Of a stretch of DNA of 64,000 nucleotides, positions 1-64,000 are shown in pieces (positions within the stretch are counted from its first letter, which is position 1; each line of letters begins with the position of its first letter). The notes under the pieces were generated by a model. The model was not told the origin of the DNA. It worked only from the letters and a program-made list of their open reading frames with translations, and did not search any database. Made by a program: the position numbers and the translations under genes. The stretch is taken from NCBI GenBank assembly GCA_012797975.1, contig JAAZOD010000020.1, forward strand, positions 102,165 to 166,164. The letters run 5' to 3'. The stretch is from Pelolinea sp. GTDB lineage: Bacteria > Chloroflexota > Anaerolineae > Anaerolineales > Anaerolineaceae.

Positions 1-2
1 CC

Positions 3-923
3 TTCGGCCAGGACGAAGAGATTTCAGGGAAAGAGGGTGCAAAGAGCATCGCGGCCCTTTTGATGAAAAGAGGAATTCATCTGGCTGCTGTTTTGGACGA
101 AGGCGGCATGATCAGCCATGGTTTGATCCCAGGAGTGGAGACACCCCTGGCTTTGGTGGGAATTGGAGAAAAAGAATATGTGACAGTCAATCTCTCTGCC
201 AAAGGAACCCCGGGCCATTCCTCCAATCCCCCACGGCAAACCGCCATCGGCATTCTGGCGCGGGCGATCGCACTGCTGGATGATAACCCATTCAAGGCGC
301 GACCCGAACTGGCCATTACAACATTGCAAAAGATCGCTTATCTGTTCCCCTTCTCCACCCGTTTTGCATTGTCGAACACCTGGCTGCTGAAGCCCTTGTT
401 GGTCAAGCAATTGGAACGAAAAGTACAGACCAATGCCCTCATCCGCACCACCCATGCTGCAACCGTGATTCAGGGAGGCATCAAAGATAATGTTCTGCCT
501 GCTGAAGCGCAGGCCAAGATCAACTTTCGGCTTTTGCCGGGTGATTCTCAGCAAACCGTGCTGAGCCATATTCAAAAAGTCGTGGCTGATCCCAGGGTGA
601 AGGCGGAGATTGACCTGGCAGATGCCTGGGGACCCTGCAAAGTCTCGGCGGTTGACACATCGGCTTATAACACGCTGGAACTTGTCATCCGCCAGGTATT
701 CGGCGATATCCCGGTCACTCCTTATCTGCTCATGTTCGCCACCGATGCGCGCCATTACCAAGAGGTCAGCGACCAGCTCTATCACTTCTCTCCTTTGGTC
801 ATGGAAGCGGATGATATGAGCAGAATGCATGGGATTGATGAACGCATCCGTGTCGATGCATTAGTGGGCATGGTGAAGTTTTATGCACGCTTGCTGAAAG
901 TTTGGGGTGAAGCAGAGTTTTAA
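3..923 (+). CDS. M20 family metallopeptidase, PM20D1/carboxypeptidase S type (5' end cut off by window)
   Basis: Zinc-dependent hydrolase of the M20 family, which cleaves amide bonds of peptides or N-acyl amino acids. The open frame runs from the window edge; the first visible residues FGQDEEISGKEGA contain the DEE motif whose second acidic residue is the family's general base, followed by RGIHLAAVLDEGG, a hallmark of the PM20D1/CPS branch. A dimerisation (lid) domain follows, and the C-terminal MHGIDERI carries the last metal-ligand histidine. About 306 residues are visible; family members are about 450-500, so roughly a third is missing. The stop overlaps by 4 bases the stop of the convergent gene. 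The exact substrate cannot be told. Confidence 0.85.
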   Translation, partial: FGQDEEISGKEGAKSIAALLMKRGIHLAAVLDEGGMISHGLIPGVETPLALVGIGEKEYVTVNLSAKGTPGHSSNPPRQTAIGILARAIALLDDNPFKARPELAITTLQKIAYLFPFSTRFALSNTWLLKPLLVKQLERKVQTNALIRTTHAATVIQGGIKDNVLPAEAQAKINFRLLPGDSQQTVLSHIQKVVADPRVKAEIDLADAWGPCKVSAVDTSAYNTLELVIRQVFGDIPVTPYLLMFATDARHYQEVSDQLYHFSPLVMEADDMSRMHGIDERIRVDALVGMVKFYARLLKVWGEAEF

Positions 924-1948
924 GAAGTTTTTTTCTTCGAAAGACTGATTTTGTAAATAAAAGAATCAACCGCACCAAATTTATATTTGTACGATTCATC
1001 CCCACGCATGAAATCGACTACTATGCGGGAATTTTCAATTGCCCATTGGATCAAATAACCCAATAAAACCCATCCTGGAGAAAAATACTGCAGCTCACTA
1101 TGGATGCCGGAATTATAAATATAAATCGTTTTTTGATCGTCAAAACACAGATATCCGGCTGACAGAACACCATTGATCTCAAGGAAACACAATTTGAGAA
1201 TGTATTGGGAGAAACCCCAGGAAAGAAGGCTTTGCATGTGGGTTTGCATGGAGGGAACCAAAAATATTTTCTTCGCGGGATCTTCTTGCATCAAGTCCAA
1301 AAAAACCTCCCCGCTTTTTTGAAGATCTTTTTCATCCGTCACAAAGAAAAATCGATAATTTACCGATTCCTGTTCTACCCGGCGTATCTTTCTGCGGATC
1401 TCATGGCGCTGCTTTCTATCAAGACTTTCCAGATATGCATCCCAACTACCACTACCAGGCAGGATTAAATAAGGAGCGTGTTGGTCCTTCTCGATGGCAC
1501 AGGAAACGCTTTTCGAAAGAGATGTGTTTTGGAAAAAATGAAGTAATAGAGAAGTAAAATGGAGATTTGTAAAATCAATTTGATCCCATAGATCAGGAAC
1601 CTCATCGAGCAAGTGGTGGAGCACTGCGTCACAAAAACCATCAGCGTTTTTAACAGAGACAATGAGATCAAGATAATCAGAAATCTCCTTACTTCCAATG
1701 AATGTGAGTAACGCTTTGCCATTATGAACGGTTCGAAACAGTGGTGCAATACCCACCAATTCCTCCTGTTCATACCCCAGCAGAATGTACGGTTCCCCGT
1801 TTTCCCATTCTCCCCCGCCCAATGAATGCCACCATAGCTTTAGATAGCCATATTTCAAGAAGGGGACATTGACCGCGCTGGTTTGCAGTAATGAATCCCA
1901 AGCAGGTTGAAGATCATCATGAAATGAATGCAGGACTTTTATTTCCAT
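920..1948 (-). CDS. FemAB/BioF2-like GNAT acyltransferase (Acetyltransf_6)
   Basis: Protein of 342 residues with the two-lobed GNAT fold found in FemAB, CelD and PEP-CTERM-associated acyltransferases. Supporting motifs are LDRKQRHEIRRKIRR in the middle and the C-terminal series GVLSAGYLCF, IYIYNSGI, SPGWVLLGYLIQWAIENS and DFMRGDESYKYKFGA. The family transfers acyl or aminoacyl groups to cell-envelope or polysaccharide acceptors; the acceptor here is unknown. The open frame extends 125 codons further upstream but that part runs antisense through maf and is low-complexity; I chose the ATG at 1948 because AGGTGAG lies just upstream. Divergent from maf with 70 bases between them. Confidence 0.75.
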   Translation of the reverse strand: MEIKVLHSFHDDLQPAWDSLLQTSAVNVPFLKYGYLKLWWHSLGGGEWENGEPYILLGYEQEELVGIAPLFRTVHNGKALLTFIGSKEISDYLDLIVSVKNADGFCDAVLHHLLDEVPDLWDQIDFTNLHFTSLLLHFFQNTSLSKSVSCAIEKDQHAPYLILPGSGSWDAYLESLDRKQRHEIRRKIRRVEQESVNYRFFFVTDEKDLQKSGEVFLDLMQEDPAKKIFLVPSMQTHMQSLLSWGFSQYILKLCFLEINGVLSAGYLCFDDQKTIYIYNSGIHSELQYFSPGWVLLGYLIQWAIENSRIVVDFMRGDESYKYKFGAVDSFIYKISLSKKKTS

Positions 1949-2018
1949 GCTCACCTGAAAGAATGCAAAATTTTGTAACGTAATTATACCGGGTACATCA
2001 TGATAAAATCTGTGCGAT

Positions 2019-2684
2019 ATGCAACAACAGAGTTTATTGCTCGCTTCTTCTTCCCCACGCCGAAGGGAACTGATCGCCTGGTTGAATATTCCGTTCGCCG
2101 TAGCCGCAGCGGATATTGATGAAAGCCGGCAGAGTGGGGAACATGCCATGGGGCATGTGCGCCGTTTGGCGCGGGAAAAAGCCGAAAAGATCTGGAATGA
2201 CAACCATCCCGCTTCCATCATCCTGGCGGCTGATACGATCGTCATCAAGGATGACCAAATCTTGGGAAAGCCAAAGGATAAGGAACAGGCAACCCGCATG
2301 CTAGCCCTGCTGAGGGATACCATGCATCAGGTGGTCACGGCCATCTGCCTGATCCAACCGGATGGAAGAGAGATGCAAGACGTGTGCACCTCCACTGTGC
2401 ACATGCGGAATTACTCGGACCAGGAAATTAAGAGATATGTTGTCAGCGGTGATCCATTCGATAAAGCGGGGGGATACGCCATCCAGAACGGATCCTTCAA
2501 TCCTGTGCTCAAATTTCAGGGTTGTTTTGCCAGCGTCATGGGATTTCCGTTCTGCCATATTGAAAGGGCCTTACGAAAGATAGATGGGTATAATTGGATA
2601 CCAGTGGCAGAGATATGTCAAAAGAACCTTCCTTATGACTGTCCGATCTGCACAAAAGTATTAAATGGTGAAGATATAGGATAA
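2019..2684 (+). CDS. maf: Maf-like nucleoside triphosphate pyrophosphatase
   Basis: Hydrolyses dTTP/UTP or modified nucleotides to the monophosphate, a cytoplasmic house-cleaning activity. N-terminal LASSSPRRRELI is the Maf signature; ADTIV, the catalytic region near residue 70, and GKPKDKEQATRMLALL follow, with SGDPFDKAGGYAIQ as the third conserved block. At 221 residues it is about 20-30 longer than usual; the extra C-terminal tail contains CQKNLPYDCPICTKVL, three cysteines that could bind a metal. The gene lies 4 bases before the penicillin-binding protein, so both are probably cotranscribed. Confidence 0.9.
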   Translation: MQQQSLLLASSSPRRRELIAWLNIPFAVAAADIDESRQSGEHAMGHVRRLAREKAEKIWNDNHPASIILAADTIVIKDDQILGKPKDKEQATRMLALLRDTMHQVVTAICLIQPDGREMQDVCTSTVHMRNYSDQEIKRYVVSGDPFDKAGGYAIQNGSFNPVLKFQGCFASVMGFPFCHIERALRKIDGYNWIPVAEICQKNLPYDCPICTKVLNGEDIG

Positions 2685-2688
2685 GAGA

Positions 2689-4914
2689 ATGAAAAAAATC
2701 GCAAATCTTTTTTCGGTCGTCGTGATCCTTGCTTTTCTCGCAGCAGGATGCGGACCCAAGAGTGCGGATGCATTGCCAACCCCGGTCATTGCTAAAACGG
2801 AAACACCGGATGTCGAACCAACTGCGTCAAGCTACTTGGATGCATGGCAAAAGAAGGATTATGCGGGCATGTATGGTTTTCTTTCTCAACAAAGTCAGGC
2901 AAATCTGACACAGGACGCCTTCACGGCTTTGTTGACAGAATTCTCCAAGAACATGACCCTTGCTTCCCTTACAGCACAGCTATCCTCTTCTGCCACCAAT
3001 CCGGTCACTGCCAGCGCAAAGTTCCTTGTGAATTACCACACGTCGTTGTTCGGTGATTTCAGCAGGGAACCCGAAACGAATTGGATACTGGAAAACAATC
3101 AATGGAAACTGGTTTGGGATAATGGCGCCTTTTTGCCGGAATTGGCCGGCGGTAATACTCTGGCTCTGGAATCGAAGAAACAACAGCGCGGCAACATCTA
3201 TGACATTAATGGAGAACCGATTGTAGAAGGAACCACCGCTTATGCGTTGGGCATCACCCGCGGAGAAATCGAGGAGGGAAAAGAAGGTCAACTTGTCTAT
3301 TATTTATCGGAATTGACCGGAAAAACGACCCAATCGATCTATGAATCCTATGCGGATGCCGGGGCCACCTGGTATGTTCCAGAGGGAGAAGTGTCGGCCG
3401 ATGAAATTGGAGACCGCTGGGATACTTTGATCAACCTGGGCGGATTGGTGATGACGGAATATGAATCGCGCTATTATTATGGCGGAGGGATCGCACCCCA
3501 AGCCATCGGATATGTATTGGGCATGTCGGAAGAACAACAGATTGAATATGCCCAAAAAGGATATATGGGCGATGAAAGCATCGGACAGGCCGGCCTGGAA
3601 AAATATGCCGAAGAAGCGCTGGCAGGAAAACCTTCCGCTTCACTCTATGTGGTAAACAGCGATGGACAGGTCGTTTCCCGCATCTCCCAGGCGGACCCGA
3701 CCCCGTCACAATCTATCGCAACCACTTTGGACAAAAATTTGCAGATCGAAACACAAAAAGCAATTTCCGGATTTACCGGTGCTGCGGTTGTCATGGAAGT
3801 GGAGACCGGGCGAATTTTGGCTATGGCATCTTCGCCGAGCTTTGACCCCAACCTCTTTGACCCGAACAATGCGAACAGCGCACAATTATTAAATGATGTG
3901 CTGAACAATAAAAACCAAAGTTTGTTGAACCGCGCCACCCAAGGGCAGTACCCTCTCGGGTCTGTTTTCAAGATCGTCACCATGGCAGCGGCTTTGGAAA
4001 GCAACCTGTACACTCCCGATTCTTCCTACTACTGCGGCTACTATTTTGAAGAGCTGCCCGGTGAAAAATTTGAAGACTGGACCCTGGACAAAGGGTACGA
4101 TGAGAGCGGCGAGCTGACCCTGGTGCAGGGGTTGATGCGCTCCTGCAATCCGTGGTTCTACCATCTTGGATTGGATCTTTTCAGACAAATGGGCGCCACC
4201 TATCTTTCAGATATGGCACGTGGTTTCGGTTTGGGCAGCGCCACCGGCATTGAACAGGTCGCTGAGGATACCGGCTCCATCCCGGATCCAAAAACGGATG
4301 GTGATGCAGTGCAGCAAGGCATTGGCCAGGGTGAGATGCTGGTGACCCCCTTGCAGGTGGTGCGTTTCATCGCTGCCATTGCCAATGGTGGCACGCTTTA
4401 CCGCCCGCAACTCATTGATAGTATGACCAGCTCAACCGGGGTGACGACCTACACTTTTTCACCCGAAGCACAGAGCACTTTACCCATCAGCCAAACCACA
4501 CTGGATGCGATCCGTGAAGGGATGGGCCTGGTGGTCAGTTCTAAACGTGGCACCGCCCACGAGGCGTTGAGCGGATTGAATATCACCATGTATGGAAAGA
4601 CCGGAACAGCGACGAACTCCACCGGTGATCCGCATGCATGGTTTGCCGGTTACACCGACATGAATAAAGAAGATAAACCTGATATTGCGGTAGTGGTACT
4701 GGTAGAAAATGGCGGTGAAGGTTCCGAAGTGGCTGCGCCCATCTTCCGCCGCATCATTGAAACCTATTACTTCGGGGAACCGAAGAAACTGTATCCATGG
4801 GAAGCCGAGTTCGATGTGACCAGAACACCTACACTGCAGTACACGCTTACACCCACACAGACCCCCTATCGGGAACCTGTTAAAGTGGAACCCACCCCCA
4901 CGCCCGCAGGATGA
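2689..4914 (+). CDS. Class B penicillin-binding protein (MecA-like transpeptidase), lipoprotein-type N terminus
   Basis: Peptidoglycan D,D-transpeptidase outside the membrane. The N terminus is a lipoprotein signal (hydrophobic segment ending in FLAAGC). Residues about 45-150 look like the NTF2-like MecA_N domain, followed by the dimerisation domain (QRGNIYDINGEPI) and a C-terminal transpeptidase with SVFK (Ser425), SCN (Ser485) and KTG (Lys637), all three active-site motifs intact. The tail is a Thr/Pro-rich low-complexity stretch (TPTLQYTLTPTQTP). At 741 residues its layout resembles low-affinity class B3 enzymes. Its stop overlaps the rsgA start in ATGA. Confidence 0.9.
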   Translation: MKKIANLFSVVVILAFLAAGCGPKSADALPTPVIAKTETPDVEPTASSYLDAWQKKDYAGMYGFLSQQSQANLTQDAFTALLTEFSKNMTLASLTAQLSSSATNPVTASAKFLVNYHTSLFGDFSREPETNWILENNQWKLVWDNGAFLPELAGGNTLALESKKQQRGNIYDINGEPIVEGTTAYALGITRGEIEEGKEGQLVYYLSELTGKTTQSIYESYADAGATWYVPEGEVSADEIGDRWDTLINLGGLVMTEYESRYYYGGGIAPQAIGYVLGMSEEQQIEYAQKGYMGDESIGQAGLEKYAEEALAGKPSASLYVVNSDGQVVSRISQADPTPSQSIATTLDKNLQIETQKAISGFTGAAVVMEVETGRILAMASSPSFDPNLFDPNNANSAQLLNDVLNNKNQSLLNRATQGQYPLGSVFKIVTMAAALESNLYTPDSSYYCGYYFEELPGEKFEDWTLDKGYDESGELTLVQGLMRSCNPWFYHLGLDLFRQMGATYLSDMARGFGLGSATGIEQVAEDTGSIPDPKTDGDAVQQGIGQGEMLVTPLQVVRFIAAIANGGTLYRPQLIDSMTSSTGVTTYTFSPEAQSTLPISQTTLDAIREGMGLVVSSKRGTAHEALSGLNITMYGKTGTATNSTGDPHAWFAGYTDMNKEDKPDIAVVVLVENGGEGSEVAAPIFRRIIETYYFGEPKKLYPWEAEFDVTRTPTLQYTLTPTQTPYREPVKVEPTPTPAG

Positions 4915-5837
4915 CAGAAGAATTTGCAGTTGGCATGGTGACCCGCATGCAGGCGGGATTCTATACTGTGATGGCAGAAAATCATATCCTCACCTGCCAA
5001 CTGCGTGGTCGTTTAAAACAGCACAAAAAGATGGAAGACCTGGTCGCCATTGGCGATCAGGTCTTCATCAGTCCAATCGATGAAGAAAGGGGTGTCATTG
5101 AGGAGATCTGTGAACGAGAGCGGGCGCTGGTGCGCATGGCGCCTACCAGGCGCGGGATCTATAAACAAATCCTGCTGGCGAACCCTGATCAAACAGTTTT
5201 CGTTTTTGCCTGCGCTGACCCAATTCCCAGTTTACGCATGCTCGATCGCTTTTTGGTGATTGCCGAAAAGCAAAACATTGCTGCGTTGATCGTTGCCAAT
5301 AAGGTGGATAGGATCGATAGGAAGCAAGCGGAAGCACTCTTTTCTCTTTATCCCGCCTTGGGTTATCCGGTCATTTACACTTCTGCCAAAGAAGGTACGG
5401 GAATTGAAGAATTGCGCGAAAATCTGCAGGGAAAATTATCTGCGTTTGCAGGTCCATCGGGAGTTGGAAAGACCAGCCTGCTGAATGCATTACGACCGGG
5501 GCTTGGATTGGAAGTAAAGACCGTAAAAGAAAGTTCGCATAAAGGCAGGCATACCACCATTGTGCGCCAGCTTTTCTCGCTGGATGAACACAGTCAGGTG
5601 GCTGATCTGCCCGGCATCCGGCAGCTTTCGGTTTGGGATGTTGAACCGGAGGAATTGGATGGTTATTTTTGTGAATTCCGTCCCTTTGTCGAGCAATGTC
5701 AGTTCAACGATTGCCGTCATGATCAAGAACCGGGATGTGCCATCAACCATGCGGTACAAAATGGAACGATCAGCGCCGCCCGTCGCGACTCCTACTTGAA
5801 ATTAAGAAGGGAATTGGAAGCCCAAAGGAATTATTGA
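4911..5837 (+). CDS. rsgA: Ribosome small-subunit-dependent GTPase A
   Basis: Circularly permuted GTPase that assists late maturation of the 30S subunit. An OB-fold (residues about 5-70) is followed by the permuted G domain: NKVD (G4) precedes GPSGVGKTS (G1, Walker A) and DLPG (G3). The C terminus has the zinc-binding pattern CQFNDCRHDQEPGC. Length 308 residues is normal. The ATG overlaps the upstream stop (ATGA), implying translational coupling to the penicillin-binding protein, a combination that may only reflect operon packing. Confidence 0.95.
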   Translation: MTEEFAVGMVTRMQAGFYTVMAENHILTCQLRGRLKQHKKMEDLVAIGDQVFISPIDEERGVIEEICERERALVRMAPTRRGIYKQILLANPDQTVFVFACADPIPSLRMLDRFLVIAEKQNIAALIVANKVDRIDRKQAEALFSLYPALGYPVIYTSAKEGTGIEELRENLQGKLSAFAGPSGVGKTSLLNALRPGLGLEVKTVKESSHKGRHTTIVRQLFSLDEHSQVADLPGIRQLSVWDVEPEELDGYFCEFRPFVEQCQFNDCRHDQEPGCAINHAVQNGTISAARRDSYLKLRRELEAQRNY

Positions 5838-5863
5838 TATTTGAAAGCGAAGCGAGAACTATT

Positions 5864-7801
5864 ATGAAAATGAAATCGTTATCATTCACCCTTATCGGGA
5901 TCATTCTCCTTGCGATGCTCATTACCTCCTGTTCGGGTTTGGGAGGTGTCAAAACCACCCCGACGGTGGAAGAACCCACCGCTACCGCTGTGCCGTTAAA
6001 AGAAATCACTCTGTGCACAGCCGAAGAACCGAAAACGTTGTTTTATTATGGTGAACAAAGTAAAGGTGCCGAGCTGGTCTTTGACGCTATTTATGATGGA
6101 CCATTCGATTGGGTAAACTACCTGGCAGAACCGGTCATTATAGAGAAAGTACCCTCCCTTGGTGATGGGAGTGCCAGTTATGTGTCCGGCGCTGTGAATG
6201 CCAGCGATCTGGTCGTGGATGTGGATGGAAACATTGGCCCTTTGGCAGAAGGGGTGAAATTATTCCCCAGCGGCTGTCAAGCGATGGATTGTGCCATTAC
6301 CTGGGATGGTGTGACACCGATCCAGATGGATCGACTGACACTGGTTTATACACTGAAACAAGGTGTGCAGTGGTCGGATGATGAAACCGTGAAAGCTGCC
6401 GATTCGCAATATGCCTATCTGGTGGCGGCAGGCCTTGAAAATTCACGTTATGAAGAAATCGTGGATGAAATTGTGACTTATGAAGCAATCGATGACCGAA
6501 ATGTTAAGGTGACCACATTGCCCGGATTGATCACATCCGATTACACACAGTTCTTTTTCTCACCTTTACCCCAGCATGCTCTGAGTTCCTATACCAGCGG
6601 CGATCTGGAAACTGTGGACGCTGCCGCAAAACTGCCATTGGGGTGGGGCCCGTTCAAAATCACAGCCTGGAATGCCGGAACTGGAATCACGCTTGAAAAG
6701 AATGAATTCTATTTTCGGTCAGCGGAAGGATACCCGGCGCTGGACAAGATCAATGTGAAATTTCTGAAAACAGGCCGAGCGCTGAATGATCTCATTGCAC
6801 AGGATGGGTGTGATGTGATCGATGATTCACTGATCAAAGCCGGTGCATCGTCTGAGATAAACACACTTCAGAACGATCGTGCGGTGCGGGTGGAAACGCT
6901 GCCGGGCGAGAATTGGGAAGTGCTTTTATTGGGAATAAACCCTGCTTCGTACGATGATGGTTATTACCCTTATGGATCAGACCGTCCTGATCTATTCAGC
7001 GATGTTGCTGTTCGCAATGCCATCCGACAGTGCACCGATCATGAGGCGATCGCAGGACAGCAAGTGCTGATCGGAAACGGCCACCCCTTTGTCTATTTCC
7101 CCTATGATGTGCAGAATGGATCTGCAACCAATGTATTCGACACCTATGACCCGACAGCGGCCAATACCGCTTTGGATGCTGCGGGATGGAAGGACTATGA
7201 TGCGAATCCGGCCACCCCTCGTGTTGCTTACGGGGTAAGCAATGTGCCGGATGGCACGGTTTTTTCTCTCAATCTCTATACCACCACAAGTTCAGAAAAT
7301 GCACAAATTGCACAGGGCATTCAGACCTCTTTGGCAAACTGTGGAATTCAAATTAAAACAGTGGCAACCCCTGCTGCTGAACTGTATGCAAAAGGTCCCG
7401 AGGGAGTTCTGTTCGGCAGAAAGTTCGATCTGGCATTGATCTCCTGGAAAATTGGGGATACTCTTCCCTGTGCATTATTTGAGAGTGAAGAAATTCCATC
7501 GGAAGATAATTATTGGATCGGAGTAAATGATGGCGGTGGAAATGTCACCGGCTATCAGAACGCTGCCTTTGATGCATTCTGCACCTCCGCGCGTTATGGA
7601 AGCACGGATCAAGCAGCTGCATTGAACGCACAGCTCGAAGCAGCAAAACTATTGGATCAAGAAACGCCATTCCTCTCTTTATTCTTTGATGCAAAAACAT
7701 TCATCGTTGATTCAAAACTCTGCTTTCCGGATGAAAGAAACAGCGAAAAATATCCCTATTCGTCGCTGGAGTATTGGGATTTTCGTGACACTTGTAATTA
7801 G
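5864..7801 (+). CDS. Peptide/nickel-type ABC transporter substrate-binding lipoprotein (SBP family 5)
   Basis: Extracellular lipoprotein that captures the substrate of an oligopeptide-type ABC importer. A longer in-frame reading begins inside rsgA; the ATG at 5864 is preferred because it starts a proper lipoprotein signal (MKMKSLSFTLIG to LITSC). The mature part opens with a Thr/Pro tether and has family 5 features such as GVQWSDDETVKAADSQYA and GPFKITAWNAGTGITLEKNEFYF. 645 residues. It lies 27 bases after rsgA and upstream of the transporter ATPases, but a promoter separates it from them. It is divergent from the other two family 5 proteins in the window. Confidence 0.85.
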   Translation: MKMKSLSFTLIGIILLAMLITSCSGLGGVKTTPTVEEPTATAVPLKEITLCTAEEPKTLFYYGEQSKGAELVFDAIYDGPFDWVNYLAEPVIIEKVPSLGDGSASYVSGAVNASDLVVDVDGNIGPLAEGVKLFPSGCQAMDCAITWDGVTPIQMDRLTLVYTLKQGVQWSDDETVKAADSQYAYLVAAGLENSRYEEIVDEIVTYEAIDDRNVKVTTLPGLITSDYTQFFFSPLPQHALSSYTSGDLETVDAAAKLPLGWGPFKITAWNAGTGITLEKNEFYFRSAEGYPALDKINVKFLKTGRALNDLIAQDGCDVIDDSLIKAGASSEINTLQNDRAVRVETLPGENWEVLLLGINPASYDDGYYPYGSDRPDLFSDVAVRNAIRQCTDHEAIAGQQVLIGNGHPFVYFPYDVQNGSATNVFDTYDPTAANTALDAAGWKDYDANPATPRVAYGVSNVPDGTVFSLNLYTTTSSENAQIAQGIQTSLANCGIQIKTVATPAAELYAKGPEGVLFGRKFDLALISWKIGDTLPCALFESEEIPSEDNYWIGVNDGGGNVTGYQNAAFDAFCTSARYGSTDQAAALNAQLEAAKLLDQETPFLSLFFDAKTFIVDSKLCFPDERNSEKYPYSSLEYWDFRDTCN

Positions 7802-7874
7802 TTGTATAATGGAAAAACAGATACAATAAAAAAATATTGGCCATGTTGCGGATCTACGTAGGATAGGTGAACAG

Positions 7875-7903
7875 TTGACATGCCATTTCAAGTATTGTAA
7901 AAT
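7875..7903 (+). promoter_or_regulatory. Sigma70-type promoter for the oligopeptide ABC operon
   Basis: TTGACA (7875-7880) and TAAAAT (7898-7903) separated by 17 bases, about 75 bases ahead of the first ATPase gene. The 177-base gap 7802-7978 holds no gene; a second -10-like TATAAT occurs near 7805 without a good -35. Confidence 0.65.
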
Positions 7904-7978
7904 AATCCGAACTTTTAGCCAGGTCCGGCAGATTTTTTGTATCTGCTTGACAAAATTCCTCAGTAAAGGGCATTATCA

Positions 7979-8965
7979 ATGGCAGAACTATATAGTGTAA
8001 AAGACCTGGAAACACAATTTCACACAAGGGAAGGGACAGTTCACGCTGTCAACGGGGTATCATTCTCGCTGCAAGAAGGTGAAACACTCGGAATCGTGGG
8101 GGAAAGCGGATGCGGTAAAAGCGTCTCCATGCTTTCTACATTACGATTGATCCCTCAACCTCCGGGTGAGATCGTTTCGGGGGAAGCAATTTTCCAAGGA
8201 AGAGATTTACTCAAATTATCAGCGGAAGAACTGCGACATGTGCGCGGTGGACAAATCGGATTTGTTTTCCAAGATCCGATGACGTCGTTCAACCCCGTGC
8301 AGACCATCGGAAAACAATTAATGGAACCGCTCGAGATCCACTTGGGCATGAACAAGAAACAAGCCTGGGATCGGGCGATCGAAATGCTGAGGATGGTACG
8401 CATCCCCAATCCGGAAGATCGGTTGAAGGACTATCCCCATCAATTTTCCGGTGGAATGCGCCAGCGTGCCATGATCGCAATGGCGTTGGCGTGCTCGCCA
8501 CAGGTGTTGATCGCGGATGAACCGACCACCTCATTGGATGTGACCATCCAGGCACAGATCATGGACCTGGTTACCAGCTTGCGCAAAGAATTAGGCATGG
8601 CCATCATTTGGATCACCCATGATTTGGGCGTAGTGGCTGGTTTGGCAGAACGTGTGATCGTTATGTATGCCGGTTATATCGTAGAAGAAGCCAGGGTGAA
8701 AGACCTGTATGCCAAACCGGAACATCCTTACACCTTGGGCTTGTTGCGCAGTCTCCCAAGATTGGACATGGATGAAAAGAAGCGACTTGCTTCTATCGAA
8801 GGCGTTCCGCCAGTTCTTTTCAAAAAACCCAAATTCTGCCCATTTGCTTCGCGCTGCCCTTATCGCATTGAAAAATGCCTGGAAGAAAATCCATCCTTAA
8901 TGCTCGTGGGCGAGAACCACAAAGCTGCCTGTTGGGTTGATACCTACACTGGGAAGGAGCGCTAA
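7979..8965 (+). CDS. Oligopeptide/dipeptide ABC transporter ATPase, OppD/DppD type
   Basis: Cytoplasmic ATPase that drives import through the two permeases at 12.1-14.3 kb. Walker A GESGCGKS at residues 41-48, Q-loop [14 protein letters not shown] signature FSGGMRQR, Walker B LIADEPT and H-loop ITHD are all present. The C-terminal extension typical of the Opp/Dpp subfamily has the cysteine cluster [15 protein letters not shown]. 328 residues, normal. Its TAA shares one base with the ATG of the partner ATPase, so the two are translationally coupled. Confidence 0.93.
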
Positions 8966-9969
8966 TGCCTGAACAAGAAGTTATCCTGCATGTTGAAGAT
9001 CTAAAAATGCATTTCCCGATCAAACGGGGTGTCATCCAAAGGACAGTTGGTTATGTTCATGCGGTAGATGGCGTCACGTTTGATGTTTATAAAGGGGAGA
9101 CTCTGGGTTTGGTGGGGGAATCAGGGTGTGGAAAGACCACAGCCGGACGCACCATTTTGCAATTGTATAAACCAACAGCCGGTAAGGTGGTCTTTGAAGG
9201 AAAAGATCTGGTTCAATTAAAAAGTGAAGAAATGCGGCAAACCCGCAGAAAAATCCAGATGATCTTTCAGGATCCTTACGCCAGTTTGAATCCCCGCATG
9301 ACGGTGGAAGAGATCATTGGCGAACCTCTGCTGGTTCATAATATCGAGCATGGAAAAGAAATTCGCGACCATGTGAAAGATCTGTTGGAACTGGTCGGTT
9401 TGAACCCTGCTTATGTCGATCGTTACCCGCACGAATTTTCTGGTGGGCAACGGCAGCGTATCGGTGTCGCGCGTTCCCTTGCCCTAAAGCCAGATTTGAT
9501 CGTGTGTGATGAGCCGATTTCCGCCCTGGATGTATCCATTCAAGCCCAGGTGGTCAACCTGCTGGAAGACCTGCAAAAGGAATTGGGATTAACCTATCTT
9601 TTCATTGCCCATGATCTTTCCATGGTGCGTCATATCAGCAACCGTGTCGTTGTCATGTATCTGGGTATCTTGGTCGAGATGGCTGATCGGAAGACGCTGT
9701 ATGAAAATCCGCTGCATCCCTATTCCATTGCGTTGCTTTCTGCTGTTCCGATCCCCGATCCAAAAATAGAAGAGAAACGCAAGCGGATCATTTTGGAGGG
9801 AGATGTACCTTCTCCCATTAACCCGCCCTCCGGCTGCCGTTTCCGCACACGCTGCCCGCTTGCACAGTCAATCTGTGCCGAACAGCGACCGGAATGGAAA
9901 GAGGTCGAACCAGGTCATTATGTGGCCTGTCACTTTTGGAACAACACCAAGTCCTTGCAAAGGAGGTGA
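8965..9969 (+). CDS. Oligopeptide/dipeptide ABC transporter ATPase, OppF/DppF type
   Basis: Second ATPase of the heteromeric importer. Walker [10 protein letters not shown] begins at residue 51; Q-loop [13 protein letters not shown], signature FSGGQRQR, Walker [13 protein letters not shown] and H-loop IAHD follow. The C-terminal oligopeptide-transporter extension contains [13 protein letters not shown]. 334 residues, normal. The stop codon lies within AAGGAGGTGAT, a perfect anti-16S sequence with no suitably spaced gene start, 68 bases before the binding-protein ATG. Confidence 0.93.
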
Positions 9970-10036
9970 TGGCTAGAACACGAAGTAATTTTTGCGGTAC
10001 GTTTCAGAAAGTAAAAAAAATAAATGGAGGAGCAAG

Positions 10037-12061
10037 ATGCGTTCAAAATGGTATGTATTATTTAGTGCATTGGTAGTCCTTGCGACACTCCTCGTTGCTT
10101 GCCAACCCGCAGCTGCAACAGAAGAAGCAGCCCCGGAAGCAGGCGCAGTCGAGGAAGCGGCAGATGCTGAGGCATTCTGGCGCAAGTCTGCAGATCCTAC
10201 CACCTGGGTTGAGACATCGATTGGTGATCCAGAAACTCTCGATACCTCCCGCGACTATGAAACCGGCGGTGGCGAGATTCTCCAAAACGTGTACGATACC
10301 CTTGTTTTCATGGATAAAGACCAGGCGTCAACATTCGTCCCCATGCTGGCAACAGAAGTTCCTTCCCTGGAAAACGGTGGAATCTCTGAAGATGGCAAGA
10401 CCGTTACCTTCCACATTCGCGATGGTGTAAAGTTCCATGACGGTTCCGATATGACCGTTGACGATGTTGCTTTCAGCTTCATTCGCAGAATTTTAGCTGG
10501 CAGCACCGTTTCACCGCAGTGGATGCTTGTCGAACCAGTTTTTGGTGCCGGACTTGTGGATATTGCAGAAGTAGTTGATCCTGAGAATCCCCCCTATGAT
10601 GATCAGGCAACTCTGAAGACCTATGATGCTGCAACCCTCGCCAATGTCTGCGAAACCCTAAAAACCAAGATCGTTGCTGATCCTGCTGCTGGTACCGTGA
10701 CCTTTAATCTTGCACAACCGTGGGCTCCTTTCATTGCTACCTTAGCCAATGGTGGTTGGGCAACAATTGAAAGCAAAGCATGGGTAGGTGCGAACGGTGG
10801 TTGGGATGGTGACTGCGCAACTTGGCAGAACTACTATGCAATCCCCACCGAGGAACTCAACCAGCTTGGCATTGGCAACAGTGCTATGGGAACTGGCCCC
10901 TACAAATTCGATCACTGGACACCCGGTGAGGAAATTGTTTTGACCGCCAACGAAGATTACTGGATGACCGAACCCATGTGGGAAGGCGCCCCGACCGGAG
11001 CCCCAGCGATCAAGACCGTTGTGATCAAACAAGTTGGTGAATTCAGCACCCGCCTGGCAATGGCGCAAGCTGGAGATGCCGATAACATTCTTGCAGGTTC
11101 AACCGAAGACTGGCCGATTTTGGATGAGATGGTCGGTGGACAAATCACCTATGATGAATACATGGCTGGTGAACCGATCGTAATCACCGATCCAACCAAA
11201 CCATTCTACAAAGTGACCGATATTACATTCGCAAATACCCGCACCGATATTGGCTTCAACTTCAAAGTCAACACCGAAGGTGGAAACTCCTTCATCGGTA
11301 GTGGTGTTTTGGATGGCGATGGAATCCCAGCCGATTTCTTCTCGGATGTCCATGTCCGCCGTGCCTTCAGCTACTGCTTTGATTATGACACCCTGGCTAC
11401 TGAAGTAATGCAGGGTGAAGCCAATCGCGCCCCAGTTCTCATGCTGCCCGGCATGATTGGTTACGATGAGAATGCTGATCACTACACCTATGACATTGAC
11501 AAGTGCGTGGAAGAATTGAAAGCCTCCACCTGGGTATCCGAAGATGGCACTCAACTCTATGACCTTGGTTTCCGCATGTCCGCAGTCTACAATGTGGGCA
11601 ACACTCTACGCCAGACCATTGCTGAATTAGTGCAAGCTGGTATGCAGGAAGCCGGTCCACAATTCGTGGTCGAGGTTGTAGGTTTACCATGGCCAACCTT
11701 CCTGGCGAACATCAACGCCAAGAAAATCCCGATCTTCATCATCGGATGGCTGTCTGACTACTTCGACACCCATAACTGGACTTCAACCTTCACCTCTGCT
11801 TACTATTCATTCAAGCAGAACTTCCCGGATGAACTGCGTGCGCAGTTCTCCGAGATCAACTCACGTGCTGTACAGGAAGTCGATCCTGCAAAACGCGAAA
11901 AGATCTACAAGGAAGAATTCAACAAGCTGTATTTCGAACAAGCTCCAGCTATGCTGCTCTTCACAACCAAGGGCCGTCACTATGCACAGCCTTGGGAAAA
12001 TGGCTGGTACTCGAACCCGATCTATTCCAACAAGTGGTACTACGCTCTGTCGAAAGACTAG
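10037..12061 (+). CDS. Oligopeptide-type ABC transporter substrate-binding lipoprotein (SBP family 5)
   Basis: Substrate receptor of the neighbouring transporter. The ATG at 10037 is chosen because GGAGG lies 6 bases upstream and it opens the lipoprotein signal MRSKWYVLFSALVVLATLL with lipobox LVAC; the frame has an upstream TTG start that adds 15 unlikely residues. After an Ala/Glu-rich tether, family 5 motifs appear: KTVTFHIRDGVKFHDGSDM and GPYKFDHWTPGEEIVLTANEDYW. 674 residues. It is a close paralogue of the protein at 22073. A strong hairpin follows it before the permeases. Confidence 0.92.
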   Translation: MRSKWYVLFSALVVLATLLVACQPAAATEEAAPEAGAVEEAADAEAFWRKSADPTTWVETSIGDPETLDTSRDYETGGGEILQNVYDTLVFMDKDQASTFVPMLATEVPSLENGGISEDGKTVTFHIRDGVKFHDGSDMTVDDVAFSFIRRILAGSTVSPQWMLVEPVFGAGLVDIAEVVDPENPPYDDQATLKTYDAATLANVCETLKTKIVADPAAGTVTFNLAQPWAPFIATLANGGWATIESKAWVGANGGWDGDCATWQNYYAIPTEELNQLGIGNSAMGTGPYKFDHWTPGEEIVLTANEDYWMTEPMWEGAPTGAPAIKTVVIKQVGEFSTRLAMAQAGDADNILAGSTEDWPILDEMVGGQITYDEYMAGEPIVITDPTKPFYKVTDITFANTRTDIGFNFKVNTEGGNSFIGSGVLDGDGIPADFFSDVHVRRAFSYCFDYDTLATEVMQGEANRAPVLMLPGMIGYDENADHYTYDIDKCVEELKASTWVSEDGTQLYDLGFRMSAVYNVGNTLRQTIAELVQAGMQEAGPQFVVEVVGLPWPTFLANINAKKIPIFIIGWLSDYFDTHNWTSTFTSAYYSFKQNFPDELRAQFSEINSRAVQEVDPAKREKIYKEEFNKLYFEQAPAMLLFTTKGRHYAQPWENGWYSNPIYSNKWYYALSKD

Positions 12062-12079
12062 GATCGAGTTAAACAAAGC

Positions 12080-12107
12080 GCTGAGGGTAGGGTAACCTAC
12101 CCTCAGC
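12080..12107 (+). other. Intercistronic hairpin after the binding-protein gene
   Basis: Perfect 12-base stem GCTGAGGGTAGG / CCTACCCTCAGC with a four-base loop, 19 bases after the binding-protein stop and 27 bases before the permease start. There is no T tract after it, so it is more likely an mRNA-protecting or attenuating structure than a full terminator. It would explain higher expression of the binding protein than of the permeases. Confidence 0.7.
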
Positions 12108-12134
12108 CAAACTGAATGAAACGAGAAGAAAAAA

Positions 12135-13199
12135 ATGACCCAATATATTGTCCGCAGATTACTGCTCATGCCCCTGACCTTGATAGGAGTGACGCTCCTC
12201 ATCTTCGGAATGCTTTCCTTTTTATCACCAGCAGAAAGAGTATCGTTATATGTGCGGGATATCCCCAAAAATGATATCGTGATGAATTCTTTGATCGAAC
12301 GATATGGTCTGAACGATCCATTTCTGGTGCAGTATTATCATTGGCTGGTTGGTCAGAAAGATGCATCCACAGGAGAATGGGCTGGCGGAATACTGAGAGG
12401 AAATTTCGGGTATTCCCGCTCTGCGAACCAAAATATTGTTGACCTGATCAAGCGACGCTTCCCGGCTACTGTAGAATTGGCACTTTATTCCATTGTCCCA
12501 TTGATTGGAGTGGGCACCTGGTTGGGAATCGTGGCAGCAAAAAATCACAACAATATTATTGACCAAATTGCTCGCATCTTTGGTATCTTGGGTTATTCTT
12601 TTCCCTCTTTTGTGTTTGGTCTTCTCATGCTGATGTTCTTCTATGCAAAATATCAGATTTTCCCACCTGATCGACTGTCGAACTGGGCAAATTTGGTGGT
12701 GACAGGGGAAGGATTTACAAGTTATACCAGTTTGGTCACCATTGATGCCTTATTGAATGGACGGTTCGACATTTTCTTGGATGCACTTCGCCATCTGGTT
12801 TTACCCATTCTTACCCTTTCTTACATTAACTGGGCCCTGTATCTGCGCATCATGCGTTCATCCATGCTGGAGTCCATGAATCAGGATTATGTGGTCACCG
12901 CCCGTGCGAAAGGTGTAAAAGAGAAAGATGTTGTCAATAAGCATGCCAGACCCAATGCCATGATACCCATCGTGACCATGAGCGGTATGACCATTGCAGG
13001 GCTATTAAGCGGTGTGACCATCACAGAGACAATTTTCATCTATCCTGGGATTGGCTCTGCCGCGGCGGCTGCCTCAACTCAATTGGATGTGGTTACCATC
13101 CTTTCGTTAGTGTTGCTAACGGGATTCATCCTGCTGGTGGCGAATTTGATCGTTGATATCACCTATGCATTCCTGGATCCGCGCGTGCGGTTATCTTGA
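12135..13199 (+). CDS. Oligopeptide/dipeptide ABC transporter permease, OppB/DppB type
   Basis: Inner-membrane permease with six predicted membrane segments. It begins with MTQYIVRRLLLMPLTLIGVTLLIF, the usual first segment of this family, and has the EAA-type coupling region YVVTARAKGVKEKDVVNKHARPNAMIP-like near residue 255, plus the C-terminal TETIFIYPGIG block. 354 residues; there is an insertion around residues 75-100 (GQKDASTGEWAGG) often seen in bacterial relatives. Partner of the permease 22 bases downstream. Confidence 0.92.
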   Translation: MTQYIVRRLLLMPLTLIGVTLLIFGMLSFLSPAERVSLYVRDIPKNDIVMNSLIERYGLNDPFLVQYYHWLVGQKDASTGEWAGGILRGNFGYSRSANQNIVDLIKRRFPATVELALYSIVPLIGVGTWLGIVAAKNHNNIIDQIARIFGILGYSFPSFVFGLLMLMFFYAKYQIFPPDRLSNWANLVVTGEGFTSYTSLVTIDALLNGRFDIFLDALRHLVLPILTLSYINWALYLRIMRSSMLESMNQDYVVTARAKGVKEKDVVNKHARPNAMIPIVTMSGMTIAGLLSGVTITETIFIYPGIGSAAAAASTQLDVVTILSLVLLTGFILLVANLIVDITYAFLDPRVRLS

Positions 13200-13221
13200 G
13201 TCGGGCGAAGGAGATAATTGA

Positions 13222-14262
13222 ATGGCTGAAGCACAAGTTCTCGATAAAAAACTAGAGGGGCTGATCGGTGAATATACCGAGCGCAAGATCACTCGCACTG
13301 AAAAGCTGTTAGGACCGGAAGCTTACCGAATATTGAAAGGGATCTTTACCACTCCCACCTCAGTGGTTGGCTTTATTTTAATTGCAATATTCATTCTTGT
13401 GGCAATCTTTGCCCCGCAGATCATTCCTCCCAAAGCCAATGCATTGGATCCCTACAAGATCATGCGGGATGGGTTCGGCTCTGTTCCTAAAGCACCCGGT
13501 ACGATTTGGACGAAAAATCCACCCCAAGTGCCATGGTGGTATCGCACCTTTGTAGGCGATGAATGGGTTCACCTGTTCGGCACCGCCAGCGGCGGTTGGG
13601 ATATCTTTTATGGTGTGATCTGGGGAACACGAACCGCCATCAAGGTAGGCCTTATCATTGAAGGTATCACCTTAATATTAGGGATGATCATCGGTTGTCT
13701 GGCTGCCTTTTATGGCGGGCTGCTGGATACAATCACCATGCGCGTGGTCGAAGTGTTCCAGACTTTCCCCTTTATTATGGCGGCCATGACGCTATCGGCA
13801 ATTCTGACACCCATTATCGGGAAAGGCATTTGGCCTGCCACCATTGCCTTGGTCGCATTTGGATGGATGGGGTATGCTCGTCTGATCCGTGGGGACATTC
13901 TCTCGGTGCGTGAGCGCGACTATATCCTGGCAGCGCGTGTCATTGGAGCCAAAGACAGCCGCATCATGTTCAAACATATCATTCCCAATGCAATCTATCC
14001 GACCCTGGTGCTGGCTTCACTGGATATTGGTACCATTGTGGTATCCTTTGCCGCGTTGAGTTTCCTAGGGATCGGCACCGAGATCGGGTATGCCGACTGG
14101 GGTCAATTGGTCAGCTTTGCCCGAAACTGGATCCCACAATTGTCAACCTACTGGTGGATCTTGATCTACCCCGGAATGGCATTGGTTTTGTTCGTTTTGG
14201 GATGGAACCTGGTTGGCGATGCTTTGCGCGATATCATGGATCCCAGAATGAGAAATCGATAA
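13222..14262 (+). CDS. Oligopeptide/dipeptide ABC transporter permease, OppC/DppC type
   Basis: Second permease of the importer. The N-terminal cytoplasmic stretch (about 45 residues) precedes the first membrane segment, as in OppC. The coupling motif RERDYILAARVIGAKDSRI and FKHIIPNAIYP is intact, and the end reads LGWNLVGDALRDIMDPRMRNR, diagnostic for the DppC family. A periplasmic insertion of about 60 residues lies between segments 1 and 2. A clear terminator follows, closing the operon that began at the promoter near 7.9 kb. Confidence 0.93.
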   Translation: MAEAQVLDKKLEGLIGEYTERKITRTEKLLGPEAYRILKGIFTTPTSVVGFILIAIFILVAIFAPQIIPPKANALDPYKIMRDGFGSVPKAPGTIWTKNPPQVPWWYRTFVGDEWVHLFGTASGGWDIFYGVIWGTRTAIKVGLIIEGITLILGMIIGCLAAFYGGLLDTITMRVVEVFQTFPFIMAAMTLSAILTPIIGKGIWPATIALVAFGWMGYARLIRGDILSVRERDYILAARVIGAKDSRIMFKHIIPNAIYPTLVLASLDIGTIVVSFAALSFLGIGTEIGYADWGQLVSFARNWIPQLSTYWWILIYPGMALVLFVLGWNLVGDALRDIMDPRMRNR

Positions 14263-14278
14263 AACACTTGAGAATCGG

Positions 14279-14313
14279 TACAGGGTTTCGTGGCTACGAA
14301 ACCCTGTATTTTA
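14279..14313 (+). terminator. Rho-independent terminator of the oligopeptide ABC operon
   Basis: Perfect 13-base stem TACAGGGTTTCGT / ACGAAACCCTGTA with a short loop, followed by TTTTATT. It lies 16 bases after the permease stop and ahead of tRNA-Gln. Confidence 0.85.
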
Positions 14314-14364
14314 TTAAATCCCAAAATATGTTAAAATATCTTCCTCTTGAAGGGAACCCCAGAA

Positions 14365-14435
14365 TGGGGCGTGGTGCAACGGCAGCACAGCAGACTTTGA
14401 ATCTGTTTATCTTGGTTCGAATCCGAGCGCCCCAG
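14365..14435 (+). tRNA. tRNA-Gln (anticodon TTG)
   Basis: Full cloverleaf: acceptor TGGGGCG/CGCCCCA, D stem GTGC/GCAC, anticodon stem GCAGA/TCTGT with loop CTTTGAA (anticodon TTG), short variable loop, and T arm CTTGG-TTCGAAT-CCGAG. Discriminator G; CCA is not encoded. 71 nucleotides. The window also holds gatCAB, the enzyme that makes Gln-tRNA(Gln) by transamidation in organisms lacking a glutaminyl-tRNA synthetase. Confidence 0.95.
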
Positions 14436-14462
14436 CTTGAGAAATTATGAAAAGGATAAAAC

Positions 14463-14500
14463 GCGAGCAAACTGATCGAAAGTTGGCTCGCTGTTTTGTT
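14463..14500 (+). terminator. Terminator after tRNA-Gln
   Basis: Stem GCGAGC / GCTCGC extended inward by AACT / AGTT across one mismatch, followed by TGTTTTGTT. It sits 28 bases after the tRNA and just before the glmU ribosome binding site. Confidence 0.6.
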
Positions 14501-14520
14501 AAAAAAGAATGGAGTGAATC

Positions 14521-15900
14521 ATGCGAACAGGTTCAATCATCTTAGCAGCAGGACTCAGTAAAAGAATGAATTCCGCAACCCCCAAAGTGATCCATCCCCT
14601 GTTGGGAAAACCGCTATTATCCTATTCGATCGAGGCGGCAAAAGCAGCGTCCGATGTTCCTCCTGTGGTAGTTGTTGGATATGCCGGCGATAAGGTCATG
14701 GAAGCCATTCATGCTGAAGTTCAATATGCATTTCAAAACGAACAATTGGGTACCGCCCATGCCGTAATGATGGCCGAACCGTTGCTAAAGGGAACCGTTG
14801 ATCAAATTTTGATCACATCCGCCGATATGCCGTTAGTATCCGCGAACACTTTGCGGGAATTGGTGAAAATTCAATCGCTGCATGATGGACCGATGAGCCT
14901 GGTCAGCATTCTCACAAACGACTCGCGCGGGTTTGGGAGAATTATCCGTGACAGGTCAGGGAACGCCCGGGCGATCATTGAAGAAAAAGTTGCCACACCC
15001 GAGCAGCTCACGATCAACGAATTCAATGCCGGCATCTATTGCGTCAAGAGCGAATGGTTGTGGGATGCATTGAAGAAAGTAAAAAAATCTCCGGTGGGAG
15101 AATTCTTCCTGACCGATCTGCTGGAAATTGCCGTACAAGCCAATGAAAAGGTCTCAATACTGCAGCTTGAGAATGTAGAAGAAGCGATCGGGATCAACAA
15201 TCGTGTCCATTTTGCCGAAGTGGAAAAGATCATGCGTCGACAGATCAATGAGAAGTTTATGCTATCGGGAGTGACCATGATCGATCCGGATCTTGTCTAT
15301 ATTGACCCGACCGTCGAAATCGGCCGGGATTCGGTTATTTATCCCGATTCCTATTTGCGCGGAAACACAAAAATTGGTGAAAATTGTACGATAGGTCCTG
15401 GCACGATCATTGAAGATTCCAGCATTGGCAATGATTGCCGAATCTTGAAGAGCGTTTTGGAAGGGGCAGAACTTGAAGACCATGTGGAAATGGGACCATT
15501 CTGCCGTCTACGCAGCGGAGCGCATTTGGCCAGTCACGTACACATGGGCAACTTTGGAGAGGTGAAAAAATCCTATCTTGGAAAAGGTACCAAAATGGGA
15601 CATTTTTCTTATATCGGTGACGCTACAATTGGCGAGAATGTGAATATCGGCGCCGGTACGATCACCTGCAACTATGATGGGGAAAAGAAGAATAAAACAG
15701 TGATCGGCGATGAGACTTTCATCGGCAGCGATACCATGCTGGTGGCACCGGTAAACATTGGTAAAAATGCAGTCACTGGCGCAGGAGCGGTTGTGACCCG
15801 CGATGTGGGAGATGGCGAGAAAGTGGTGGGTGTTCCTGCGCATGTAATCAAGAACAAAAAAGATGAGGAAAAAGAAGATGACAAATCCAGAAAAGGATGA
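14521..15900 (+). CDS. glmU: Bifunctional UDP-N-acetylglucosamine pyrophosphorylase / glucosamine-1-phosphate acetyltransferase
   Basis: Makes UDP-GlcNAc from glucosamine-1-phosphate, acetyl-CoA and UTP for cell-wall synthesis. The N-terminal uridyltransferase starts with LAAGLSKRMNSATPKVIHP (nucleotide-binding signature) and NEQLGTAHAV; from about residue 250 the chain becomes a left-handed beta helix of hexapeptide repeats, with the acetyltransferase motif GAGTITCNYDGEKKNKT near residue 380. 459 residues, normal; the tail is highly charged. GGAG precedes the ATG. The last 23 bases overlap cdd, consistent with an operon. Confidence 0.96.
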   Translation: MRTGSIILAAGLSKRMNSATPKVIHPLLGKPLLSYSIEAAKAASDVPPVVVVGYAGDKVMEAIHAEVQYAFQNEQLGTAHAVMMAEPLLKGTVDQILITSADMPLVSANTLRELVKIQSLHDGPMSLVSILTNDSRGFGRIIRDRSGNARAIIEEKVATPEQLTINEFNAGIYCVKSEWLWDALKKVKKSPVGEFFLTDLLEIAVQANEKVSILQLENVEEAIGINNRVHFAEVEKIMRRQINEKFMLSGVTMIDPDLVYIDPTVEIGRDSVIYPDSYLRGNTKIGENCTIGPGTIIEDSSIGNDCRILKSVLEGAELEDHVEMGPFCRLRSGAHLASHVHMGNFGEVKKSYLGKGTKMGHFSYIGDATIGENVNIGAGTITCNYDGEKKNKTVIGDETFIGSDTMLVAPVNIGKNAVTGAGAVVTRDVGDGEKVVGVPAHVIKNKKDEEKEDDKSRKG

Positions 15901-16288
15901 GAGATCCGCATTAATCCAGATTGCAATTGAAGCGCGGAAGAAGGCCTACGTCCCCTATTCCCATTACCCGGTAGGGGCAGCACTTCTGACAAAATCGGGA
16001 AAAATTTTCACCGGCGCAAACATTGAGAATGCCGCTTTTCCCGTCACCATTTGTGCAGAACGGACGGCCATTTTCAAAGCCGTATCGGAAGGGGAATTGG
16101 AGCTGGAGGCGATCGCCGTGGTGACGAAGAATGGTGGAACGCCCTGCGGATCGTGCCGCCAGGTAATGGCTGAATTCAACCCAGAGCTGAAGATCTATAT
16201 CGCCAATGAAAAGGGAGAATTGGTTCAAGAAACCCAATTAAAAGACATTCTCCCCGGGTATTTTGGACCAAAAAGTTTGGTGCCATAA
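15878..16288 (+). CDS. cdd: Cytidine deaminase
   Basis: Deaminates cytidine and deoxycytidine to uridine forms in pyrimidine salvage. The zinc site is visible as CAERTAI (Cys ligand and catalytic Glu) and PCGSCRQ (two further Cys ligands), the homotetrameric class pattern. YVPYSHYPVGAAL forms the substrate-binding N terminus. I start at the ATG at 15878 (136 residues) because GAGGAAAAAG lies just upstream; the frame also allows a start 15 bases earlier. It overlaps the end of glmU by 23 bases. Confidence 0.93.
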   Translation: MTNPEKDERSALIQIAIEARKKAYVPYSHYPVGAALLTKSGKIFTGANIENAAFPVTICAERTAIFKAVSEGELELEAIAVVTKNGGTPCGSCRQVMAEFNPELKIYIANEKGELVQETQLKDILPGYFGPKSLVP

Positions 16289-16306
16289 GAGACCGATAAC
16301 AGTGAA

Positions 16307-17092
16307 ATGGATGACAGTGACCGGTTAATCAATTCTGAAGCATATGTGATCACTCAGACGGATTATGGGGAAGCTGATCGTATCTACACGATTTTTTCCA
16401 GGCGGAACGGAAAAATAAAGGCACTGGCGCACGGTGCGCGGAAATCAAAATCTCGCAAAGCCGGACATCTTCAACCGCTTACGCTGAACCATTTAATGCT
16501 TGCGAAGGGGAAAACATTTTGGGTCATTACGCAGGCGGACACCCTTAATCCCTATACCCTGATCAAGAACGATCTGAAAAAAACGGCCAGTGCCTTATAT
16601 GTCTTTGAACTGGTCAACCGTTTTGCCCCGGAAAATGAACCGGTTATTCCCCTCTTTCAATTGATCAAGGAGAGTCTGGATCGAATTGAAAAAGAGGATG
16701 ACCACTTTCTAAACATCAAATATTTTGAATTCCGTTTGCTAAAAAGCACCGGCTTTATGCCCAACCTTGTCGATTGTGTTCAATGCGGCGAGCCCATACA
16801 ACCGCAGGATCAGTATTTTTCAGCCGAGCAGGGAGGAGTGCTTTGCCCGCACTGTGGCATCAAAGGATTCAATGCTCGAAAGATCAGTTTACCGGCATTA
16901 AGGTATTTTCGATTCATCCAGCGCAGCCCTTATAACGAATTACAGAAAGCAAGACCCACCCCTGAAATTCAACAGGAAATGGAAAGTTTAATGCTATATT
17001 ATTTAACATACATTACAGAAAAAGGATTCAATACCCCTGTCTTTCTTCATCAGGTTGAAAAGATATTCAAGAAAAAGGACAGCAATGAATAA
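16307..17092 (+). CDS. recO: DNA repair protein RecO
   Basis: Recombination mediator that loads RecA with RecR in gap repair. An N-terminal OB-fold begins with EAYVITQTDYGEADRIYTIFS and GKIKALAHGARKSKSR, both typical of RecO, followed by the helical domain and a zinc site CVQCGEPI ... LCPHCG around residues 159-184. 261 residues, normal. The gene ends overlapping the NifU-like gene by 8 bases. Confidence 0.93.
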   Translation: MDDSDRLINSEAYVITQTDYGEADRIYTIFSRRNGKIKALAHGARKSKSRKAGHLQPLTLNHLMLAKGKTFWVITQADTLNPYTLIKNDLKKTASALYVFELVNRFAPENEPVIPLFQLIKESLDRIEKEDDHFLNIKYFEFRLLKSTGFMPNLVDCVQCGEPIQPQDQYFSAEQGGVLCPHCGIKGFNARKISLPALRYFRFIQRSPYNELQKARPTPEIQQEMESLMLYYLTYITEKGFNTPVFLHQVEKIFKKKDSNE

Positions 17093-17336
17093 GGAAAAAA
17101 AGGAATATTCCAGAGAAGAGCAGATCCGAGGGTTGATCGAACAGATTGATGCCTACATTGATCATTATCATGGCGGTTCGGTTGAGTTCCTGTCTTTGAA
17201 GGGCAACGTTCTAACGGTCCGCTTGGGTGGCGCTTGTGAAGGTTGTTCTTTGCAGAATGCCACTTTGAAAGGTTGGGTGGAAGGTACAGTGAAACAATTC
17301 TTTCCTGAAATTAGAGAAGTTGAATTGGGAAATTAA
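17085..17336 (+). CDS. NifU-like iron-sulfur scaffold (NifU C-terminal domain protein)
   Basis: Small protein of 83 residues consisting of a single NifU C-terminal domain, which assembles and hands over Fe-S clusters. The conserved GGACEGCSLQNATLKGWVE carries the CxxC cluster ligands. The ATG at 17085 lies inside the end of recO and has AAGGA just upstream; the longer frame would start inside recO without a ribosome binding site. Possible clients in this window are the Fe-S aldehyde oxidoreductase and other redox enzymes, but this is only inference. Confidence 0.9.
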   Translation: MNKEKKEYSREEQIRGLIEQIDAYIDHYHGGSVEFLSLKGNVLTVRLGGACEGCSLQNATLKGWVEGTVKQFFPEIREVELGN

Positions 17337-17380
17337 TCTTTTGTGAGTTCCGGGATACGGATTGGATCCTGGAAAATCAA

Positions 17381-20300
17381 ATGAATTTCATGATGAAAAC
17401 AAACAGACACCTCCTGTTTCTAACTGTAATTCTGGTCACCGCTGCTATTTTCTTTTCATCCTGCGGTACATTGCCCGAAATGTCGAGCGCAAAAAATCCG
17501 GAACCCTCTTTCATCACCACCTCATCGCCGGTGGAAGAGGGAAAGGAGTTTGATTTCATCAATCAACCCATGCGTTTTGATTATCTTGATACCTTTAGTG
17601 GTTTATCCTCGAACATGATCAACGAGATCATTCAGGATCAATTCGGATTGGTCTGGATCGCCACCTTTAACGGATTGAACAAATATGATGGTAAAAATTT
17701 CACGGTTTATCAAAAAGATGAATCAGACAAGAGCAGTCTGATCAATAATGCGGTTTGGGTCATTTATGAAGATCAAGATGGGAATCTTTGGGCAGGCACG
17801 GATGGAGGATTGGATAAATTCAACCGCACTACCAATTCTTTCACTCATTATCAAAATGATCCTTCTGATCTGCATAGTCTGCCGAACAATTTTGTGCGTT
17901 GCATATTGCAGGATTCGCGCGGCAACCTGTGGGTCGGAACCTCAGGTGGAGGACTCAGCAAGTTCGATCCCGAGACCGAACAGTTCACTACCTATACACA
18001 TAATGAGGAAAATCCATACAGCATCACCAGCAACATCGTCCGTGCGATTTACGAGGATTCACGCGGCTATTTATGGATAGGCACCTGGAACGGACTGGAT
18101 CGGTTCGATTATGAAACAGAGAGTTTTTTCCATTTCAATAAGAGGAGCATCTCAAATCAGGCGGAATATTTCATCGAATCCACTCCAAATGTGCGAGGTT
18201 TCGATATTGCCGAAGATGTTCTTATCACCACCGAAACGCAGTACTATCCATCGGATGTGTCGGTTGAAAACAAGATTATCGATATCGAAGAAGATATTGA
18301 TGGCGATTTGTGGTTAGCCACCATGGGCGGCGGTATAAAAAAATTGGACCCACTGGATGGTTCTTATGAAATCTATCAAAATGAAGGGAACAATCCGTCG
18401 AGTCTGAGCAACAATACGGTGCTGGAGATCTTTCGTGATTCACAGGATAACTACTGGTTTGGCACCAATGATGGACTAAACCTGTATAACCGTTCCAATG
18501 ATCATTTTGTACGTTTTCTTTATGACATTGAAACGCGCGATATGTTGAATTCCCTATCCAGCGGCATTATTTCTTCGATTATGGAAGATGAATCTGGCAT
18601 GTATTGGATTGGAACATCCGGTGGCGGGGTAAATATTTTCAGCCCTACCATGAATCGGTTTCAACAGGTGAAAAACGATCCCACGCGTCCCTCTTCTTTG
18701 AGCAGCAATACCATCTGGGCTTTTCAACAAGATTATGATGGCACCCTGTGGGTGGCGAATGACGCAGGTGTGGATATGCAGCGCAAGGATGCAGGTTACT
18801 ACATCCATTATGATCCGCATTCCGACGATCTTCGAGATGACGATGATGCGGTTTATACCATCCTTCGCGATTCGACGGGTGTGCTATGGATTGGGACGGA
18901 ACATGGATTAAGCAGCTTCAATTACATCGAAAATCGTTTTATCACATATTCTGCCTATACCTATCCCTCTGAAAGCGACCTTGCCCCCCTCGAAGAGATT
19001 CCGATCACTGACCTGCAGGAAGATTCTGAAGGGAATATTTGGATTGGGACTTATGGCAACGGACTCATGAAGCTGGACCCGACTTCGGGTAGCATCATCG
19101 ATTTTCAGTATGATGCGAACAATGCCAACAGCATCAGCAGCAATATCATCAACGCCATCGCACACGATAAGGATGGTGTCTTGTGGATCGGGACGATCGG
19201 GGGAGGATTGAACCGTCTGGACCCCCACACCAATCTATTTACCCGGTTTTTAAATGATCCTGAAAATACAGAGACCATCAGCGATAATACGGTGACATCG
19301 TTGACCTTTGATCAAAGCGGTACATTATGGATCGGCACATATAATGGTTTGAATTCTTTCAATCCTGCTACGGGCCTATTCAAGGTGTATTCCATCCGCG
19401 AGGGGTTGAGCAGTGATGCAATCCTGGGGGTTGTGGTCGACCGCGACGGGATGGTTTGGATGAGCACACGGAACGGACTTTCTCGTTTCAATCCTCAAAA
19501 CAATGAATTTCTGCATTTTACTTATCAGGATGGTTTGCAAAGCAGTGAATTTCTAAACAGTTCCTGTGCTTTAGGGTCTGAGGGAAAATTATATTTTGGC
19601 GGATTGGGTGGATATAATGTTTTCGACCCGGCGGAATTGCAGGGGAACACGTATGTCCCTGAGATTGTTTTGACTTCTCTCACACAAAGCGGTGAACCTC
19701 TTGCATTGGATCAAGGTTTGGAAGAAGTTGATGAGATCACCCTGCGATGGCCAGACAATTACTTCGAATTCGAGTTTGCGGCATTGAATTACATTCGTCC
19801 CCAGAAGAACGAATATGCTTATTTTTTGGAAAATTTTGACAAAGATTGGAACTATGTAGAGACCCGTTCCTACGGTCGTTATACCAATTTACCCCAAGGC
19901 ACCTATAAACTGCATTTGATCGGATCAAATAACGATGGCATCTGGAATCGCGATGGCAAAACGGTCGTCATCCATGTCATTCCTGCGTGGTGGGAATCAC
20001 AATGGTTTCGAGTGTCGGCAATTTTATTGGTCACCCTGGTGGTCATTTCTTTTTATCGAATGCAGTTGATGAATGTTGAGCGTTATAACCGAAAACTTGC
20101 TGAGGAAGTAAAAGAACGAACTGCAGATATCGAGCGGCGGCGCAGGGTTTCAGATGGGCTGCGTGAGATCCTGATACGGTTGAATTCAGATCTTCCTGTT
20201 CGCGAAAGCATTGATTTTATCGCCTGTCAGGTAAGTGAATTGCTGTCAGCGCGCTGTGTCATCATTGTTCAATTTATCAGTGAAAAGCGGGTAAAGACTC

Positions 20301-21289
20301 TGGCTGTCTTTCGAAAAGGTTTCTGCGAAGGAGCAGAAGATCTGAAAGAGCAGGAACAAGCGGATGTGCCTGACAAGATCATCGATCAGCTTGCTCCGAA
20401 GATTCGCACGCAGAAGTATGGAAAAGTGGAATATAAAAATCTACAGAATAATCTTGATGAAACCTATACTGGCGTTCCCATCTACCTGGGTGGTGAGATT
20501 TTTGGCGGATTGATCATCGAGCATGGTGCTTTGGAGATCCGCCATGAGGACCTTGAACTGCTGAAGTCCTTCGCCGACCAGGTTGGTTTAGCGTATGGAA
20601 ATGAACTGCTGCGTACGCGGGCAGAGGAAATGGCAGTGGTGACGGAACGCAACAGGATTGCCAGAGATCTGCATGATGCGATCACGCAAACACTGTTTTC
20701 TGCTAATTTAATAGCGGATACGCTTGCAGAAAGCTGGGATGTCGACCGGAGAAAAGCGGAAGAATTAATTGTCTCCCTCCGTCAATTGAACCAAAGCGCT
20801 TTGGCAGAGATGCGCACTTTACTGCTGGAACTGCGTCCGGCTGCTGTGGTAGAAAGTGACTTGCGCGACCTTCTTGAGCAATTGGCGAACATTCTTCGGG
20901 GGCGGGCAGGTTGTATGGTCGACCTGGAAATGAAAGGGAAATGCAAATTACCAGACGATGTGCAGGTTGGTTTTTATAGAATTGCACAGGAATCTGTAAC
21001 AAATATCATGAAACATTCCGATGCGCACCATGTGCGTATACAATTAAAGTGCACTCCATTAAATCTTCGTAAAAGCATGCAACTGTCAAAAACGGTGGTT
21101 TTGAAGATCGAAGATGACGGCAAGGGATTTAACGTTGATCAAATCATAAGCGGTCGTTTTGGTCTGACCAATATGTACCAACGAGCTGCTGCAATCGGCG
21201 CTGATTTACAAATAACATCCGCTCGTGAAAAAGGGACCTGCATACAACTAGCCTGGCAAGAGAGAAAGGATGATCGGATGAATGGATAA
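17381..21289 (+). CDS. Beta-propeller sensor histidine kinase (Reg_prop, Y_Y_Y, GAF, HisKA_3)
   Basis: Membrane sensor of 1302 residues. A hydrophobic N terminus ends in a possible lipobox (FFSSC). Residues about 60-760 contain repeated blades with the signature form DxxGxLWIGTxxGGLxxF (for example [14 protein letters not shown]), the two-component-regulator propeller. A Y_Y_Y immunoglobulin-like domain follows ([15 protein letters not shown]), then a membrane segment at about 875-893, a GAF-like domain (about 920-1070) and a kinase with phospho-acceptor His1098 in [15 protein letters not shown] and an ATPase domain (IEDDGKGF). Its stop overlaps the start of the response regulator, its obvious partner. 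The sensed ligand is unknown; relatives sense polysaccharide fragments in Bacteroidetes. Confidence 0.92.
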
Positions 21290-21914
21290 AAAAATAAAAG
21301 TAGTGGTGGTGGATGATCATGATGTCGTTCGTCGAGGATTGTCCTCTTACTTGAATATTACCCAGGATATCGTTATCGTTGGGGAAGCCAGCACCGGTCA
21401 GGAAGCAATAGAGATCTGCGAAAAATTACAACCGGATGTGGTGCTGATGGACCTGGTAATGCCCGGAAAGGATGGCATTGAAGCTACCAAAGAGATCTTA
21501 GCCTCTCAACCCGCAATCAAAATTATTGCACTTACCAGTTTTAAGGAAGCAGATATGGTGCAGGATGTCATGCGGGTTGGAGCCATGGGATACCTGCTTA
21601 AAAACATCAGTGGAAAAGAGCTGGCGGAAGCCATCCGATCTGTCTATGCTGGCAAACCAGCCCTGGCACCGGAGGTGACCCGCGAATTTGTGATGGGAAC
21701 ACAAAATCCGCGAACCGGTGACGACCTCACCGAGCGTGAAATGGAAGTGCTTAAACTGCTGGTGGAAGGGCTAAGCAACCCGGAGATCGCTGAACGACTG
21801 GTGATCAGCCGCTCGACTGCGCGAGCCCATGTGAGCAATATTCTGGCAAAACTGGAAGTTTCCAATCGATCAGAAGCTGTAGCACTGGCTTTGCGGAAAC
21901 GGTTGGTGAAATAA
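21282..21914 (+). CDS. NarL/FixJ family response regulator
   Basis: Cytoplasmic transcription regulator of 210 residues phosphorylated by the upstream kinase. Receiver domain: acidic pocket Asp11-Asp12, phospho-acceptor Asp57 (VLMDLVMPG), Thr85 and Lys107, all intact. C-terminal LuxR-type helix-turn-helix: [25 protein letters not shown] then [16 protein letters not shown]. The ATG overlaps the kinase stop by 8 bases. The next gene downstream is a binding protein with repeated sequence elements in its upstream region, a plausible target. Confidence 0.95.
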
Positions 21915-21941
21915 GATAGTACATTTGTCTAGTTTCTAAAT

Positions 21942-21977
21942 AGCCCCTGCGGATAATGCCGTTAGGGGCTTTTTTTT
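21942..21977 (+). terminator. Rho-independent terminator of the two-component operon
   Basis: Stem AGCCCCT / AGGGGCT with a 15-base loop followed by eight T residues, 28 bases after the response-regulator stop. Confidence 0.85.
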
Positions 21978-21979
21978 AT

Positions 21980-22036
21980 ACAGTTTGAGGGTAAAGAACT
22001 GTTTGAGGAGGTGAAAAAATCCATTTAAACAGTTTG
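21980..22036 (+). promoter_or_regulatory. Three related C(A/T)GTTTG repeats upstream of the binding-protein gene
   Basis: ACAGTTTGAGG (21980-21990), AACTGTTTGAGG (21998-22009) and AACAGTTTG (22028-22036) occur in the same orientation in the leader of the gene at 22073. Repeated short elements of this kind suit a NarL-type regulator, whose gene lies directly upstream. Functional role inferred only. Confidence 0.35.
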
Positions 22037-22072
22037 TAATGCCAAAGATTCATTTGATGAGAGGAGAAAATA

Positions 22073-24148
22073 ATGAAGTCGAAATGGTATGTATTACTTA
22101 CAGCTCTGATGATCGTTTCTACGCTGCTCGTTTCTTGCGGCCCTGCTGAACCGGCAGCCGAAACGGAGACTGGCACAGAATCCGGAGAAACCACATCAGA
22201 AGTGATGGTTACCTCCAAGGACCCCACCACATGGACCGAAACTGCTTTTGGTGATATTGACACATTGGATGTAACCCATGCTTATGAATCAGCCGGTGGT
22301 GAAGTGATCGAAAATGTGTACGATCGCTTGCTGTGGTACAAAAAAGATTCCGTAACAGAGTTTGTTCCATGGTTGGCAACCGAAGTGCCATCGTTGGAAA
22401 ATGGCGGGATCTCTGAAGATGGTTTGACCTATACCTTCAAGATCCGCTCCGGTGTCAAATTCCATGATGGCAGCGACATGACGGTTGACGATGTCGCCTT
22501 TAGCTGGGCACGGAGCATTCTGGCCGGTGGAACCGATTCACCACAGTGGATGTGGATGGAACCCCTGTTTGGAGCGGGACTTCTGGATGTGAGCGAGCTG
22601 GTGGCAGCATATGATGCGGGAGTTTCCCTGGAGGACCCCAAAGCGATCTATGATTACGTGACCAGTGCAGATGCCGTGGTACCCTATGACGACCGGGCAG
22701 CCCTGGGCGCCTATTCCCCCGAAACACTCAGCGCGGTTTGTGAATATGTAAAATCCAGAGTGGTTGCGGACCCCGAAACCAATACCGTCACCTACAAACT
22801 TGCCCAACCATGGGCTCCTTTCTTGGCCACGTTCCTTGGTTATTGGGGTAGTGTGCAGAGCGAGGCATGGGTGAGTGCGAATGGCGGCTGGGATGGCGAT
22901 TGCTCAAACTGGACCGAACATTATGCATGGTCTTCTGAAGAGTTGAATCAATATCCCATTGGAACTTCAGCCATGGGTACCGGCCCCTATAAACTTGATC
23001 ATTGGACACCTGCGGAAGAGGTCGTTTTGAGAGCCAATGAAGATTTCTGGCTAACCGAACCTGCTTGGGAAGGAATGCCCACTGGAGCGCCCCAATTGAA
23101 GACGGTCATTATCAAACAGGTGACTGAATTCAGCACCCGCCTGGCCATGGCTCAGGCAGGAGATGCGGATAACAACCAGATCGGTTCGACCGAGGACTGG
23201 CCTATTCTGGATGGTTTTGTTGGCGCAGAAGAGACCTATGATGAATATATGGCGGGCGAACCGGCCGTTGAAGTGGATTCATCCAAACCCTTCGTGAAGA
23301 TCTCCGATATCAATGCAGTCAATACGCGAACCGACATCGGCTTCTCATTTACGGTCAATACCGAAGGCGGCAACTCATTCATCGGTTCCGGAAAATTGGA
23401 TGGTGATGGTATTCCGGCAGATTTCTTCTCTGATGTGCATGTACGGCGTGCTTTTGCCTACTGCTTCGATTATGAGACCTATTTGAACGATGTGCTACAG
23501 GGAGACGGACGCAGAGCTCCAACGTTGATGCTGCCGGGAATGTCTGGATACGATGAGAATGCTCCCCAATATACCTATGATGTGGAAAAATGTCGCGAGG
23601 AATTGAAAGCATCCAGCCTGATCTCTGAAGATGGAACGCAGCTCTTTGATCTCGGTTTCCGCTTCTCGGCGGTCTACAATGTGGGGAATACCCTGCGGCA
23701 GACCATTGCTGAGATCATCCAAGCCGGTATGCAGGAAGCCGGTCCGCAATTTGTGGTGGAAGTGGTCGGTTTGCCATGGCCGTCATTCCTGCGGGCCATC
23801 AATGCCAAGAAGATCCCGATCTTCATCATCGGTTGGATCAGTGACTACTATGATACGCATAACTGGGTGAACACTTTCACCGTTGGATATTACACCTTCA
23901 AACAATCTTTCCCGGATGAACTGCGTCAAGAATTCAATGCGATCGCTATCGAAGGTGTGCAGATCACTGACCCGGTGGCACGTGACAAATTCTACAAAGA
24001 TGTCTTCAATGAAAAATATTATGAAACATGCCCAGCCATCCTGCTGTACCATCTCATAAACCGGTCATATCAGCCGCGCTATGTGAATGGATGGTATTCC
24101 AATGCGGCATATTCCAACAAGTGGTACTACGTGCTTTCAAAAGACTAA
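22073..24148 (+). CDS. Oligopeptide-type ABC substrate-binding lipoprotein, paralogue of the protein at 10037
   Basis: Family 5 substrate-binding lipoprotein of 691 residues with signal MKSKWYVLLTALMIVSTLL and lipobox LVSC. It matches the 10037 protein nearly throughout: both contain VPSLENGGISEDG, KFHDGSDMTVDDVAFS, EFSTRLAMAQAGDADN, FIGSG, DGDGIPADFFSDVHVRRAF and end in YSNKWYY. The two differ by short insertions, here around residues 185-205. There are no transporter genes next to it and terminators lie on both sides, so it probably supplies an alternative receptor for the transporter at 8-14 kb. GAGGAG precedes the ATG. Confidence 0.92.
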   Translation: MKSKWYVLLTALMIVSTLLVSCGPAEPAAETETGTESGETTSEVMVTSKDPTTWTETAFGDIDTLDVTHAYESAGGEVIENVYDRLLWYKKDSVTEFVPWLATEVPSLENGGISEDGLTYTFKIRSGVKFHDGSDMTVDDVAFSWARSILAGGTDSPQWMWMEPLFGAGLLDVSELVAAYDAGVSLEDPKAIYDYVTSADAVVPYDDRAALGAYSPETLSAVCEYVKSRVVADPETNTVTYKLAQPWAPFLATFLGYWGSVQSEAWVSANGGWDGDCSNWTEHYAWSSEELNQYPIGTSAMGTGPYKLDHWTPAEEVVLRANEDFWLTEPAWEGMPTGAPQLKTVIIKQVTEFSTRLAMAQAGDADNNQIGSTEDWPILDGFVGAEETYDEYMAGEPAVEVDSSKPFVKISDINAVNTRTDIGFSFTVNTEGGNSFIGSGKLDGDGIPADFFSDVHVRRAFAYCFDYETYLNDVLQGDGRRAPTLMLPGMSGYDENAPQYTYDVEKCREELKASSLISEDGTQLFDLGFRFSAVYNVGNTLRQTIAEIIQAGMQEAGPQFVVEVVGLPWPSFLRAINAKKIPIFIIGWISDYYDTHNWVNTFTVGYYTFKQSFPDELRQEFNAIAIEGVQITDPVARDKFYKDVFNEKYYETCPAILLYHLINRSYQPRYVNGWYSNAAYSNKWYYVLSKD

Positions 24149-24171
24149 ACGAACATCTTTTGTGTACAGGA

Positions 24172-24206
24172 GTCTGCAGCGCCGAAATCGGTCGGCGACT
24201 GCAGAC
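24172..24206 (+). other. Stable hairpin between the binding-protein gene and mntP
   Basis: Stem GTCTGCAG / CTGCAGAC enclosing a second helix CGCCGA / TCGGCG. It stands directly in front of a terminator hairpin and upstream of mntP. GCGCCGAAA resembles one strand of the manganese (yybP-ykoY) riboswitch, but the conserved flanks of that motif are not seen. Confidence 0.5.
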
Positions 24207-24215
24207 GATCAGACA

Positions 24216-24255
24216 AGCAGCTGGAGACGGATCACCCTCCAGCTGCTATTTTTTT
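24216..24255 (+). terminator. Rho-independent terminator upstream of mntP
   Basis: Eleven-base stem AGCAGCTGGAG / CTCCAGCTGCT followed by ATTTTTTT. It ends transcription from the binding-protein gene, or acts as a leader terminator for mntP, whose start lies 28 bases further on. Confidence 0.85.
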
Positions 24256-24283
24256 GGTAGAATTACATTTCTGTGGTGAAAAT

Positions 24284-24847
24284 ATGGCAGATTGGATCTT
24301 AACGTTAATTATTGCTGTCAGTCTGGCAATGGATTGTTTTGCCGTTTCTCTGGGAATTGGATGTTCATTGTCAAGCTGTGATAAACGCGCTGTATTCCGT
24401 TTATCCTTTCATTTTGGTTTCTTTCAAGCGGGTATGACATTTCTGGGTTGGCTGGTTGGAAATACGATCCTCCCTTATATTGAGAAATTTGATCATTGGA
24501 TCGCTTTCTTGTTGCTGGCATGGATCGGGATCCGTATGGTGCGGGAAGGATTATCAAGGGAAAGTGAGCATGTGAATGGTGATCCAACGCGAGGAGGAAC
24601 CCTGGTTCTCTTATCCATTGCCACCAGCATTGATGCACTGGGGGTCGGATTGAGTCTATCGATCTTGAAAACCAATATTGCTTTTTCCAGTTTCATGATC
24701 GGATTGGTTTCTTTATTGTTTACGATCGTTGGTTTGAGATTCGGGAACCGGTTGAATGAAAAGTTTGGAAAAAGGATCGAAGTGCTGGGCGGATCGGTTT
24801 TGTTGTTCATCGGCACGCGTTTGCTATATTCACATTTAATCGCCTGA
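24284..24847 (+). CDS. mntP: Manganese efflux pump MntP
   Basis: Integral membrane exporter that removes excess Mn2+. Six hydrophobic segments; two family motifs with membrane-buried acidic residues, VSLAMDCFAVSLGIG in segment 1 and LSIATSIDALGVGLSLS in segment 4, mark the internally duplicated DUF204 fold. 187 residues, normal. I start at the ATG at 24284 because a longer frame starts within the T tract of the terminator. The hydrophilic loop between segments 3 and 4 is short, as usual. Confidence 0.93.
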   Translation: MADWILTLIIAVSLAMDCFAVSLGIGCSLSSCDKRAVFRLSFHFGFFQAGMTFLGWLVGNTILPYIEKFDHWIAFLLLAWIGIRMVREGLSRESEHVNGDPTRGGTLVLLSIATSIDALGVGLSLSILKTNIAFSSFMIGLVSLLFTIVGLRFGNRLNEKFGKRIEVLGGSVLLFIGTRLLYSHLIA

Positions 24848-24876
24848 TATTTCCTACAATTCTCATTTTCAATGAC

Positions 24877-24905
24877 TTGACATTTTCTGGAATTCAGTTG
24901 ACAAT
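24877..24905 (+). promoter_or_regulatory. Possible promoter of the Ig-like lipoprotein gene
   Basis: TTGACA (24877-24882) and GACAAT (24900-24905) with 17 bases between them. A second TTGACA at 24898-24903 overlaps this -10; its own -10 would be TTAATA at a long 21-base spacing. About 55 bases ahead of the gene start. Confidence 0.4.
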
Positions 24906-24959
24906 TTCTGCTGCTTCTCCTTCCTTAATACATTGAAAGAAGGAGATTGGAGGTACATA

Positions 24960-25643
24960 ATGAGAAAAACGAAAGTCATGGTTAGTTTCCTGATAATGGC
25001 AGTGATTGTTTTATCTGCCTGCACCCAAAAGACTGCATCAGAAGAAGCTACCCCCGACCTCGGTGCTGTGAAAACCCAAGCTGTTCAGACCGCAGTAAGC
25101 CAGATGACATCGGATGCGGCGGTTGACCAGGAAGCCGCAACTTCCCAGCTTCCAACCATTACACCTATGGCTACTACCAAGGCAACGACCATTCCAACCG
25201 CAACCGTCTATGTCAGCAGTGGTGGTGGCGGTGGCGGTAGCGGCAGTGGCGGTTCATCTTCCGGAACGCCCATTCCCACAGCAACCCCCGATGTGTATAT
25301 CTGTGAAGTAATCGATCAAAGCCCTTGGGATGGCAATCAATATGTCGGCTCTGATATTGATGTCGTTTGGACGCTAAAGAATGTCGGCGCTGCCACCTGG
25401 ACTGCAAGCACCTATTACTATCACTGGACCGGATATTCCGATCTGAGCCCTGTGAAATCTTTTACACTGACCGAGGATGTTCCCATGTACGATACGATTC
25501 AGGTCAGGATTGATGTCAAAGTACCGACCACACCCGGCCAGTATCGAACACAATGGTACCTGGTCAATGATAATGGAGAAAACTTCTGCGGTTTCTATTA
25601 TTATGTGAATGCCATTGCATTACCCACTGCCACCCCAGACTAG
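24960..25643 (+). CDS. Lipoprotein with NBR1-like immunoglobulin domain
   Basis: Secreted lipoprotein of 227 residues. Lipobox VLSAC after a hydrophobic N terminus; then a Thr-rich tether, a very glycine/serine-rich linker (about residues 85-100) and a Thr/Pro stretch. Residues about 115-220 form an Ig-like domain of the type found next to BRCA1 gene (NBR1): DVVWTLKNVGAATWTAS, and VPTTPGQYRTQWYLVNDNGENFCGFYY. Such domains are common in Chloroflexota envelope proteins; a protein- or sugar-binding role is guessed. GGAGG lies 6 bases before the ATG at 24960; the earlier in-frame start is rejected. Confidence 0.85.
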   Translation: MRKTKVMVSFLIMAVIVLSACTQKTASEEATPDLGAVKTQAVQTAVSQMTSDAAVDQEAATSQLPTITPMATTKATTIPTATVYVSSGGGGGGSGSGGSSSGTPIPTATPDVYICEVIDQSPWDGNQYVGSDIDVVWTLKNVGAATWTASTYYYHWTGYSDLSPVKSFTLTEDVPMYDTIQVRIDVKVPTTPGQYRTQWYLVNDNGENFCGFYYYVNAIALPTATPD

Positions 25644-25661
25644 ATAAGTAGAATGAGAACC

Positions 25662-25697
25662 AGAGAGAGCCTTTTTAAAAAGCTCTCTCTTTTTATT
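25662..25697 (+). terminator. Terminator after the Ig-like lipoprotein gene
   Basis: Stem AGAGAGAGC / GCTCTCTCT followed by TTTTATTT. It also covers the 3' end of the convergent gene on the minus strand, though no T tract exists in that direction. Confidence 0.8.
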
Positions 25698-26472
25698 TAA
25701 AGAAGAGATATAGTATAGCAATGTAAGCAGTATAAGGGACGAGGCATATCAATGGTTTCATGGCATCTTGAAAGGACTTCTTTTTTTCTTCCAACGGTTC
25801 CGGCATTTTTTCTGTGATCCATCCGATCACAAGATAGATAGGACTGTAAAGAATGGCAAATTGCCAAAAACCAAAAATAAACAGGTCACTGTAGTTATAA
25901 AAGAATTCAATGCTTTTTCCAGACAACAGGGGAATGAATAACCCGTTCAACCAGACTTCCATAATGAATTCATAGAATGCCCCGAGGATCAAAAGGAGCG
26001 GCCAGGAAAATCGATGTTTCTGCTGGACGGGTATAAAAAGAAGGATCAAGCCCACCAACCACGGAACAGAAACCAGCAGGTCATAATTTGAAATGCTGTT
26101 TCCGCCACCTGTATTGACCTGGACCAATTGCGCGCACAATTTCATAATGAAGCTGATGAAAAAGGCGTTCGCTACCGCAAAAATAGCAGCATTTCTGGTT
26201 GCATTGTCACTTGCAACGGCTGGCGCCCAAACCTTTCGAGTGAGGAACAGTAGAAGCGCATAAGATCCACTGAAAAGAATTGCCAGAAGCATGGTTAAAT
26301 TTTCCGCATTCGCATTGATAGCGGTTCCCAAAACCGATACAACCAATCCGTAGATCACTCCCACCCACGCAAGAATACGCAGCCATTTGGGTGGCTTGGT
26401 AGGTTCAAGGGGAGATTCGTCAGGCAGCGCGGAAAAAACGGGTTCTTGCTGAGAGCGTTCAGTATTTTTCAT
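25693..26472 (-). CDS. Multi-spanning membrane protein of unknown function
   Basis: 259 residues with a Pro/Glu-rich cytoplasmic start (about 30 residues) and six or seven hydrophobic segments (for example ILAWVGVIYGLVVSVLG, LTMLLAILFSGSYALLLFL, WPLLLILGAFYEFIMEVWL, FAILYSPIYLVIGWI, PYTAYIAILYLFF). I recognise no catalytic motif or transporter family. The start overlaps the end of the HEAT-like gene by 14 bases, so the two are very likely translated from one message and may work together. Confidence 0.65.
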   Translation of the reverse strand: MKNTERSQQEPVFSALPDESPLEPTKPPKWLRILAWVGVIYGLVVSVLGTAINANAENLTMLLAILFSGSYALLLFLTRKVWAPAVASDNATRNAAIFAVANAFFISFIMKLCAQLVQVNTGGGNSISNYDLLVSVPWLVGLILLFIPVQQKHRFSWPLLLILGAFYEFIMEVWLNGLFIPLLSGKSIEFFYNYSDLFIFGFWQFAILYSPIYLVIGWITEKMPEPLEEKKKSFQDAMKPLICLVPYTAYIAILYLFFK

Positions 26473-26986
26473 AAGCTTCTATTTCCTTTATGAGTTTTCG
26501 ACATCTGGATTGGACAGCTTTCGATCGGCTTGTTCCCCCAGCTTTAAGGTGTCTTTTGGTTTCGGTCAACAGAGTGTTTTGCTGAAAAGCTAGATCGACC
26601 AGACATTGCAATGCGAAGGTATTTACGATCGCACTGGGGCTGGCCAGATATTTTTCCACTTTATGATAACACTCGAAAACCTCGGTTGGCGAAAGCGACA
26701 GCCGCGGAATAATCTGTGCAAGATGCCATTGCACTTCCATTTGCTCACAGTGCTCGAGCATTTCAAGCATTGGGGTATGGTAGGGAAGCAGCAGTTCCGG
26801 TTTTTCTGCGGTAATTTTTTCAACGGCGTCTGCGGTTCGCATTCTCACCACTGGATGCGGGGAATAGAATCCCTGAAAAAGGGCATCAAAATTGGCCGGT
26901 TGTCGAAGAACGATCTGTACTACCTCATCTGATTTTCCGATGGAGCGGCGATCACCCCCGACCAATAAATCCAGAATTTGGCGCAT
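26459..26986 (-). CDS. HEAT-repeat-like protein of unknown function
   Basis: 175 residues, mostly alpha-helical. VVRMRTADAVEKITAEKPELL and MEVQWHLAQIIPRLSLSPTE look like consecutive HEAT-type repeats, suggesting a protein-interaction scaffold; SAIVNTFALQCLVDLAFQ is a third repeat. The C terminus is strongly basic (KAVQSRCRKLIKEIEAYEKY). AGAGAGGAA precedes the ATG and a TATAAT on the minus strand (27014-27019) lies about 30 bases upstream. It overlaps the membrane-protein gene by 14 bases. Confidence 0.65.
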   Translation of the reverse strand: MRQILDLLVGGDRRSIGKSDEVVQIVLRQPANFDALFQGFYSPHPVVRMRTADAVEKITAEKPELLLPYHTPMLEMLEHCEQMEVQWHLAQIIPRLSLSPTEVFECYHKVEKYLASPSAIVNTFALQCLVDLAFQQNTLLTETKRHLKAGGTSRSKAVQSRCRKLIKEIEAYEKY

Positions 26987-27251
26987 GGAAAAAATTCCTC
27001 TCTATCTGTCTTGATTATAAAATAACTGAAAAAAAATTATCGATGAAATGTGTTTCACGATGTAAATGCGCCGAATGTTTTTCAAGCTTATTGTTCTGGG
27101 ATGAATATGATCCATGCGCTGGGATATTATTGGTAGCTTGTTTCACTAAGAAGGGGGACCGAATTCAATAAACATTCTCTGGAAAAACGACACATGGGAA
27201 AAGGTTTTTCGGGAAAGGGATCCGATGGTGATTTCGTGCTGAACATACTTT
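26987..27251. other. Intergenic region between the minus-strand pair and the PTS operon
   Basis: I see no gene here. It holds the minus-strand -10-like TATAAT at 27014-27019 and a small palindrome TGAAATGTGTTTCA at 27044-27057 that could be a regulator site. Short frames in it have no ribosome binding site. The PTS promoter and its palindrome follow immediately. Confidence 0.5.
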
Positions 27252-27289
27252 ACAAATGTGCTTGACATTTGTGATTTTTATGCTATAGT
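27252..27289 (+). promoter_or_regulatory. PTS operon promoter with an overlapping operator palindrome
   Basis: TTGACA (27262-27267), 16-base spacer, TATAGT (27284-27289). An inverted repeat ACAAATG / CATTTGT (27252-27258 and 27266-27272, 7-base spacer) straddles the -35, the expected place for a repressor or regulator such as the SorC-family protein encoded at the end of the operon. Transcription should start near 27296, that is, at the ATG of the first gene. Confidence 0.7.
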
Positions 27290-27295
27290 GAATAC

Positions 27296-27766
27296 ATGCA
27301 AAAGAACATATCCCTTATTCGAATTGATGATCGTTTAATCCATGGTCAGGTGACTACCGCCTGGCTTCGTGTCTATCCAGCCGATGAAATAATCATCTCC
27401 AATGAAAAGATCGCCAATGACCCCATGTATAAGGCGATCTTTTCGGTTGCGCAGATTCCGGGAAAACAAATTCTGTTGCTTTGCCCTTCTGACACTGTGA
27501 AACGCATTACGGAAATAAAACCTGATTGTAAATATCTCATTATCACTCCAACTCCGGTGGATATCGTGACATTGATGGATAAAGGCTTGCAGATCGACAA
27601 GATCAATATTGGTGGCTTACAGAACAGACCGGGTACAACCCGTTTAGCAAAAGTTGTGTACGCAAAAGAAGATGAAATTGTGGCATTCAAAGAATTACAT
27701 ACTCGTGGAGTAGAGATGGAGGTGCAGATGGTTCCAACTGAAAAAATAACAAAACTTAACTTATAG
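27296..27766 (+). CDS. PTS system mannose/fructose/sorbose family IIB component
   Basis: Cytoplasmic phosphocarrier that passes phosphate from IIA to the incoming sugar. The phospho-acceptor is His16 in IRIDDRLIHGQV, the family signature; VANDP-like NEKIANDPMYKAIFSVAQIPG and the C-terminal VPTEKITKLN also fit. 156 residues, normal. No ribosome binding site is visible, and the -10 element ends 6 bases before the ATG, so the message is probably leaderless at this gene. First gene of the PTS operon. Confidence 0.92.
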   Translation: MQKNISLIRIDDRLIHGQVTTAWLRVYPADEIIISNEKIANDPMYKAIFSVAQIPGKQILLLCPSDTVKRITEIKPDCKYLIITPTPVDIVTLMDKGLQIDKINIGGLQNRPGTTRLAKVVYAKEDEIVAFKELHTRGVEMEVQMVPTEKITKLNL

Positions 27767-27794
27767 AACAATCATTTGAAAAGGAGAATATCTT

Positions 27795-28625
27795 ATGTGG
27801 AAGGAAGCTACGTTAGTTGCGATTGTCGCCGGCGGCTGGGCGCTCGTCTTATATTATCTTCCCCAACTCATCACTGTGCTTTCTAAAAAAGAAAGCAAGG
27901 CGATGACCTGGTGGTTATTGTTAATGCGTGGAGTGAATGATGCCTTTAGCTATGCCGTAGTGATCCCAGCCGCATTGACCGGCTGGGTGTTGGGTGATCT
28001 ACGGACTGGTCTAATCGTAGGTGGAACCGTTCAAGCCATGTTCATCGGTGTTTTCATTGTTGGTGCTTCAATACCACCCAACCCGTACCTGGCATCCATT
28101 CTTTCAACCGCTTTGGTCATCCTGACTGGCGCCTCGACCGGTGAGGCATTGGCTTTGGTTGTTCCCATTGCCGTGGTAAGCCAATTATTGACACTGGCAT
28201 TCATGAGCTTGAATGTTGTTTTTTGCCACTGGGGTGACAAAATGGCCGCAGATGGAAATGCGAAAGGGATTGATATCTTGAACACCCTGGATGGAACCGG
28301 ATGGACTTTAACCAATGTGATCCCGGCGTTTTTGGGTGTCGGTTTAGGCATTGATGCCGCTGCGAAACTCTTGAACATCATCCCGGGCTGGCTATCCGAT
28401 GGGTTGGGCTATGCCGGCGGTGTCTTACCAGCACTTGGTATTGCTATGTTGTTGCTGATCATTGCTTCAAAAGAAGTCTGGCCATTCTTTTTCCTGGGTT
28501 TTATTGCCGCAGTCTATTTGAATTTGAACGCTGTTGCTGGAGCTATCCTGGGAGTGGTAATTGCCATTGTCTTCGTACAGCTCAAATCGGCGAACGAAGA
28601 AGGAAAGAAAGCGAAGGATATATAA
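27795..28625 (+). CDS. PTS system mannose/fructose/sorbose family IIC component
   Basis: Membrane channel component (276 residues, multiple hydrophobic segments) of the same PTS. SYAVVIPAALTGWVLGDLRTG and GGTVQAMFIGVFIVGASIPPNP are typical of the sorbose/mannose IIC family (EII-Sor); a short charged tail (KSANEEGKKAKDI) ends the protein. AAGGAGAA precedes the ATG. One base separates its stop from the IID start, which fits the obligatory IIC-IID complex. Confidence 0.92.
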   Translation: MWKEATLVAIVAGGWALVLYYLPQLITVLSKKESKAMTWWLLLMRGVNDAFSYAVVIPAALTGWVLGDLRTGLIVGGTVQAMFIGVFIVGASIPPNPYLASILSTALVILTGASTGEALALVVPIAVVSQLLTLAFMSLNVVFCHWGDKMAADGNAKGIDILNTLDGTGWTLTNVIPAFLGVGLGIDAAAKLLNIIPGWLSDGLGYAGGVLPALGIAMLLLIIASKEVWPFFFLGFIAAVYLNLNAVAGAILGVVIAIVFVQLKSANEEGKKAKDI

Positions 28626-28626
28626 C

Positions 28627-29448
28627 ATGGACGCCAAAATGAAAAAGGTCGATGAGAAAAATCTGTATGGTGCCCTTTGGCGCGTTAATAACTTTGCAGG
28701 AAACTATAACTTTGAACGCTTGATGGCCTTAGGTATGACACAGGTTATGGTACCTGTATTCCGCAGCTTAGGCATTACCGGTGACAAGCTGAAAGAAGGC
28801 TTGAAGCGGCACATGGTTTTCTATAATACGCACCCATATTTCGGTGCCTTGATCATGGGTGTCATGGTCGCCATGGAAGAGGCTAAAGCAAATGATGACA
28901 GTGTCACTGAAGAAGCGATCAATGGCTTCAAGGTGGCATTGATGGGCCCCTTTGCCGGCATTGGCGATTCGTTCTTCTGGGGAACAGTGCATCCAATCAT
29001 TCTGGCAGTTTCCGCCAATATGGCTTTGCAGGGAAATTTCCTTGGATTCGTGTTTGCCTTCTTGATCGCTGCTGAAGCAATCTTGGGAACTTACTATCCA
29101 TTTATATGGGGATATAAGAGCGGCACGGAAATCGTAGAAAAAATTCGCTCCAGTAAGCTGATCGAAAAATTCACAGAAGGTGCGAAGATTGTGGCAATGT
29201 TCGTGGCGGGCGTCATGGTTACCACACTGATCAATGTTTCCACACCGGTTGTGCTGTTTGCTACAGAGGCAGAGGGCAGTGGTGTGAACCTGCAAGGTGT
29301 TTTTGATTCCATCCTTCCAAAATTGTTACCCCTTGGACTGTTGTTCTTCGTGTATTGGCTCTTGAAGAAGAAAGTCAATCCATTATGGGTAATGTTGATC
29401 TTAATGGTTCTTACCGTTGGCCTCAAAGCCCTCGGGTGGATCGGGTAA
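28627..29448 (+). CDS. PTS system mannose/fructose/sorbose family IID component
   Basis: Membrane partner of IIC, 273 residues. The N terminus ALWRVNNFAGNYNFERLMALG and HMVFYNTHPYFGALIMGV, then MGPFAGIGDSFFWGTVHPI, are the three hallmark blocks of EIID-AGA/Man. The start at 28627 is chosen because the longer frame begins in IIC and would read through its charged tail. The C terminus has several hydrophobic segments. EI and HPr genes needed to energise this PTS are not in the window. Confidence 0.93.
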   Translation: MDAKMKKVDEKNLYGALWRVNNFAGNYNFERLMALGMTQVMVPVFRSLGITGDKLKEGLKRHMVFYNTHPYFGALIMGVMVAMEEAKANDDSVTEEAINGFKVALMGPFAGIGDSFFWGTVHPIILAVSANMALQGNFLGFVFAFLIAAEAILGTYYPFIWGYKSGTEIVEKIRSSKLIEKFTEGAKIVAMFVAGVMVTTLINVSTPVVLFATEAEGSGVNLQGVFDSILPKLLPLGLLFFVYWLLKKKVNPLWVMLILMVLTVGLKALGWIG

Positions 29449-29523
29449 GACAAGTTTATTGGTTTGTTTCGTTGTGCTAGGGGAGCATGGCAATAACCCT
29501 GCTCCCCAAAATCTGGAGGTAGT

Positions 29524-30540
29524 ATGAGAGCTGCAGTATACACAGAACCACGCAAAATTGTTCTGGATCCCAATTATCCTGATCCTGAAATGGGTGATGG
29601 AGTGATGATCAATGTAAAAGCGAGTGGAGTATGTGCAACAGACATCAAGGCATTCAAAGGGTTGCGATTTGGAATGGAACCGCCGACCATTTTAGGCCAT
29701 GAGTTTGCAGGGGAAGTGATTGCTTCGACCATGGAAGAATATAAGATTGGCGATCGCATTTCAGCTGCTCCGTATGCGGGCTGTGGTTTTTGTAATTACT
29801 GTCTTGATGACCATGAAGAATTATGTAAAAATAAGGTTTTTACGACCAATGGCTGTTTTGCCGAAAAGTTGTTCATTCCGCGAGATCTCATGAATAAAAC
29901 CGGTTGGAAAGTTTCTGATGACGTTCCCTATCAAGCTGCTGCATTGGCTGAACCGCTGGCGTGCATCATTCTTTCTTTGCGATCGTGTCGCTGGCAACCG
30001 GGGTGGACGATCATGGTGGTAGGTGGCGGATTCATGGGTATTCTTCATGTTATCCTTTCCAAAGCATGGGGGGCAACCAAAATCATTCTCAGCGAACCAA
30101 ATATCAACCGCAGGGCTTTCGCTGAAGAATTAGGTGCAATTGTGTGTGACCCCGCTGAAGTGGGTAACCTTGGTGATTTTGCACGAAAGAATACCGATGG
30201 GCTGGGCCCGCAGGTGGTTATTGCATCCATCGCGAACGAAAAAGTGGTGGAATCGGCTTTCGATTGCCCGCGCGCCGGTGGTTATTATCATATGTTTGGA
30301 GGGTTACCCAAACAGAGCATGATCAATGTTCCTTCTTTTTTCACCCATTATAAAGAAGTGACATTGGTCGGCACATCCGGGTTCCGGACAAAAGATTATC
30401 GATTGGCTTCAACGTTGATCAATGAGAAGAGAATTGATCTTGAACCGGTGTTATCCTCGGTTTTCCGTCTTGATCAGGTTGGAGAAGCGATTGAACAGGC
30501 GGAGCAGCAGACTATTTTAAAAGCAATGATTGTGGAGTGA
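29524..30540 (+). CDS. Zinc-dependent medium-chain dehydrogenase, sorbitol/sorbose-phosphate type
   Basis: Cytoplasmic NAD(P)-dependent alcohol dehydrogenase of 338 residues. Catalytic zinc ligands lie in SGVCATDIKAF and GHEFAGE; the structural zinc site is CGFCNYCLDDHEELC, complete with four cysteines. The Rossmann fingerprint is VVGGGFMGI. In the sorbose operon a member of this family (SorE) interconverts sorbose-1-phosphate and glucitol-6-phosphate; its position between PTS genes suggests a similar step on the imported sugar or polyol phosphate. GGAGG precedes the ATG. Confidence 0.88.
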   Translation: MRAAVYTEPRKIVLDPNYPDPEMGDGVMINVKASGVCATDIKAFKGLRFGMEPPTILGHEFAGEVIASTMEEYKIGDRISAAPYAGCGFCNYCLDDHEELCKNKVFTTNGCFAEKLFIPRDLMNKTGWKVSDDVPYQAAALAEPLACIILSLRSCRWQPGWTIMVVGGGFMGILHVILSKAWGATKIILSEPNINRRAFAEELGAIVCDPAEVGNLGDFARKNTDGLGPQVVIASIANEKVVESAFDCPRAGGYYHMFGGLPKQSMINVPSFFTHYKEVTLVGTSGFRTKDYRLASTLINEKRIDLEPVLSSVFRLDQVGEAIEQAEQQTILKAMIVE

Positions 30541-30545
30541 GCGAT

Positions 30546-30959
30546 ATGGCTGAGAAAGTCCCCGTTCCTGTTTTATTAATCAGTCATGATGGATTGGCTG
30601 CTTCTTTGAAGCGGGCCAGCGTTATGATCATGGGAGATCAAGAAAATATCGGTGTGATCAGCCTTGAAGAAGGTGATGGTCTTTCCAATTTCATCACGAA
30701 AGTACAGCAGGTGATCAGTGAATTAGAAGGTACAGAAAAAGGCATTATTTTTCTGGTTGATATCCCTTTTGGAACACCTTGGAATGCATCAGTTGCCGTG
30801 AAACGAGAAATAGACCATATTGTTGCTGGAATTAGTCTTCCATTTTTTCTGGAAGTATTAAATTATCGCAATCAATATGATGAGATTGAAAAAATACTTG
30901 CAGATTCACTGGCCATAAAAGACCAGTGTTTCCGCTATCTGGGATCATTGGGAAAATAA
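30546..30959 (+). CDS. PTS system mannose-family IIA component
   Basis: Phosphocarrier accepting phosphate from HPr. The fold motif VPVLLISHDGLAASLKRA contains the phospho-acceptor His; ISLEEGDG and IIFLVDIPFGTPWNAS match EIIA-Man. 137 residues from the ATG at 30546, which has GGAGTGA eight bases upstream; a GTG nine bases earlier overlaps the dehydrogenase stop (GTGA) and is the alternative. The IIA being separated from IIB by three genes is unusual but the set is complete. Confidence 0.88.
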   Translation: MAEKVPVPVLLISHDGLAASLKRASVMIMGDQENIGVISLEEGDGLSNFITKVQQVISELEGTEKGIIFLVDIPFGTPWNASVAVKREIDHIVAGISLPFFLEVLNYRNQYDEIEKILADSLAIKDQCFRYLGSLGK

Positions 30960-30970
30960 CGGAGGAAAAA

Positions 30971-31741
30971 ATGGAATTTGGAAAGCAGCGCAGGATGCAA
31001 CGAATCTTTAAGGCAGACGGACGAACACTCATAGTGGCAATGGATCATGCTGCTTATATGCCGGATGTTGTGGTAGGACTTCAAGATCCCGGACGCTATA
31101 TACAAGAGATCCATGCTGCGGGAGCGGATGCGGTCATGACAACTTTGGGCACCATTCGGAAAATTCAAGCGAAAATACTCGATTTTCCAGTGATCTTGAG
31201 TATGGAGAGCGGATATCCCAACATTGAAGATTTTGTTGCCCAAGGGTTGAAGTTGGGTGTGGATATGTTGAAATGCATGGTTTATCCCTTTTCTTCGGAA
31301 GATCCTTCCAGTTTGAATAATTTTGCAAGACTTGCGAATGCTGCCGATGCCTGGAGCATGCCGGTGATGGCAGAAGTTTTTCCTGGTGGGATGAACGGCG
31401 GCAAGGAATGGAACACGGTGGAAAAATTATCATCCTGTGTGCGGGTGACTGCCGAAGCCGGTGCAGATGTCATCAAAACCTTCTATCTTGATGCCGGCGG
31501 TGATTTCAGCAGGGTTGTTGAAAATTCGCTTGTTCCCTTGGTTGTTTTGGGAGGGGTGAAATCAGACGCTCCGCTGCCATTGCTAGAAAGAATCGCACTT
31601 TGCCTTGAAAAAGGTGCCTGTGGCGTGGCAATTGGCCGTAATATCTGGGCGCATAAGGCGCCCGCAGCCATGACACGTGCCATTGCAGCGGTGGTACATG
31701 AGGGCACCTCGGTCGGTGATGCGGTGAAATATTTGAGCTGA
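30971..31741 (+). CDS. Class I aldolase, DeoC/LacD/FbaB (LsrF-like) family
   Basis: TIM-barrel Schiff-base aldolase of 256 residues. IVAMDHAAY near the N terminus, ESGYPNIEDF, the lysine in ADVIKTFY (Lys169, predicted Schiff base), VLGGVKSD and GVAIGRNIWAH (phosphate binding) support this. Related enzymes cleave fructose-1,6-bisphosphate or act on phospho-AI-2. In this operon it probably cleaves the dehydrogenase product into two trioses, or a triose phosphate plus an aldehyde. GGAGG lies 5 bases before the ATG at 30971; the longer frame starts inside IIA. Confidence 0.85.
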   Translation: MEFGKQRRMQRIFKADGRTLIVAMDHAAYMPDVVVGLQDPGRYIQEIHAAGADAVMTTLGTIRKIQAKILDFPVILSMESGYPNIEDFVAQGLKLGVDMLKCMVYPFSSEDPSSLNNFARLANAADAWSMPVMAEVFPGGMNGGKEWNTVEKLSSCVRVTAEAGADVIKTFYLDAGGDFSRVVENSLVPLVVLGGVKSDAPLPLLERIALCLEKGACGVAIGRNIWAHKAPAAMTRAIAAVVHEGTSVGDAVKYLS

Positions 31742-31760
31742 ACTCAAAGAAAGGAATGAA

Positions 31761-31791
31761 AGAGCTGCTGAAAAACAAGCAGCTCTTTTTT
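31761..31791 (+). terminator. Terminator or attenuator between aldolase and aldehyde oxidoreductase genes
   Basis: Nine-base stem AGAGCTGCT / AGCAGCTCT with an A-rich loop and six T residues. It ends 26 bases before the next start codon, so it may reduce rather than abolish read-through into the last two genes. Confidence 0.75.
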
Positions 31792-31817
31792 AAAAAATTA
31801 AAGAGTAAGAGGGTTTC

Positions 31818-33704
31818 ATGCCATTTGGTTATACCGGAAAGATCCTTGAAGTGAATTTGACCACAAGAAAGTGGGTGATCATTCAACCTGAGGAGACCCT
31901 TTATCAAAGGTTGGGAGGGGGAAGCGCTTTAGGGGTGTATTGGGTATTAAAGGATACGCCAGCCCAAGTGGATGCGCTTGATCCGCAAAACACACTGGTA
32001 TTTTCTGTGAGTGTTGTGACTGGAGCACCTATTTCTGGTTTAAGCAGGATGAACGTTGCGGCAAAATCGCCATTGACAGGTGCCATCGGTGATTCACAAA
32101 GCGGTGGTTTTTTCCCCGTGGAATTGAAATTTGCCGGTTATGATGCAATTATTGTACGGGGGCGTGCGCAAGCTCCTGTTTATCTATGGATAAAAAATGA
32201 GCAAGTTGAGATTCGAACGGCGGGTCATTTATGGGGAAAAATGACAGCGGAGGTTGAAACTTTAATCCGCGAAGAATTGGAGGATCCAAAAATTCAAATT
32301 GCTCAATGTGGTATTGCCGGAGAACATGGAGTTCGTTTTGCATCTATCATGACAAATGCCAACCGCGCTAATGGTCGCACAGGCATGGGTGCGGTAATGG
32401 CCAGCAAAAACCTTAAGGCAATCGCTGTACGAGGGACCACCAGACCGGTTCTGGCCGACCCGGAAAAATTACGGAAATTGGCACATGCTGGTGTGCAGAA
32501 CTTAAAAAGATCAGGATCTTACGGTTTGAGTTTGGCAGGTACTGCCGGGGCGGTGAATTGGCAAAATCAAGTTGGCGGGTTGCCAACCAGAAATTACAGC
32601 AGTGGCGTCTTTGAAGAATATCAAAATCTGGATGGAGAAACCATCAATAAAGAAATCCTTGTAAAACGCGATACCTGCTATGGTTGCGTGGTGCGCTGTA
32701 AGCCGGTGGTTCATATTGATTCTGTACGGTATCCGGTCGACGCAATTTATGGTGGGCCGGAATATGAAACACTGGCAACATTTGGAAGCTATTGTGGAAT
32801 TGGCAATTTACATGCCGTTGCTTACATGAACCAATTGTGCAATATGTACGGCATGGATACGATCACCTGTGGGGCGACCATCGCTTGGGCTATGGAATGC
32901 TTTGAAAAAGGAAAAATCAACGCTGCACAGCTAGATGGATTGGAATTGAAATTTGGCAATTATGAGGCTGCCATCGCGATGGTCAAAAAGATCGCGTTTT
33001 GCGATGGGGCTGGCAAGGTCCTCGCAGAAGGTTCTGCCCGGGCATCGGAAATTTTCAAAAATGATACACAGGACCTGCTGATCACTGTGAAGGGGCAGGA
33101 ATTGCCAGCGCACATGCCTCAAAACAAAGCCAGTTTGGGTTTGATCTATGCGGTTAATCCCTTTGGTGCCGATCATCAATCCAGCGAGCATGACGGAGCA
33201 TATACACAACCAACTGAAAGAATGGACGCGCTTCTGTTGAATGACCCACAACCAGAAAATGTCTTGAATGAAGAGAAGGTTCGCTATGCGTCCATTACCC
33301 AATGTTTTTATGCTGCCATGGACTCTCTGTGCGCTTGTCAGTTTGTGTATGGGGCTGGCTGGCAGTTATATGGTCCGCAAGACCTGGTGGAAATCGTCAA
33401 CGCAGTTACGGGGTGGAAAATGACGATTCGTGATCTGCTTGATATTGGGATGCGGCGCATCTATCTTATGCGCATATTTAATTATCGTGAAGGCTTTACC
33501 CGGATCGATGATAAACTCCCACGAAAACTTTTCCATCCTTTGATTGGTGGCGCGACCGATGGAGTAAAATTAAAGACTAGCGATTTTGAAAATGCTTTGG
33601 ATGCATATTATGAACAGATGGGTTTGCAGAAAGAATCAGGGAAACCATTAGTGGAGATGTTGAAAACACTCAACCTTGAGATAATGTGTGCAGGATTAGA
33701 ATAG
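31818..33704 (+). CDS. Aldehyde:ferredoxin oxidoreductase family (tungsten-type AOR)
   Basis: Tungstopterin enzyme that oxidises aldehydes to acids and reduces ferredoxin. The N terminus GYTGKILEVNLTTRKW and RLGGGSALGVYWVLKDT are AOR_N hallmarks; AKSPLTGAIGDSQSGGFFPVELK and GRTGMGAVMASKNLKAI are pterin contacts. The [4Fe-4S] ligands Cys287, Cys290 and Cys294 (CYGCVVRC) plus a fourth in DSLCACQF (about 505) are present. 628 residues, normal. No signal peptide: cytoplasmic. Within this operon it would oxidise the aldehyde released by the aldolase. Confidence 0.92.
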   Translation: MPFGYTGKILEVNLTTRKWVIIQPEETLYQRLGGGSALGVYWVLKDTPAQVDALDPQNTLVFSVSVVTGAPISGLSRMNVAAKSPLTGAIGDSQSGGFFPVELKFAGYDAIIVRGRAQAPVYLWIKNEQVEIRTAGHLWGKMTAEVETLIREELEDPKIQIAQCGIAGEHGVRFASIMTNANRANGRTGMGAVMASKNLKAIAVRGTTRPVLADPEKLRKLAHAGVQNLKRSGSYGLSLAGTAGAVNWQNQVGGLPTRNYSSGVFEEYQNLDGETINKEILVKRDTCYGCVVRCKPVVHIDSVRYPVDAIYGGPEYETLATFGSYCGIGNLHAVAYMNQLCNMYGMDTITCGATIAWAMECFEKGKINAAQLDGLELKFGNYEAAIAMVKKIAFCDGAGKVLAEGSARASEIFKNDTQDLLITVKGQELPAHMPQNKASLGLIYAVNPFGADHQSSEHDGAYTQPTERMDALLLNDPQPENVLNEEKVRYASITQCFYAAMDSLCACQFVYGAGWQLYGPQDLVEIVNAVTGWKMTIRDLLDIGMRRIYLMRIFNYREGFTRIDDKLPRKLFHPLIGGATDGVKLKTSDFENALDAYYEQMGLQKESGKPLVEMLKTLNLEIMCAGLE

Positions 33705-33729
33705 GGATAGCCAACATTGGAGAACAAAG

Positions 33730-34686
33730 ATGCCCACACGCGAAGAAATCAATCGACTGGTAACGATTGCCAGGGAATATTATGTAAACAAGAAAACTCA
33801 GGCAGAAATCGCTGAAGAGTTTAATTTGTCGCGTCCTACGATCTCCAAACTGCTGCAAGAAGCGGAGGATGAGAATATTGTTCAGATCAGCATCATCGAT
33901 CCGTTGTATCGCGACTCAGAACTGGCGGTCCGTTTGCAAGATGCGCTGCAATTGCATAATGTCATTGTGGTGCACGGCAGCCGAAAGAACCAAGGCATAT
34001 CCCAAAAAAACATTGCGATCAATACTGCCTGGTATTTTTGCAAAGTGATCGATGATACGGTGCAAAAAATTGGCATCGGGTGGGGAAGGACAATGTATCA
34101 GGTATCCCTTGCAATGGAAACCGCCGTGCGCGATGATCTTCAATTCATCCCGCTTTTAGGTGGAGTGGGTCAGATCAACCCGAGTTTTCAGGTCCATCAA
34201 ATCACACAGCGCGTTGCCGACACTTGTGGAGGAACCTGGCTGCAGTTGCATGTTCCAGGGATCATAGAGAACAAGGAGATCCGAAAAAACCTTCTCAACT
34301 CCCGGGATGTGCAAAATGTGATCTCCAATTGGGAAAATCTGGATCTGGCTCTGGTCGGTATTGGCGAGGCCCCGCCGTTCAAACGTAATATTATCTTTGA
34401 AAGCTATGTGGATGATGAAGAAAAGACCCAGTTGCTGGAGAAGAAAGCGGTGGGTGATATTTGCATGCGCTTCTTTGACATCAACGGAAAGATCATTGAT
34501 TATTTGAAGCAAGAGATCATCAGCATACCATTGCATGTTCTGAAGAACACCCCGCGGGTGATCGCAGCAGCAGGGGGGCCACGCAAAGCGCGTTCCATTA
34601 TTGGCGCCAGCCGGGGCGGATTCATCACCGATCTGATTATTGATGAAGATACTGGAAATGAAATCTTGCAAGTATTGAATAAATAG
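33730..34686 (+). CDS. SorC-family sugar-binding transcription regulator
   Basis: 318-residue regulator. The N-terminal helix-turn-helix TQAEIAEEFNLSRPTISKLLQEAEDENIVQI is followed by a sugar-phosphate-binding domain with KIGIGWGRTMYQV, PLLGGVGQ, LALVGIGEAPP and AAAGGPRKARSIIGA, the usual SorC blocks. It closes the PTS operon, 25 bases after the oxidoreductase gene, and most likely controls it through the palindrome at 27252-27272 in response to the imported sugar phosphate. Confidence 0.92.
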   Translation: MPTREEINRLVTIAREYYVNKKTQAEIAEEFNLSRPTISKLLQEAEDENIVQISIIDPLYRDSELAVRLQDALQLHNVIVVHGSRKNQGISQKNIAINTAWYFCKVIDDTVQKIGIGWGRTMYQVSLAMETAVRDDLQFIPLLGGVGQINPSFQVHQITQRVADTCGGTWLQLHVPGIIENKEIRKNLLNSRDVQNVISNWENLDLALVGIGEAPPFKRNIIFESYVDDEEKTQLLEKKAVGDICMRFFDINGKIIDYLKQEIISIPLHVLKNTPRVIAAAGGPRKARSIIGASRGGFITDLIIDEDTGNEILQVLNK

Positions 34687-34702
34687 GGACTGGATTGGGA
34701 TA

Positions 34703-35314
34703 TTATCCCACTTTTCCAACAAAGTCAGCTTCAGTAAATTTTGTACCAACAAAGTTATCAAAGGTCAAATAGACTATTCGCATATCCTTATTTATTTTCA
34801 GGATGTTGAATAAATCAAGATAGCTTAAGAGAATACGCTTCTCCCAGTTAAATTTTAAATCGCTGGCAACGGTTTTAATTGCGTCTTCTGTTACGCCCTC
34901 AATTTCGACAAAAAGACCAAAAGGAAGTTCATCCACAACTATTTCACATCCCTTATAGCCATAGGTAGTTCTGAATTTTTCATAAATCATGAAAACCGTA
35001 AAACCGAGGGCTTCAAGGATCTTTTGGGTAGATTTGAAATCGGCAACCGTTATTTCCAATTCCTGACGGTCAGCAACCCCTTGTGATACATCGGCCCGGT
35101 CTTTGAAGGTCAGGCGGGTTTGATCATCTTGACGCAAACGCAGCACTTGATGCTTGGAACGCAATTTTTGATCGGGCGTGTCAAAACGCAGGTTATATTC
35201 GTGGACGCGTTCTTTTGTCACTACCGCTCCAATGGTCAACAGGCGCGAAGATATCTCCTTCAGATCGGCAATAAAAAATTTCACTTCTCGTTCGTGGTCG
35301 TCAACGGTATGCAT
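34703..35314 (-). CDS. CYTH-domain protein (class IV adenylate cyclase / triphosphatase-like)
   Basis: 203-residue protein with the CYTH tunnel fold. EREVKF near the N terminus is the ExExK signature; KHQVLRLRQDD, TRLTFKDR, RQELEITVAD, and EIVVDELPFGLFVEIEG supply the alternating charged residues that line the phosphate-binding tunnel. Family members hydrolyse inorganic or thiamine triphosphate or make cAMP; sequence alone does not decide. Convergent with the SorC gene (16 bases between stops) and divergent from the LacI gene. Confidence 0.8.
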   Translation of the reverse strand: MHTVDDHEREVKFFIADLKEISSRLLTIGAVVTKERVHEYNLRFDTPDQKLRSKHQVLRLRQDDQTRLTFKDRADVSQGVADRQELEITVADFKSTQKILEALGFTVFMIYEKFRTTYGYKGCEIVVDELPFGLFVEIEGVTEDAIKTVASDLKFNWEKRILLSYLDLFNILKINKDMRIVYLTFDNFVGTKFTEADFVGKVG

Positions 35315-35364
35315 GGTTTTCTATGAAAATTATCCTATACTTCCGAGAACTATGGAAGAGGGAC

Positions 35365-35440
35365 TTGAATTTCATGGATTGATGCGCTATAATTTAAGCG
35401 CTTAAGCATTATTTTTTTAATCTGTTGCTTAAGCGCTTAA
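35365..35440 (+). promoter_or_regulatory. LacI-family promoter with two perfect operators
   Basis: TTGAAT (35365-35370), 17 bases, TATAAT (35388-35393). The 12-base perfect palindrome TTAAGCGCTTAA occurs twice: 35394-35405, directly after the -10, and 35429-35440, five bases before the start codon. The centres are 35 bases apart. Such placing predicts strong autorepression of the regulator gene. Confidence 0.85.
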
Positions 35441-35445
35441 ATGCC

Positions 35446-36444
35446 ATGACCTCGATTTATGATATTGCCAAAGCTGCTGGAACATCGATCGCGACCGTTT
35501 CTTATGTGATCAATAAAAGTGGGCGGGTAAGCCCTGAAACTGCAGCACGTGTTGAAAAAGCCATTCATGACCTGCAGTATGAACCGAAAAGTTTTGCCAG
35601 AGCGCTCGCCAGCGGGCAAACATTTACTATTTCCATCGTTTCTCCATTAACAGTCTATGAAAATCAAATATCCTTCTCGAACCTGCTAAACGGCGTGGGG
35701 GCGGTTCTTGAAAAAAGCGATTATCGATTGTTCATCCATCCCACATTGAGTCGAGCGGACTCATGGATGGAATTGGAAGCGGCGGCGCGCGGTCACCAGA
35801 TGGATGGCGTGATTCTCCTGCATGTGCAACTGCAGGAGAAACGTATCGCTGTTCTGAAAAAAGAATCCATGCCTTTTGTCCTGATCGGCCGCACGAAAGA
35901 CAATACCGGTCTGGATTATGTGGATGCAGATATCAGCGGTGCTGTTCGTCTGGCGGTCGAACACTTGATCGGACGAGATCATCGAAAGTTATGCATGGTG
36001 GGGGAAAAAGGAAATGCAGGAATTTCCATCCGTCTGATCGAGCAGTTCAAAGCTATGATCGCAGAAAAAGACCTTCCCTTTCAACCATCCTGGTGTTCGA
36101 ACATGGCTGAATCATCCGATGAGATGATCCATGACCTTACGGAAATTCTCTCGGCCAGCAATCACCCTTCTGCTATTTTTGCGGTTTCCGATCTGGCTGT
36201 GTTGAATACCTTAAAAGTCGCCCGGTTTTTACATTTACGCGTACCGGAAGACGTCGCCGTCATTGGGTACGCGGATAGTTCGATCTATAAACATCTTGAC
36301 CCACCGGTCAGCGCCGTGTTCAATGGAGTGGAAAAACTGGGCAGTTTGGCGGCTCAAATACTATTAAACAAACTAACGGACCCTGAAAGACCAATCGAGC
36401 AGGTCCTTGTTCCCCCCGAACTTGTCCAACGACATTCGGTATAG
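35446..36444 (+). CDS. LacI-family transcription regulator of the methyltransferase/sugar operon
   Basis: 332 residues. N-terminal helix-turn-helix SIYDIAKAAGTSIATVSYVINKSGRVS and hinge ASGQ, then a periplasmic-binding-protein-like ligand domain (AVIGYADSSIYKHLDPPVSAVFN at the end). The ATG at 35446 is chosen because the longer frame starts inside the second operator. No clear ribosome binding site is seen since the operator fills the leader. It stands 74 bases ahead of a sugar ABC transporter and is its likely controller. Confidence 0.93.
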   Translation: MTSIYDIAKAAGTSIATVSYVINKSGRVSPETAARVEKAIHDLQYEPKSFARALASGQTFTISIVSPLTVYENQISFSNLLNGVGAVLEKSDYRLFIHPTLSRADSWMELEAAARGHQMDGVILLHVQLQEKRIAVLKKESMPFVLIGRTKDNTGLDYVDADISGAVRLAVEHLIGRDHRKLCMVGEKGNAGISIRLIEQFKAMIAEKDLPFQPSWCSNMAESSDEMIHDLTEILSASNHPSAIFAVSDLAVLNTLKVARFLHLRVPEDVAVIGYADSSIYKHLDPPVSAVFNGVEKLGSLAAQILLNKLTDPERPIEQVLVPPELVQRHSV

Positions 36445-36518
36445 AAGAAAAGGAGGTGGAAACGATCATATTCTTTTGTCTTCTGTTCGAAAAATAAACA
36501 ATAATCTTGGAGGATTGT

Positions 36519-37790
36519 ATGTTTACAAAATCACAATGGCTGCGTCTGGCTATCATTTCAGTCCTGATCATGGGTCTGGTCGCAGGATGCACCAACAAAG
36601 AAGAAGTCAAAACAACAGAAGAAGCACAGGTTGAGCAAAAAGAACCGGCCACCCTGAATGTTTGGATTTTGGATCGTGTGGGGACGGATGCCATGGCAGC
36701 CGTTAGCGATGTCATTCAAGCATGGGCTGCAGAGACGGGAAATACTGTCAACATCACCGAGGGAAACCAGTTTGAAATGCTCAACAATATTCCTGTTGCC
36801 ATCCCTGCAGGTGAAGGACCGGATGTGTTCATGACCGTTAATAATTACGTTGGCGGTCACTATTTGGGCGGACTGATTGTCCCCATTCAGGATTCTTTTA
36901 CCGATGCTGATTCCTATATTCCCGGTGCGCTCGATGCGTTTACCGTGGATGGCCAATTGTTGGGTGTTCCGGTGGCGGCGGATGTCAATGCCCTGGTATA
37001 CAACAAAGCCAAAGTAGCAGAAGCTCCAGCAACCATGCAGGAATTGATCAGTGTTTCCAAAGAACTCACCAAGGGTGATGAGTATGGATTGCTTTATCAA
37101 ATCGACAGCTTCTGGTATAGCTATCCATTCTTCTCCGCCCATGGCGGATATATCTTCAAGTGGACTGGCAGCGGTTGGGACACCTCAGATCTTGGCCTCA
37201 ACACTTCTGAAGGCATTGCCGGACTTCAATATATTCGTGACATGGTAACGGTGGAAAATTTGATGCCAGCCGATACAACCTGGGAAGTGATGAATGCCTA
37301 TTTCACTGAAGGTAAATCAGCCATGATCATCACTAGCCCGACCATGATCCCCTCATTCAAGGAAGCGGGTATTGAGGTTGGTGTTGCGCCCATTCCCACC
37401 ATTGAAGGAGTTGGTACTCCCAAGCCATTTGCAACCTATACCGGTTTTTCTGTCAGCGCATATTCCAAATATCAAGAAGAAGCGATCGACCTTGTTCAAT
37501 ATATTGGCGCGAACAGCGGAAAACCCTTGTATGAGGCGAACTCTGGCAACATCCCGGTCTATTCCAGCGTGCTGAACGACTCAGCGCTTTCATCGGATGT
37601 CGAATTGGCTGCCTGGATGAGCCAGTTGGCGAACAGTGACCCCTTACCCAATATCGATGCCATGAACTATGTTTGGACACCCGTTACAACCGCATTTCAG
37701 ACCGTTGTGCATGGTGAAGCGAATGCCGCTACAGCGTTGGCAGAAGCGCAAGAATTGATCCTTCAATCCCTTCAGGGAATCACACAATAA
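36519..37790 (+). CDS. Sugar ABC transporter substrate-binding lipoprotein (family 1)
   Basis: 423-residue extracellular receptor. Lipoprotein signal with lipobox LVAGC, then a Glu-rich tether and the family 1 fold: GEGPDVFMTVNNYVGGHYLGGLIVPIQD, VDGQLLGVPVAADVNALVYNKAKV and NAYFTEGKSAMIITSP are typical of maltose/oligosaccharide receptors. TTGGAGG lies upstream of the ATG at 36519; an earlier TTG is rejected. An extra GGAGGTG lies 60 bases before the start. A strong hairpin follows the stop. Confidence 0.92.
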   Translation: MFTKSQWLRLAIISVLIMGLVAGCTNKEEVKTTEEAQVEQKEPATLNVWILDRVGTDAMAAVSDVIQAWAAETGNTVNITEGNQFEMLNNIPVAIPAGEGPDVFMTVNNYVGGHYLGGLIVPIQDSFTDADSYIPGALDAFTVDGQLLGVPVAADVNALVYNKAKVAEAPATMQELISVSKELTKGDEYGLLYQIDSFWYSYPFFSAHGGYIFKWTGSGWDTSDLGLNTSEGIAGLQYIRDMVTVENLMPADTTWEVMNAYFTEGKSAMIITSPTMIPSFKEAGIEVGVAPIPTIEGVGTPKPFATYTGFSVSAYSKYQEEAIDLVQYIGANSGKPLYEANSGNIPVYSSVLNDSALSSDVELAAWMSQLANSDPLPNIDAMNYVWTPVTTAFQTVVHGEANAATALAEAQELILQSLQGITQ

Positions 37791-37799
37791 TTTTTAAGG

Positions 37800-37833
37800 A
37801 AAGTAGAGTTGGGATTTTTCCCAACTCTACTTT
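37800..37833 (+). other. Intercistronic hairpin after the binding-protein gene
   Basis: Perfect 15-base stem AAAGTAGAGTTGGGA / TCCCAACTCTACTTT with a TTTT loop, between the binding protein and first permease. Only three T residues end the stem, so it probably protects the upstream message and lowers read-through. Confidence 0.75.
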
Positions 37834-37847
37834 GATTGCGAGCGTTC

Positions 37848-38786
37848 ATGGAAATGCCAACAAGGATTCAAAAACCCAGAAAACCGATCTATCCCTATTT
37901 TTACCTGTTGCCCGGACTTACGGCGATTCTCTTTTCCATCATCATTCCGGGTGCGATGACCATTTACTATGCATTCACCAATTATTCTTTGCGCCATCTT
38001 CAAGACTGGGGATGGATCGGATGGGAAAACTTTGAAAAGATATTTGTGGGAAGTAATCGGGGGGAATTCCTGGGAGTCTTTTCGTGGAACATGCAATGGG
38101 CGTTAATCTCCACCATTGGGTCTGCGCTGGTCGGCTTGATTTTAGCCATGCTGCTCAACAATAAAAGGGTGGTTGAAAGAAACTTTTACCGGGTGCTGTT
38201 AATATTGCCCTGGGCGCTACCTTCAACGATCACTATTTTGACTTGGAAAGGTCTTTTCAACTCTTCTTTTGGACCGATCAACCGCATGCTGGGAAGTATC
38301 GGGATCGCAGCAATACCGTGGTTATCCAATTCAACCTGGGCGAGGGCAACCTGTTTACTGGTCAACATTTGGATCGGATATCCATTCATGATGTCTGCTT
38401 TCCTGGGTGGATTGCAGAGCATCCCCGAGGAACTTTATGATGCCTGCCAGGTGGATGGAGCAAATGGATGGCAAGCTTTCAGACATATTACGTTACCCAT
38501 GTTGCGGTCGATCGTTCTGCCGCTGCTGGTTTCTGGCTTTGCTATGAACTTTGGCAATTTTGGTGTCATTTATCTGCTAACCGAAGGCGGTCCTTTTAAA
38601 AGCCCGTCGGTGTTGGCAGGAGCAACCGACCTTTTATCGACCTATATGTACAAGGTGGCATTTGGAGCAACCAATTTTGACTATGGGTTGGCTTCTGCCA
38701 ATGGATTGCTGATCTTCCTGATCGTGGGCAGTTTGACGTTGATCAATCTTTCTATGACCGGCGCATTTCAAGAGGTGAAAGAATGA
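37848..38786 (+). CDS. Sugar ABC transporter permease, MalF/UgpA type
   Basis: 312-residue membrane protein with six hydrophobic segments, beginning PYFYLLPGLTAILFSIIIPG. The cytoplasmic coupling loop reads EELYDACQVDGANGWQAFRHITLPMLR, the EAA motif of family 1 permeases. The ATG at 37848 was taken; a TTG 12 bases earlier lies immediately beside the hairpin stem. The stop overlaps the next permease in ATGA. Confidence 0.92.
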   Translation: MEMPTRIQKPRKPIYPYFYLLPGLTAILFSIIIPGAMTIYYAFTNYSLRHLQDWGWIGWENFEKIFVGSNRGEFLGVFSWNMQWALISTIGSALVGLILAMLLNNKRVVERNFYRVLLILPWALPSTITILTWKGLFNSSFGPINRMLGSIGIAAIPWLSNSTWARATCLLVNIWIGYPFMMSAFLGGLQSIPEELYDACQVDGANGWQAFRHITLPMLRSIVLPLLVSGFAMNFGNFGVIYLLTEGGPFKSPSVLAGATDLLSTYMYKVAFGATNFDYGLASANGLLIFLIVGSLTLINLSMTGAFQEVKE

Positions 38787-39640
38787 GCCACTCCCCGTCA
38801 GTCCGTCTAAAAAAGAAAACCCGCATTTTCCTTTCCATCAATCTGACACGTCTGCTCTTGATCATTACCTGTATGGTGGTGCTTTTTCCGATCATATGGA
38901 TGGCGACCGCATCCATTTCAAAAGGTTCTTCACTATTTTCTTCAACCATCATTCCCAAGAACATTACGCTAAAGAACTATATCAATCTGTTTGAAAAGAC
39001 GAAATTCATAAAATGGATACGCAATAGTGCGATCGTCACTTTGTGCGGCAGTCTGCTGGCTTTGCTGGAGACGACCACCATGGCATACGCTTTTTCACGG
39101 TTCAGGTTCAAAGGCAAAAAGAACGGATTGATGATCTTGATCTTGCTGCAAATGCTGCCCGCCACGGTGACGATCGTGGCGTTGTATAAACTGGCAGTGT
39201 TCATCCAATTGCAAAACACATTCTTGGGATTGATCTTGATCTATGCCGGAACCACTATTCCTTTCAACGCCTGGTTGATGCGCGGATATTTCGATTCCAT
39301 CCCGTTCGAAATTGAAGAATCGGCATACCTGGATGGAGCAAATCACTGGCAAGCTTTCACCAAGATCGCTTTTCCGCTGTGTTTGCCGATGATCGTGGTC
39401 GTCTTTCTTTTCAATATGATCAGTTTTTACAATGATTATTATCTTGCCAGCATTATCTTGAGCGGGAATGATAGGTATACCGTGGCGCTGGGGATGCGTT
39501 TCTTTACACAACCCTATGCGGAGAATTGGCCCATGTTCGCCGCCGCTTCCATTCTGGCCTGCCTGCCCATTGTCGTTATCTTTTACTCGCTTCAGCGATA
39601 TCTGGTGCAAGGTTTGACCAAGGGCGCACTCAAAGGATAA
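38783..39640 (+). CDS. Sugar ABC transporter permease, MalG/UgpE type
   Basis: 285 residues, six hydrophobic segments. Segment 1 LLLIITCMVVLFPIIWMATAS and coupling loop EIEESAYLDGANHWQAFTKIAFPLCLP are typical for the MalG side of the pair; the end is YSLQRYLVQGLTKGALKG, diagnostic. The ATG overlaps the upstream stop. As usual for these systems, the ATPase is not encoded nearby and is presumably a shared MsmK-type protein. Confidence 0.93.
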   Translation: MSHSPSVRLKKKTRIFLSINLTRLLLIITCMVVLFPIIWMATASISKGSSLFSSTIIPKNITLKNYINLFEKTKFIKWIRNSAIVTLCGSLLALLETTTMAYAFSRFRFKGKKNGLMILILLQMLPATVTIVALYKLAVFIQLQNTFLGLILIYAGTTIPFNAWLMRGYFDSIPFEIEESAYLDGANHWQAFTKIAFPLCLPMIVVVFLFNMISFYNDYYLASIILSGNDRYTVALGMRFFTQPYAENWPMFAAASILACLPIVVIFYSLQRYLVQGLTKGALKG

Positions 39641-39642
39641 GT

Positions 39643-40749
39643 ATGCAGAACAGTCATTTGTTTACCGGACTGGAAAAACCTTGTCCGGATGTAACACGAT
39701 TCATCAACCACCTCTTGGGGAAAGAGCAGCTTTCCACACCTCCTTTGGTGGAATTTTTAGTGGATGACAGCATCATGCGCAGGGTCAACACAGAGGTGCT
39801 TGGGCGAAGCTGGGTGGCACCGGGTATGGATCGGGAATCGCAGAGCGCTTATCTGGATAATGTGATCGCATTTTGGAGAGAACTCGGCTACGATTATGTG
39901 CGTATGGAGATGGCGCTTCCTTTCCCCGCCAGAGCAAACAGTACGCAGAATACAGCGGCTGATAACCCGGGGATGCGTGCATGGGTGAATGAAAGCGAAG
40001 GTGCCATTACGAACTGGCAGGATTTTGAAGCATATCCATTTCCGGATGTCTCGAAATTTGATTTTTTTGCTTTTGAATATTTGAACCGCCATGTACCAGA
40101 AGGGATGGGATTGATCCTATCCCATGGTGGGGGCATCTTTGAGCGAACTTCCTGGATATTTTCTATGGAAGGGCTTTGTTATTCTTTAGCGGATGATCCT
40201 GCTTTGGTGAAAGCGGTCGCTGAGCGGGTGGGAAACTTGCAATCGCAGTTCTATCGCCAGATCCTTGATCTTGACAGGGTCGCAGCGATTTTTCCGGGCG
40301 ATGATATGGGATTCAAGACTGCCACGCTAATTTCGCCACGGGACTTGCGTCGATATTTCTTACCCTGGCACAAGAGGTATGCCGAACTGGCTCATGAAAA
40401 AGGGGTCCCTTATTTCCTTCACAGTTGTGGAAATATCCTGAAGATTATGGATGATCTGATCGAGGATGTCAAAATCGATGGGAAACATTCCTATGAGGAT
40501 GCCATTATTCCCGTACAGCAGTTTCAGCAGATATACAAAGGCAAAATTGCCATTCTGGGTGGCATGGACATGCACTTTCTTTCCACCGCCTCCGAGGGGC
40601 AGGTGAAAGCACGTACGAAAAATCTTATTGAACTTTGCGGGCAGACTGGTCGCTATGCGGTCGGATCGGGAAATTCCATTGCCGATTACATACCGATGGA
40701 AAATTACCTGGCGATGGTGCGGGAAGTAAATCTTTCGAAGAATGGATAA
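39643..40749 (+). CDS. Uroporphyrinogen-decarboxylase-family methyltransferase, zinc-site type (MtaA/MtbA-like)
   Basis: 368-residue TIM-barrel protein. It has the zinc-thiolate triad seen in methylcobamide methyltransferases: His260-x-Cys262 (FLHSCGN) and Cys332 (IELCGQTG). In MtaA/MtbA these ligands activate a thiol that accepts the methyl group from the corrinoid. ILSHGGGIFERTSW and IFPGDDMGFKT line the barrel. True UroD for heme synthesis lacks this triad and would not sit in a sugar operon with a corrinoid protein. AAGGA precedes the ATG at 39643. Here it is proposed to carry methyl from the corrinoid protein to tetrahydrofolate or another acceptor. Confidence 0.8.
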   Translation: MQNSHLFTGLEKPCPDVTRFINHLLGKEQLSTPPLVEFLVDDSIMRRVNTEVLGRSWVAPGMDRESQSAYLDNVIAFWRELGYDYVRMEMALPFPARANSTQNTAADNPGMRAWVNESEGAITNWQDFEAYPFPDVSKFDFFAFEYLNRHVPEGMGLILSHGGGIFERTSWIFSMEGLCYSLADDPALVKAVAERVGNLQSQFYRQILDLDRVAAIFPGDDMGFKTATLISPRDLRRYFLPWHKRYAELAHEKGVPYFLHSCGNILKIMDDLIEDVKIDGKHSYEDAIIPVQQFQQIYKGKIAILGGMDMHFLSTASEGQVKARTKNLIELCGQTGRYAVGSGNSIADYIPMENYLAMVREVNLSKNG

Positions 40750-40762
40750 AGGAAAAGGAACC

Positions 40763-41830
40763 ATGATCTTTCGCGATATTCAGTATTACAAACCTGATCT
40801 TCACCATGTCATCCAACGCTACCGAAACCTGTATGAGCACCCTGAGAAGAAACAGATGCTTGTTTATGCTATGCTGCCTTTTGAAAACAAGATTCCGGTA
40901 CCTGCTTTGAACTCATTGAACCTGCAAAAAGATACCGCAGCTTATCTGGATATCTGCTTGAAAAATTATGAACATTTTCTTGCGATAAGCCGTACGATTG
41001 AAGATGATCTCATCCCAACCTTCGGGATCAATTTCGGAACAGGAGAATACAGTGCTTTTGTAGCAGGGGAGGTGGTCTTCACGCAAGATACGTCATGGGC
41101 AACTTCCGTGATTCGCGAATGGGGTGATCTGAAAAAGCTAAAAATTGACGAAGAGAACCGCTGGGTTGTCTTTATGGAAGAGACCTTGCGCTATGTGTTG
41201 CAATTCACTCAGGAAGGTCCAATTCCAGTAGTGCGCGGTTTCTATTCTCCGCTTGATCTTGCTCATGCTTTGCGCGGGGAGATGATTTTCACCGATCTGT
41301 ATGATGCACCGAAAGAAGTGGAAGCGTTGTTGGATTTCTGTGCCGATGCCATCATCTGGTTGGCGAAAAGAATCCATGGAATGATCGGGACCTATTGGGG
41401 TGGCAGTGTGGCCGGAGGATGGCTGAAACCGGGTACGATCTGCATGTCGGAAGATATCGCTTGTTTGATCTCTCCCAAAACGTATGCAAGGCAAATTCGC
41501 CCTTACACACAAAAAGTGATCAATGCCTTTGACAATGGTCAGATCCATACTCATTCTCTGGGGCTGCGCACGTTGCCTGAGATCACAAAACTGGACCATC
41601 TGCTGGGTGTACAGATCGCGGAAGATCCGAACACGCCGCGCACGATGAGCAATCTGGAAAAAGTAATGGAAACTGCCAATGATGTTCCCTTGACGATCAC
41701 CTGTACTTTCGAGGAAATGAAGGAGAAAATCGATGTGGTTGCTGGAAGATACAACATTGTTTTTGGTTCCTCCGCGAACAATGTTGAAGACTGTGAAGCG
41801 ATTGTGCGTTGGGTACGGGAGAGAGGATAG
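40763..41830 (+). CDS. Second uroporphyrinogen-decarboxylase-family protein, without the zinc triad
   Basis: 355 residues with the same overall fold but diverged. Where the first protein has HSCGN, this has HTHSLG (about residue 265), with no Cys ligand pair, while other barrel features remain (VVRGFYSPLDLAHALRG, WGGSVAGGW, PKTYARQIRPYTQKVINAF). Lack of the thiol-activating zinc site suits the substrate-side enzyme (methyltransferase I) that would move a methyl group from the ether substrate to the corrinoid. The ATG at 40763 has GGAAAAGGAA just upstream; a start 21 bases earlier overlaps the previous stop. Function is inferred from context. Confidence 0.7.
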   Translation: MIFRDIQYYKPDLHHVIQRYRNLYEHPEKKQMLVYAMLPFENKIPVPALNSLNLQKDTAAYLDICLKNYEHFLAISRTIEDDLIPTFGINFGTGEYSAFVAGEVVFTQDTSWATSVIREWGDLKKLKIDEENRWVVFMEETLRYVLQFTQEGPIPVVRGFYSPLDLAHALRGEMIFTDLYDAPKEVEALLDFCADAIIWLAKRIHGMIGTYWGGSVAGGWLKPGTICMSEDIACLISPKTYARQIRPYTQKVINAFDNGQIHTHSLGLRTLPEITKLDHLLGVQIAEDPNTPRTMSNLEKVMETANDVPLTITCTFEEMKEKIDVVAGRYNIVFGSSANNVEDCEAIVRWVRERG

Positions 41831-41832
41831 GC

Positions 41833-43605
41833 ATGCTTGATTTTATTTTTGGTGACATGGTTTCAGAGGAAGAGCGCATTGAAAAGTACCGCAAGGTGGT
41901 GCGCAATGTATCCCACCTTTCCCGCCGCCGCCCTCTTCAAACCCGTCCGGGAGAGGAAGTATGTCTTGCTCTCTCCATTGGTCCTGCCGTTGTGACACAA
42001 GAAGCGTTTGTATATTACACCACCGATGGGTTGGATCCCATCGGATCCAAAGGAAAAGCGACCCAGGGTTCTGCGCTTGCAATGCAAAAAAATATCGTGG
42101 AATGGAACATGCCTGAATGGGGCTATGTGCAGGTTTACACTACGACCATCCCTGCGCAGCGATCGGGAACTGTTGTGCGTTACCGTTTGAGCTCGCTCAC
42201 CCCTGCCGGAGAAGAGATCTTTGCGGATGATGGAAAATATTATGCGTTCAGCGTGGATGAGTATCAAACCCCGCAATGGGCGAAAGAGGCCATTCTGTAC
42301 CATATCATGGTTGACCGCTTCTCTCCAGGTTCTGGAAAGTCCTGGAATTCCACCCAGGATGTTGAAGATATTTACGGCGGCACACTACGCGGGATCATTG
42401 AGCATTTGGATCACATCCAGGAATTGGGAGCGAACACGCTGTATCTCAGTCCACTCTTTCCCTGTAATTCCCATCACGGCTATGATTCCACCGATTATTT
42501 TGAGATCGAACCCCGTTTTGGATCAAAAGAGGATTTCAAGGAGCTGCTCGATGCGCTTCATCAGCGGGGCATGAAATTTATCATGGATTTTGTTCCCAAC
42601 CACTGGTCCAATTGCCATGCTACTTTTCAAGATGCCATCACCAATCCGAACAGCCCTTATCGCGATTGGTACGTTTTTCGTAATTATCCCGACGATTATG
42701 AGTGTTTCTTTAAAGTGAAAGAAATGCCAAAGATCAATCTTCGCAATGCGGATGCACGTCGTCATATTCTAAATGCGGCCTGCTACTGGCTGAAATTTGG
42801 TGTGGATGGTTTTCGTATTGATTATGCCATTGGACCCTCGCCTGATTTTTGGGCTGATTTTCGCTCCGCTGCAAAGAGAACGAAAACGGATTGTTGGATC
42901 TTCGGAGAGGTTGTCGATCCGCCCGACTCACAAAAAGCATTGGTGGGGTTGCTGGATGGTTGTCTTGATTTTCATCTTCTGGAATTCATTCGCAAATGTT
43001 TAGGTTCCAGAGAATGGGATTTTGAGAAGTTTTCCGCTTTTCTTGAAAAACATTTCTCTTTCTTCCCGGATGATTTCTTGCTGCCATCCATGCTGGATAA
43101 CCACGATATGGATCGTTTTTCATGGATTGCGGGAAAAGACATGCGGTTGCTGAAGCTGGCTGCTCTGACCCAGTGCTTTCTACCGAATCCGCCTGTGTTG
43201 TATTACGGAACAGAAGTTGGTCTTTCGCAGAACACTGGAATTCGCAGTGAATATGGTGGGTTTGGACATTTGGGTGAAGCGCGGCTGCCCATGATCTGGG
43301 ATGAGGACCAGGATCGAGATCTGTATCAATTTTTCAAAACATTGTACCAATTAAGGAAAGATCTTGCCTTTCATAACCGGCGAGAAATTTCCTTTGAAAA
43401 AGTGACTCCAACTTCCTTGCTCCTCTCGTTCAAAAACGGTTCTCCCATCCGGCTCGTTCTCAATATTGGTGAGAAAGAAGAACAGTTTGAAATCGAAAAT
43501 CGAACGGCTCCAATTGCTTTCTGCACGGCGTATTGCCAAATGAGCAAAGACCATGATAAGTATCGATTGACCCTGCCAGCTTTTTCGGGTGCGATTCTGT
43601 ATTAG
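41833..43605 (+). CDS. GH13 family alpha-glucan hydrolase (cyclomaltodextrinase/neopullulanase-like), cytoplasmic
   Basis: 590 residues. An N-terminal beta-sandwich of about 130 residues (CBM34/Ig-like) precedes the catalytic barrel starting AILYHIMVDRFSPG. The GH13 conserved regions are visible: DFVPNH, DGFRIDYA (nucleophile Asp), WIFGEV (acid Glu) and LDNHDMDRF (Asp stabiliser). A C-terminal beta domain closes the protein. No signal peptide, so it acts on imported oligosaccharides. It follows the methyltransferases by 2 bases. Substrates are probably alpha-linked glucosides, perhaps modified; this is inference from location. Confidence 0.85.
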   Translation: MLDFIFGDMVSEEERIEKYRKVVRNVSHLSRRRPLQTRPGEEVCLALSIGPAVVTQEAFVYYTTDGLDPIGSKGKATQGSALAMQKNIVEWNMPEWGYVQVYTTTIPAQRSGTVVRYRLSSLTPAGEEIFADDGKYYAFSVDEYQTPQWAKEAILYHIMVDRFSPGSGKSWNSTQDVEDIYGGTLRGIIEHLDHIQELGANTLYLSPLFPCNSHHGYDSTDYFEIEPRFGSKEDFKELLDALHQRGMKFIMDFVPNHWSNCHATFQDAITNPNSPYRDWYVFRNYPDDYECFFKVKEMPKINLRNADARRHILNAACYWLKFGVDGFRIDYAIGPSPDFWADFRSAAKRTKTDCWIFGEVVDPPDSQKALVGLLDGCLDFHLLEFIRKCLGSREWDFEKFSAFLEKHFSFFPDDFLLPSMLDNHDMDRFSWIAGKDMRLLKLAALTQCFLPNPPVLYYGTEVGLSQNTGIRSEYGGFGHLGEARLPMIWDEDQDRDLYQFFKTLYQLRKDLAFHNRREISFEKVTPTSLLLSFKNGSPIRLVLNIGEKEEQFEIENRTAPIAFCTAYCQMSKDHDKYRLTLPAFSGAILY

Positions 43606-43614
43606 GAAATATCT

Positions 43615-44655
43615 ATGACAAAAATACTTCAACAAACGACGAACCCACAAATCAAAGGGAGTAGGGTCACCTGGCTTTATCGGGGGAAACAAAGCCCGCA
43701 CCTGATTGGCGATTTCAATTATTGGAATCCTGAAAAAGCACTGCTGTTCGCAAGAACGCAAGATGGGTCGTGGAAAGCCCATTGGGAATTGCCAGAGGAC
43801 GCCTATCTGGAATATGCTTTTTGGATTAATGGGAAAAGAAAACTGGACCCCCTGAATAAATTGAAAGTACAGAATGGCCTGGGTGAATGGAATAATTATT
43901 TTTACATGCCCCGGTTTGTGGAGACCCCCTACCTGCAAGAATGCTCCGAGGAACCTTTTTTTCGAACGGAATCGCATATCTTGCATGATCCATTGCGGTT
44001 GACTAATGGAAAACGATGTGTCCATTTCTACATCCCTGCCGGTCAAGGGCCATTCCCGCTGCTGGTCATTTTTGACGGACAAGAGTACCTTGAAAATGGA
44101 AAAGTGATCCAGATTATTGAGGCACTCATCGGCCAAGGGAAGATTCAACCCATTGCGGTGGCATTGGTAGATAATATTTATCAAAATCGTTTTGTTGAGT
44201 ATGCCTGCAATGACGGAACGGTATCTTTTATTACAAGAAATGTGATTTCCGCCGCCAGGTCGATCATGCCGTTGTTGGACACAGATGAACAAAAAGGCGC
44301 GTTTGGAATTATGGGGGCATCCATGGGAGGATTGATGGCCCTTTACAGTGCTTTGAGGGAGCCGAGTGTTTTTGGAAAAGTCATTTGCCAGGCGGGAGCT
44401 TTCAAAATGTACGGGGACGACTTTTCAATCTATGAATTTGTAGATGGTGTGATGACCAAACCGTTGAAGATTTGGATGAACGTGGGTTGTTTTGATTTTT
44501 TGTGTGAGGAGAATTTACGCATGAAAGACCTTTTGCTGAAAAAGGGATATTCAGCAGACTTTGTCATGAATAACGGTGGGCATAACTATACAACCTGGCG
44601 TAATTCTCTTCACCTGGGGTTGATGGAGATGTTTCCACCGAAAAAAGAGCATTAA
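43615..44655 (+). CDS. Esterase D/enterochelin-esterase-like hydrolase with N-terminal CBM48-like domain
   Basis: 346 residues. Residues about 15-95 look like an E-set/CBM48 domain (VTWLYRGKQSPHLIGDFNYWNPE, DGSWKAHWELPEDAYLEYAFWING), which binds glucan in related enzymes. The alpha/beta-hydrolase domain has the nucleophile elbow GASMGG, an acid near GCFDF and the histidine in GGHNYTTWR. No signal peptide. It would remove an ester group (acetyl, methyl or feruloyl) from an imported sugar; the precise ester is unknown. 9 bases after the GH13 gene. Confidence 0.8.
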   Translation: MTKILQQTTNPQIKGSRVTWLYRGKQSPHLIGDFNYWNPEKALLFARTQDGSWKAHWELPEDAYLEYAFWINGKRKLDPLNKLKVQNGLGEWNNYFYMPRFVETPYLQECSEEPFFRTESHILHDPLRLTNGKRCVHFYIPAGQGPFPLLVIFDGQEYLENGKVIQIIEALIGQGKIQPIAVALVDNIYQNRFVEYACNDGTVSFITRNVISAARSIMPLLDTDEQKGAFGIMGASMGGLMALYSALREPSVFGKVICQAGAFKMYGDDFSIYEFVDGVMTKPLKIWMNVGCFDFLCEENLRMKDLLLKKGYSADFVMNNGGHNYTTWRNSLHLGLMEMFPPKKEH

Positions 44656-44667
44656 AAAGGATTCAAC

Positions 44668-45300
44668 ATGTCAGAAAATATTCTATTCAACGCGGTAGTA
44701 AATGGAGATCGTGAGCGGGTGATCAAGGCGATCCAGGAAGCCATTGAGAACGGGGAAAAGGCCGACATTATTTTGCAAGAAGGAATTGTAAAAGGAATGG
44801 CGGAGGTAGGTCGACTTTTTGAAGAAGGGGAATACTTTGTGCCTGAAATGTTGATCGCCGCGCGAGCTGTAAAAGATGGTTTGCAGGTGCTGAAACCGTA
44901 TTTGCAATTGGCCGATATTCAACCTCGTGGAAAGATCTTGATCGGAACCGTGAAAGGTGATCTGCATGATATTGGCAAGAATCTGGTCTCCATTATGCTG
45001 GAAGGAGCGGGATATCAGATCATTGACCTGGGGGTGGATGTGGATGCCGCTCTGTTCTTGGAAAAAACCAAAGAAGAAAAGCCGGATGTCCTGGCACTTT
45101 CTGCACTGCTGACCACCACTATGACGAACATGACCAATGTGGTGAAAACGATCCGTAATGAAAAACAAACCAGAAATGTGAAGATCATCATCGGAGGCGC
45201 GCCGGTGACCCAAAATTTTGCGGATGAGATCGGAGCGGATGGCTATTCGATGGATGCCAGCCAGGCGGTTCGATTGGTAAACTCTTTGATGCAGCGCTGA
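44668..45300 (+). CDS. Corrinoid (B12)-binding methyl-carrier protein, MtaC/MtbC-like
   Basis: 210 residues: a helical cap domain (1-85) with EGIVKGMAEVGRLFEEGEYFVPEMLIAA, then a Rossmann-type B12 domain with Asp98-Leu-His100-Asp-Ile-Gly103 (GDLHDIGKNL), in which the histidine is the lower axial cobalt ligand. LDLGVDV-like IIDLGVDVDAALF and LSALLTTTM and GGAPVTQNFADEIGADGY complete the motif set. Such proteins shuttle a methyl group between two methyltransferases. It is the last gene of the sugar/methyltransferase operon. No reductive activase for Co(II) is in the window. Confidence 0.92.
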   Translation: MSENILFNAVVNGDRERVIKAIQEAIENGEKADIILQEGIVKGMAEVGRLFEEGEYFVPEMLIAARAVKDGLQVLKPYLQLADIQPRGKILIGTVKGDLHDIGKNLVSIMLEGAGYQIIDLGVDVDAALFLEKTKEEKPDVLALSALLTTTMTNMTNVVKTIRNEKQTRNVKIIIGGAPVTQNFADEIGADGYSMDASQAVRLVNSLMQR

Positions 45301-45323
45301 TCCGCGTAACCGCCGGCAATGTC

Positions 45324-45351
45324 TTGACATGACTTTATTCTTGGTTATACT
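45324..45351 (+). promoter_or_regulatory. Promoter of the gatCAB operon
   Basis: TTGACA (45324-45329), 16-base spacer, TATACT (45346-45351). It stands about 30 bases ahead of gatC and gives the amidotransferase genes their own promoter. Confidence 0.75.
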
Positions 45352-45384
45352 CACCTCAGACTGAAGTTATCTGAGAGAGTGAGC

Positions 45385-45714
45385 ATGAAGAATACGGAAA
45401 ATTCAATTCCTCGTGATGTATTTGACCATCTGGTGGACCTGGCGGCATTCGCATTGGGGGAGGATGAAAAGAACTATCTGCATGACCAAATGAACCATCA
45501 ATTGAATGCCATTCAGGAACTGGAAGCGATTCCGCTGCCGGATGATCTGCCGACCACCACCCATGGTGTGGAATATGGCGACGATGGAAAACCGGCACTG
45601 CGCAACGATGAATGGGTTGCATGTACTAATACCCAGGAGATCCTGACGCAGGCACCCGAACTGCAGGATGGGTATATTGTAGTTCCTGATATTCCCACCA
45701 AGGAGCTGGAATAA
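45385..45714 (+). CDS. gatC: Asp-tRNA(Asn)/Glu-tRNA(Gln) amidotransferase subunit C
   Basis: 109-residue subunit that wraps GatA and GatB. VFDHLVDLAAFALGEDEKNYLHDQMNHQLNAIQELE matches the helical belt, and the C-terminal half with DDLPTTTHG and LRNDE fits the conserved DxxxPT...LRxD segment. Start at the ATG 45385, with GAGAG upstream. The stop shares a base with the gatA start (TAATG). The order gatC-gatA-gatB is common. Confidence 0.93.
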   Translation: MKNTENSIPRDVFDHLVDLAAFALGEDEKNYLHDQMNHQLNAIQELEAIPLPDDLPTTTHGVEYGDDGKPALRNDEWVACTNTQEILTQAPELQDGYIVVPDIPTKELE

Positions 45715-47306
45715 TGACAAACCTGGTCAATTGTTCTGCTCTGGAATTGGCGGAAATGGTGCGAGCGCGCCAGATCTCTGCCGAAGAGATCTTGGATGAA
45801 ACCTTGACGCGCATTGTTGAGGTGGATGGACGACCGGGCGCTCTGGACACCGCTCCTGCCGTGGATGATGAGAAAAAGGTACATGCCTTCATCACCCACA
45901 CGGAGGAGCTGGCTCGCAGCCAAGCTCAGGAAGTGGATGCAAAGATCGCGAAAGGAGAGGATGCCGGCCTTCTGGCGGGCGTTCCTTTCACGGTAAAAGA
46001 TATTTTCTGCGTACGCGGCACTCCCTCCACCGCCGCCTCTCGCATTTTGGCAAATTTCACCGCCCCGTATACTGCCACACCAGTGGAACGTTTGATCGCT
46101 GCTGGAGGGGTGATGCTGGGCAAGGTGAATCTGGACGAATTTACGTACGGTTCTTCCAGCGAATCTTCTGCTTTTCAACCCAGCCCGCGCAATCCATGGG
46201 ATTTATCCAAGGTACCGGGAGGTTCATCTGGTGGAAGCGCCGCTGCGGTAGCTGCCGGCGAAGGTGCGCTTTCGCTGGGGACGGATACCGCAGGTTCCAT
46301 CCGCCAACCCGCTGCGTTCTGCGGGGTGGTGGGCATGAAACCGACGTATGGGCGGGTGTCACGCTATGGTTTGATCGCCTTTGGCTCCTCCCTTGACTGC
46401 CCCGGACCTATCGCGCGCAATGTAAGAGACGCTGCGCTCATGCTGCAGGTCATTGCCGGAGCGGATAGAGCAGATGCTACCGCCGCCACCCAAGCGGTGC
46501 CTGATTATTTGCGGGAGATTGAGCGGGGAGTCAAGGGAATGCGCATCGGGCTTTCACCGGATTACTTCCGCATCACCTTCCCTGATCCACAGAGCGGAGA
46601 ATATGTGGAACAAGCATTGCCTGCGCACATGCAGGAGGCGGTATGGAAAGCAGCGGAACTGTATCGTTCGATGGGAGCGGAAATCATTGAAAATGTGCCC
46701 ATGCCCAACACACGCTTTGGCATCCCGGTCTATTTCGTGATCAGCCGGGTGGAAGCCGCTTCCAATTTGCATCGTTTTGATGGCGTGAAATATGGATATC
46801 GCACGAAACAGGCAGTGGCTGACCTCAATGAAATGTACCGCCGGTCGCGCGGTGAGGGTTTTGGACCGCAGCCCAAATTGCGCATTTTGATGGGCATGTA
46901 TGTGAGCGCAGCTCAGTATTCGGAACAATATTATCAGCGCGCGCTCAAGGTACGTACGCTGATCAGGCATGACTTTGAAAACGCCTTTGATCCGCAGGGA
47001 CCGTATCGTTTGGACGCACTGCTGACACCCACCACGCCCACCACCGCCTTTGGCATGGCGGACGTATATGGCGACTCCGTCATGATGCAGTATGCCGACC
47101 AGCTCACCGTGCCAGCCAACCATGCGGGTGTGCCCGGCATTTCCATCCCGGCCGGCTTTTCCAGTGATGGGTTGCCCATTGGCATCCAACTGCTCGGACC
47201 TGATTTCAGCGAGGCGCAGCTGTTGCGCGTCGCCAGGGCCTATGAGATGGCGACCGAAAAAGAAGAGTGGCGTGAAAAGAAACCCTCGCTATTGGAGGGA
47301 AAATAG
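45714..47306 (+). CDS. gatA: Asp-tRNA(Asn)/Glu-tRNA(Gln) amidotransferase subunit A
   Basis: Glutaminase subunit of the amidase-signature family that frees ammonia from glutamine. The catalytic triad is complete: Lys95 (PFTVKDIF), Ser171 (PGGSSGGSAA) and nucleophile Ser195 (TDTAGSIRQP). 530 residues, about 45 longer than usual; the extra length includes an insertion near residues 40-55 (RPGALDTAPAVDDEKK) within the normally short N-terminal loop. Cytoplasmic, in a complex with GatB and GatC. Confidence 0.95.
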   Translation: MTNLVNCSALELAEMVRARQISAEEILDETLTRIVEVDGRPGALDTAPAVDDEKKVHAFITHTEELARSQAQEVDAKIAKGEDAGLLAGVPFTVKDIFCVRGTPSTAASRILANFTAPYTATPVERLIAAGGVMLGKVNLDEFTYGSSSESSAFQPSPRNPWDLSKVPGGSSGGSAAAVAAGEGALSLGTDTAGSIRQPAAFCGVVGMKPTYGRVSRYGLIAFGSSLDCPGPIARNVRDAALMLQVIAGADRADATAATQAVPDYLREIERGVKGMRIGLSPDYFRITFPDPQSGEYVEQALPAHMQEAVWKAAELYRSMGAEIIENVPMPNTRFGIPVYFVISRVEAASNLHRFDGVKYGYRTKQAVADLNEMYRRSRGEGFGPQPKLRILMGMYVSAAQYSEQYYQRALKVRTLIRHDFENAFDPQGPYRLDALLTPTTPTTAFGMADVYGDSVMMQYADQLTVPANHAGVPGISIPAGFSSDGLPIGIQLLGPDFSEAQLLRVARAYEMATEKEEWREKKPSLLEGK

Positions 47307-47308
47307 CC

Positions 47309-48766
47309 ATGAGCGTTGAATACGAAGCCGTGATCGGGTTAGAGACCCATATCCAATTGAACACGACCACCAAGATCTTCTGTTCGTGCAAAGCGGATTC
47401 CTGGGATGATGCTCCGAACAGCAATATCTGCCCGGTGTGTACCGGATTGCCGGGAGTGCTGCCGGTGCTCAATCGAAAAGTGGTGGAAAAAGCAGTGCTC
47501 CTGGCGGCTGCCATGCATGCCGAAATACAGGTCCTTTCTTTTTTTGATCGCAAGAATTATTTTTACCCTGACCTACCCAAGGGATACCAGATATCACAGT
47601 ATGACCATTCGCTGGCGCGCAGAGGTTATTTGGAGCTGCCCATTCCCGCCAGTGCAGACCCCAATGGCAAGGGATATGTGCGTGCAGTGCATATCCATAA
47701 ACTTCACATTGAAGAGGATGCCGGAAAGACCAAGAAGGAAAGGAATCGTCGCTATGTCGATTTCAACCGCTGCGGCGTCCCTCTGGTAGAGATGGTCACC
47801 GAACCCGATCTGCGGACAGCGGAAGAAGCGGGGCAGTACCTCATCCGGCTGCGCCAGTTGCTGCGTTGGTTGGGCATTTCGGAAGGCGACATGGAAAAAG
47901 GCAACCTGCGCTGCGATGCCAACGTTTCTATCCGCGAAAAAGGCAGCAGTGTGTTGAACACCAAGACCGAGATAAAGAATGTGAACTCGATTGATGCGGT
48001 CAAAGACGCTATTCAAAAAGAGATCGAGCGGCAGATCAGGGAAGTAGAAAAAGGACATGCCATCAAACCATGGACGCTGGATTGGGATGACAATGCCGGA
48101 GTGCTGCGCATGATGCGTTCAAAAGAGACCGAAGCCGATTATCGCTATTTCCATGAACCGGATCTGCTACCGTTGGAGATCAGTGCCGAGTGGCAGGCCG
48201 ACATCTTGGAAGGCCTTCCAGAATTGCCGTTGGAAAGACGGGCCCGCTTTATGCGGGATTTGCAGATACCCGAATACGATGCGGATATTCTTACCGCAGA
48301 CCATGACCTGGCTGATTATTTCGAACGAACCATAGGTCTGTACAAAGGCGATGTGAAAAAGATCTCGAACTGGTTGATGAACGATGTATTGCGCATGCGC
48401 AACGAATGGGGCATGTCGATGAGCGAGATGAAGTTAACCCCCGCCTATCTGGCGGAGCTGGTGCAATTGGTGGATGAGGGCAAGATCAACATTACCACTG
48501 CTAAAAACCTGCTGCCCAAGATCCAGGAAAGCGGCAAAAACCCGCGAACATTGGTGGAAGAGTTGGGGCTGGCAGTGGTGAGCGACGATGCTGCCATTCG
48601 TGCGATCTGTGCAAAGGTCGTGGCCCAAAACCCGGTGGAAGTGAAATCGTACCGTGAAGGGAAGGAAACTTTGATCGGCTGGTTTGTGGGGCAGGTGATG
48701 CGCGAGCTGCGCGGGAAAGCGGACCCCAAGCTGACACAGCAAATTCTAAAAGAATTGTTGAAATAA
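47309..48766 (+). CDS. gatB: Asp-tRNA(Asn)/Glu-tRNA(Gln) amidotransferase subunit B
   Basis: Kinase and transamidase subunit that phosphorylates the mischarged aminoacyl-tRNA and adds ammonia. EAVIGLETHIQLNTTTKIFCSC opens the protein with conserved cysteines, followed by CPVCTGLPGVLPVLN (zinc site), DLPKGYQISQ and CDANVSIR. C-terminal YqeY-like helical tail from about residue 400. 485 residues, normal. GGAGG lies upstream of the ATG, two bases after the gatA stop. A bidirectional terminator ends the operon. Confidence 0.97.
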   Translation: MSVEYEAVIGLETHIQLNTTTKIFCSCKADSWDDAPNSNICPVCTGLPGVLPVLNRKVVEKAVLLAAAMHAEIQVLSFFDRKNYFYPDLPKGYQISQYDHSLARRGYLELPIPASADPNGKGYVRAVHIHKLHIEEDAGKTKKERNRRYVDFNRCGVPLVEMVTEPDLRTAEEAGQYLIRLRQLLRWLGISEGDMEKGNLRCDANVSIREKGSSVLNTKTEIKNVNSIDAVKDAIQKEIERQIREVEKGHAIKPWTLDWDDNAGVLRMMRSKETEADYRYFHEPDLLPLEISAEWQADILEGLPELPLERRARFMRDLQIPEYDADILTADHDLADYFERTIGLYKGDVKKISNWLMNDVLRMRNEWGMSMSEMKLTPAYLAELVQLVDEGKINITTAKNLLPKIQESGKNPRTLVEELGLAVVSDDAAIRAICAKVVAQNPVEVKSYREGKETLIGWFVGQVMRELRGKADPKLTQQILKELLK

Positions 48767-48796
48767 AAAAGTCGGAGGATTTCCTCCGACTTTTTT
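48765..48796. terminator. Bidirectional terminator between gatB and bacterioferritin
   Basis: Perfect stem GTCGGAGGA / TCCTCCGAC with six A residues before and six T residues after it, so it can terminate both convergent genes. Confidence 0.92.
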
Positions 48797-48799
48797 GTT

Positions 48800-49270
48800 C
48801 TATTCTTCCAACTGCTCGGCCAGGAAGACCTGGATACCCATTTGTTTGATCTGGTCGCTTTGAGCTTCCAGCAGGTCAATATGGGCTTCTTCATCTTTCA
48901 GGATCTTTTCGAAGAGTTCGCGGGTTCCGAAATCGTCCAATTCGCCGGCGACTTTAATGGCTGCATTATACGCTTTGACGGCATCGAATTCTGCCTGCCA
49001 ATCATTCTTGATCTGTTTTTCCACATCTTCCCCGATATGAATGGCTTTCAATTCGGATACGATGGGTTGACCTTCGAGGAATAAAATGCGTTCGATCAGC
49101 ATTTCAGCGTGTTTCATTTCATCAATGGCACGTTTCTCGTCGACTTCGTGCAGGGCTGCATAGCCCCAATTGGCTGCCATTTCACCATGTACGATGTACT
49201 GGTTGATGGCGGTCAGTTCGTCCGCCAGCATCTGGTTGAGTGTTTCAATTACTCTTGCATTCCCTTTCAT
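48800..49270 (-). CDS. bfr: Bacterioferritin
   Basis: 156-residue iron-storage subunit forming a 24-mer shell with diiron ferroxidase sites. Ligand motifs ELTAINQY (Glu18 region), EMKHAE (Glu51, His54) and DEEAHID (Glu, His) are all present. Met52, in the position of the haem ligand of the E. coli protein, is conserved, so a haem at the dimer interface is likely. The ATG at 49270 follows GGAGAAT; the longer frame runs into the promoter region. TATAAT on the minus strand at 49316-49321 is a probable -10. Confidence 0.95.
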   Translation of the reverse strand: MKGNARVIETLNQMLADELTAINQYIVHGEMAANWGYAALHEVDEKRAIDEMKHAEMLIERILFLEGQPIVSELKAIHIGEDVEKQIKNDWQAEFDAVKAYNAAIKVAGELDDFGTRELFEKILKDEEAHIDLLEAQSDQIKQMGIQVFLAEQLEE

Positions 49271-49396
49271 TTTATTCTCCTTTTTGAATATAGTAGGTCT
49301 GATTACTCTGCTTCCATTATAGCGGAAATGGACAACCTCAAAAAGTTGTAATAAAAAATTAATACTTGGCAAAAATCCGTTGAAAGAGGATTGTTG

Positions 49397-49453
49397 TTGA
49401 CTTTTATTTTGAAATCAGGTATAGTATAGGTAACGTCATGCGAACGTTCGCAT
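49397..49453 (+). promoter_or_regulatory. LacI-family promoter with a 16-base perfect palindrome
   Basis: TTGACT (49397-49402), 17 bases, TATAGT (49420-49425), then ATGCGAACGTTCGCAT (49438-49453), a perfect palindrome just past the expected transcription start and 12 bases before the GTG start codon. The CG centre and position are characteristic of a LacI-family autorepression site. Confidence 0.85.
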
Positions 49454-49465
49454 AAAGGAAATATC

Positions 49466-50512
49466 GTGAAGCGGGTAACCATTAAAGAAGTCGCTGCCAA
49501 AGCAGATGTCTCTTACCAGACGGTTTCCAAGGTGATCAACCACAAAGTGGAAGTGTTGCCGGAGACCGCCGAACGCATCTGGTCTGCAGTGGAAGAACTG
49601 GGTTACCGCCCCAATTACACGGCACGTTCCCTGCGCTCACAGCGTTCACGCACCATCGGCTACACCTGGAGCCCCACACCGCACGGGCTGACCAATCCCA
49701 TCCTTGATCAATTCCTGCAATCTATGTTCCTTACTGCCGAACAGAGCGGCTATTATTTGCTGTGCTTTCCTTATCACGAAGAAAACGAACGCCAACTGCA
49801 GGTGTATGCCGAACTGATCGATACGGGCAGGGTGGATGGATTTGTCCTTTCATCGGTTGAATACAATGATGCGCGCGTTCAATTCTTGCTGGAACGCGAA
49901 TTTCCCTTTGTTGGTTTTGGACGATCGGATGATGAAGCACTGTTTCCTTACATTGATGTGGATGGTGGAGTAGGGGTATACCAATCCGTCGTGCATTTGT
50001 ACAAAGGGGGGAGGCGCCAGATCGCTGCTTTGGCTTGGCCTGAAGATTCGCGGGTGGGCAACAACCGCATGTCCGGATATTTTAATGCCTTGAAGGATTG
50101 TGGGCTTCCGATCAACACCCATTTGATCGCACGCGGTGCGGGGAACTATGAATTTGGTTATCAAGCGTGTGATGAATTCTTGCAGCTGCCCCGTTCCCTG
50201 CAGCCGGATGCCATTGTGGCACTGAACGATTATATGGCGATGGGAGCCATGGCGGCCATCCAAAACAAGGGTTTGGTCCCCGGTGAAGAAATTGCGGTAA
50301 CCGGCTTCGATGATAACCCTATCGTGCAATATCTGCGCCCGTCTTTGACAACTGTCCAACAGCCCATCTGGGATATCGGTCAAAAAGTGATCGAGATGCT
50401 GGTTTATCAATTGGAGGAAGGCAAGCTGCCCGATCCACTTTGCACTCTCATCCCTCCCAGGTTGATCGTACGCCAATCAAGCCAGCCAAAAACCGACACA
50501 GGAAAGGAGTGA
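49466..50512 (+). CDS. LacI-family transcription regulator
   Basis: 348 residues; starts at GTG (49466) with AAGGAA upstream. N-terminal helix-turn-helix TIKEVAAKADVSYQTVSKVINHKVEVLP, minor-groove hinge TARSLRSQ, and a ligand domain with DIDVDGGVG-like YIDVDGGVGVYQSV and AVTGFDDNPIVQYLRPSLTTVQQP. It stands alone, with no co-oriented enzyme gene before the next LacI promoter; its targets may include the phosphorylase or ABC genes downstream, which is not proven. Confidence 0.93.
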   Translation: MKRVTIKEVAAKADVSYQTVSKVINHKVEVLPETAERIWSAVEELGYRPNYTARSLRSQRSRTIGYTWSPTPHGLTNPILDQFLQSMFLTAEQSGYYLLCFPYHEENERQLQVYAELIDTGRVDGFVLSSVEYNDARVQFLLEREFPFVGFGRSDDEALFPYIDVDGGVGVYQSVVHLYKGGRRQIAALAWPEDSRVGNNRMSGYFNALKDCGLPINTHLIARGAGNYEFGYQACDEFLQLPRSLQPDAIVALNDYMAMGAMAAIQNKGLVPGEEIAVTGFDDNPIVQYLRPSLTTVQQPIWDIGQKVIEMLVYQLEEGKLPDPLCTLIPPRLIVRQSSQPKTDTGKE

Positions 50513-50749
50513 CTTTATAGAGTAGACATCTTTTTAAACGAATAAGTCACCTCAACGGTCTGGAAACCAGGCGACTTATTCTCAAGGGATTGCGCCCTTT
50601 CAGTCCAGTATAACACACTGAATCGAAAGAGAATTCCCGGAAGATAAAACCAATCTTGAAAGTGGACGTGCACATCCCCGCTGATGGGGATGGTCAGCTT
50701 GCAGTAAGTCTTTCTTTCGATAGAAAAATGGATGGCTCGAGAGATAGCC
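50513..50749. other. Gene-free region with several inverted repeats
   Basis: No gene seen. Hairpin 50541-50580: AATAAGTC.CCT / AGG.GACTTATT with inner GGT/ACC. Small AAGGG/CCCTT at 50584-50599. Stem CATCCCC / GGGGATG at 50673-50692, whose loop GCTGA can instead pair with TCAGC at 50694-50698, giving two exclusive folds. The first may be a weak terminator of the preceding LacI gene; the rest is unexplained. Confidence 0.5.
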
Positions 50750-50808
50750 TTGACTTTTCCTTACAAAACTGTATCATTAACGTAAGCGTTTACATCAAAA
50801 TTACGTAA
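50750..50808 (+). promoter_or_regulatory. Promoter and operators of the phosphorylase operon regulator
   Basis: TTGACT (50750-50755), 16 bases, TATCAT (50772-50777). GTAAGCGTTTAC (50782-50793), a near-perfect LacI-type operator, lies at the transcription start, and the perfect palindrome TTACGTAA (50801-50808) overlaps the ribosome-binding region. Confidence 0.75.
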
Positions 50809-50819
50809 GGTGTGTGATT

Positions 50820-51830
50820 ATGGACCTAAAAGAAATTGCCAAACAAATCGGGGTCTCTACAGCGACGGTCTCGCGTGTGCTGAATGACCAGCCAGGCGTT
50901 AGCCCTGAGGTGCGGGAAAAGGTGTTAAAGGCGGCTGCAGAAGCGAATTATCGCCCCAATCCGTTGGCGCGCAGTTTGGCGACTTCAAAATCACAGACCG
51001 TCGGATTCGTTGTTCATAAAGAAAAATATGCATTCTCGGACGATCCTTTTTATCCCCTCATCCTTTCCGGTGTGGAAGATTACCTTACCCAGAATGGATA
51101 TCATATTCTCATCACCTTGCTGGATGAGAAGGAGAAACAGGTTCAAAAACTGCCCATCATCGATCAACATCTGGTGGATGGATTGATCCTGGCAGGTCCT
51201 TTCATTCAGGCGTCCTCGATCATGAATGTTGCCAGCACGGGCATTCCGTTTGTTCTGGTGGATAATGTTCTATCGCAATATCCGGTCAATTGCGTGCTGA
51301 CCGATGATGAGGGTGGAGCGTATGCCGGGGTGCACCATCTGATCACAGATCATCACCATAAAAATATTGCCTTCCTTTCCGGACCCCAGGAATGGATCAG
51401 CAACCGTGAGCGATTGCGCGGCTATGAGCGGGCCATGCAGGAATCGGGGCTGGAAGCCAGGGTGATTCATGCAAAAGAAACGACCATTGCCAGCGGTGAA
51501 TCCATGATGCGGCAAGCACTGGAACGCTGGCAGGATCTGAACGCCGTGTATGGCGTCAATGATTCCGTAGCGATCGGTGCCATTCGAGCGGCGACGAAAC
51601 ATGGCCGCAAGGTGCCCGGGGATATTGCCGTGATGGGATTTGATGATATCAGTTGGGCGGCTGCAAGCCAGCCATCGCTGAGCACGGTGAAGATCTTCAC
51701 GCAACGCATGGGTTATCTGGCAGCACAGTGCCTTTTAAACAGCATCCAGCAGCCCGGCCTGCCGCCAACCAAAACCCTGGTCACAACAGAACTGGTAATT
51801 CGCGAATCGTGCGGTTGTCAGGAAAAATAA
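50820..51830 (+). CDS. LacI-family regulator of the glycoside phosphorylase operon
   Basis: 336 residues. Helix-turn-helix DLKEIAKQIGVSTATVSRVLNDQPGVSP, hinge PLARSLATSKS, and sugar-binding domain ending AVMGFDDISWAAASQPSLSTV. The ATG at 50820 has AAGGTG upstream; an in-frame GTG six bases earlier is less likely. It is first in a tight run with the two GH130 genes (21 bases to the next start), so it is probably cotranscribed with and represses its own operon. Confidence 0.93.
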   Translation: MDLKEIAKQIGVSTATVSRVLNDQPGVSPEVREKVLKAAAEANYRPNPLARSLATSKSQTVGFVVHKEKYAFSDDPFYPLILSGVEDYLTQNGYHILITLLDEKEKQVQKLPIIDQHLVDGLILAGPFIQASSIMNVASTGIPFVLVDNVLSQYPVNCVLTDDEGGAYAGVHHLITDHHHKNIAFLSGPQEWISNRERLRGYERAMQESGLEARVIHAKETTIASGESMMRQALERWQDLNAVYGVNDSVAIGAIRAATKHGRKVPGDIAVMGFDDISWAAASQPSLSTVKIFTQRMGYLAAQCLLNSIQQPGLPPTKTLVTTELVIRESCGCQEK

Positions 51831-51851
51831 TCAGTAATAAATGGAAACTCA

Positions 51852-52793
51852 ATGAACGAATCACACATCCTTCGACGATATGAAAATAACCCTGTATTAG
51901 TTGCCGATGCTTTTCCGAAGCCGATCAACTCTGTTTTCAATGCCGGTGCGGTCAAATGGCGCGACCAATATATCCTGCTGACGCGCGTGGAAGACTTGAG
52001 CGGTTCATCGTATTTGTGGGCTGCTCGCAGTCAGGATGGGTTTCATTTTATTCCTGATGCCGCCCCGGCTTTGTTGCCGGCAAAAGAAGGGACTTTTGCG
52101 GATGTGGAAGATTGCAGCATTGAAGATCCGCGCATCACTCAGCTCGAGGGGTCCTTCTATATAACTTATGTGGGCTATTCCGACCACGATTGCGTCAGCA
52201 TGGTTGCCAAAACTGAAGATTTTCGATCTTTTGAACGGATATCCATCCTCGGCCTTCCTGAAAATAAGGACGTGGTTTTGTTCCCTGAAAAGATTGGCGG
52301 GCGTTATGCAAAATTGGATCGACCGATGACCCAGACCTCACAACGCGGAGATATGTGGATCAGTTTTTCTCCCGATCTGGTATATTGGGGCGACCCGCGA
52401 CCGGTGATGCAGCCACGAAAACGCAAATGGGATTGCCAAAAAATCGGAGCTGGGGCTCCGCCAATCAGGACCTCCGAGGGCTGGTTGGTCATCTATCATG
52501 GCGTGCGTCAAACTTCCGCCGGAAGTTTATACCGGCTGGGTGCGGTGCTGCTTGACCTGGAACAACCCTGGCAGGTGATCGGCCGTTCCGACCAAGCCAT
52601 CCTTTCCCCCATTTCTTCCGAAGATTATTTTGGAAATGTCGGCAATGTGGTATTCACCTGTGGTGCTATTTTGGAAGAGAATGGTGAGTTGAAGGTCTAC
52701 TATGGGGCGGCTGACCAGGTGGTGTGTTGTGCTTCCGCTCCGGTTGATGATGTGCTTGCCCTTTGCCTGGAAGGACGATCAGGACAAGGATAA
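51852..52793 (+). CDS. GH130 family beta-mannoside phosphorylase (first of a tandem pair)
   Basis: 313-residue five-bladed propeller enzyme that phosphorolyses beta-mannosides to mannose-1-phosphate. Motifs: NPVLVADAFPKPINSVFNAGAVKW, CSIEDPRIT with the catalytic Asp, KIGAGAPPIRTSEGWLVIYHG and VYYGAADQVV, all GH130 hallmarks. The short length resembles the GH130 enzymes acting on beta-1,2-oligomannans, where tandem pairs are known in Thermoanaerobacter. No signal peptide. The gene ends 11 bases before the second copy. Confidence 0.88.
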   Translation: MNESHILRRYENNPVLVADAFPKPINSVFNAGAVKWRDQYILLTRVEDLSGSSYLWAARSQDGFHFIPDAAPALLPAKEGTFADVEDCSIEDPRITQLEGSFYITYVGYSDHDCVSMVAKTEDFRSFERISILGLPENKDVVLFPEKIGGRYAKLDRPMTQTSQRGDMWISFSPDLVYWGDPRPVMQPRKRKWDCQKIGAGAPPIRTSEGWLVIYHGVRQTSAGSLYRLGAVLLDLEQPWQVIGRSDQAILSPISSEDYFGNVGNVVFTCGAILEENGELKVYYGAADQVVCCASAPVDDVLALCLEGRSGQG

Positions 52794-52804
52794 AGGATTC
52801 AACC

Positions 52805-53686
52805 ATGATCTTGACCCGTTATTCTGAAACCCCGATCCTTGAACCAAATCCCGCCAATGCTTGGGAAGCATTGAACGTTTTTAACTGTGCGGTCGTTCAT
52901 ACCGACGGTCTTTTTCACATGGCTTATCGTGCTCAAGGAGCGAATCGTGTGAGTTCTATCGGATATGCGGTCAGCAGTGATGGTGTCCGTTTCAACCGAT
53001 TACAGCAGCCGATCCTTGTGCCGCAGGATGAATGGGAAACATGCGGGGTTGAAGATCCACGGATAACCTATCTGGCAGAGGAACAGCGCTACATCATGGC
53101 GTATACCGCATATTCCACTAGGGGTATCACGCCGTTCTTTGCCGAAAGCCAAAACCTGATCACCTGGAAGCGTATCAGCCCCATGGTGGTTGGAGAGGAC
53201 GATAAGGATCATGTCCTTTTCCCGCGCAAAAAACAAGGTCGCTACCTTGCTCTGCACCGCCCGGCTCCCAATATTGGTTTGGCTTTCAGCCCAGATTTAA
53301 AGGAGTGGCAGGATTTTCAGATCCTGATCGCCCCGCGCCCGGGCTGTTGGGATTGCAAACGGGTGGGAGCGGGCGGTCCGCCGTTGGAAACCGAGCAGGG
53401 TTGGTTGTGCATCTATCACGGATACGATGAGAAGAATGTTTACCGGCTGGGGAGTTTTTTGCTCGACCTGGAAGACCCAACGAAAGTGATCGCACGGGCA
53501 AACGGTTTCTTGATTGAACCGCAGGAGCCCTGGGAGGTCTCAGGCGAGGTGCCCAACGTGATCTTTTCAACTGGAAATGTGGTGCTGAACGGAAAAGTTT
53601 ATGTGTATTACGGTGGTGCGGACCGGGCGATCGGACTGGCTACCTGTTCTTTGGATGAATTGTTGGATTTCATTTTGCACGGTTAG
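52805..53686 (+). CDS. GH130 family beta-mannoside phosphorylase (second of the pair)
   Basis: 293 residues, diverged paralogue of the preceding enzyme. NCAVVHTDGLFHMAYRAQG, CGVEDPRITYL (catalytic Asp), RVGAGGPPLETEQGWLCIYHG and VYVYYGGADRAIGLA are conserved. The two paralogues probably differ in chain-length or linkage preference. The ATG at 52805 was chosen; a longer frame begins inside the first GH130 gene. Cytoplasmic. Mannose-1-phosphate made here enters glycolysis after isomerisation; the needed phosphomannomutase is not in the window. Confidence 0.88.
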   Translation: MILTRYSETPILEPNPANAWEALNVFNCAVVHTDGLFHMAYRAQGANRVSSIGYAVSSDGVRFNRLQQPILVPQDEWETCGVEDPRITYLAEEQRYIMAYTAYSTRGITPFFAESQNLITWKRISPMVVGEDDKDHVLFPRKKQGRYLALHRPAPNIGLAFSPDLKEWQDFQILIAPRPGCWDCKRVGAGGPPLETEQGWLCIYHGYDEKNVYRLGSFLLDLEDPTKVIARANGFLIEPQEPWEVSGEVPNVIFSTGNVVLNGKVYVYYGGADRAIGLATCSLDELLDFILHG

Positions 53687-53714
53687 GGTCTTTGGCAAAT
53701 AATGCCACGAGGAA

Positions 53715-55376
53715 ATGATGCGAAGTTCTGCTGCAAATACAAAAACGAATTGGTGGAAATACGGGGTGATCTATCAGATCTATCCGCGCAGTTTCATGGA
53801 TTCCAACCGTGATGGGGTTGGCGACCTGCAGGGCGTGATCGAAAAAATGGATTATCTCAATGATGGAACGAAAAATTCTCTGGGTGTGGATGCCCTGTGG
53901 CTCAGTCCCATTTTCCCTTCCCCCATGGCAGATTTCGGTTACGATGTGGCCGATTACTGCGACATTGATCCTTTGTTCGGAAATTTGGCTACCTTCGACC
54001 GGTTGGTGGCAGAGGCACACCGCCGCAACATGAAGGTTATTCTTGATTATGTTCCCAATCATACTTCCGATCGCCACCCCTGGTTTATAGAATCGCGCTC
54101 TGATCGAAAGAACCCCAGGCGGGATTGGTATATCTGGCGCGATGCAAAACCGGATGGTTCGTTGCCCAATAATTGGGGTTCCGCATTTGGCGGACCGGCC
54201 TGGGAATGGGATGAGCGAACGGGTCAATACTATCTGCATTCCTTCCTCAAAGAACAACCCGAGTTGAATTGGCGAAACGCAGACATGAAAGCCGCCATGC
54301 TGGATGTGCTGCGTTTTTGGATGGAACGAGGGGTGGATGGGTTCCGCATGGATGTGGTTGGCATGTTGTTGAAAGATCCGCAGTTGCGCGATAACCCGAT
54401 TTCAAAAGAAAACCCTGGCCCAGCCCATCCGAACAATCTGTATTACCGTCAACAGCACATCCATGATCAGGATCTGGATGAAGTGCATGCGATCATACGG
54501 GAGATACGGGCTGTACTGGATGAATACCCAGAACGTTGTGGAATTGGCGAACTGTGGTATGCGCTGCCGCGTTGGATTCGATACTACGGGATCCATGGCG
54601 ATGAACTGCAATTGCCGTTCAACTTCCGCTTGATGAATCAGCCGTGGAACGCCCGGGCCATCAGGCAATCGGTCGATGAACTAGAAGAAGCTTTGCCTGA
54701 ATTTGCCTGGCCAAATTATGTGTTGAGCAATCACGATGCTCAGCGTCTGGTTTCACGCGTGGGTGAGAAACAGGCGCGGGTGGCAGCCATGCTGTTGCTG
54801 ACCCTGCGCGGCACACCCACCTTGTATTACGGCGAAGAATTGGGCATGGAAAATGCTGTCATTGCCGCTGATCAAATGCAAGACCCGCAGGGCTTGCGTT
54901 TGGGCACGGATCAAAGCCGTGATTATGGGCGTACCCCCATGCAGTGGACGGATGGTCCTTTTTCCGGATTTTCCACGATCAAGCCCTGGCTGCCTTTGAC
55001 ACAAAATTATCGCGAGAAGAATGTAGCGGCAGAAAACAGCGATCCGGCTTCTATGTTGAATCTGTTCCGTACCCTGATCCATTTCCGCAAAGAACATCCT
55101 GTTTTGCAATCTGGTTCCTATCTTCCTGTGGATGGAGAAAGCGAGGATTGCTTTGTTTTTGAACGCATTGGTGACGATGAGGTTTATCTGGTTGCTTTGA
55201 ATTTTTCTAACAAGGAAACCAGCGTGCACCTTCCCGATGGTTTGACAGGTCAGATCCTTGTATCGACCTATTTGGATGGATCTCTTTTATTGATAAGGGA
55301 TGATCTGAAATTGAGAAATGACGAGGGTGTCATTCTCAAAGTCGCGAACAATACTGCTGCACGTCAGGATGAATAA
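53715..55376 (+). CDS. GH13 alpha-glucosidase (oligo-1,6-glucosidase-like)
   Basis: 553 residues. WWKYGVIYQIYPRSFMDSNRDGVGDLQG opens the barrel, as in the GH13 oligo-1,6-glucosidase group; DYVPNHTS, DGFRMDVV (nucleophile Asp), GIGELWY (acid Glu) and LSNHDAQR (Asp) are the catalytic regions; GRTPMQWTDGPFSGFS and the C-terminal beta domain follow. No signal peptide. Two adjacent ATGs (53715 and 53718) are possible; GAGG spacing slightly favours the second. Its stop overlaps the phosphorylase start (TAATG). Confidence 0.9.
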   Translation: MMRSSAANTKTNWWKYGVIYQIYPRSFMDSNRDGVGDLQGVIEKMDYLNDGTKNSLGVDALWLSPIFPSPMADFGYDVADYCDIDPLFGNLATFDRLVAEAHRRNMKVILDYVPNHTSDRHPWFIESRSDRKNPRRDWYIWRDAKPDGSLPNNWGSAFGGPAWEWDERTGQYYLHSFLKEQPELNWRNADMKAAMLDVLRFWMERGVDGFRMDVVGMLLKDPQLRDNPISKENPGPAHPNNLYYRQQHIHDQDLDEVHAIIREIRAVLDEYPERCGIGELWYALPRWIRYYGIHGDELQLPFNFRLMNQPWNARAIRQSVDELEEALPEFAWPNYVLSNHDAQRLVSRVGEKQARVAAMLLLTLRGTPTLYYGEELGMENAVIAADQMQDPQGLRLGTDQSRDYGRTPMQWTDGPFSGFSTIKPWLPLTQNYREKNVAAENSDPASMLNLFRTLIHFRKEHPVLQSGSYLPVDGESEDCFVFERIGDDEVYLVALNFSNKETSVHLPDGLTGQILVSTYLDGSLLLIRDDLKLRNDEGVILKVANNTAARQDE

Positions 55377-58255
55377 TGGATAACTGGATCGTTTTTGAAG
55401 ATGCCTTTGACACAAAAAACCTGAGCTCAAAAGAGACTGTCTTTACCATTGGAAATGGTTATTTAGGCACACGCGGAACCTTTGAAGAAGGATTCCCTGG
55501 TGAAACTTCGGCAACACTGCTGCATGGTGTTTTCAATGATGCCCCGAACAGTTTTTCGGAGCTGGCAAACACACCGAACTGGCTTGACTTGCGCTTCTAT
55601 TTCAATGGTCAGATCTTCCGTCTTGATGAAGGAAAGATTGTATCGTACCAACGCAGTTTGGATCTCCATCATGGTACCCTCAAGCGTGAAGTGACCTGGC
55701 TTTCGCCAGCCGGCAAGACCTTGCGCTTTACCTATGAGCGATTTGCCAGTCTGGCCGAAGAACACCTGCTCGCCCTGCGCTGCCAGGTTACTTCGGTGGA
55801 TTATTGCGGACCTTTGGAAATTCGCTCCAGTGTGACGGGACATGTGGACAACAATGGATGGACGCACTGGGATTATCTCGGGCAGGGCAGCAACGATGCA
55901 AAGATCGCTTACCTTTGCTTGAAGACCAGGAAAACCAATATTGCATTGTGCGAAGCGTTCGATCTGAACATTTCCGGCGAAGCTTCTTGCCAAGAAGAGT
56001 ACTGGGATAGTCTGGGTGCACCGGAAAGAGTTTTCAAGACCACCCTGCAGAGTGACCAAACGATCTGTGTGGAAAAACTGGTTTCCGTGTTCACCAGCCG
56101 TGATGGTTCGGATCCCCAAAAGTCTGCGATGGCAGCCCTGCGATCGGCAAAAGCAAAGGGATATGCGGCGCTGTGGGAAGAACACTGCTCACGATGGGAA
56201 GAGGAATGGAAATACAGCAATATCCAGATCGAAGGGGATGATAAGGCCGACCGTTCATTACGATATGGACTTTTCCAATTGCTGATTGCGGCACCCCGCC
56301 ATGATGAGCGGGTCAGTATTGCGGCAAAATCGCTGAGCGGTTTCGGATATCATGGGCATGTTTTTTGGGATACAGAAATCTTCATTTTGCCTTTCTTTAC
56401 CTATACACGCCCTGAAATTGCAAACAATCTGTTGCGCTACCGTTACCATACGCTGGAGGGTGCGAGAAAGAAAGCCAGAGAGAAGGGATATGAAGGCGCT
56501 TGTTATGCTTGGGAAAGCGCTGCGACCGGCGAGGAAACCACGCCCCGTTGGGCGCTGCTGCCTAATGGCGGTTTGGTGCATATCTGGTGCGGGGATATTG
56601 AACTGCATATTACCGTGGATGTGGTTTACGCCATTGATCAATACTGGCGAATGACCGGTGATGACGATTTCATGCTCAAGTTTGGCGCAGAGATCATCCT
56701 GGAAACTGCTCGCTTTTGGGGGAGCCGGGTGGAATGGAACGAGGGAAAAGATTGCTATGAGATCAGCGATGTGATCGGCCCGGATGAAAACCATGACCAT
56801 GTGAACAACAATGCTTACACCAATTGCATGGTGCGCTGGAACTTACAGAAGGGATTGGAAATTCTGGACTGGCTTCAGAAAAATGCTGCTGAAAAAGCGG
56901 CCCAGCTTGAAAGGAAACTGGACCTTTCGACGCAACGCCTGCACCACTGGAAAGCGATCATTGAAAAGATCTATACCGGTTTCGATGAAACCAGCGGCCT
57001 GTTCGAGCAGTTCACAGGATTTTTCGACCTGCAACCGCTCGATCTATCCTCTTTGGAACCTCGCACCCGTTCGGTGCAATCCATGCTGGGTATTGAGGGA
57101 GCGCAAAAAGTACAGGTTATTAAGCAACCGGATGTATTGATGCTGTTGTATCTGCTTGATCATCACTACGACGAGAAAGTATTGCGGGCAAACTGGGATT
57201 ACTATGCTCACCGTACCGATCTGACCTACGGATCATCGCTTGGCCCTGCCATTCAATCCATCCTGGCCGCTCGTGTAGGAGATATCGACGAAGCGTATCG
57301 ACTGTTCATGCTGGCGGCGGGTACTGATCTGGAAGATAAACGCGGAAATGCGGCCGAGGGAATTCATGCTGCTACACATGGCGGCCTCTGGCAGGCATGC
57401 GTGTTTGGTTTCGGCGGATTGCGGATCACCCCTGAAGGACCGGTCGCCTTCCCCCATCTCCCGCAGGGTTGGAAACGCCTTCAATTTGGGATCAGCTATC
57501 GTGGCAAACGGTATGAGTTTGACCTGCATGCGGATTCAAAACAAGCAGTTCAGCCCGTGAGGAAAGCGACTTCCTTCCAAAAGTGCACAAAAGATATTTC
57601 CATTTCCGGTGCCATCTTTGACCTGGATGGGGTCATTACCGATACTTCCGAATTCCATTATCTGGCCTGGAAGCGGCTGGCGGACGAAGAGGAAATTCCA
57701 TTTGACCGCAGCAAGAATGACGCATTAAGAGGAATCTCGCGGCTTGAATCACTGAAGAAGATCCTGGATGGTCGCGTGTTCAGCGATGAGCAGATGCAGA
57801 ACATGATGGAACGCAAGAACCTTTACTATCAGGATTATCTGTCAAGATTGGGAAAAGAGAATCTACTGCCTGGTGTTCTGGATTTCATACTGGATGCAAA
57901 ACGGCAAGGGGTAAAACTGGCCGTTGGGTCTGCCAGCAAGAATACCCGTTCTGTGTTGGAAAAACTGGGGATCTGGGAGCTGTTCGATGCGGTAGCAGAT
58001 GGCTTCAGCGTCGTTCGTGTGAAACCAGCTCCTGATCTGTTCTTGCATGCGTCCAGCCAACTGAACCTGCCCCCCCAATCCTGTGCTGTGTTTGAAGATG
58101 CCGAAGCGGGGATTCAAGCCGCATTGGATGGAAAATTCTGGGCAGTGGGGGTGGGGCCGGTGAAACGGGTGGGGAAGGCGCATCTGGTCATTCCCGGTTT
58201 TGAGGAAATGAACTGGAAGGAATTCATGGATCGGCTGAGGAATGGGAATCGGTAA
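55376..58255 (+). CDS. Fusion: GH65 disaccharide phosphorylase and beta-phosphoglucomutase
   Basis: 959 residues in two enzymes. Residues 1 to about 735 form a GH65 phosphorylase (maltose, kojibiose, nigerose or trehalose type): YLGTRGTFEEG at the N terminus, GFGYHGHVFWDTEIFI, and GPDENHDHVNNNAYTN with the catalytic Glu471. Residues about 745-959 form a HAD beta-phosphoglucomutase: FDLDGVITDT with nucleophile Asp749 and acid/base Asp751, VGSASKN, and FEDAEAGIQAAL. The pair converts an alpha-glucoside plus phosphate to beta-glucose-1-phosphate and then glucose-6-phosphate in one polypeptide. Cytoplasmic. Confidence 0.93.
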   Translation: MDNWIVFEDAFDTKNLSSKETVFTIGNGYLGTRGTFEEGFPGETSATLLHGVFNDAPNSFSELANTPNWLDLRFYFNGQIFRLDEGKIVSYQRSLDLHHGTLKREVTWLSPAGKTLRFTYERFASLAEEHLLALRCQVTSVDYCGPLEIRSSVTGHVDNNGWTHWDYLGQGSNDAKIAYLCLKTRKTNIALCEAFDLNISGEASCQEEYWDSLGAPERVFKTTLQSDQTICVEKLVSVFTSRDGSDPQKSAMAALRSAKAKGYAALWEEHCSRWEEEWKYSNIQIEGDDKADRSLRYGLFQLLIAAPRHDERVSIAAKSLSGFGYHGHVFWDTEIFILPFFTYTRPEIANNLLRYRYHTLEGARKKAREKGYEGACYAWESAATGEETTPRWALLPNGGLVHIWCGDIELHITVDVVYAIDQYWRMTGDDDFMLKFGAEIILETARFWGSRVEWNEGKDCYEISDVIGPDENHDHVNNNAYTNCMVRWNLQKGLEILDWLQKNAAEKAAQLERKLDLSTQRLHHWKAIIEKIYTGFDETSGLFEQFTGFFDLQPLDLSSLEPRTRSVQSMLGIEGAQKVQVIKQPDVLMLLYLLDHHYDEKVLRANWDYYAHRTDLTYGSSLGPAIQSILAARVGDIDEAYRLFMLAAGTDLEDKRGNAAEGIHAATHGGLWQACVFGFGGLRITPEGPVAFPHLPQGWKRLQFGISYRGKRYEFDLHADSKQAVQPVRKATSFQKCTKDISISGAIFDLDGVITDTSEFHYLAWKRLADEEEIPFDRSKNDALRGISRLESLKKILDGRVFSDEQMQNMMERKNLYYQDYLSRLGKENLLPGVLDFILDAKRQGVKLAVGSASKNTRSVLEKLGIWELFDAVADGFSVVRVKPAPDLFLHASSQLNLPPQSCAVFEDAEAGIQAALDGKFWAVGVGPVKRVGKAHLVIPGFEEMNWKEFMDRLRNGNR

Positions 58256-58392
58256 ATTTGGGAAGCCCGAACGAATGGGTTGATAAAAAAGGGAGAAGGA
58301 ATTGAAAGAGAGGAGGTGGAGGAATAAGGAAAGCGAAAAATTCAGGTCAAACATATTCGTACGCTTAAAAATTACCTAAAAAGGAGAGATAC

Positions 58393-59718
58393 ATGAAAAG
58401 CAAGATGCTCGTTATTCTTAGCTGCTTAATCATAAGCGCTATGCTCTTGACTGCCTGTGGTTCAAAGCAAGCAGCCACGGAAACTGTAACTGAACCCGAG
58501 GCAGAAACCGCTGCGGAGTCAGAAGAAGAAACCGTTGCCGATACCTGTCCGTTGCCCGTAGAAGAAGGTGCAACCATCGTCTTCTCTGGATGGGGTGATG
58601 ATTCGGAACAGCAGATCTACAAAGATTCCATTGAACGCTTCAAGGCAGTCTGCCCGTCCGTTACCGTAGAATATCAACCGATCCCCGACAACTTCCAGGA
58701 CAAGCTGAAAGCACAGATGGCTGGTGGAACTGCTCCCGATGTCTTCTATGTGGATGATCAGCTGATGACTGCTTTTGCGTCTTCCGGTCAATTGATGGCT
58801 TTGGATGACGTGATGGCGCAGGCCGGTGTCAGCCGCGATGATTTCATTCCCGCCCTGTTAACCATCTTCACCCTTGATGGAAAAACCTATGCACTGCCCA
58901 AGGACTGGAGCACTCTGGGATTGGTCTATCTGCCAGAAGCATTTGCCGATGCGGGTATCCCTGAACCTACCTCTGATTGGACATGGGATGATATGCGCGT
59001 AGCCGCCCAAACCATTGCAGAAAAAGGCAACTATGCTGGTTACTGCATGGGATCTGACTGGGCTCGCTTTGCTCCATTTGCCTTCTCCAATGGCGGCAAA
59101 TATGCATCGGATGATTATGCAACTGCAACTCTGGACACCCCTGAAATCAAAGAAATGGCCACTTTCGTAACCGATATGTTCAATGAGGGCAGTTTGGTTC
59201 GCCCGGCCGATATCAGCGCGAGCTGGTGCGGTGAAGCGATCGGCAAGAAACTGGTTGCCATGACGCTGGAAGGCGGATGGATGGTCAATTTCTTGAAACA
59301 GGATTACGCCGATGTGGAATGGAAGACAGCCCTGGTTCCCAGTGGATCTGTCACCCGTGCTGATGTCATCTTCACCAACGGTATTGGCGTGAATGCTGCT
59401 ACAAAATACCCCATGGCTTCTGCAGCATTTGCCATCTTCGTGACCGGTGCCGAAAACCAGGGTGAGATTGTAAAGACGGGTTTTGCCTACAGCACCCATC
59501 CCGAACAGCTCGATCTGATCGGAAATGTGAACGATAAAGCGATCGCCGAAGGTGGTCTCTTACCTGATACCCGTGTGGCATATTGGGGTCCTTACACTAG
59601 CAAAGTGAACGATGCAGTGTCAAAGGCTCTGGAACGGATCTGGCTAGGGGATCAGACGGTGGATGAAGCTTTTGCGCAAGCTCAAGCTGAAGCAACTACT
59701 GCCCTGAGCGGTCAGTAA
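58393..59718 (+). CDS. Maltose-type ABC transporter substrate-binding lipoprotein
   Basis: 441 residues; lipoprotein signal with lipobox LLTAC, an acidic Glu/Ala-rich tether, then the family 1 fold (GTAPDVFYVDDQLMTAFASSGQLMALDD, LPKDWSTLGLVYLPEAFADAGIPEPTSDWTWDDM). AAGGAG precedes the ATG. An additional GGAGGTG lies 74 bases before the start within the 137-base gap after the phosphorylase gene. The likely substrates are the oligosaccharides processed by the phosphorylases upstream. Confidence 0.93.
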   Translation: MKSKMLVILSCLIISAMLLTACGSKQAATETVTEPEAETAAESEEETVADTCPLPVEEGATIVFSGWGDDSEQQIYKDSIERFKAVCPSVTVEYQPIPDNFQDKLKAQMAGGTAPDVFYVDDQLMTAFASSGQLMALDDVMAQAGVSRDDFIPALLTIFTLDGKTYALPKDWSTLGLVYLPEAFADAGIPEPTSDWTWDDMRVAAQTIAEKGNYAGYCMGSDWARFAPFAFSNGGKYASDDYATATLDTPEIKEMATFVTDMFNEGSLVRPADISASWCGEAIGKKLVAMTLEGGWMVNFLKQDYADVEWKTALVPSGSVTRADVIFTNGIGVNAATKYPMASAAFAIFVTGAENQGEIVKTGFAYSTHPEQLDLIGNVNDKAIAEGGLLPDTRVAYWGPYTSKVNDAVSKALERIWLGDQTVDEAFAQAQAEATTALSGQ

Positions 59719-59734
59719 GATTTTTTCTCCCGGG

Positions 59735-59764
59735 TCTGGCGGGTACAGTAAAGTACCCGCCAGA
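59735..59764 (+). other. Intercistronic hairpin after the binding-protein gene
   Basis: Perfect 12-base stem TCTGGCGGGTAC / GTACCCGCCAGA with a six-base loop, 16 bases after the stop. No T tract follows, so it probably protects the binding-protein message while lowering expression of the permeases. Confidence 0.75.
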
Positions 59765-59813
59765 TCACCTTCTTTAGATTATAACGTATCTGTGTAAGGC
59801 GAGGAGGTGTGGC

Positions 59814-61052
59814 GTGCAGTCGATCAATGAAAACCCTAAGAAAAGGACGAGGATTTTAGCAGGGATCCTTACTTTTTTGCTTGTTTTTCTGGGCATCATG
59901 CTTGTGGCGACTTTGAATGCACCGACCAAGGGGGGACCCAAGGTCATGGAAACCATGCAAACCTATTTGGCTGAGGTCAAACGGACAGCCATCCCTTTTT
60001 TGATCGGCGTTGCAGTGCTGGCAGCGGTGATGGGTATTATGGCTGCCAGAACCGTGTATAAGGTTTGGCCGAACCAAAAGAAAAGAACTACACTGTTCAC
60101 TGCATATTCATTCTTAGCCCCTTATCTCGTCATTACGGCTATTTTCACAATCGGCGTCATCTTTTTTGCCCTCTATATTTCCTTCACCAAGTATGACATC
60201 TTTACAGAACCGGTTTGGGTCGGGTTGGGCAATTATAAAAAAGCCTTCATGGGGTTCACGGATTCAACCCAAAAAGATTTTGTGCAGGCATTGTACAATG
60301 TTGTCTGGTATTCGCTCATTGTTGTTCCTGCACAAACTGCTTTGGCCATCGGTCTGGCCGTCTTGTTGAATTCCAATATTAAAATGAGGAATTTCTTCAG
60401 GACCATCTTTTATGCCCCCAGTGTTACTTCTTCTGTTGTTATTACCTTGATCTTCGTATGGCTTTATCTAAAAGGCGGTTTTTTGAATGGCTTTTTAACC
60501 TCCGTCCTGACCCCACTGGGAATTAATTTTGACCCCATAAACTGGTTGGGAGATCCGCGCGGGTTATTCCAGTTGTTTGGGTTCGAGATCGATTCGGCTC
60601 ACTGGTATCTGCGTGGCCCCAGCATTGCCTGGATGTCGATCATGTTCCAGAATATTTTTACGACCGCTCCGACCTTTATGATCATGTTCCTGGCGGGCTT
60701 GCAGGATATCAACCCGGTGCTTTATGAAGCGGCCGCCATCGATGGAGCCAATGGCTGGCAGCAATTCCGCAAGATCACCCTCCCCTTGCTACGCCCCATC
60801 ATCCTGCTGGTGGTCGTGCTGGGTACCATCGGCACTTTGCAGGTGTTCGATCAGGTGTATCTGGCAACCCAGGGTGGGCCCTTGGGCACCTCCCTTACAC
60901 CGGTCTACTTGATCTTCCGTGAAGCGATGGGATCGCAGGGACCGATCAACATGGGGTATGCAGCGGCACTGGCGTTCATTCTGGCTTTTATCATTTTCAT
61001 TCTTACAATGTTCCAGCGGCGTGTGCTGGAAAGCGGTACGGAGAAATATTAG
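59814..61052 (+). CDS. Maltose-type ABC transporter permease, MalF type, with additional N-terminal segments
   Basis: 412 residues starting at GTG with GGAGGTG upstream. Two additional hydrophobic segments (ILAGILTFLLVFLGIMLVAT and AIPFLIGVAVLAAVMGI) precede the core that begins TAYSFLAPYLVITAIFTIGV, giving about eight membrane segments. The coupling motif is PVLYEAAAIDGANGWQQFRKITLPLLRP. Longer than ordinary sugar permeases (about 300), closer to MalF of enterobacteria in layout. Confidence 0.92.
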   Translation: MQSINENPKKRTRILAGILTFLLVFLGIMLVATLNAPTKGGPKVMETMQTYLAEVKRTAIPFLIGVAVLAAVMGIMAARTVYKVWPNQKKRTTLFTAYSFLAPYLVITAIFTIGVIFFALYISFTKYDIFTEPVWVGLGNYKKAFMGFTDSTQKDFVQALYNVVWYSLIVVPAQTALAIGLAVLLNSNIKMRNFFRTIFYAPSVTSSVVITLIFVWLYLKGGFLNGFLTSVLTPLGINFDPINWLGDPRGLFQLFGFEIDSAHWYLRGPSIAWMSIMFQNIFTTAPTFMIMFLAGLQDINPVLYEAAAIDGANGWQQFRKITLPLLRPIILLVVVLGTIGTLQVFDQVYLATQGGPLGTSLTPVYLIFREAMGSQGPINMGYAAALAFILAFIIFILTMFQRRVLESGTEKY

Positions 61053-61061
61053 GAGGCGGCA

Positions 61062-61946
61062 ATGGCTGTGGAATCTAGGACAATAAAAAAAAGAAAAGCA
61101 CAACGGACCCCCGGTTACTATATATCCCTCGTGTTGCGCTATGCGCTGTTGCTGCTTATCGCGGCTGTCTCACTCATGCCTTTTTTTCTGGCTTTCACCG
61201 GCACCTTCAAAACCAACGCCGAGATCATTGCCTTTCCGCCGAAAGTGCTGCCAGAGAAATGGTTGGTTGAAAACTGGGCGAAGGTATGGAACACCGATAT
61301 TGGCAGTGGTGGAACATTCCCGCGCTGGCTGTTCAACACTGCTTTTCTGTCTGTAACGGTTGCCTCACTGCAGGTCATCTGCTGTTCGATGGCAGCCTAT
61401 GCCTTTGCCCGGATGGATTTTCCGGGAAAGAATGCAACTTTTAATTTCATGCTGGCAACCATGATGATACCCGGGGCGGTTACGCTCATTCCGGCCTATG
61501 TGCTGATGTCGAAAATGCATCTCATTAACACCTACTGGGCATTGATCATCCCAGGGGCGGTGGGGGCGAGCGGTATTTTCATGCTGACGCAGTTCTTCAA
61601 ATCCATCCCGGTCGATCTGGAAGAAGCGGCCGTGATCGACGGCGCCAGCCACATGAAAATATTCACAAATGTCATTCTTCCTCTGGCGCGCCCGGCTTTG
61701 CTTACGGTGTTCATCCTTCAATTCCAGGGCATGTGGAATGCCTTCTTGCAGCCCTTGCTGTACGAAAATACCCCGGATATGTATGTGCTGAATGTGGCAT
61801 TGAGCATTTTCAAACAGCAGTATAAAGCACAGTGGAACCTGACGCTGGTGGGGGCCATGTTCAATGCCATTCCGGTTCTGATCCTTTTCTTCATTTTCAG
61901 CCGGTATTATATTGAGGGTGTTTCTTATACCGGTGTAAAAGGATAA
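61062..61946 (+). CDS. Maltose-type ABC transporter permease, MalG type
   Basis: 294 residues, six hydrophobic segments; coupling loop PVDLEEAAVIDGASHMKIFTNVILPLARPAL and the ending YYIEGVSYTGVKG are characteristic. GGAGG lies 5 bases before the ATG, 9 bases after the MalF stop. An ATPase gene is absent, as with the other sugar transporter in the window. Confidence 0.94.
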   Translation: MAVESRTIKKRKAQRTPGYYISLVLRYALLLLIAAVSLMPFFLAFTGTFKTNAEIIAFPPKVLPEKWLVENWAKVWNTDIGSGGTFPRWLFNTAFLSVTVASLQVICCSMAAYAFARMDFPGKNATFNFMLATMMIPGAVTLIPAYVLMSKMHLINTYWALIIPGAVGASGIFMLTQFFKSIPVDLEEAAVIDGASHMKIFTNVILPLARPALLTVFILQFQGMWNAFLQPLLYENTPDMYVLNVALSIFKQQYKAQWNLTLVGAMFNAIPVLILFFIFSRYYIEGVSYTGVKG

Positions 61947-61952
61947 ACGGCA

Positions 61953-62618
61953 GTGCGGACAACCAGCTTGGACCATCCCACATTCTTTCAGGAGTTTGGC
62001 TCCGTATTTTGTATCATCAAAGTATCTTTGAAAGATATTTGGGAAGATATTTGGTCTGTGCTGGTCATCAATCTGGTATGGACATTGTGCATGCTGGTCG
62101 TGGTGCCCGGCCCGCCCGCCACGCTGGCGCTTTACCGATATGCCAACCGCATGGCACATGGCGAAATTGTGGATACGAAGGATTTCTTTAGGGAGTTCAA
62201 AACCTGCTGGGGATGTGGCTGGCGCTGGGGGGTGGTCGTCCTTCCGATAAGCGCAATTTTTGTGGGGGATATCCTCTTGAGCAATGAAAAGAACATGAGC
62301 GCAGCCACTTTTCCTTATATGCAGTGCTTTTATATTGCCTTATTGGTGATATGGCTGCTGTTGCAAACCCAGGTATTGGCCTTCATGATCGAGCAGGAAA
62401 AACCGGAAGTGAAAACTGCCTTTCGCAACTCTCTGGTGATGCTGGGCAAGAATTTTCCCTTTTCAATTGCCTATTATTTGGAATTGATCCTTTTGATCTT
62501 GATCGGCGTGGTACTGTGCATGACCATTTTTATCGTGGGGGGAGTGCTGCTGGCGGATATTGGCAATCGGGCGGTGTTGTTCAATCTGGAGCGCAATAAA
62601 GCACATTCCGCAGTATAG
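61953..62618 (+). CDS. DUF624 (YesL-like) membrane protein
   Basis: 221 residues starting at GTG with AGGA upstream; four or five hydrophobic segments. The pattern WSVLVINLVWTLCMLVVVPGPPATLALYRYANR and KNFPFSIAYYLELILLILIGVVL is that of YesL/DUF624 proteins, which are nearly always encoded beside family 1 sugar ABC transporters. Its role is not established; it may assist assembly or sensing. It follows the MalG gene by 6 bases. Confidence 0.8.
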   Translation: MRTTSLDHPTFFQEFGSVFCIIKVSLKDIWEDIWSVLVINLVWTLCMLVVVPGPPATLALYRYANRMAHGEIVDTKDFFREFKTCWGCGWRWGVVVLPISAIFVGDILLSNEKNMSAATFPYMQCFYIALLVIWLLLQTQVLAFMIEQEKPEVKTAFRNSLVMLGKNFPFSIAYYLELILLILIGVVLCMTIFIVGGVLLADIGNRAVLFNLERNKAHSAV

Positions 62619-62664
62619 ATTTATCCTGCAATTTCCTTGCTATTGCTCCCTGAGCAAAGAGATG

Positions 62665-62684
62665 CTCTCCAATTGGAGAGTTTT
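62665..62684 (+). terminator. Probable terminator, perfect 16-base palindrome with T tract
   Basis: CTCTCCAATTGGAGAG followed by TTTT, between the DUF624 and deacetylase genes. As a perfect palindrome it could alternatively be an operator for the downstream gene. Confidence 0.5.
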
Positions 62685-62725
62685 CTGATTCTGATATTAG
62701 AATAATGCTAAAGGAGGGTAGCAAA

Positions 62726-63706
62726 ATGCCGCTTACATTTGATCTCCCATTTGAGCAGCTTCAAACCTATTCCGGAACCAATCCCCGCCCTGCTGATTTT
62801 GATCTGTTCTGGGAAAAGAATTTACAAGAAATGCGGGCGATCGATGCGCAGGTTGAACTTATCCCGGCAAAGTTTCAGGTGCCGGGTGTGGAATGTGCAC
62901 ACCTGTATTTCACGGGGGTGGAGGGTGCGCGGGTGCATGCCAAATTCCTGCGTCCCAAGGTAATCGCCTCACCCCGTCCTGCCATCCTGTTCTTCCATGG
63001 TTATTCCAATAATTCCCATGATTGGTCAGATCGGTTGAATTATGTGTCCATGGGTTATGTTGTGGCTGCCCTCGACTGCCGCGGGCAGGGGGGATTATCG
63101 GAAGATCGTGGAGGTGTGCATGGAAATACCCTGCACGGCCATATCATCCGCGGTTTGGAAGATGCCCTGTTGGGCAGGCCGGAAAAGCTTCTCTTCCGGA
63201 ACATCTTTCTGGATACGGCGCAATTGGCGCAGATCATCATGGAAATGCCAGAGGTGGATGCCGAACAGGTGGCTGCCAGCGGCGCCAGCCAGGGAGGAGC
63301 CTTGACGGTGGCCTGCGCTGCACTGGAACCGCGCATCAAGCGCATCGCCCCTGTCTATCCGTTTCTCAGCGATTACAAGCGGGTGTGGATGATGGATTAT
63401 GCCAAGGACGCATATTCGGAGCTGCAGGAATACTTTCGTCGTTTCGACCCTCAACATGCGCGCGAAGACGATATCTTTGAACAGCTTGGGTATATCGACA
63501 TCCAGAACCTGGCGCCGCGCATTCGCGCCGAGGTGCTGTGGGGCACCGGCCTGATGGATACGGTCTGTCCCCCTTCCAGCCAATTTGCTGCCTACAATAA
63601 GATTCCATCCAGGAAAAAGATGGCGATCTTCCCCGATTTTGGACATGAAGAACTGCCCGGATTGAACGATCAGATCATGCAATTCGTGATGGGCAACGAA
63701 ATTTGA
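62726..63706 (+). CDS. Acetyl xylan esterase / cephalosporin-C deacetylase (CE7 family)
   Basis: 326-residue alpha/beta hydrolase that removes acetyl groups from oligosaccharides. Typical CE7 N terminus PLTFDLPFEQLQTYSGTNPRPADFDLFW; RGQG (oxyanion region) in DCRGQGG, nucleophile Ser in GASQGG, Asp in GLMDTVCPP and His in FGHEELPG complete the catalytic set. No signal peptide, so deacetylation follows uptake. AAAGGAGG precedes the ATG at 62726. The gene completes the oligosaccharide-use locus. Confidence 0.9.
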   Translation: MPLTFDLPFEQLQTYSGTNPRPADFDLFWEKNLQEMRAIDAQVELIPAKFQVPGVECAHLYFTGVEGARVHAKFLRPKVIASPRPAILFFHGYSNNSHDWSDRLNYVSMGYVVAALDCRGQGGLSEDRGGVHGNTLHGHIIRGLEDALLGRPEKLLFRNIFLDTAQLAQIIMEMPEVDAEQVAASGASQGGALTVACAALEPRIKRIAPVYPFLSDYKRVWMMDYAKDAYSELQEYFRRFDPQHAREDDIFEQLGYIDIQNLAPRIRAEVLWGTGLMDTVCPPSSQFAAYNKIPSRKKMAIFPDFGHEELPGLNDQIMQFVMGNEI

Positions 63707-63778
63707 AGGATACGGAAAAGATAACCATTCAAGGTTTACGGCTGTGAACGTGCCTGTGTGGCTGTAAGAGCGGTTCGC

Positions 63779-63807
63779 TTGACTCAGTGCGCCGCTCATG
63801 GTAAACT
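63779..63807 (+). promoter_or_regulatory. Promoter of the tRNA-Met gene
   Basis: TTGACT (63779-63784), 17 bases, TAAACT (63802-63807), with the mature tRNA beginning 13 bases later. Confidence 0.75.
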
Positions 63808-63819
63808 AGCTGTTCACGA

Positions 63820-63891
63820 TGCGGGGTAGAGCAGTGGCAGCTCGTCAGGCTCATAACCTGGAGGTCAGTGGTTCGAATCCACTCCCCGCTA
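63820..63891 (+). tRNA. tRNA-Met (CAT), probable initiator
   Basis: Cloverleaf with anticodon loop CTCATAA. Position 1 and 72 are both T, unpaired as in initiators, and the D stem GAGC/GCTC has the A11:T24 pair that marks initiator tRNA. The anticodon stem is TCAGG/CCTGG, so the usual run of three G:C pairs is broken by A29:T41. T arm AGTGG-TTCGAAT-CCACT; discriminator A; CCA not encoded. 72 nucleotides with a short D loop. Confidence 0.85.
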
Positions 63892-63901
63892 CTAGGAAGG
63901 A

Positions 63902-63928
63902 ACCAGAGTACTATGTACTCTGGTTTTT
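63902..63928 (+). terminator. Terminator after tRNA-Met
   Basis: Stem ACCAGAGTAC / GTACTCTGGT with a three-base loop followed by TTTT, ten bases after the tRNA. Confidence 0.8.
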
Positions 63929-63940
63929 CGTTAACCCGGC

Positions 63941-63995
63941 GTACTGCGGTTGAATTTTTCTCAGAATCGGAGGATTTTTCAATGAACCGCAGTAC
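63941..63995. repeat. 11-base inverted repeat at the window end
   Basis: GTACTGCGGTT (63941-63951) and AACCGCAGTAC (63985-63995), 33 bases apart. The right arm falls within the first codons of a possible gene starting at 63982. Confidence 0.6.
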
Positions 63996-64000
63996 TCTAA
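63982..64000 (+). CDS. Possible start of a gene cut by the window end
   Basis: ATG at 63982 with GGAGGA about 8 bases upstream, reading Met-Asn-Arg-Ser-Thr-Leu to the window edge. Too little remains to identify it. Confidence 0.3.

What the first reader, a model, noticed from the sequence alone, without database searches (positions are those of the whole stretch)
35365..45300. Sugar ABC operon carrying a complete corrinoid methyl-transfer set: possible B12-dependent demethylation of methylated sugars
One co-oriented run holds LacI, a family 1 sugar transporter, two URO-D-family methyltransferase-like proteins, a cytoplasmic GH13 hydrolase, an esterase with a CBM48-like domain and an MtaC-like corrinoid protein with DxHxxG. 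Three-part methyltransferase I / corrinoid protein / methyltransferase II systems are known for methanol, methylamines and aryl methyl ethers. Finding one built into a sugar-import operon suggests that an O-methylated oligosaccharide is imported, trimmed, and its methyl ether opened by corrinoid chemistry, with methyl passing to tetrahydrofolate. I know of no established corrinoid-dependent sugar O-demethylase.
Basis: partly seen in the sequence, partly recalled or inferred. Interest (0 to 1): 0.85.

Follow-up and report, generated by a model that had tools for sequence, protein, structure and literature searches.

The report
B12-dependent sugar demethylation gene cluster
A gene cluster found in at least three phyla of bacteria joins a sugar importer and a starch-type hydrolase to relatives of vitamin-B12-dependent methyltransferases, and it likely lets them strip methyl groups from methylated glucose chains without oxygen, a reaction for which my paper searches listed no report.

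Summary
Nine co-oriented genes (35446-45300) run LacI, MalE-type binding protein, MalF, MalG, URO-D "UroA", URO-D "UroB", GH13, esterase and corrinoid protein, behind one promoter with twin LacI-type operators found nowhere else in the genome. The sugar link is conserved: all 37 UroB loci from genome contigs (titled Chloroflexi, Thermotogae, Firmicutes/Mollicutes) have importer and/or GH13 genes beside UroB, and all 15 with 8 kb or more on both sides have binding protein, MalF, MalG and GH13. Many also carry UroA, corrinoid protein, an MtaA-type third URO-D, RACE activase and esterase. By a published metal-ligand rule, UroA (His-Cys-Asn) and UroB (His-x-His) look oxygen-type and the third URO-D (His-Cys-Cys) sulfur-type.

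The operon is not "complete": here the activase and the sulfur-type enzyme lie elsewhere. Tetrahydrofolate as acceptor is doubtful: three cluster-bearing draft genomes lack both pterin-binding proteins and MTHFR. I propose a corrinoid O-demethylase system for O-methylated, partly acylated alpha-gluco-oligosaccharides, with methyl passing to a thiol. The boldest reading is catabolism of methylglucose lipopolysaccharide, which carries 6-O-methyl, 3-O-methyl and ester groups. No substrate or activity was tested.

The parts
35365..35393 (+). sigma-70-type promoter TTGAAT-17 bp-TATAAT, directly before the first operator
   Evidence: exact string positions; TATAAT next to the operator is also seen in L006 and L008
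35394..35405 (.). LacI-type operator 1, TTAAGCGCTTAA
   Evidence: only two places in the whole genome; the same palindrome stands upstream of lacI in 5 of 5 relatives inspected
35429..35440 (.). LacI-type operator 2, TTAAGCGCTTAA, just upstream of the lacI ATG
35446..36444 (+). LacI-family regulator (the TTG at 35425 lies upstream of operator 2, so ATG 35446 is preferred)
   Evidence: PF00356, PF13377; start chosen from sequence
36519..37790 (+). lipoprotein MalE-type solute-binding protein
   Evidence: PF01547/PF13416; GanS and MalE models, below cut-offs; maltose-binding proteins in PDB; lipobox LVAGC by eye
37800..37833 (+). perfect inverted repeat (15-bp arms) between the binding-protein and MalF genes
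   Evidence: by eye no T-run follows it, so more likely an mRNA-stabilising hairpin than a terminator (inference)
37848..38786 (+). MalF-type permease
   Evidence: PF00528; MalF model 259 bits, below cut-off
38783..39640 (+). MalG-type permease
   Evidence: PF00528; MalG model 188 bits, below cut-off
39643..40749 (+). UroA: URO-D-family protein with H260, C262 and N344 at the MtaA His-Cys-Cys positions; predicted methyltransferase
40763..41830 (+). UroB: divergent URO-D-fold protein with H-x-H (264, 266 numbering) and no Cys at the metal-ligand positions; marker gene of the conserved cluster; predicted methyltransferase
41833..43605 (+). GH13 hydrolase of cyclomaltodextrinase/neopullulanase type; no signal peptide seen by eye
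   Evidence: PF00128; AglB cyclomaltodextrinase model best, below cut-off; best PDB hits an 'alpha-amylase' 8jnx, then cyclomaltodextrinase and neopullulanases; catalytic D, E and D regions by eye
43615..44655 (+). esterase (enterochelin-esterase/CE1-like alpha/beta hydrolase), GASMG serine
   Evidence: PF00756; Fes model 94.7 bits, below cut-off; PDB Fes and feruloyl esterases; motif
44668..45300 (+). corrinoid protein with GDLHDIG (DxHxxG)
   Evidence: PF02607+PF02310; MtgC/TIGR02370/MtbC models, below cut-offs; motif

Best explanation
This operon encodes a maltose-type ABC importer, a GH13 alpha-glucan hydrolase, an esterase, two URO-D-family proteins (UroA, UroB) and a corrinoid protein beside a LacI-family regulator, and it likely imports O-methylated, partly acylated alpha-gluco-oligosaccharides and removes their methyl ethers by corrinoid-dependent methyl transfer. 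Shown: the genes, their order, the operator pair unique in the genome, and the conservation of the package in other phyla. Inferred: UroA and UroB act as methyltransferase I and would bind the ether oxygen at a metal site that lacks the full thiolate set, so that cob(I)alamin on the 44668-45300 protein attacks the methyl group. The two enzymes probably serve two methyl positions. The esterase would remove acyl groups and GH13 would cut the chain. A RACE protein encoded elsewhere (G000:C13) would keep the cobalt reduced. The methyl group would then go to a thiol through an MtaA-type His-Cys-Cys enzyme (third URO-D; in trans at G000:C18 here, inside the cluster in L009, L040 and others) rather than directly to tetrahydrofolate. 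Which thiol (homocysteine, sulfide or another) is open.
For: Linkage: UroB found by its own motifs gave 37 loci. All 37 have at least one of SBP, MalF, MalG or GH13 on the same strand within 10 kb. Of the 15 with both flanks of 8 kb or more: SBP 15, MalF 15, GH13 15, MalG 13, UroA 12, esterase 10, corrinoid protein 9, third URO-D 9, RACE 8; the two missing MalG genes are there (L008, L026), hidden by my ORF picking. Specificity: 11 UroA relatives outside such clusters have GH13 in 0 of 11 and MalF/MalG in 1 of 11; 6 distant UroB-like places have GH13 in 0 of 6 and MalF/MalG in 2 of 6 (phmmer). UroB divergence tracks MalG (r 0.940, 32 loci), GH13 (0.948, 33), UroA (0.775, 22) and corrinoid protein (0.694, 21); 0 of 999 permutations reach any of these. 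Metal site: UroA His-Cys-Asn in 31 of 31 rows of A2, UroB His-x-His in 33 of 33 of A1; third URO-D His-Cys-Cys in 12 of 13 rows, the 13th being cut before the last position. PMC10418091 (section 9 read) says His-Cys-Cys marks S-methyltransferases, while in O-methyltransferases Cys is replaced. Folds: both models match MtaA, tied with uroporphyrinogen decarboxylases. RACE: 18 of 18 rows, 16 distinct genomes. Third URO-D: 5 of 6 UroB-positive against 17 of 141 UroB-negative family genomes. Regulators near the clusters hit LacI (8 of 37), TrmB (11) or PocR-AraC (11) queries (one TrmB and one PocR checked by Pfam).
Against: No activity or substrate has been shown. A corrinoid gene lies within 10 kb on the same strand in only 9 of the 15 well-flanked loci and UroA in 12 of 15; L081 has two UroB-type genes and no UroA. 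UroB loses both Cys positions and might bind no metal. The UroA family is much larger than this cluster (3083 homologues), and its relatives in the phylum mostly lie outside sugar operons, so UroA need not be sugar-specific. The third URO-D association is partly confounded by kinship; G509 has UroB but no hit, and the G422 hit is a distant one (33% identity). RACE is also in 67 of 141 UroB-negative family genomes. Three of the eight LacI hits near clusters are weak (27-75 bits). Direction of methyl flow cannot be read from sequence. The O/S ligand rule comes from one paper and was not tested here on enzymes of known activity.
Confidence: 0.62

Rival explanations
1. Same O-demethylase, but the methyl group goes to tetrahydrofolate, as in the aryl methyl ether demethylases of acetogens; MetH or an unrecognised enzyme serves as methyltransferase II.
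For: The own genome has MetH-sized and MTHFR-type genes close together on C15 and formyl-THF synthetase. 3 of 18 genomes tested have AcsB/CdhC.
Against: No pterin-binding protein lies in the operon. The own genome has only FolP- and MetH-sized members. G543, G544 and G545 have neither PF00809 nor MTHFR. The third URO-D in many clusters is thiol-type by its residues. Draft genomes may lack genes by chance.
Confidence: 0.2
2. The URO-D proteins demethylate a methoxylated aromatic or other aglycone that arrives attached to glucose; the sugar genes only deliver and cut the glycoside.
For: The corrinoid O-demethylases whose abstracts appeared in the listings act on aromatic ethers. Esterases related to feruloyl esterases sit in the cluster.
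Against: Importer and GH13 are of maltodextrin type, whereas plant phenolic glucosides are mostly beta-linked (recalled). Among the cluster proteins given to Pfam none was an aromatic-degradation enzyme; other neighbours were not annotated.
Confidence: 0.12
3. The methyl flow is reversed: the cluster methylates sugars, making a methylated glucan as a compatible solute or wall component.
For: Direction cannot be read from sequence (no call bears on it).
Against: The package is built around a binding-protein importer and a hydrolase, often with an esterase, the set-up of uptake and breakdown. No glycosyltransferase was recognised in the operon.
Confidence: 0.06
4. UroA and UroB are not methyltransferases here but have taken another role, for example a decarboxylase, lyase or sugar-binding regulator; the corrinoid gene is a neighbour only.
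For: UroB lacks both Cys positions; 6 of 15 well-flanked loci have no corrinoid gene within 10 kb on the same strand; structural matches to uroporphyrinogen decarboxylases tie with those to MtaA.
Against: UroB divergence tracks that of the corrinoid protein; RACE, which serves corrinoid proteins, is in every cluster genome tested and within 10 kb in 17 of 37 loci.
Confidence: 0.15

Closest known systems
MtaABC/MtbABC methanol and methylamine:CoM methyltransferase systems of methanogens (MtaA/MtbA = URO-D fold)
   Same: URO-D-fold methyltransferase plus B12-binding protein with DxHxxG; UroA and UroB models match MtaA 4ay7; an MtaA-type His-Cys-Cys enzyme would be the exit to a thiol
   Different: Here URO-D-fold proteins are also proposed on the substrate side, with Cys ligands lost; sugar import genes are attached; no CoM is implied
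Aryl methyl ether O-demethylases of acetogens and relatives (OdmB/VdmB types, MtoABCD)
   Same: PMC10418091 names OdmB and VdmB as URO-D superfamily O-demethylases; corrinoid protein and RACE-type activator
   Different: Substrates are aromatic and the acceptor is H4folate (PMC3727330, abstract start in listing); here the context is alpha-glucan uptake and no folate methyltransferase is linked. No reference sequences of these enzymes were compared
Type 1 mlp gene clusters (Kountz and Balskus, PMC10418091)
   Same: Several URO-D paralogues with a corrinoid protein and RACE, widespread in anaerobes, no folate methyltransferase; the third URO-D shares their His-Cys-Cys site
   Different: Their Mlps are, some Mlps1 apart, His-Cys-Cys and linked to methyl-sulfur/selenium; UroA and UroB are not His-Cys-Cys. 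The words sugar, carbohydrate and maltose do not occur in the held main text
P450 6-O-methyl-D-galactose demethylase of marine Flavobacteriia (PMC10033563, passages read)
   Same: Removes a methyl ether from a sugar within a polysaccharide-use locus that also has glycoside hydrolases and an esterase
   Different: A monooxygenase that gives formaldehyde; unrelated enzyme family
MalEFG importer plus GH13 cyclomaltodextrinase operons
   Same: Importer and hydrolase type
   Different: No methyltransferases in the usual operons (recalled)

Membership tests
Three-component corrinoid methyltransferase systems | Substrate-side methyltransferase of a known corrinoid-methyltransferase fold | tested here: met
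Three-component corrinoid methyltransferase systems | Corrinoid protein with B12-binding domains and DxHxxG | tested here: met
   PF02607+PF02310, GDLHDIG
Three-component corrinoid methyltransferase systems | Acceptor-side methyltransferase II | tested here: inconclusive
   None recognised in the operon; an MtaA-type URO-D in trans at C18, in-cluster in L009 and L040. Its acceptor is unknown
Three-component corrinoid methyltransferase systems | ATP-dependent reductive activator (RACE) | tested here: met
   One RACE in the genome, in trans; within 10 kb of UroB in 17 of 37 loci
Acetogen-type O-demethylase with H4folate acceptor | Stand-alone pterin-binding methyltransferase II linked or present | tested here: not met
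   Own genome: only FolP-sized (327 aa) and MetH-sized (869 aa) proteins, neither in the operon
Acetogen-type O-demethylase with H4folate acceptor | Sequence relation of UroA/UroB to OdmB/VdmB | not tested
   No reference sequence was at hand
Type 1 mlp gene cluster | Mlps with His-Cys-Cys metal site | tested here: not met
   UroA His-Cys-Asn, UroB His-x-His; only the third URO-D has it
O-type URO-D methyltransferases (ligand rule of PMC10418091) | One or both Cys ligands replaced by carboxylate or a non-coordinating residue | tested here: met
   UroA: second Cys is Asn. UroB: both Cys positions changed, one of them to His, which the rule does not mention
GH13 alpha-glucan hydrolases | Alpha-amylase catalytic domain with conserved catalytic regions | tested here: met
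   PF00128 205 bits; regions seen by eye and, for relatives,
MalEFG carbohydrate ABC importers | Maltose-type binding protein and two permeases | tested here: met
   (NCBIfam matches below cut-offs); no ATPase in the operon, a shared ATPase is assumed
Sugar O-demethylase | Methyl transfer from an O-methyl sugar to the corrinoid protein | not testable with these tools
   needs enzymes

The most novel reading that the evidence does not exclude
The cluster is a catabolic pathway for actinobacterial methylglucose lipopolysaccharide (MGLP) or kindred methylated, acylated alpha-1,4-glucans in anoxic habitats. MGLP has 6-O-methylglucose in the chain, a 3-O-methylglucose end and short-chain acyl esters on an alpha-1,4 backbone (PMC4555173, passages). 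That matches two distinct O-type methyltransferases, one esterase, one alpha-1,4 hydrolase and a maltodextrin importer. It would be the first corrinoid-dependent, oxygen-free sugar O-demethylase, and it would move methyl from oxygen to sulfur.
Probability: 0.22. Interest if true: 0.9.

Novelty: new variant of a known kind. Interest (0 to 1): 0.76.

Why it matters
Sugar methyl ethers hinder ordinary hydrolases and metabolic enzymes. The one sugar O-demethylation route met in the papers I opened uses a P450 monooxygenase. A corrinoid route would explain how anaerobes open methylated glycans, add carbohydrates to the substrates of B12-dependent demethylation, and supply one-carbon units or methyl-sulfur compounds from glycans in anoxic habitats. 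The cluster has a clear genetic signature (UroB) and occurs in a named strain (Longilinea arvoryzae KOME-1, L040), so the idea can be tested.

Tried and rejected
Rejected: 'complete' methyl-transfer set in the operon. Rejected: membership of type 1 MGCs for UroA/UroB (metal ligands differ). Rejected: a chance neighbourhood. Not followed: the upstream ADH/EIIA/DeoC-type aldolase/AOR/SorC-like genes (29.5-34.7 kb), separated by a gene on the other strand (CYTH, 34703-35314) and by the operon's own promoter.

Led nowhere: sequence search of UroB against solved structures, alone (one chance hit, E 0.53) and as a profile (none). Operator-like sites (up to 2 mismatches) in the 20 kb around the in-trans genes: none around RACE; one partial match in L078, 7 kb from the MtaA-type gene. 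None of the listed papers was on a corrinoid-dependent sugar demethylase, as far as title and abstract start show; several listings were capped (for example 20 of 456, 25 of 48, 15 of 40), and the library is open-licence PMC only. Papers opened: PMC10418091 (outline, section 9, one find), PMC4555173 (passages), PMC10033563 (passages); all others were seen as listings with abstract starts only.

Limits. ORF calling in scripts was mechanical (greedy longest ORF), and classes are phmmer hits to this window's or a few cluster proteins, so other families are missed. In one search the SBP of fused SBP-MalF genes was counted by length; a recheck shows that each long MalF also hits the SBP query (58-109 bits), and Pfam finds SBP in 10 of 10 fused proteins of the 15 well-flanked loci and the permease domain in 9 of 10, not in L026. 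The SBP hits of L016 and L027 are weak (46 and 43 bits). A1 used the window plus 32 of the 120 listed homologues (138 found). A2 used the window, 18 of the 120 listed homologues (3083 found) and 12 of the 23 locus UroA rows; L012, whose cluster UroA has Asp at the Cys position (H-D-N), was not in A2. In the wider count, UroA is His-Cys-Asn in 22 of 24 rows and UroB His-x-His in 40 of 41; the exceptions are L012, and L019_7193 and L008_11074, two low-scoring (39 bits) URO-Ds that are probably unrelated. In some searches two pairs of handles are the same genome (G463/G537, G527/G538), so 18 rows are 16 genomes. Several control loci are short contigs (for example L100, 7.8 kb; L114, 3.7 kb). Completeness of genomes reached through loci (G539-G551) is not told. 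The third protein-database search was left unused.
Full report
What is there. The window lies in a 2.57-Mb draft genome (98.49% complete, 4.33% contamination) of the same family as Longilinea arvoryzae: G463, marked same family, has the same UroB and RACE places as the genome of L040. Between 35365 and 45300 a promoter, two LacI-type operators and nine co-oriented genes form one unit: LacI, MalE-type lipoprotein, MalF, MalG, UroA, UroB, GH13, esterase, corrinoid protein. Gaps from MalF to the last gene are -4 to 13 bp. The operator TTAAGCGCTTAA occurs at just two places in the genome, both here, and stands before lacI in all five relatives inspected (L006, L009, L040, L008, L081). The regulator thus looks dedicated to this operon (inference).

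The link to sugar genes is not local. UroB, the more unusual URO-D protein, served as the probe; 138 homologues were detected. A scan of genome contigs with UroB's own conserved peptides gave 37 loci, titled as Chloroflexi/Anaerolineae, Thermotogae/Kosmotogaceae and Firmicutes/Tenericutes/Izemoplasmatales/Acholeplasmataceae/Haloplasma. All 37 have importer and/or GH13 genes on the same strand within 10 kb. Among the 15 with at least 8 kb on both sides the counts are SBP 15, MalF 15, GH13 15, MalG 13 (15), UroA 12, esterase 10, corrinoid 9, third URO-D 9, RACE 8. In most Bacillota- and Thermotogota-type loci the binding protein and MalF are one fused protein of about 770 aa. As a contrast, 11 UroA relatives outside UroB clusters had GH13 in 0 of 11, MalF/MalG in 1 of 11 and a corrinoid gene in 2 of 11; six distant UroB-like places had GH13 in 0 of 6 and MalF/MalG in 2 of 6. 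The four other URO-D genes of this genome have no GH13 hit beside them. Pairwise divergence of UroB tracks that of MalG, GH13, UroA and corrinoid protein, as expected if they travel together; shared ancestry of the hosts alone could give part of this. The cluster is rare and patchy: of 400 genomes drawn from the phylum, 5 match at E<=1e-20, and only the window's own is a clear UroB; 6 of 147 genomes of the family have one.

Chemistry suggested by the residues. PMC10418091 (section 9 read) states that S-methyltransferases of the URO-D superfamily bind zinc with His-Cys-Cys and that in O-methyltransferases one or both Cys are replaced. In the alignments here UroA has His260, Cys262 and Asn344 at those places (31 of 31 rows of A2; 22 of 24 rows of the locus set). 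UroB has His-x-His and no Cys (33 of 33 rows of A1; 40 of 41 of the locus set). The third URO-D of many clusters has His-Cys-Cys (12 of 13 rows; the other is cut short). A second form of third enzyme (L024, L034; in L024 with a thioredoxin-like domain by Pfam) has Phe in place of His. The AlphaFold models of UroA and UroB are confident (pLDDT 91.9 and 94.4). Both match the methylcobalamin:CoM methyltransferase MtaA, tied with uroporphyrinogen decarboxylases, over nearly their whole length. Reading UroA and UroB as oxygen-side and the third enzyme as sulfur-side methyltransferases is inference from these residues.

Fate of the methyl group. RACE is present in every cluster genome tested (18 rows, 16 distinct genomes). 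In the window's genome it lies on contig C13 without other cluster genes beside it. RACE also occurs in 67 of 141 family genomes without UroB, so it is not specific. The MtaA-type enzyme occurs in 5 of 6 UroB-positive and 17 of 141 UroB-negative family genomes (Fisher one-sided p 0.0003, ignoring kinship); G509 is the exception and the G422 hit is distant. For folate: the own genome has one FolP-sized and one MetH-sized pterin-binding protein, MTHFR near the latter, formyl-THF synthetase and no AcsB/CdhC. G543, G544 and G545 have neither PF00809 nor MTHFR. The known folate exit is therefore not seen in at least those three drafts, and a thiol acceptor is the more general reading. MTHFR is missing in 7 of 18 genomes tested, and AcsB/CdhC is present in 3 of 18.

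Substrate. The importer is closest to maltose-type binding-protein systems. The GH13 is closest to cyclomaltodextrinase and neopullulanase types and to an 'alpha-amylase' structure, 8jnx; in L023 the slot is filled by a GH13 with the PF02903 N-domain. Esterases of the PF00756 family recur. An alpha-glucan with methyl ethers and esters fits this set. MGLP is such a polymer: 15-20 alpha-1,4-linked glucose or 6-O-methylglucose units, a 3-O-methylglucose end, and acetate, propionate or isobutyrate esters (PMC4555173, passages). Two oxygen-type enzymes for two methyl positions is an attractive match but untested. Man-made methylated starches or cyclodextrins and other methylated glucans are not excluded.

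Rivals. A folate exit, an aromatic aglycone, reverse methylation and a non-methyltransferase role are set out with their tests. The main weaknesses are that the corrinoid gene is not always nearby, that UroA's wider family is not tied to sugars, and that no enzyme has been assayed.

Verdict. Its sugar-demethylation idea survives the linkage test it proposed and gains a residue-level argument, but 'complete set' does not hold for this genome, and 'methyl passing to tetrahydrofolate' is not supported for the cluster at large. I file it as a new variant of a known kind: a corrinoid methyltransferase system aimed at carbohydrates. No corrinoid sugar O-demethylase was among the papers listed in ten searches, as far as titles and abstract starts show.

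Noticed in passing
own genome C11 = L080:9281-17074; C26 = L079:4044-10586: Two further URO-D genes sit beside ABC importers with Bmp (PnrA-like) binding proteins; the C11 unit also has a corrinoid protein and a GntR regulator with a sugar-binding-type domain. A parallel system for methylated nucleosides or ribosides is conceivable.
   Followed up: partly
window 37800-37833: Perfect 15-bp inverted repeat between the binding-protein and MalF genes, without a T-run after it; the kind of hairpin that may raise binding-protein expression.
   Followed up: partly
window 29524-34686: Co-oriented zinc alcohol dehydrogenase, EIIA-man-type, DeoC/LacD-type aldolase, aldehyde:ferredoxin oxidoreductase family and sugar-binding (SorC-like) regulator genes; a separate sugar-type operon.
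   Followed up: partly
L023:11102-13405, L024:2854-5184 and similar loci: The binding protein is fused in front of the MalF permease in one protein of about 770 aa.
   Followed up: partly
L024:10647-12032, L034:10367-11761: Third URO-D related to MtaA with Phe in place of the metal-ligand His; in L024 Pfam finds a C-terminal thioredoxin-like domain, and the L034 homologue has nearly the same length.
   Followed up: partly
L008:6175-9990, L010:2135-5640, L011:6473-9976: Some Anaerolineae clusters carry two different GH13 genes in a row before UroB.
   Followed up: no
L081:9339-18781: A relative's cluster with two UroB-type genes, no UroA, two further URO-Ds, a GH127-family protein and an esterase-type hit.
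   Followed up: partly
own genome C7 = L077:8665-10530: Another corrinoid protein next to a URO-D protein of 402 aa, without sugar-importer hits beside it.
   Followed up: no
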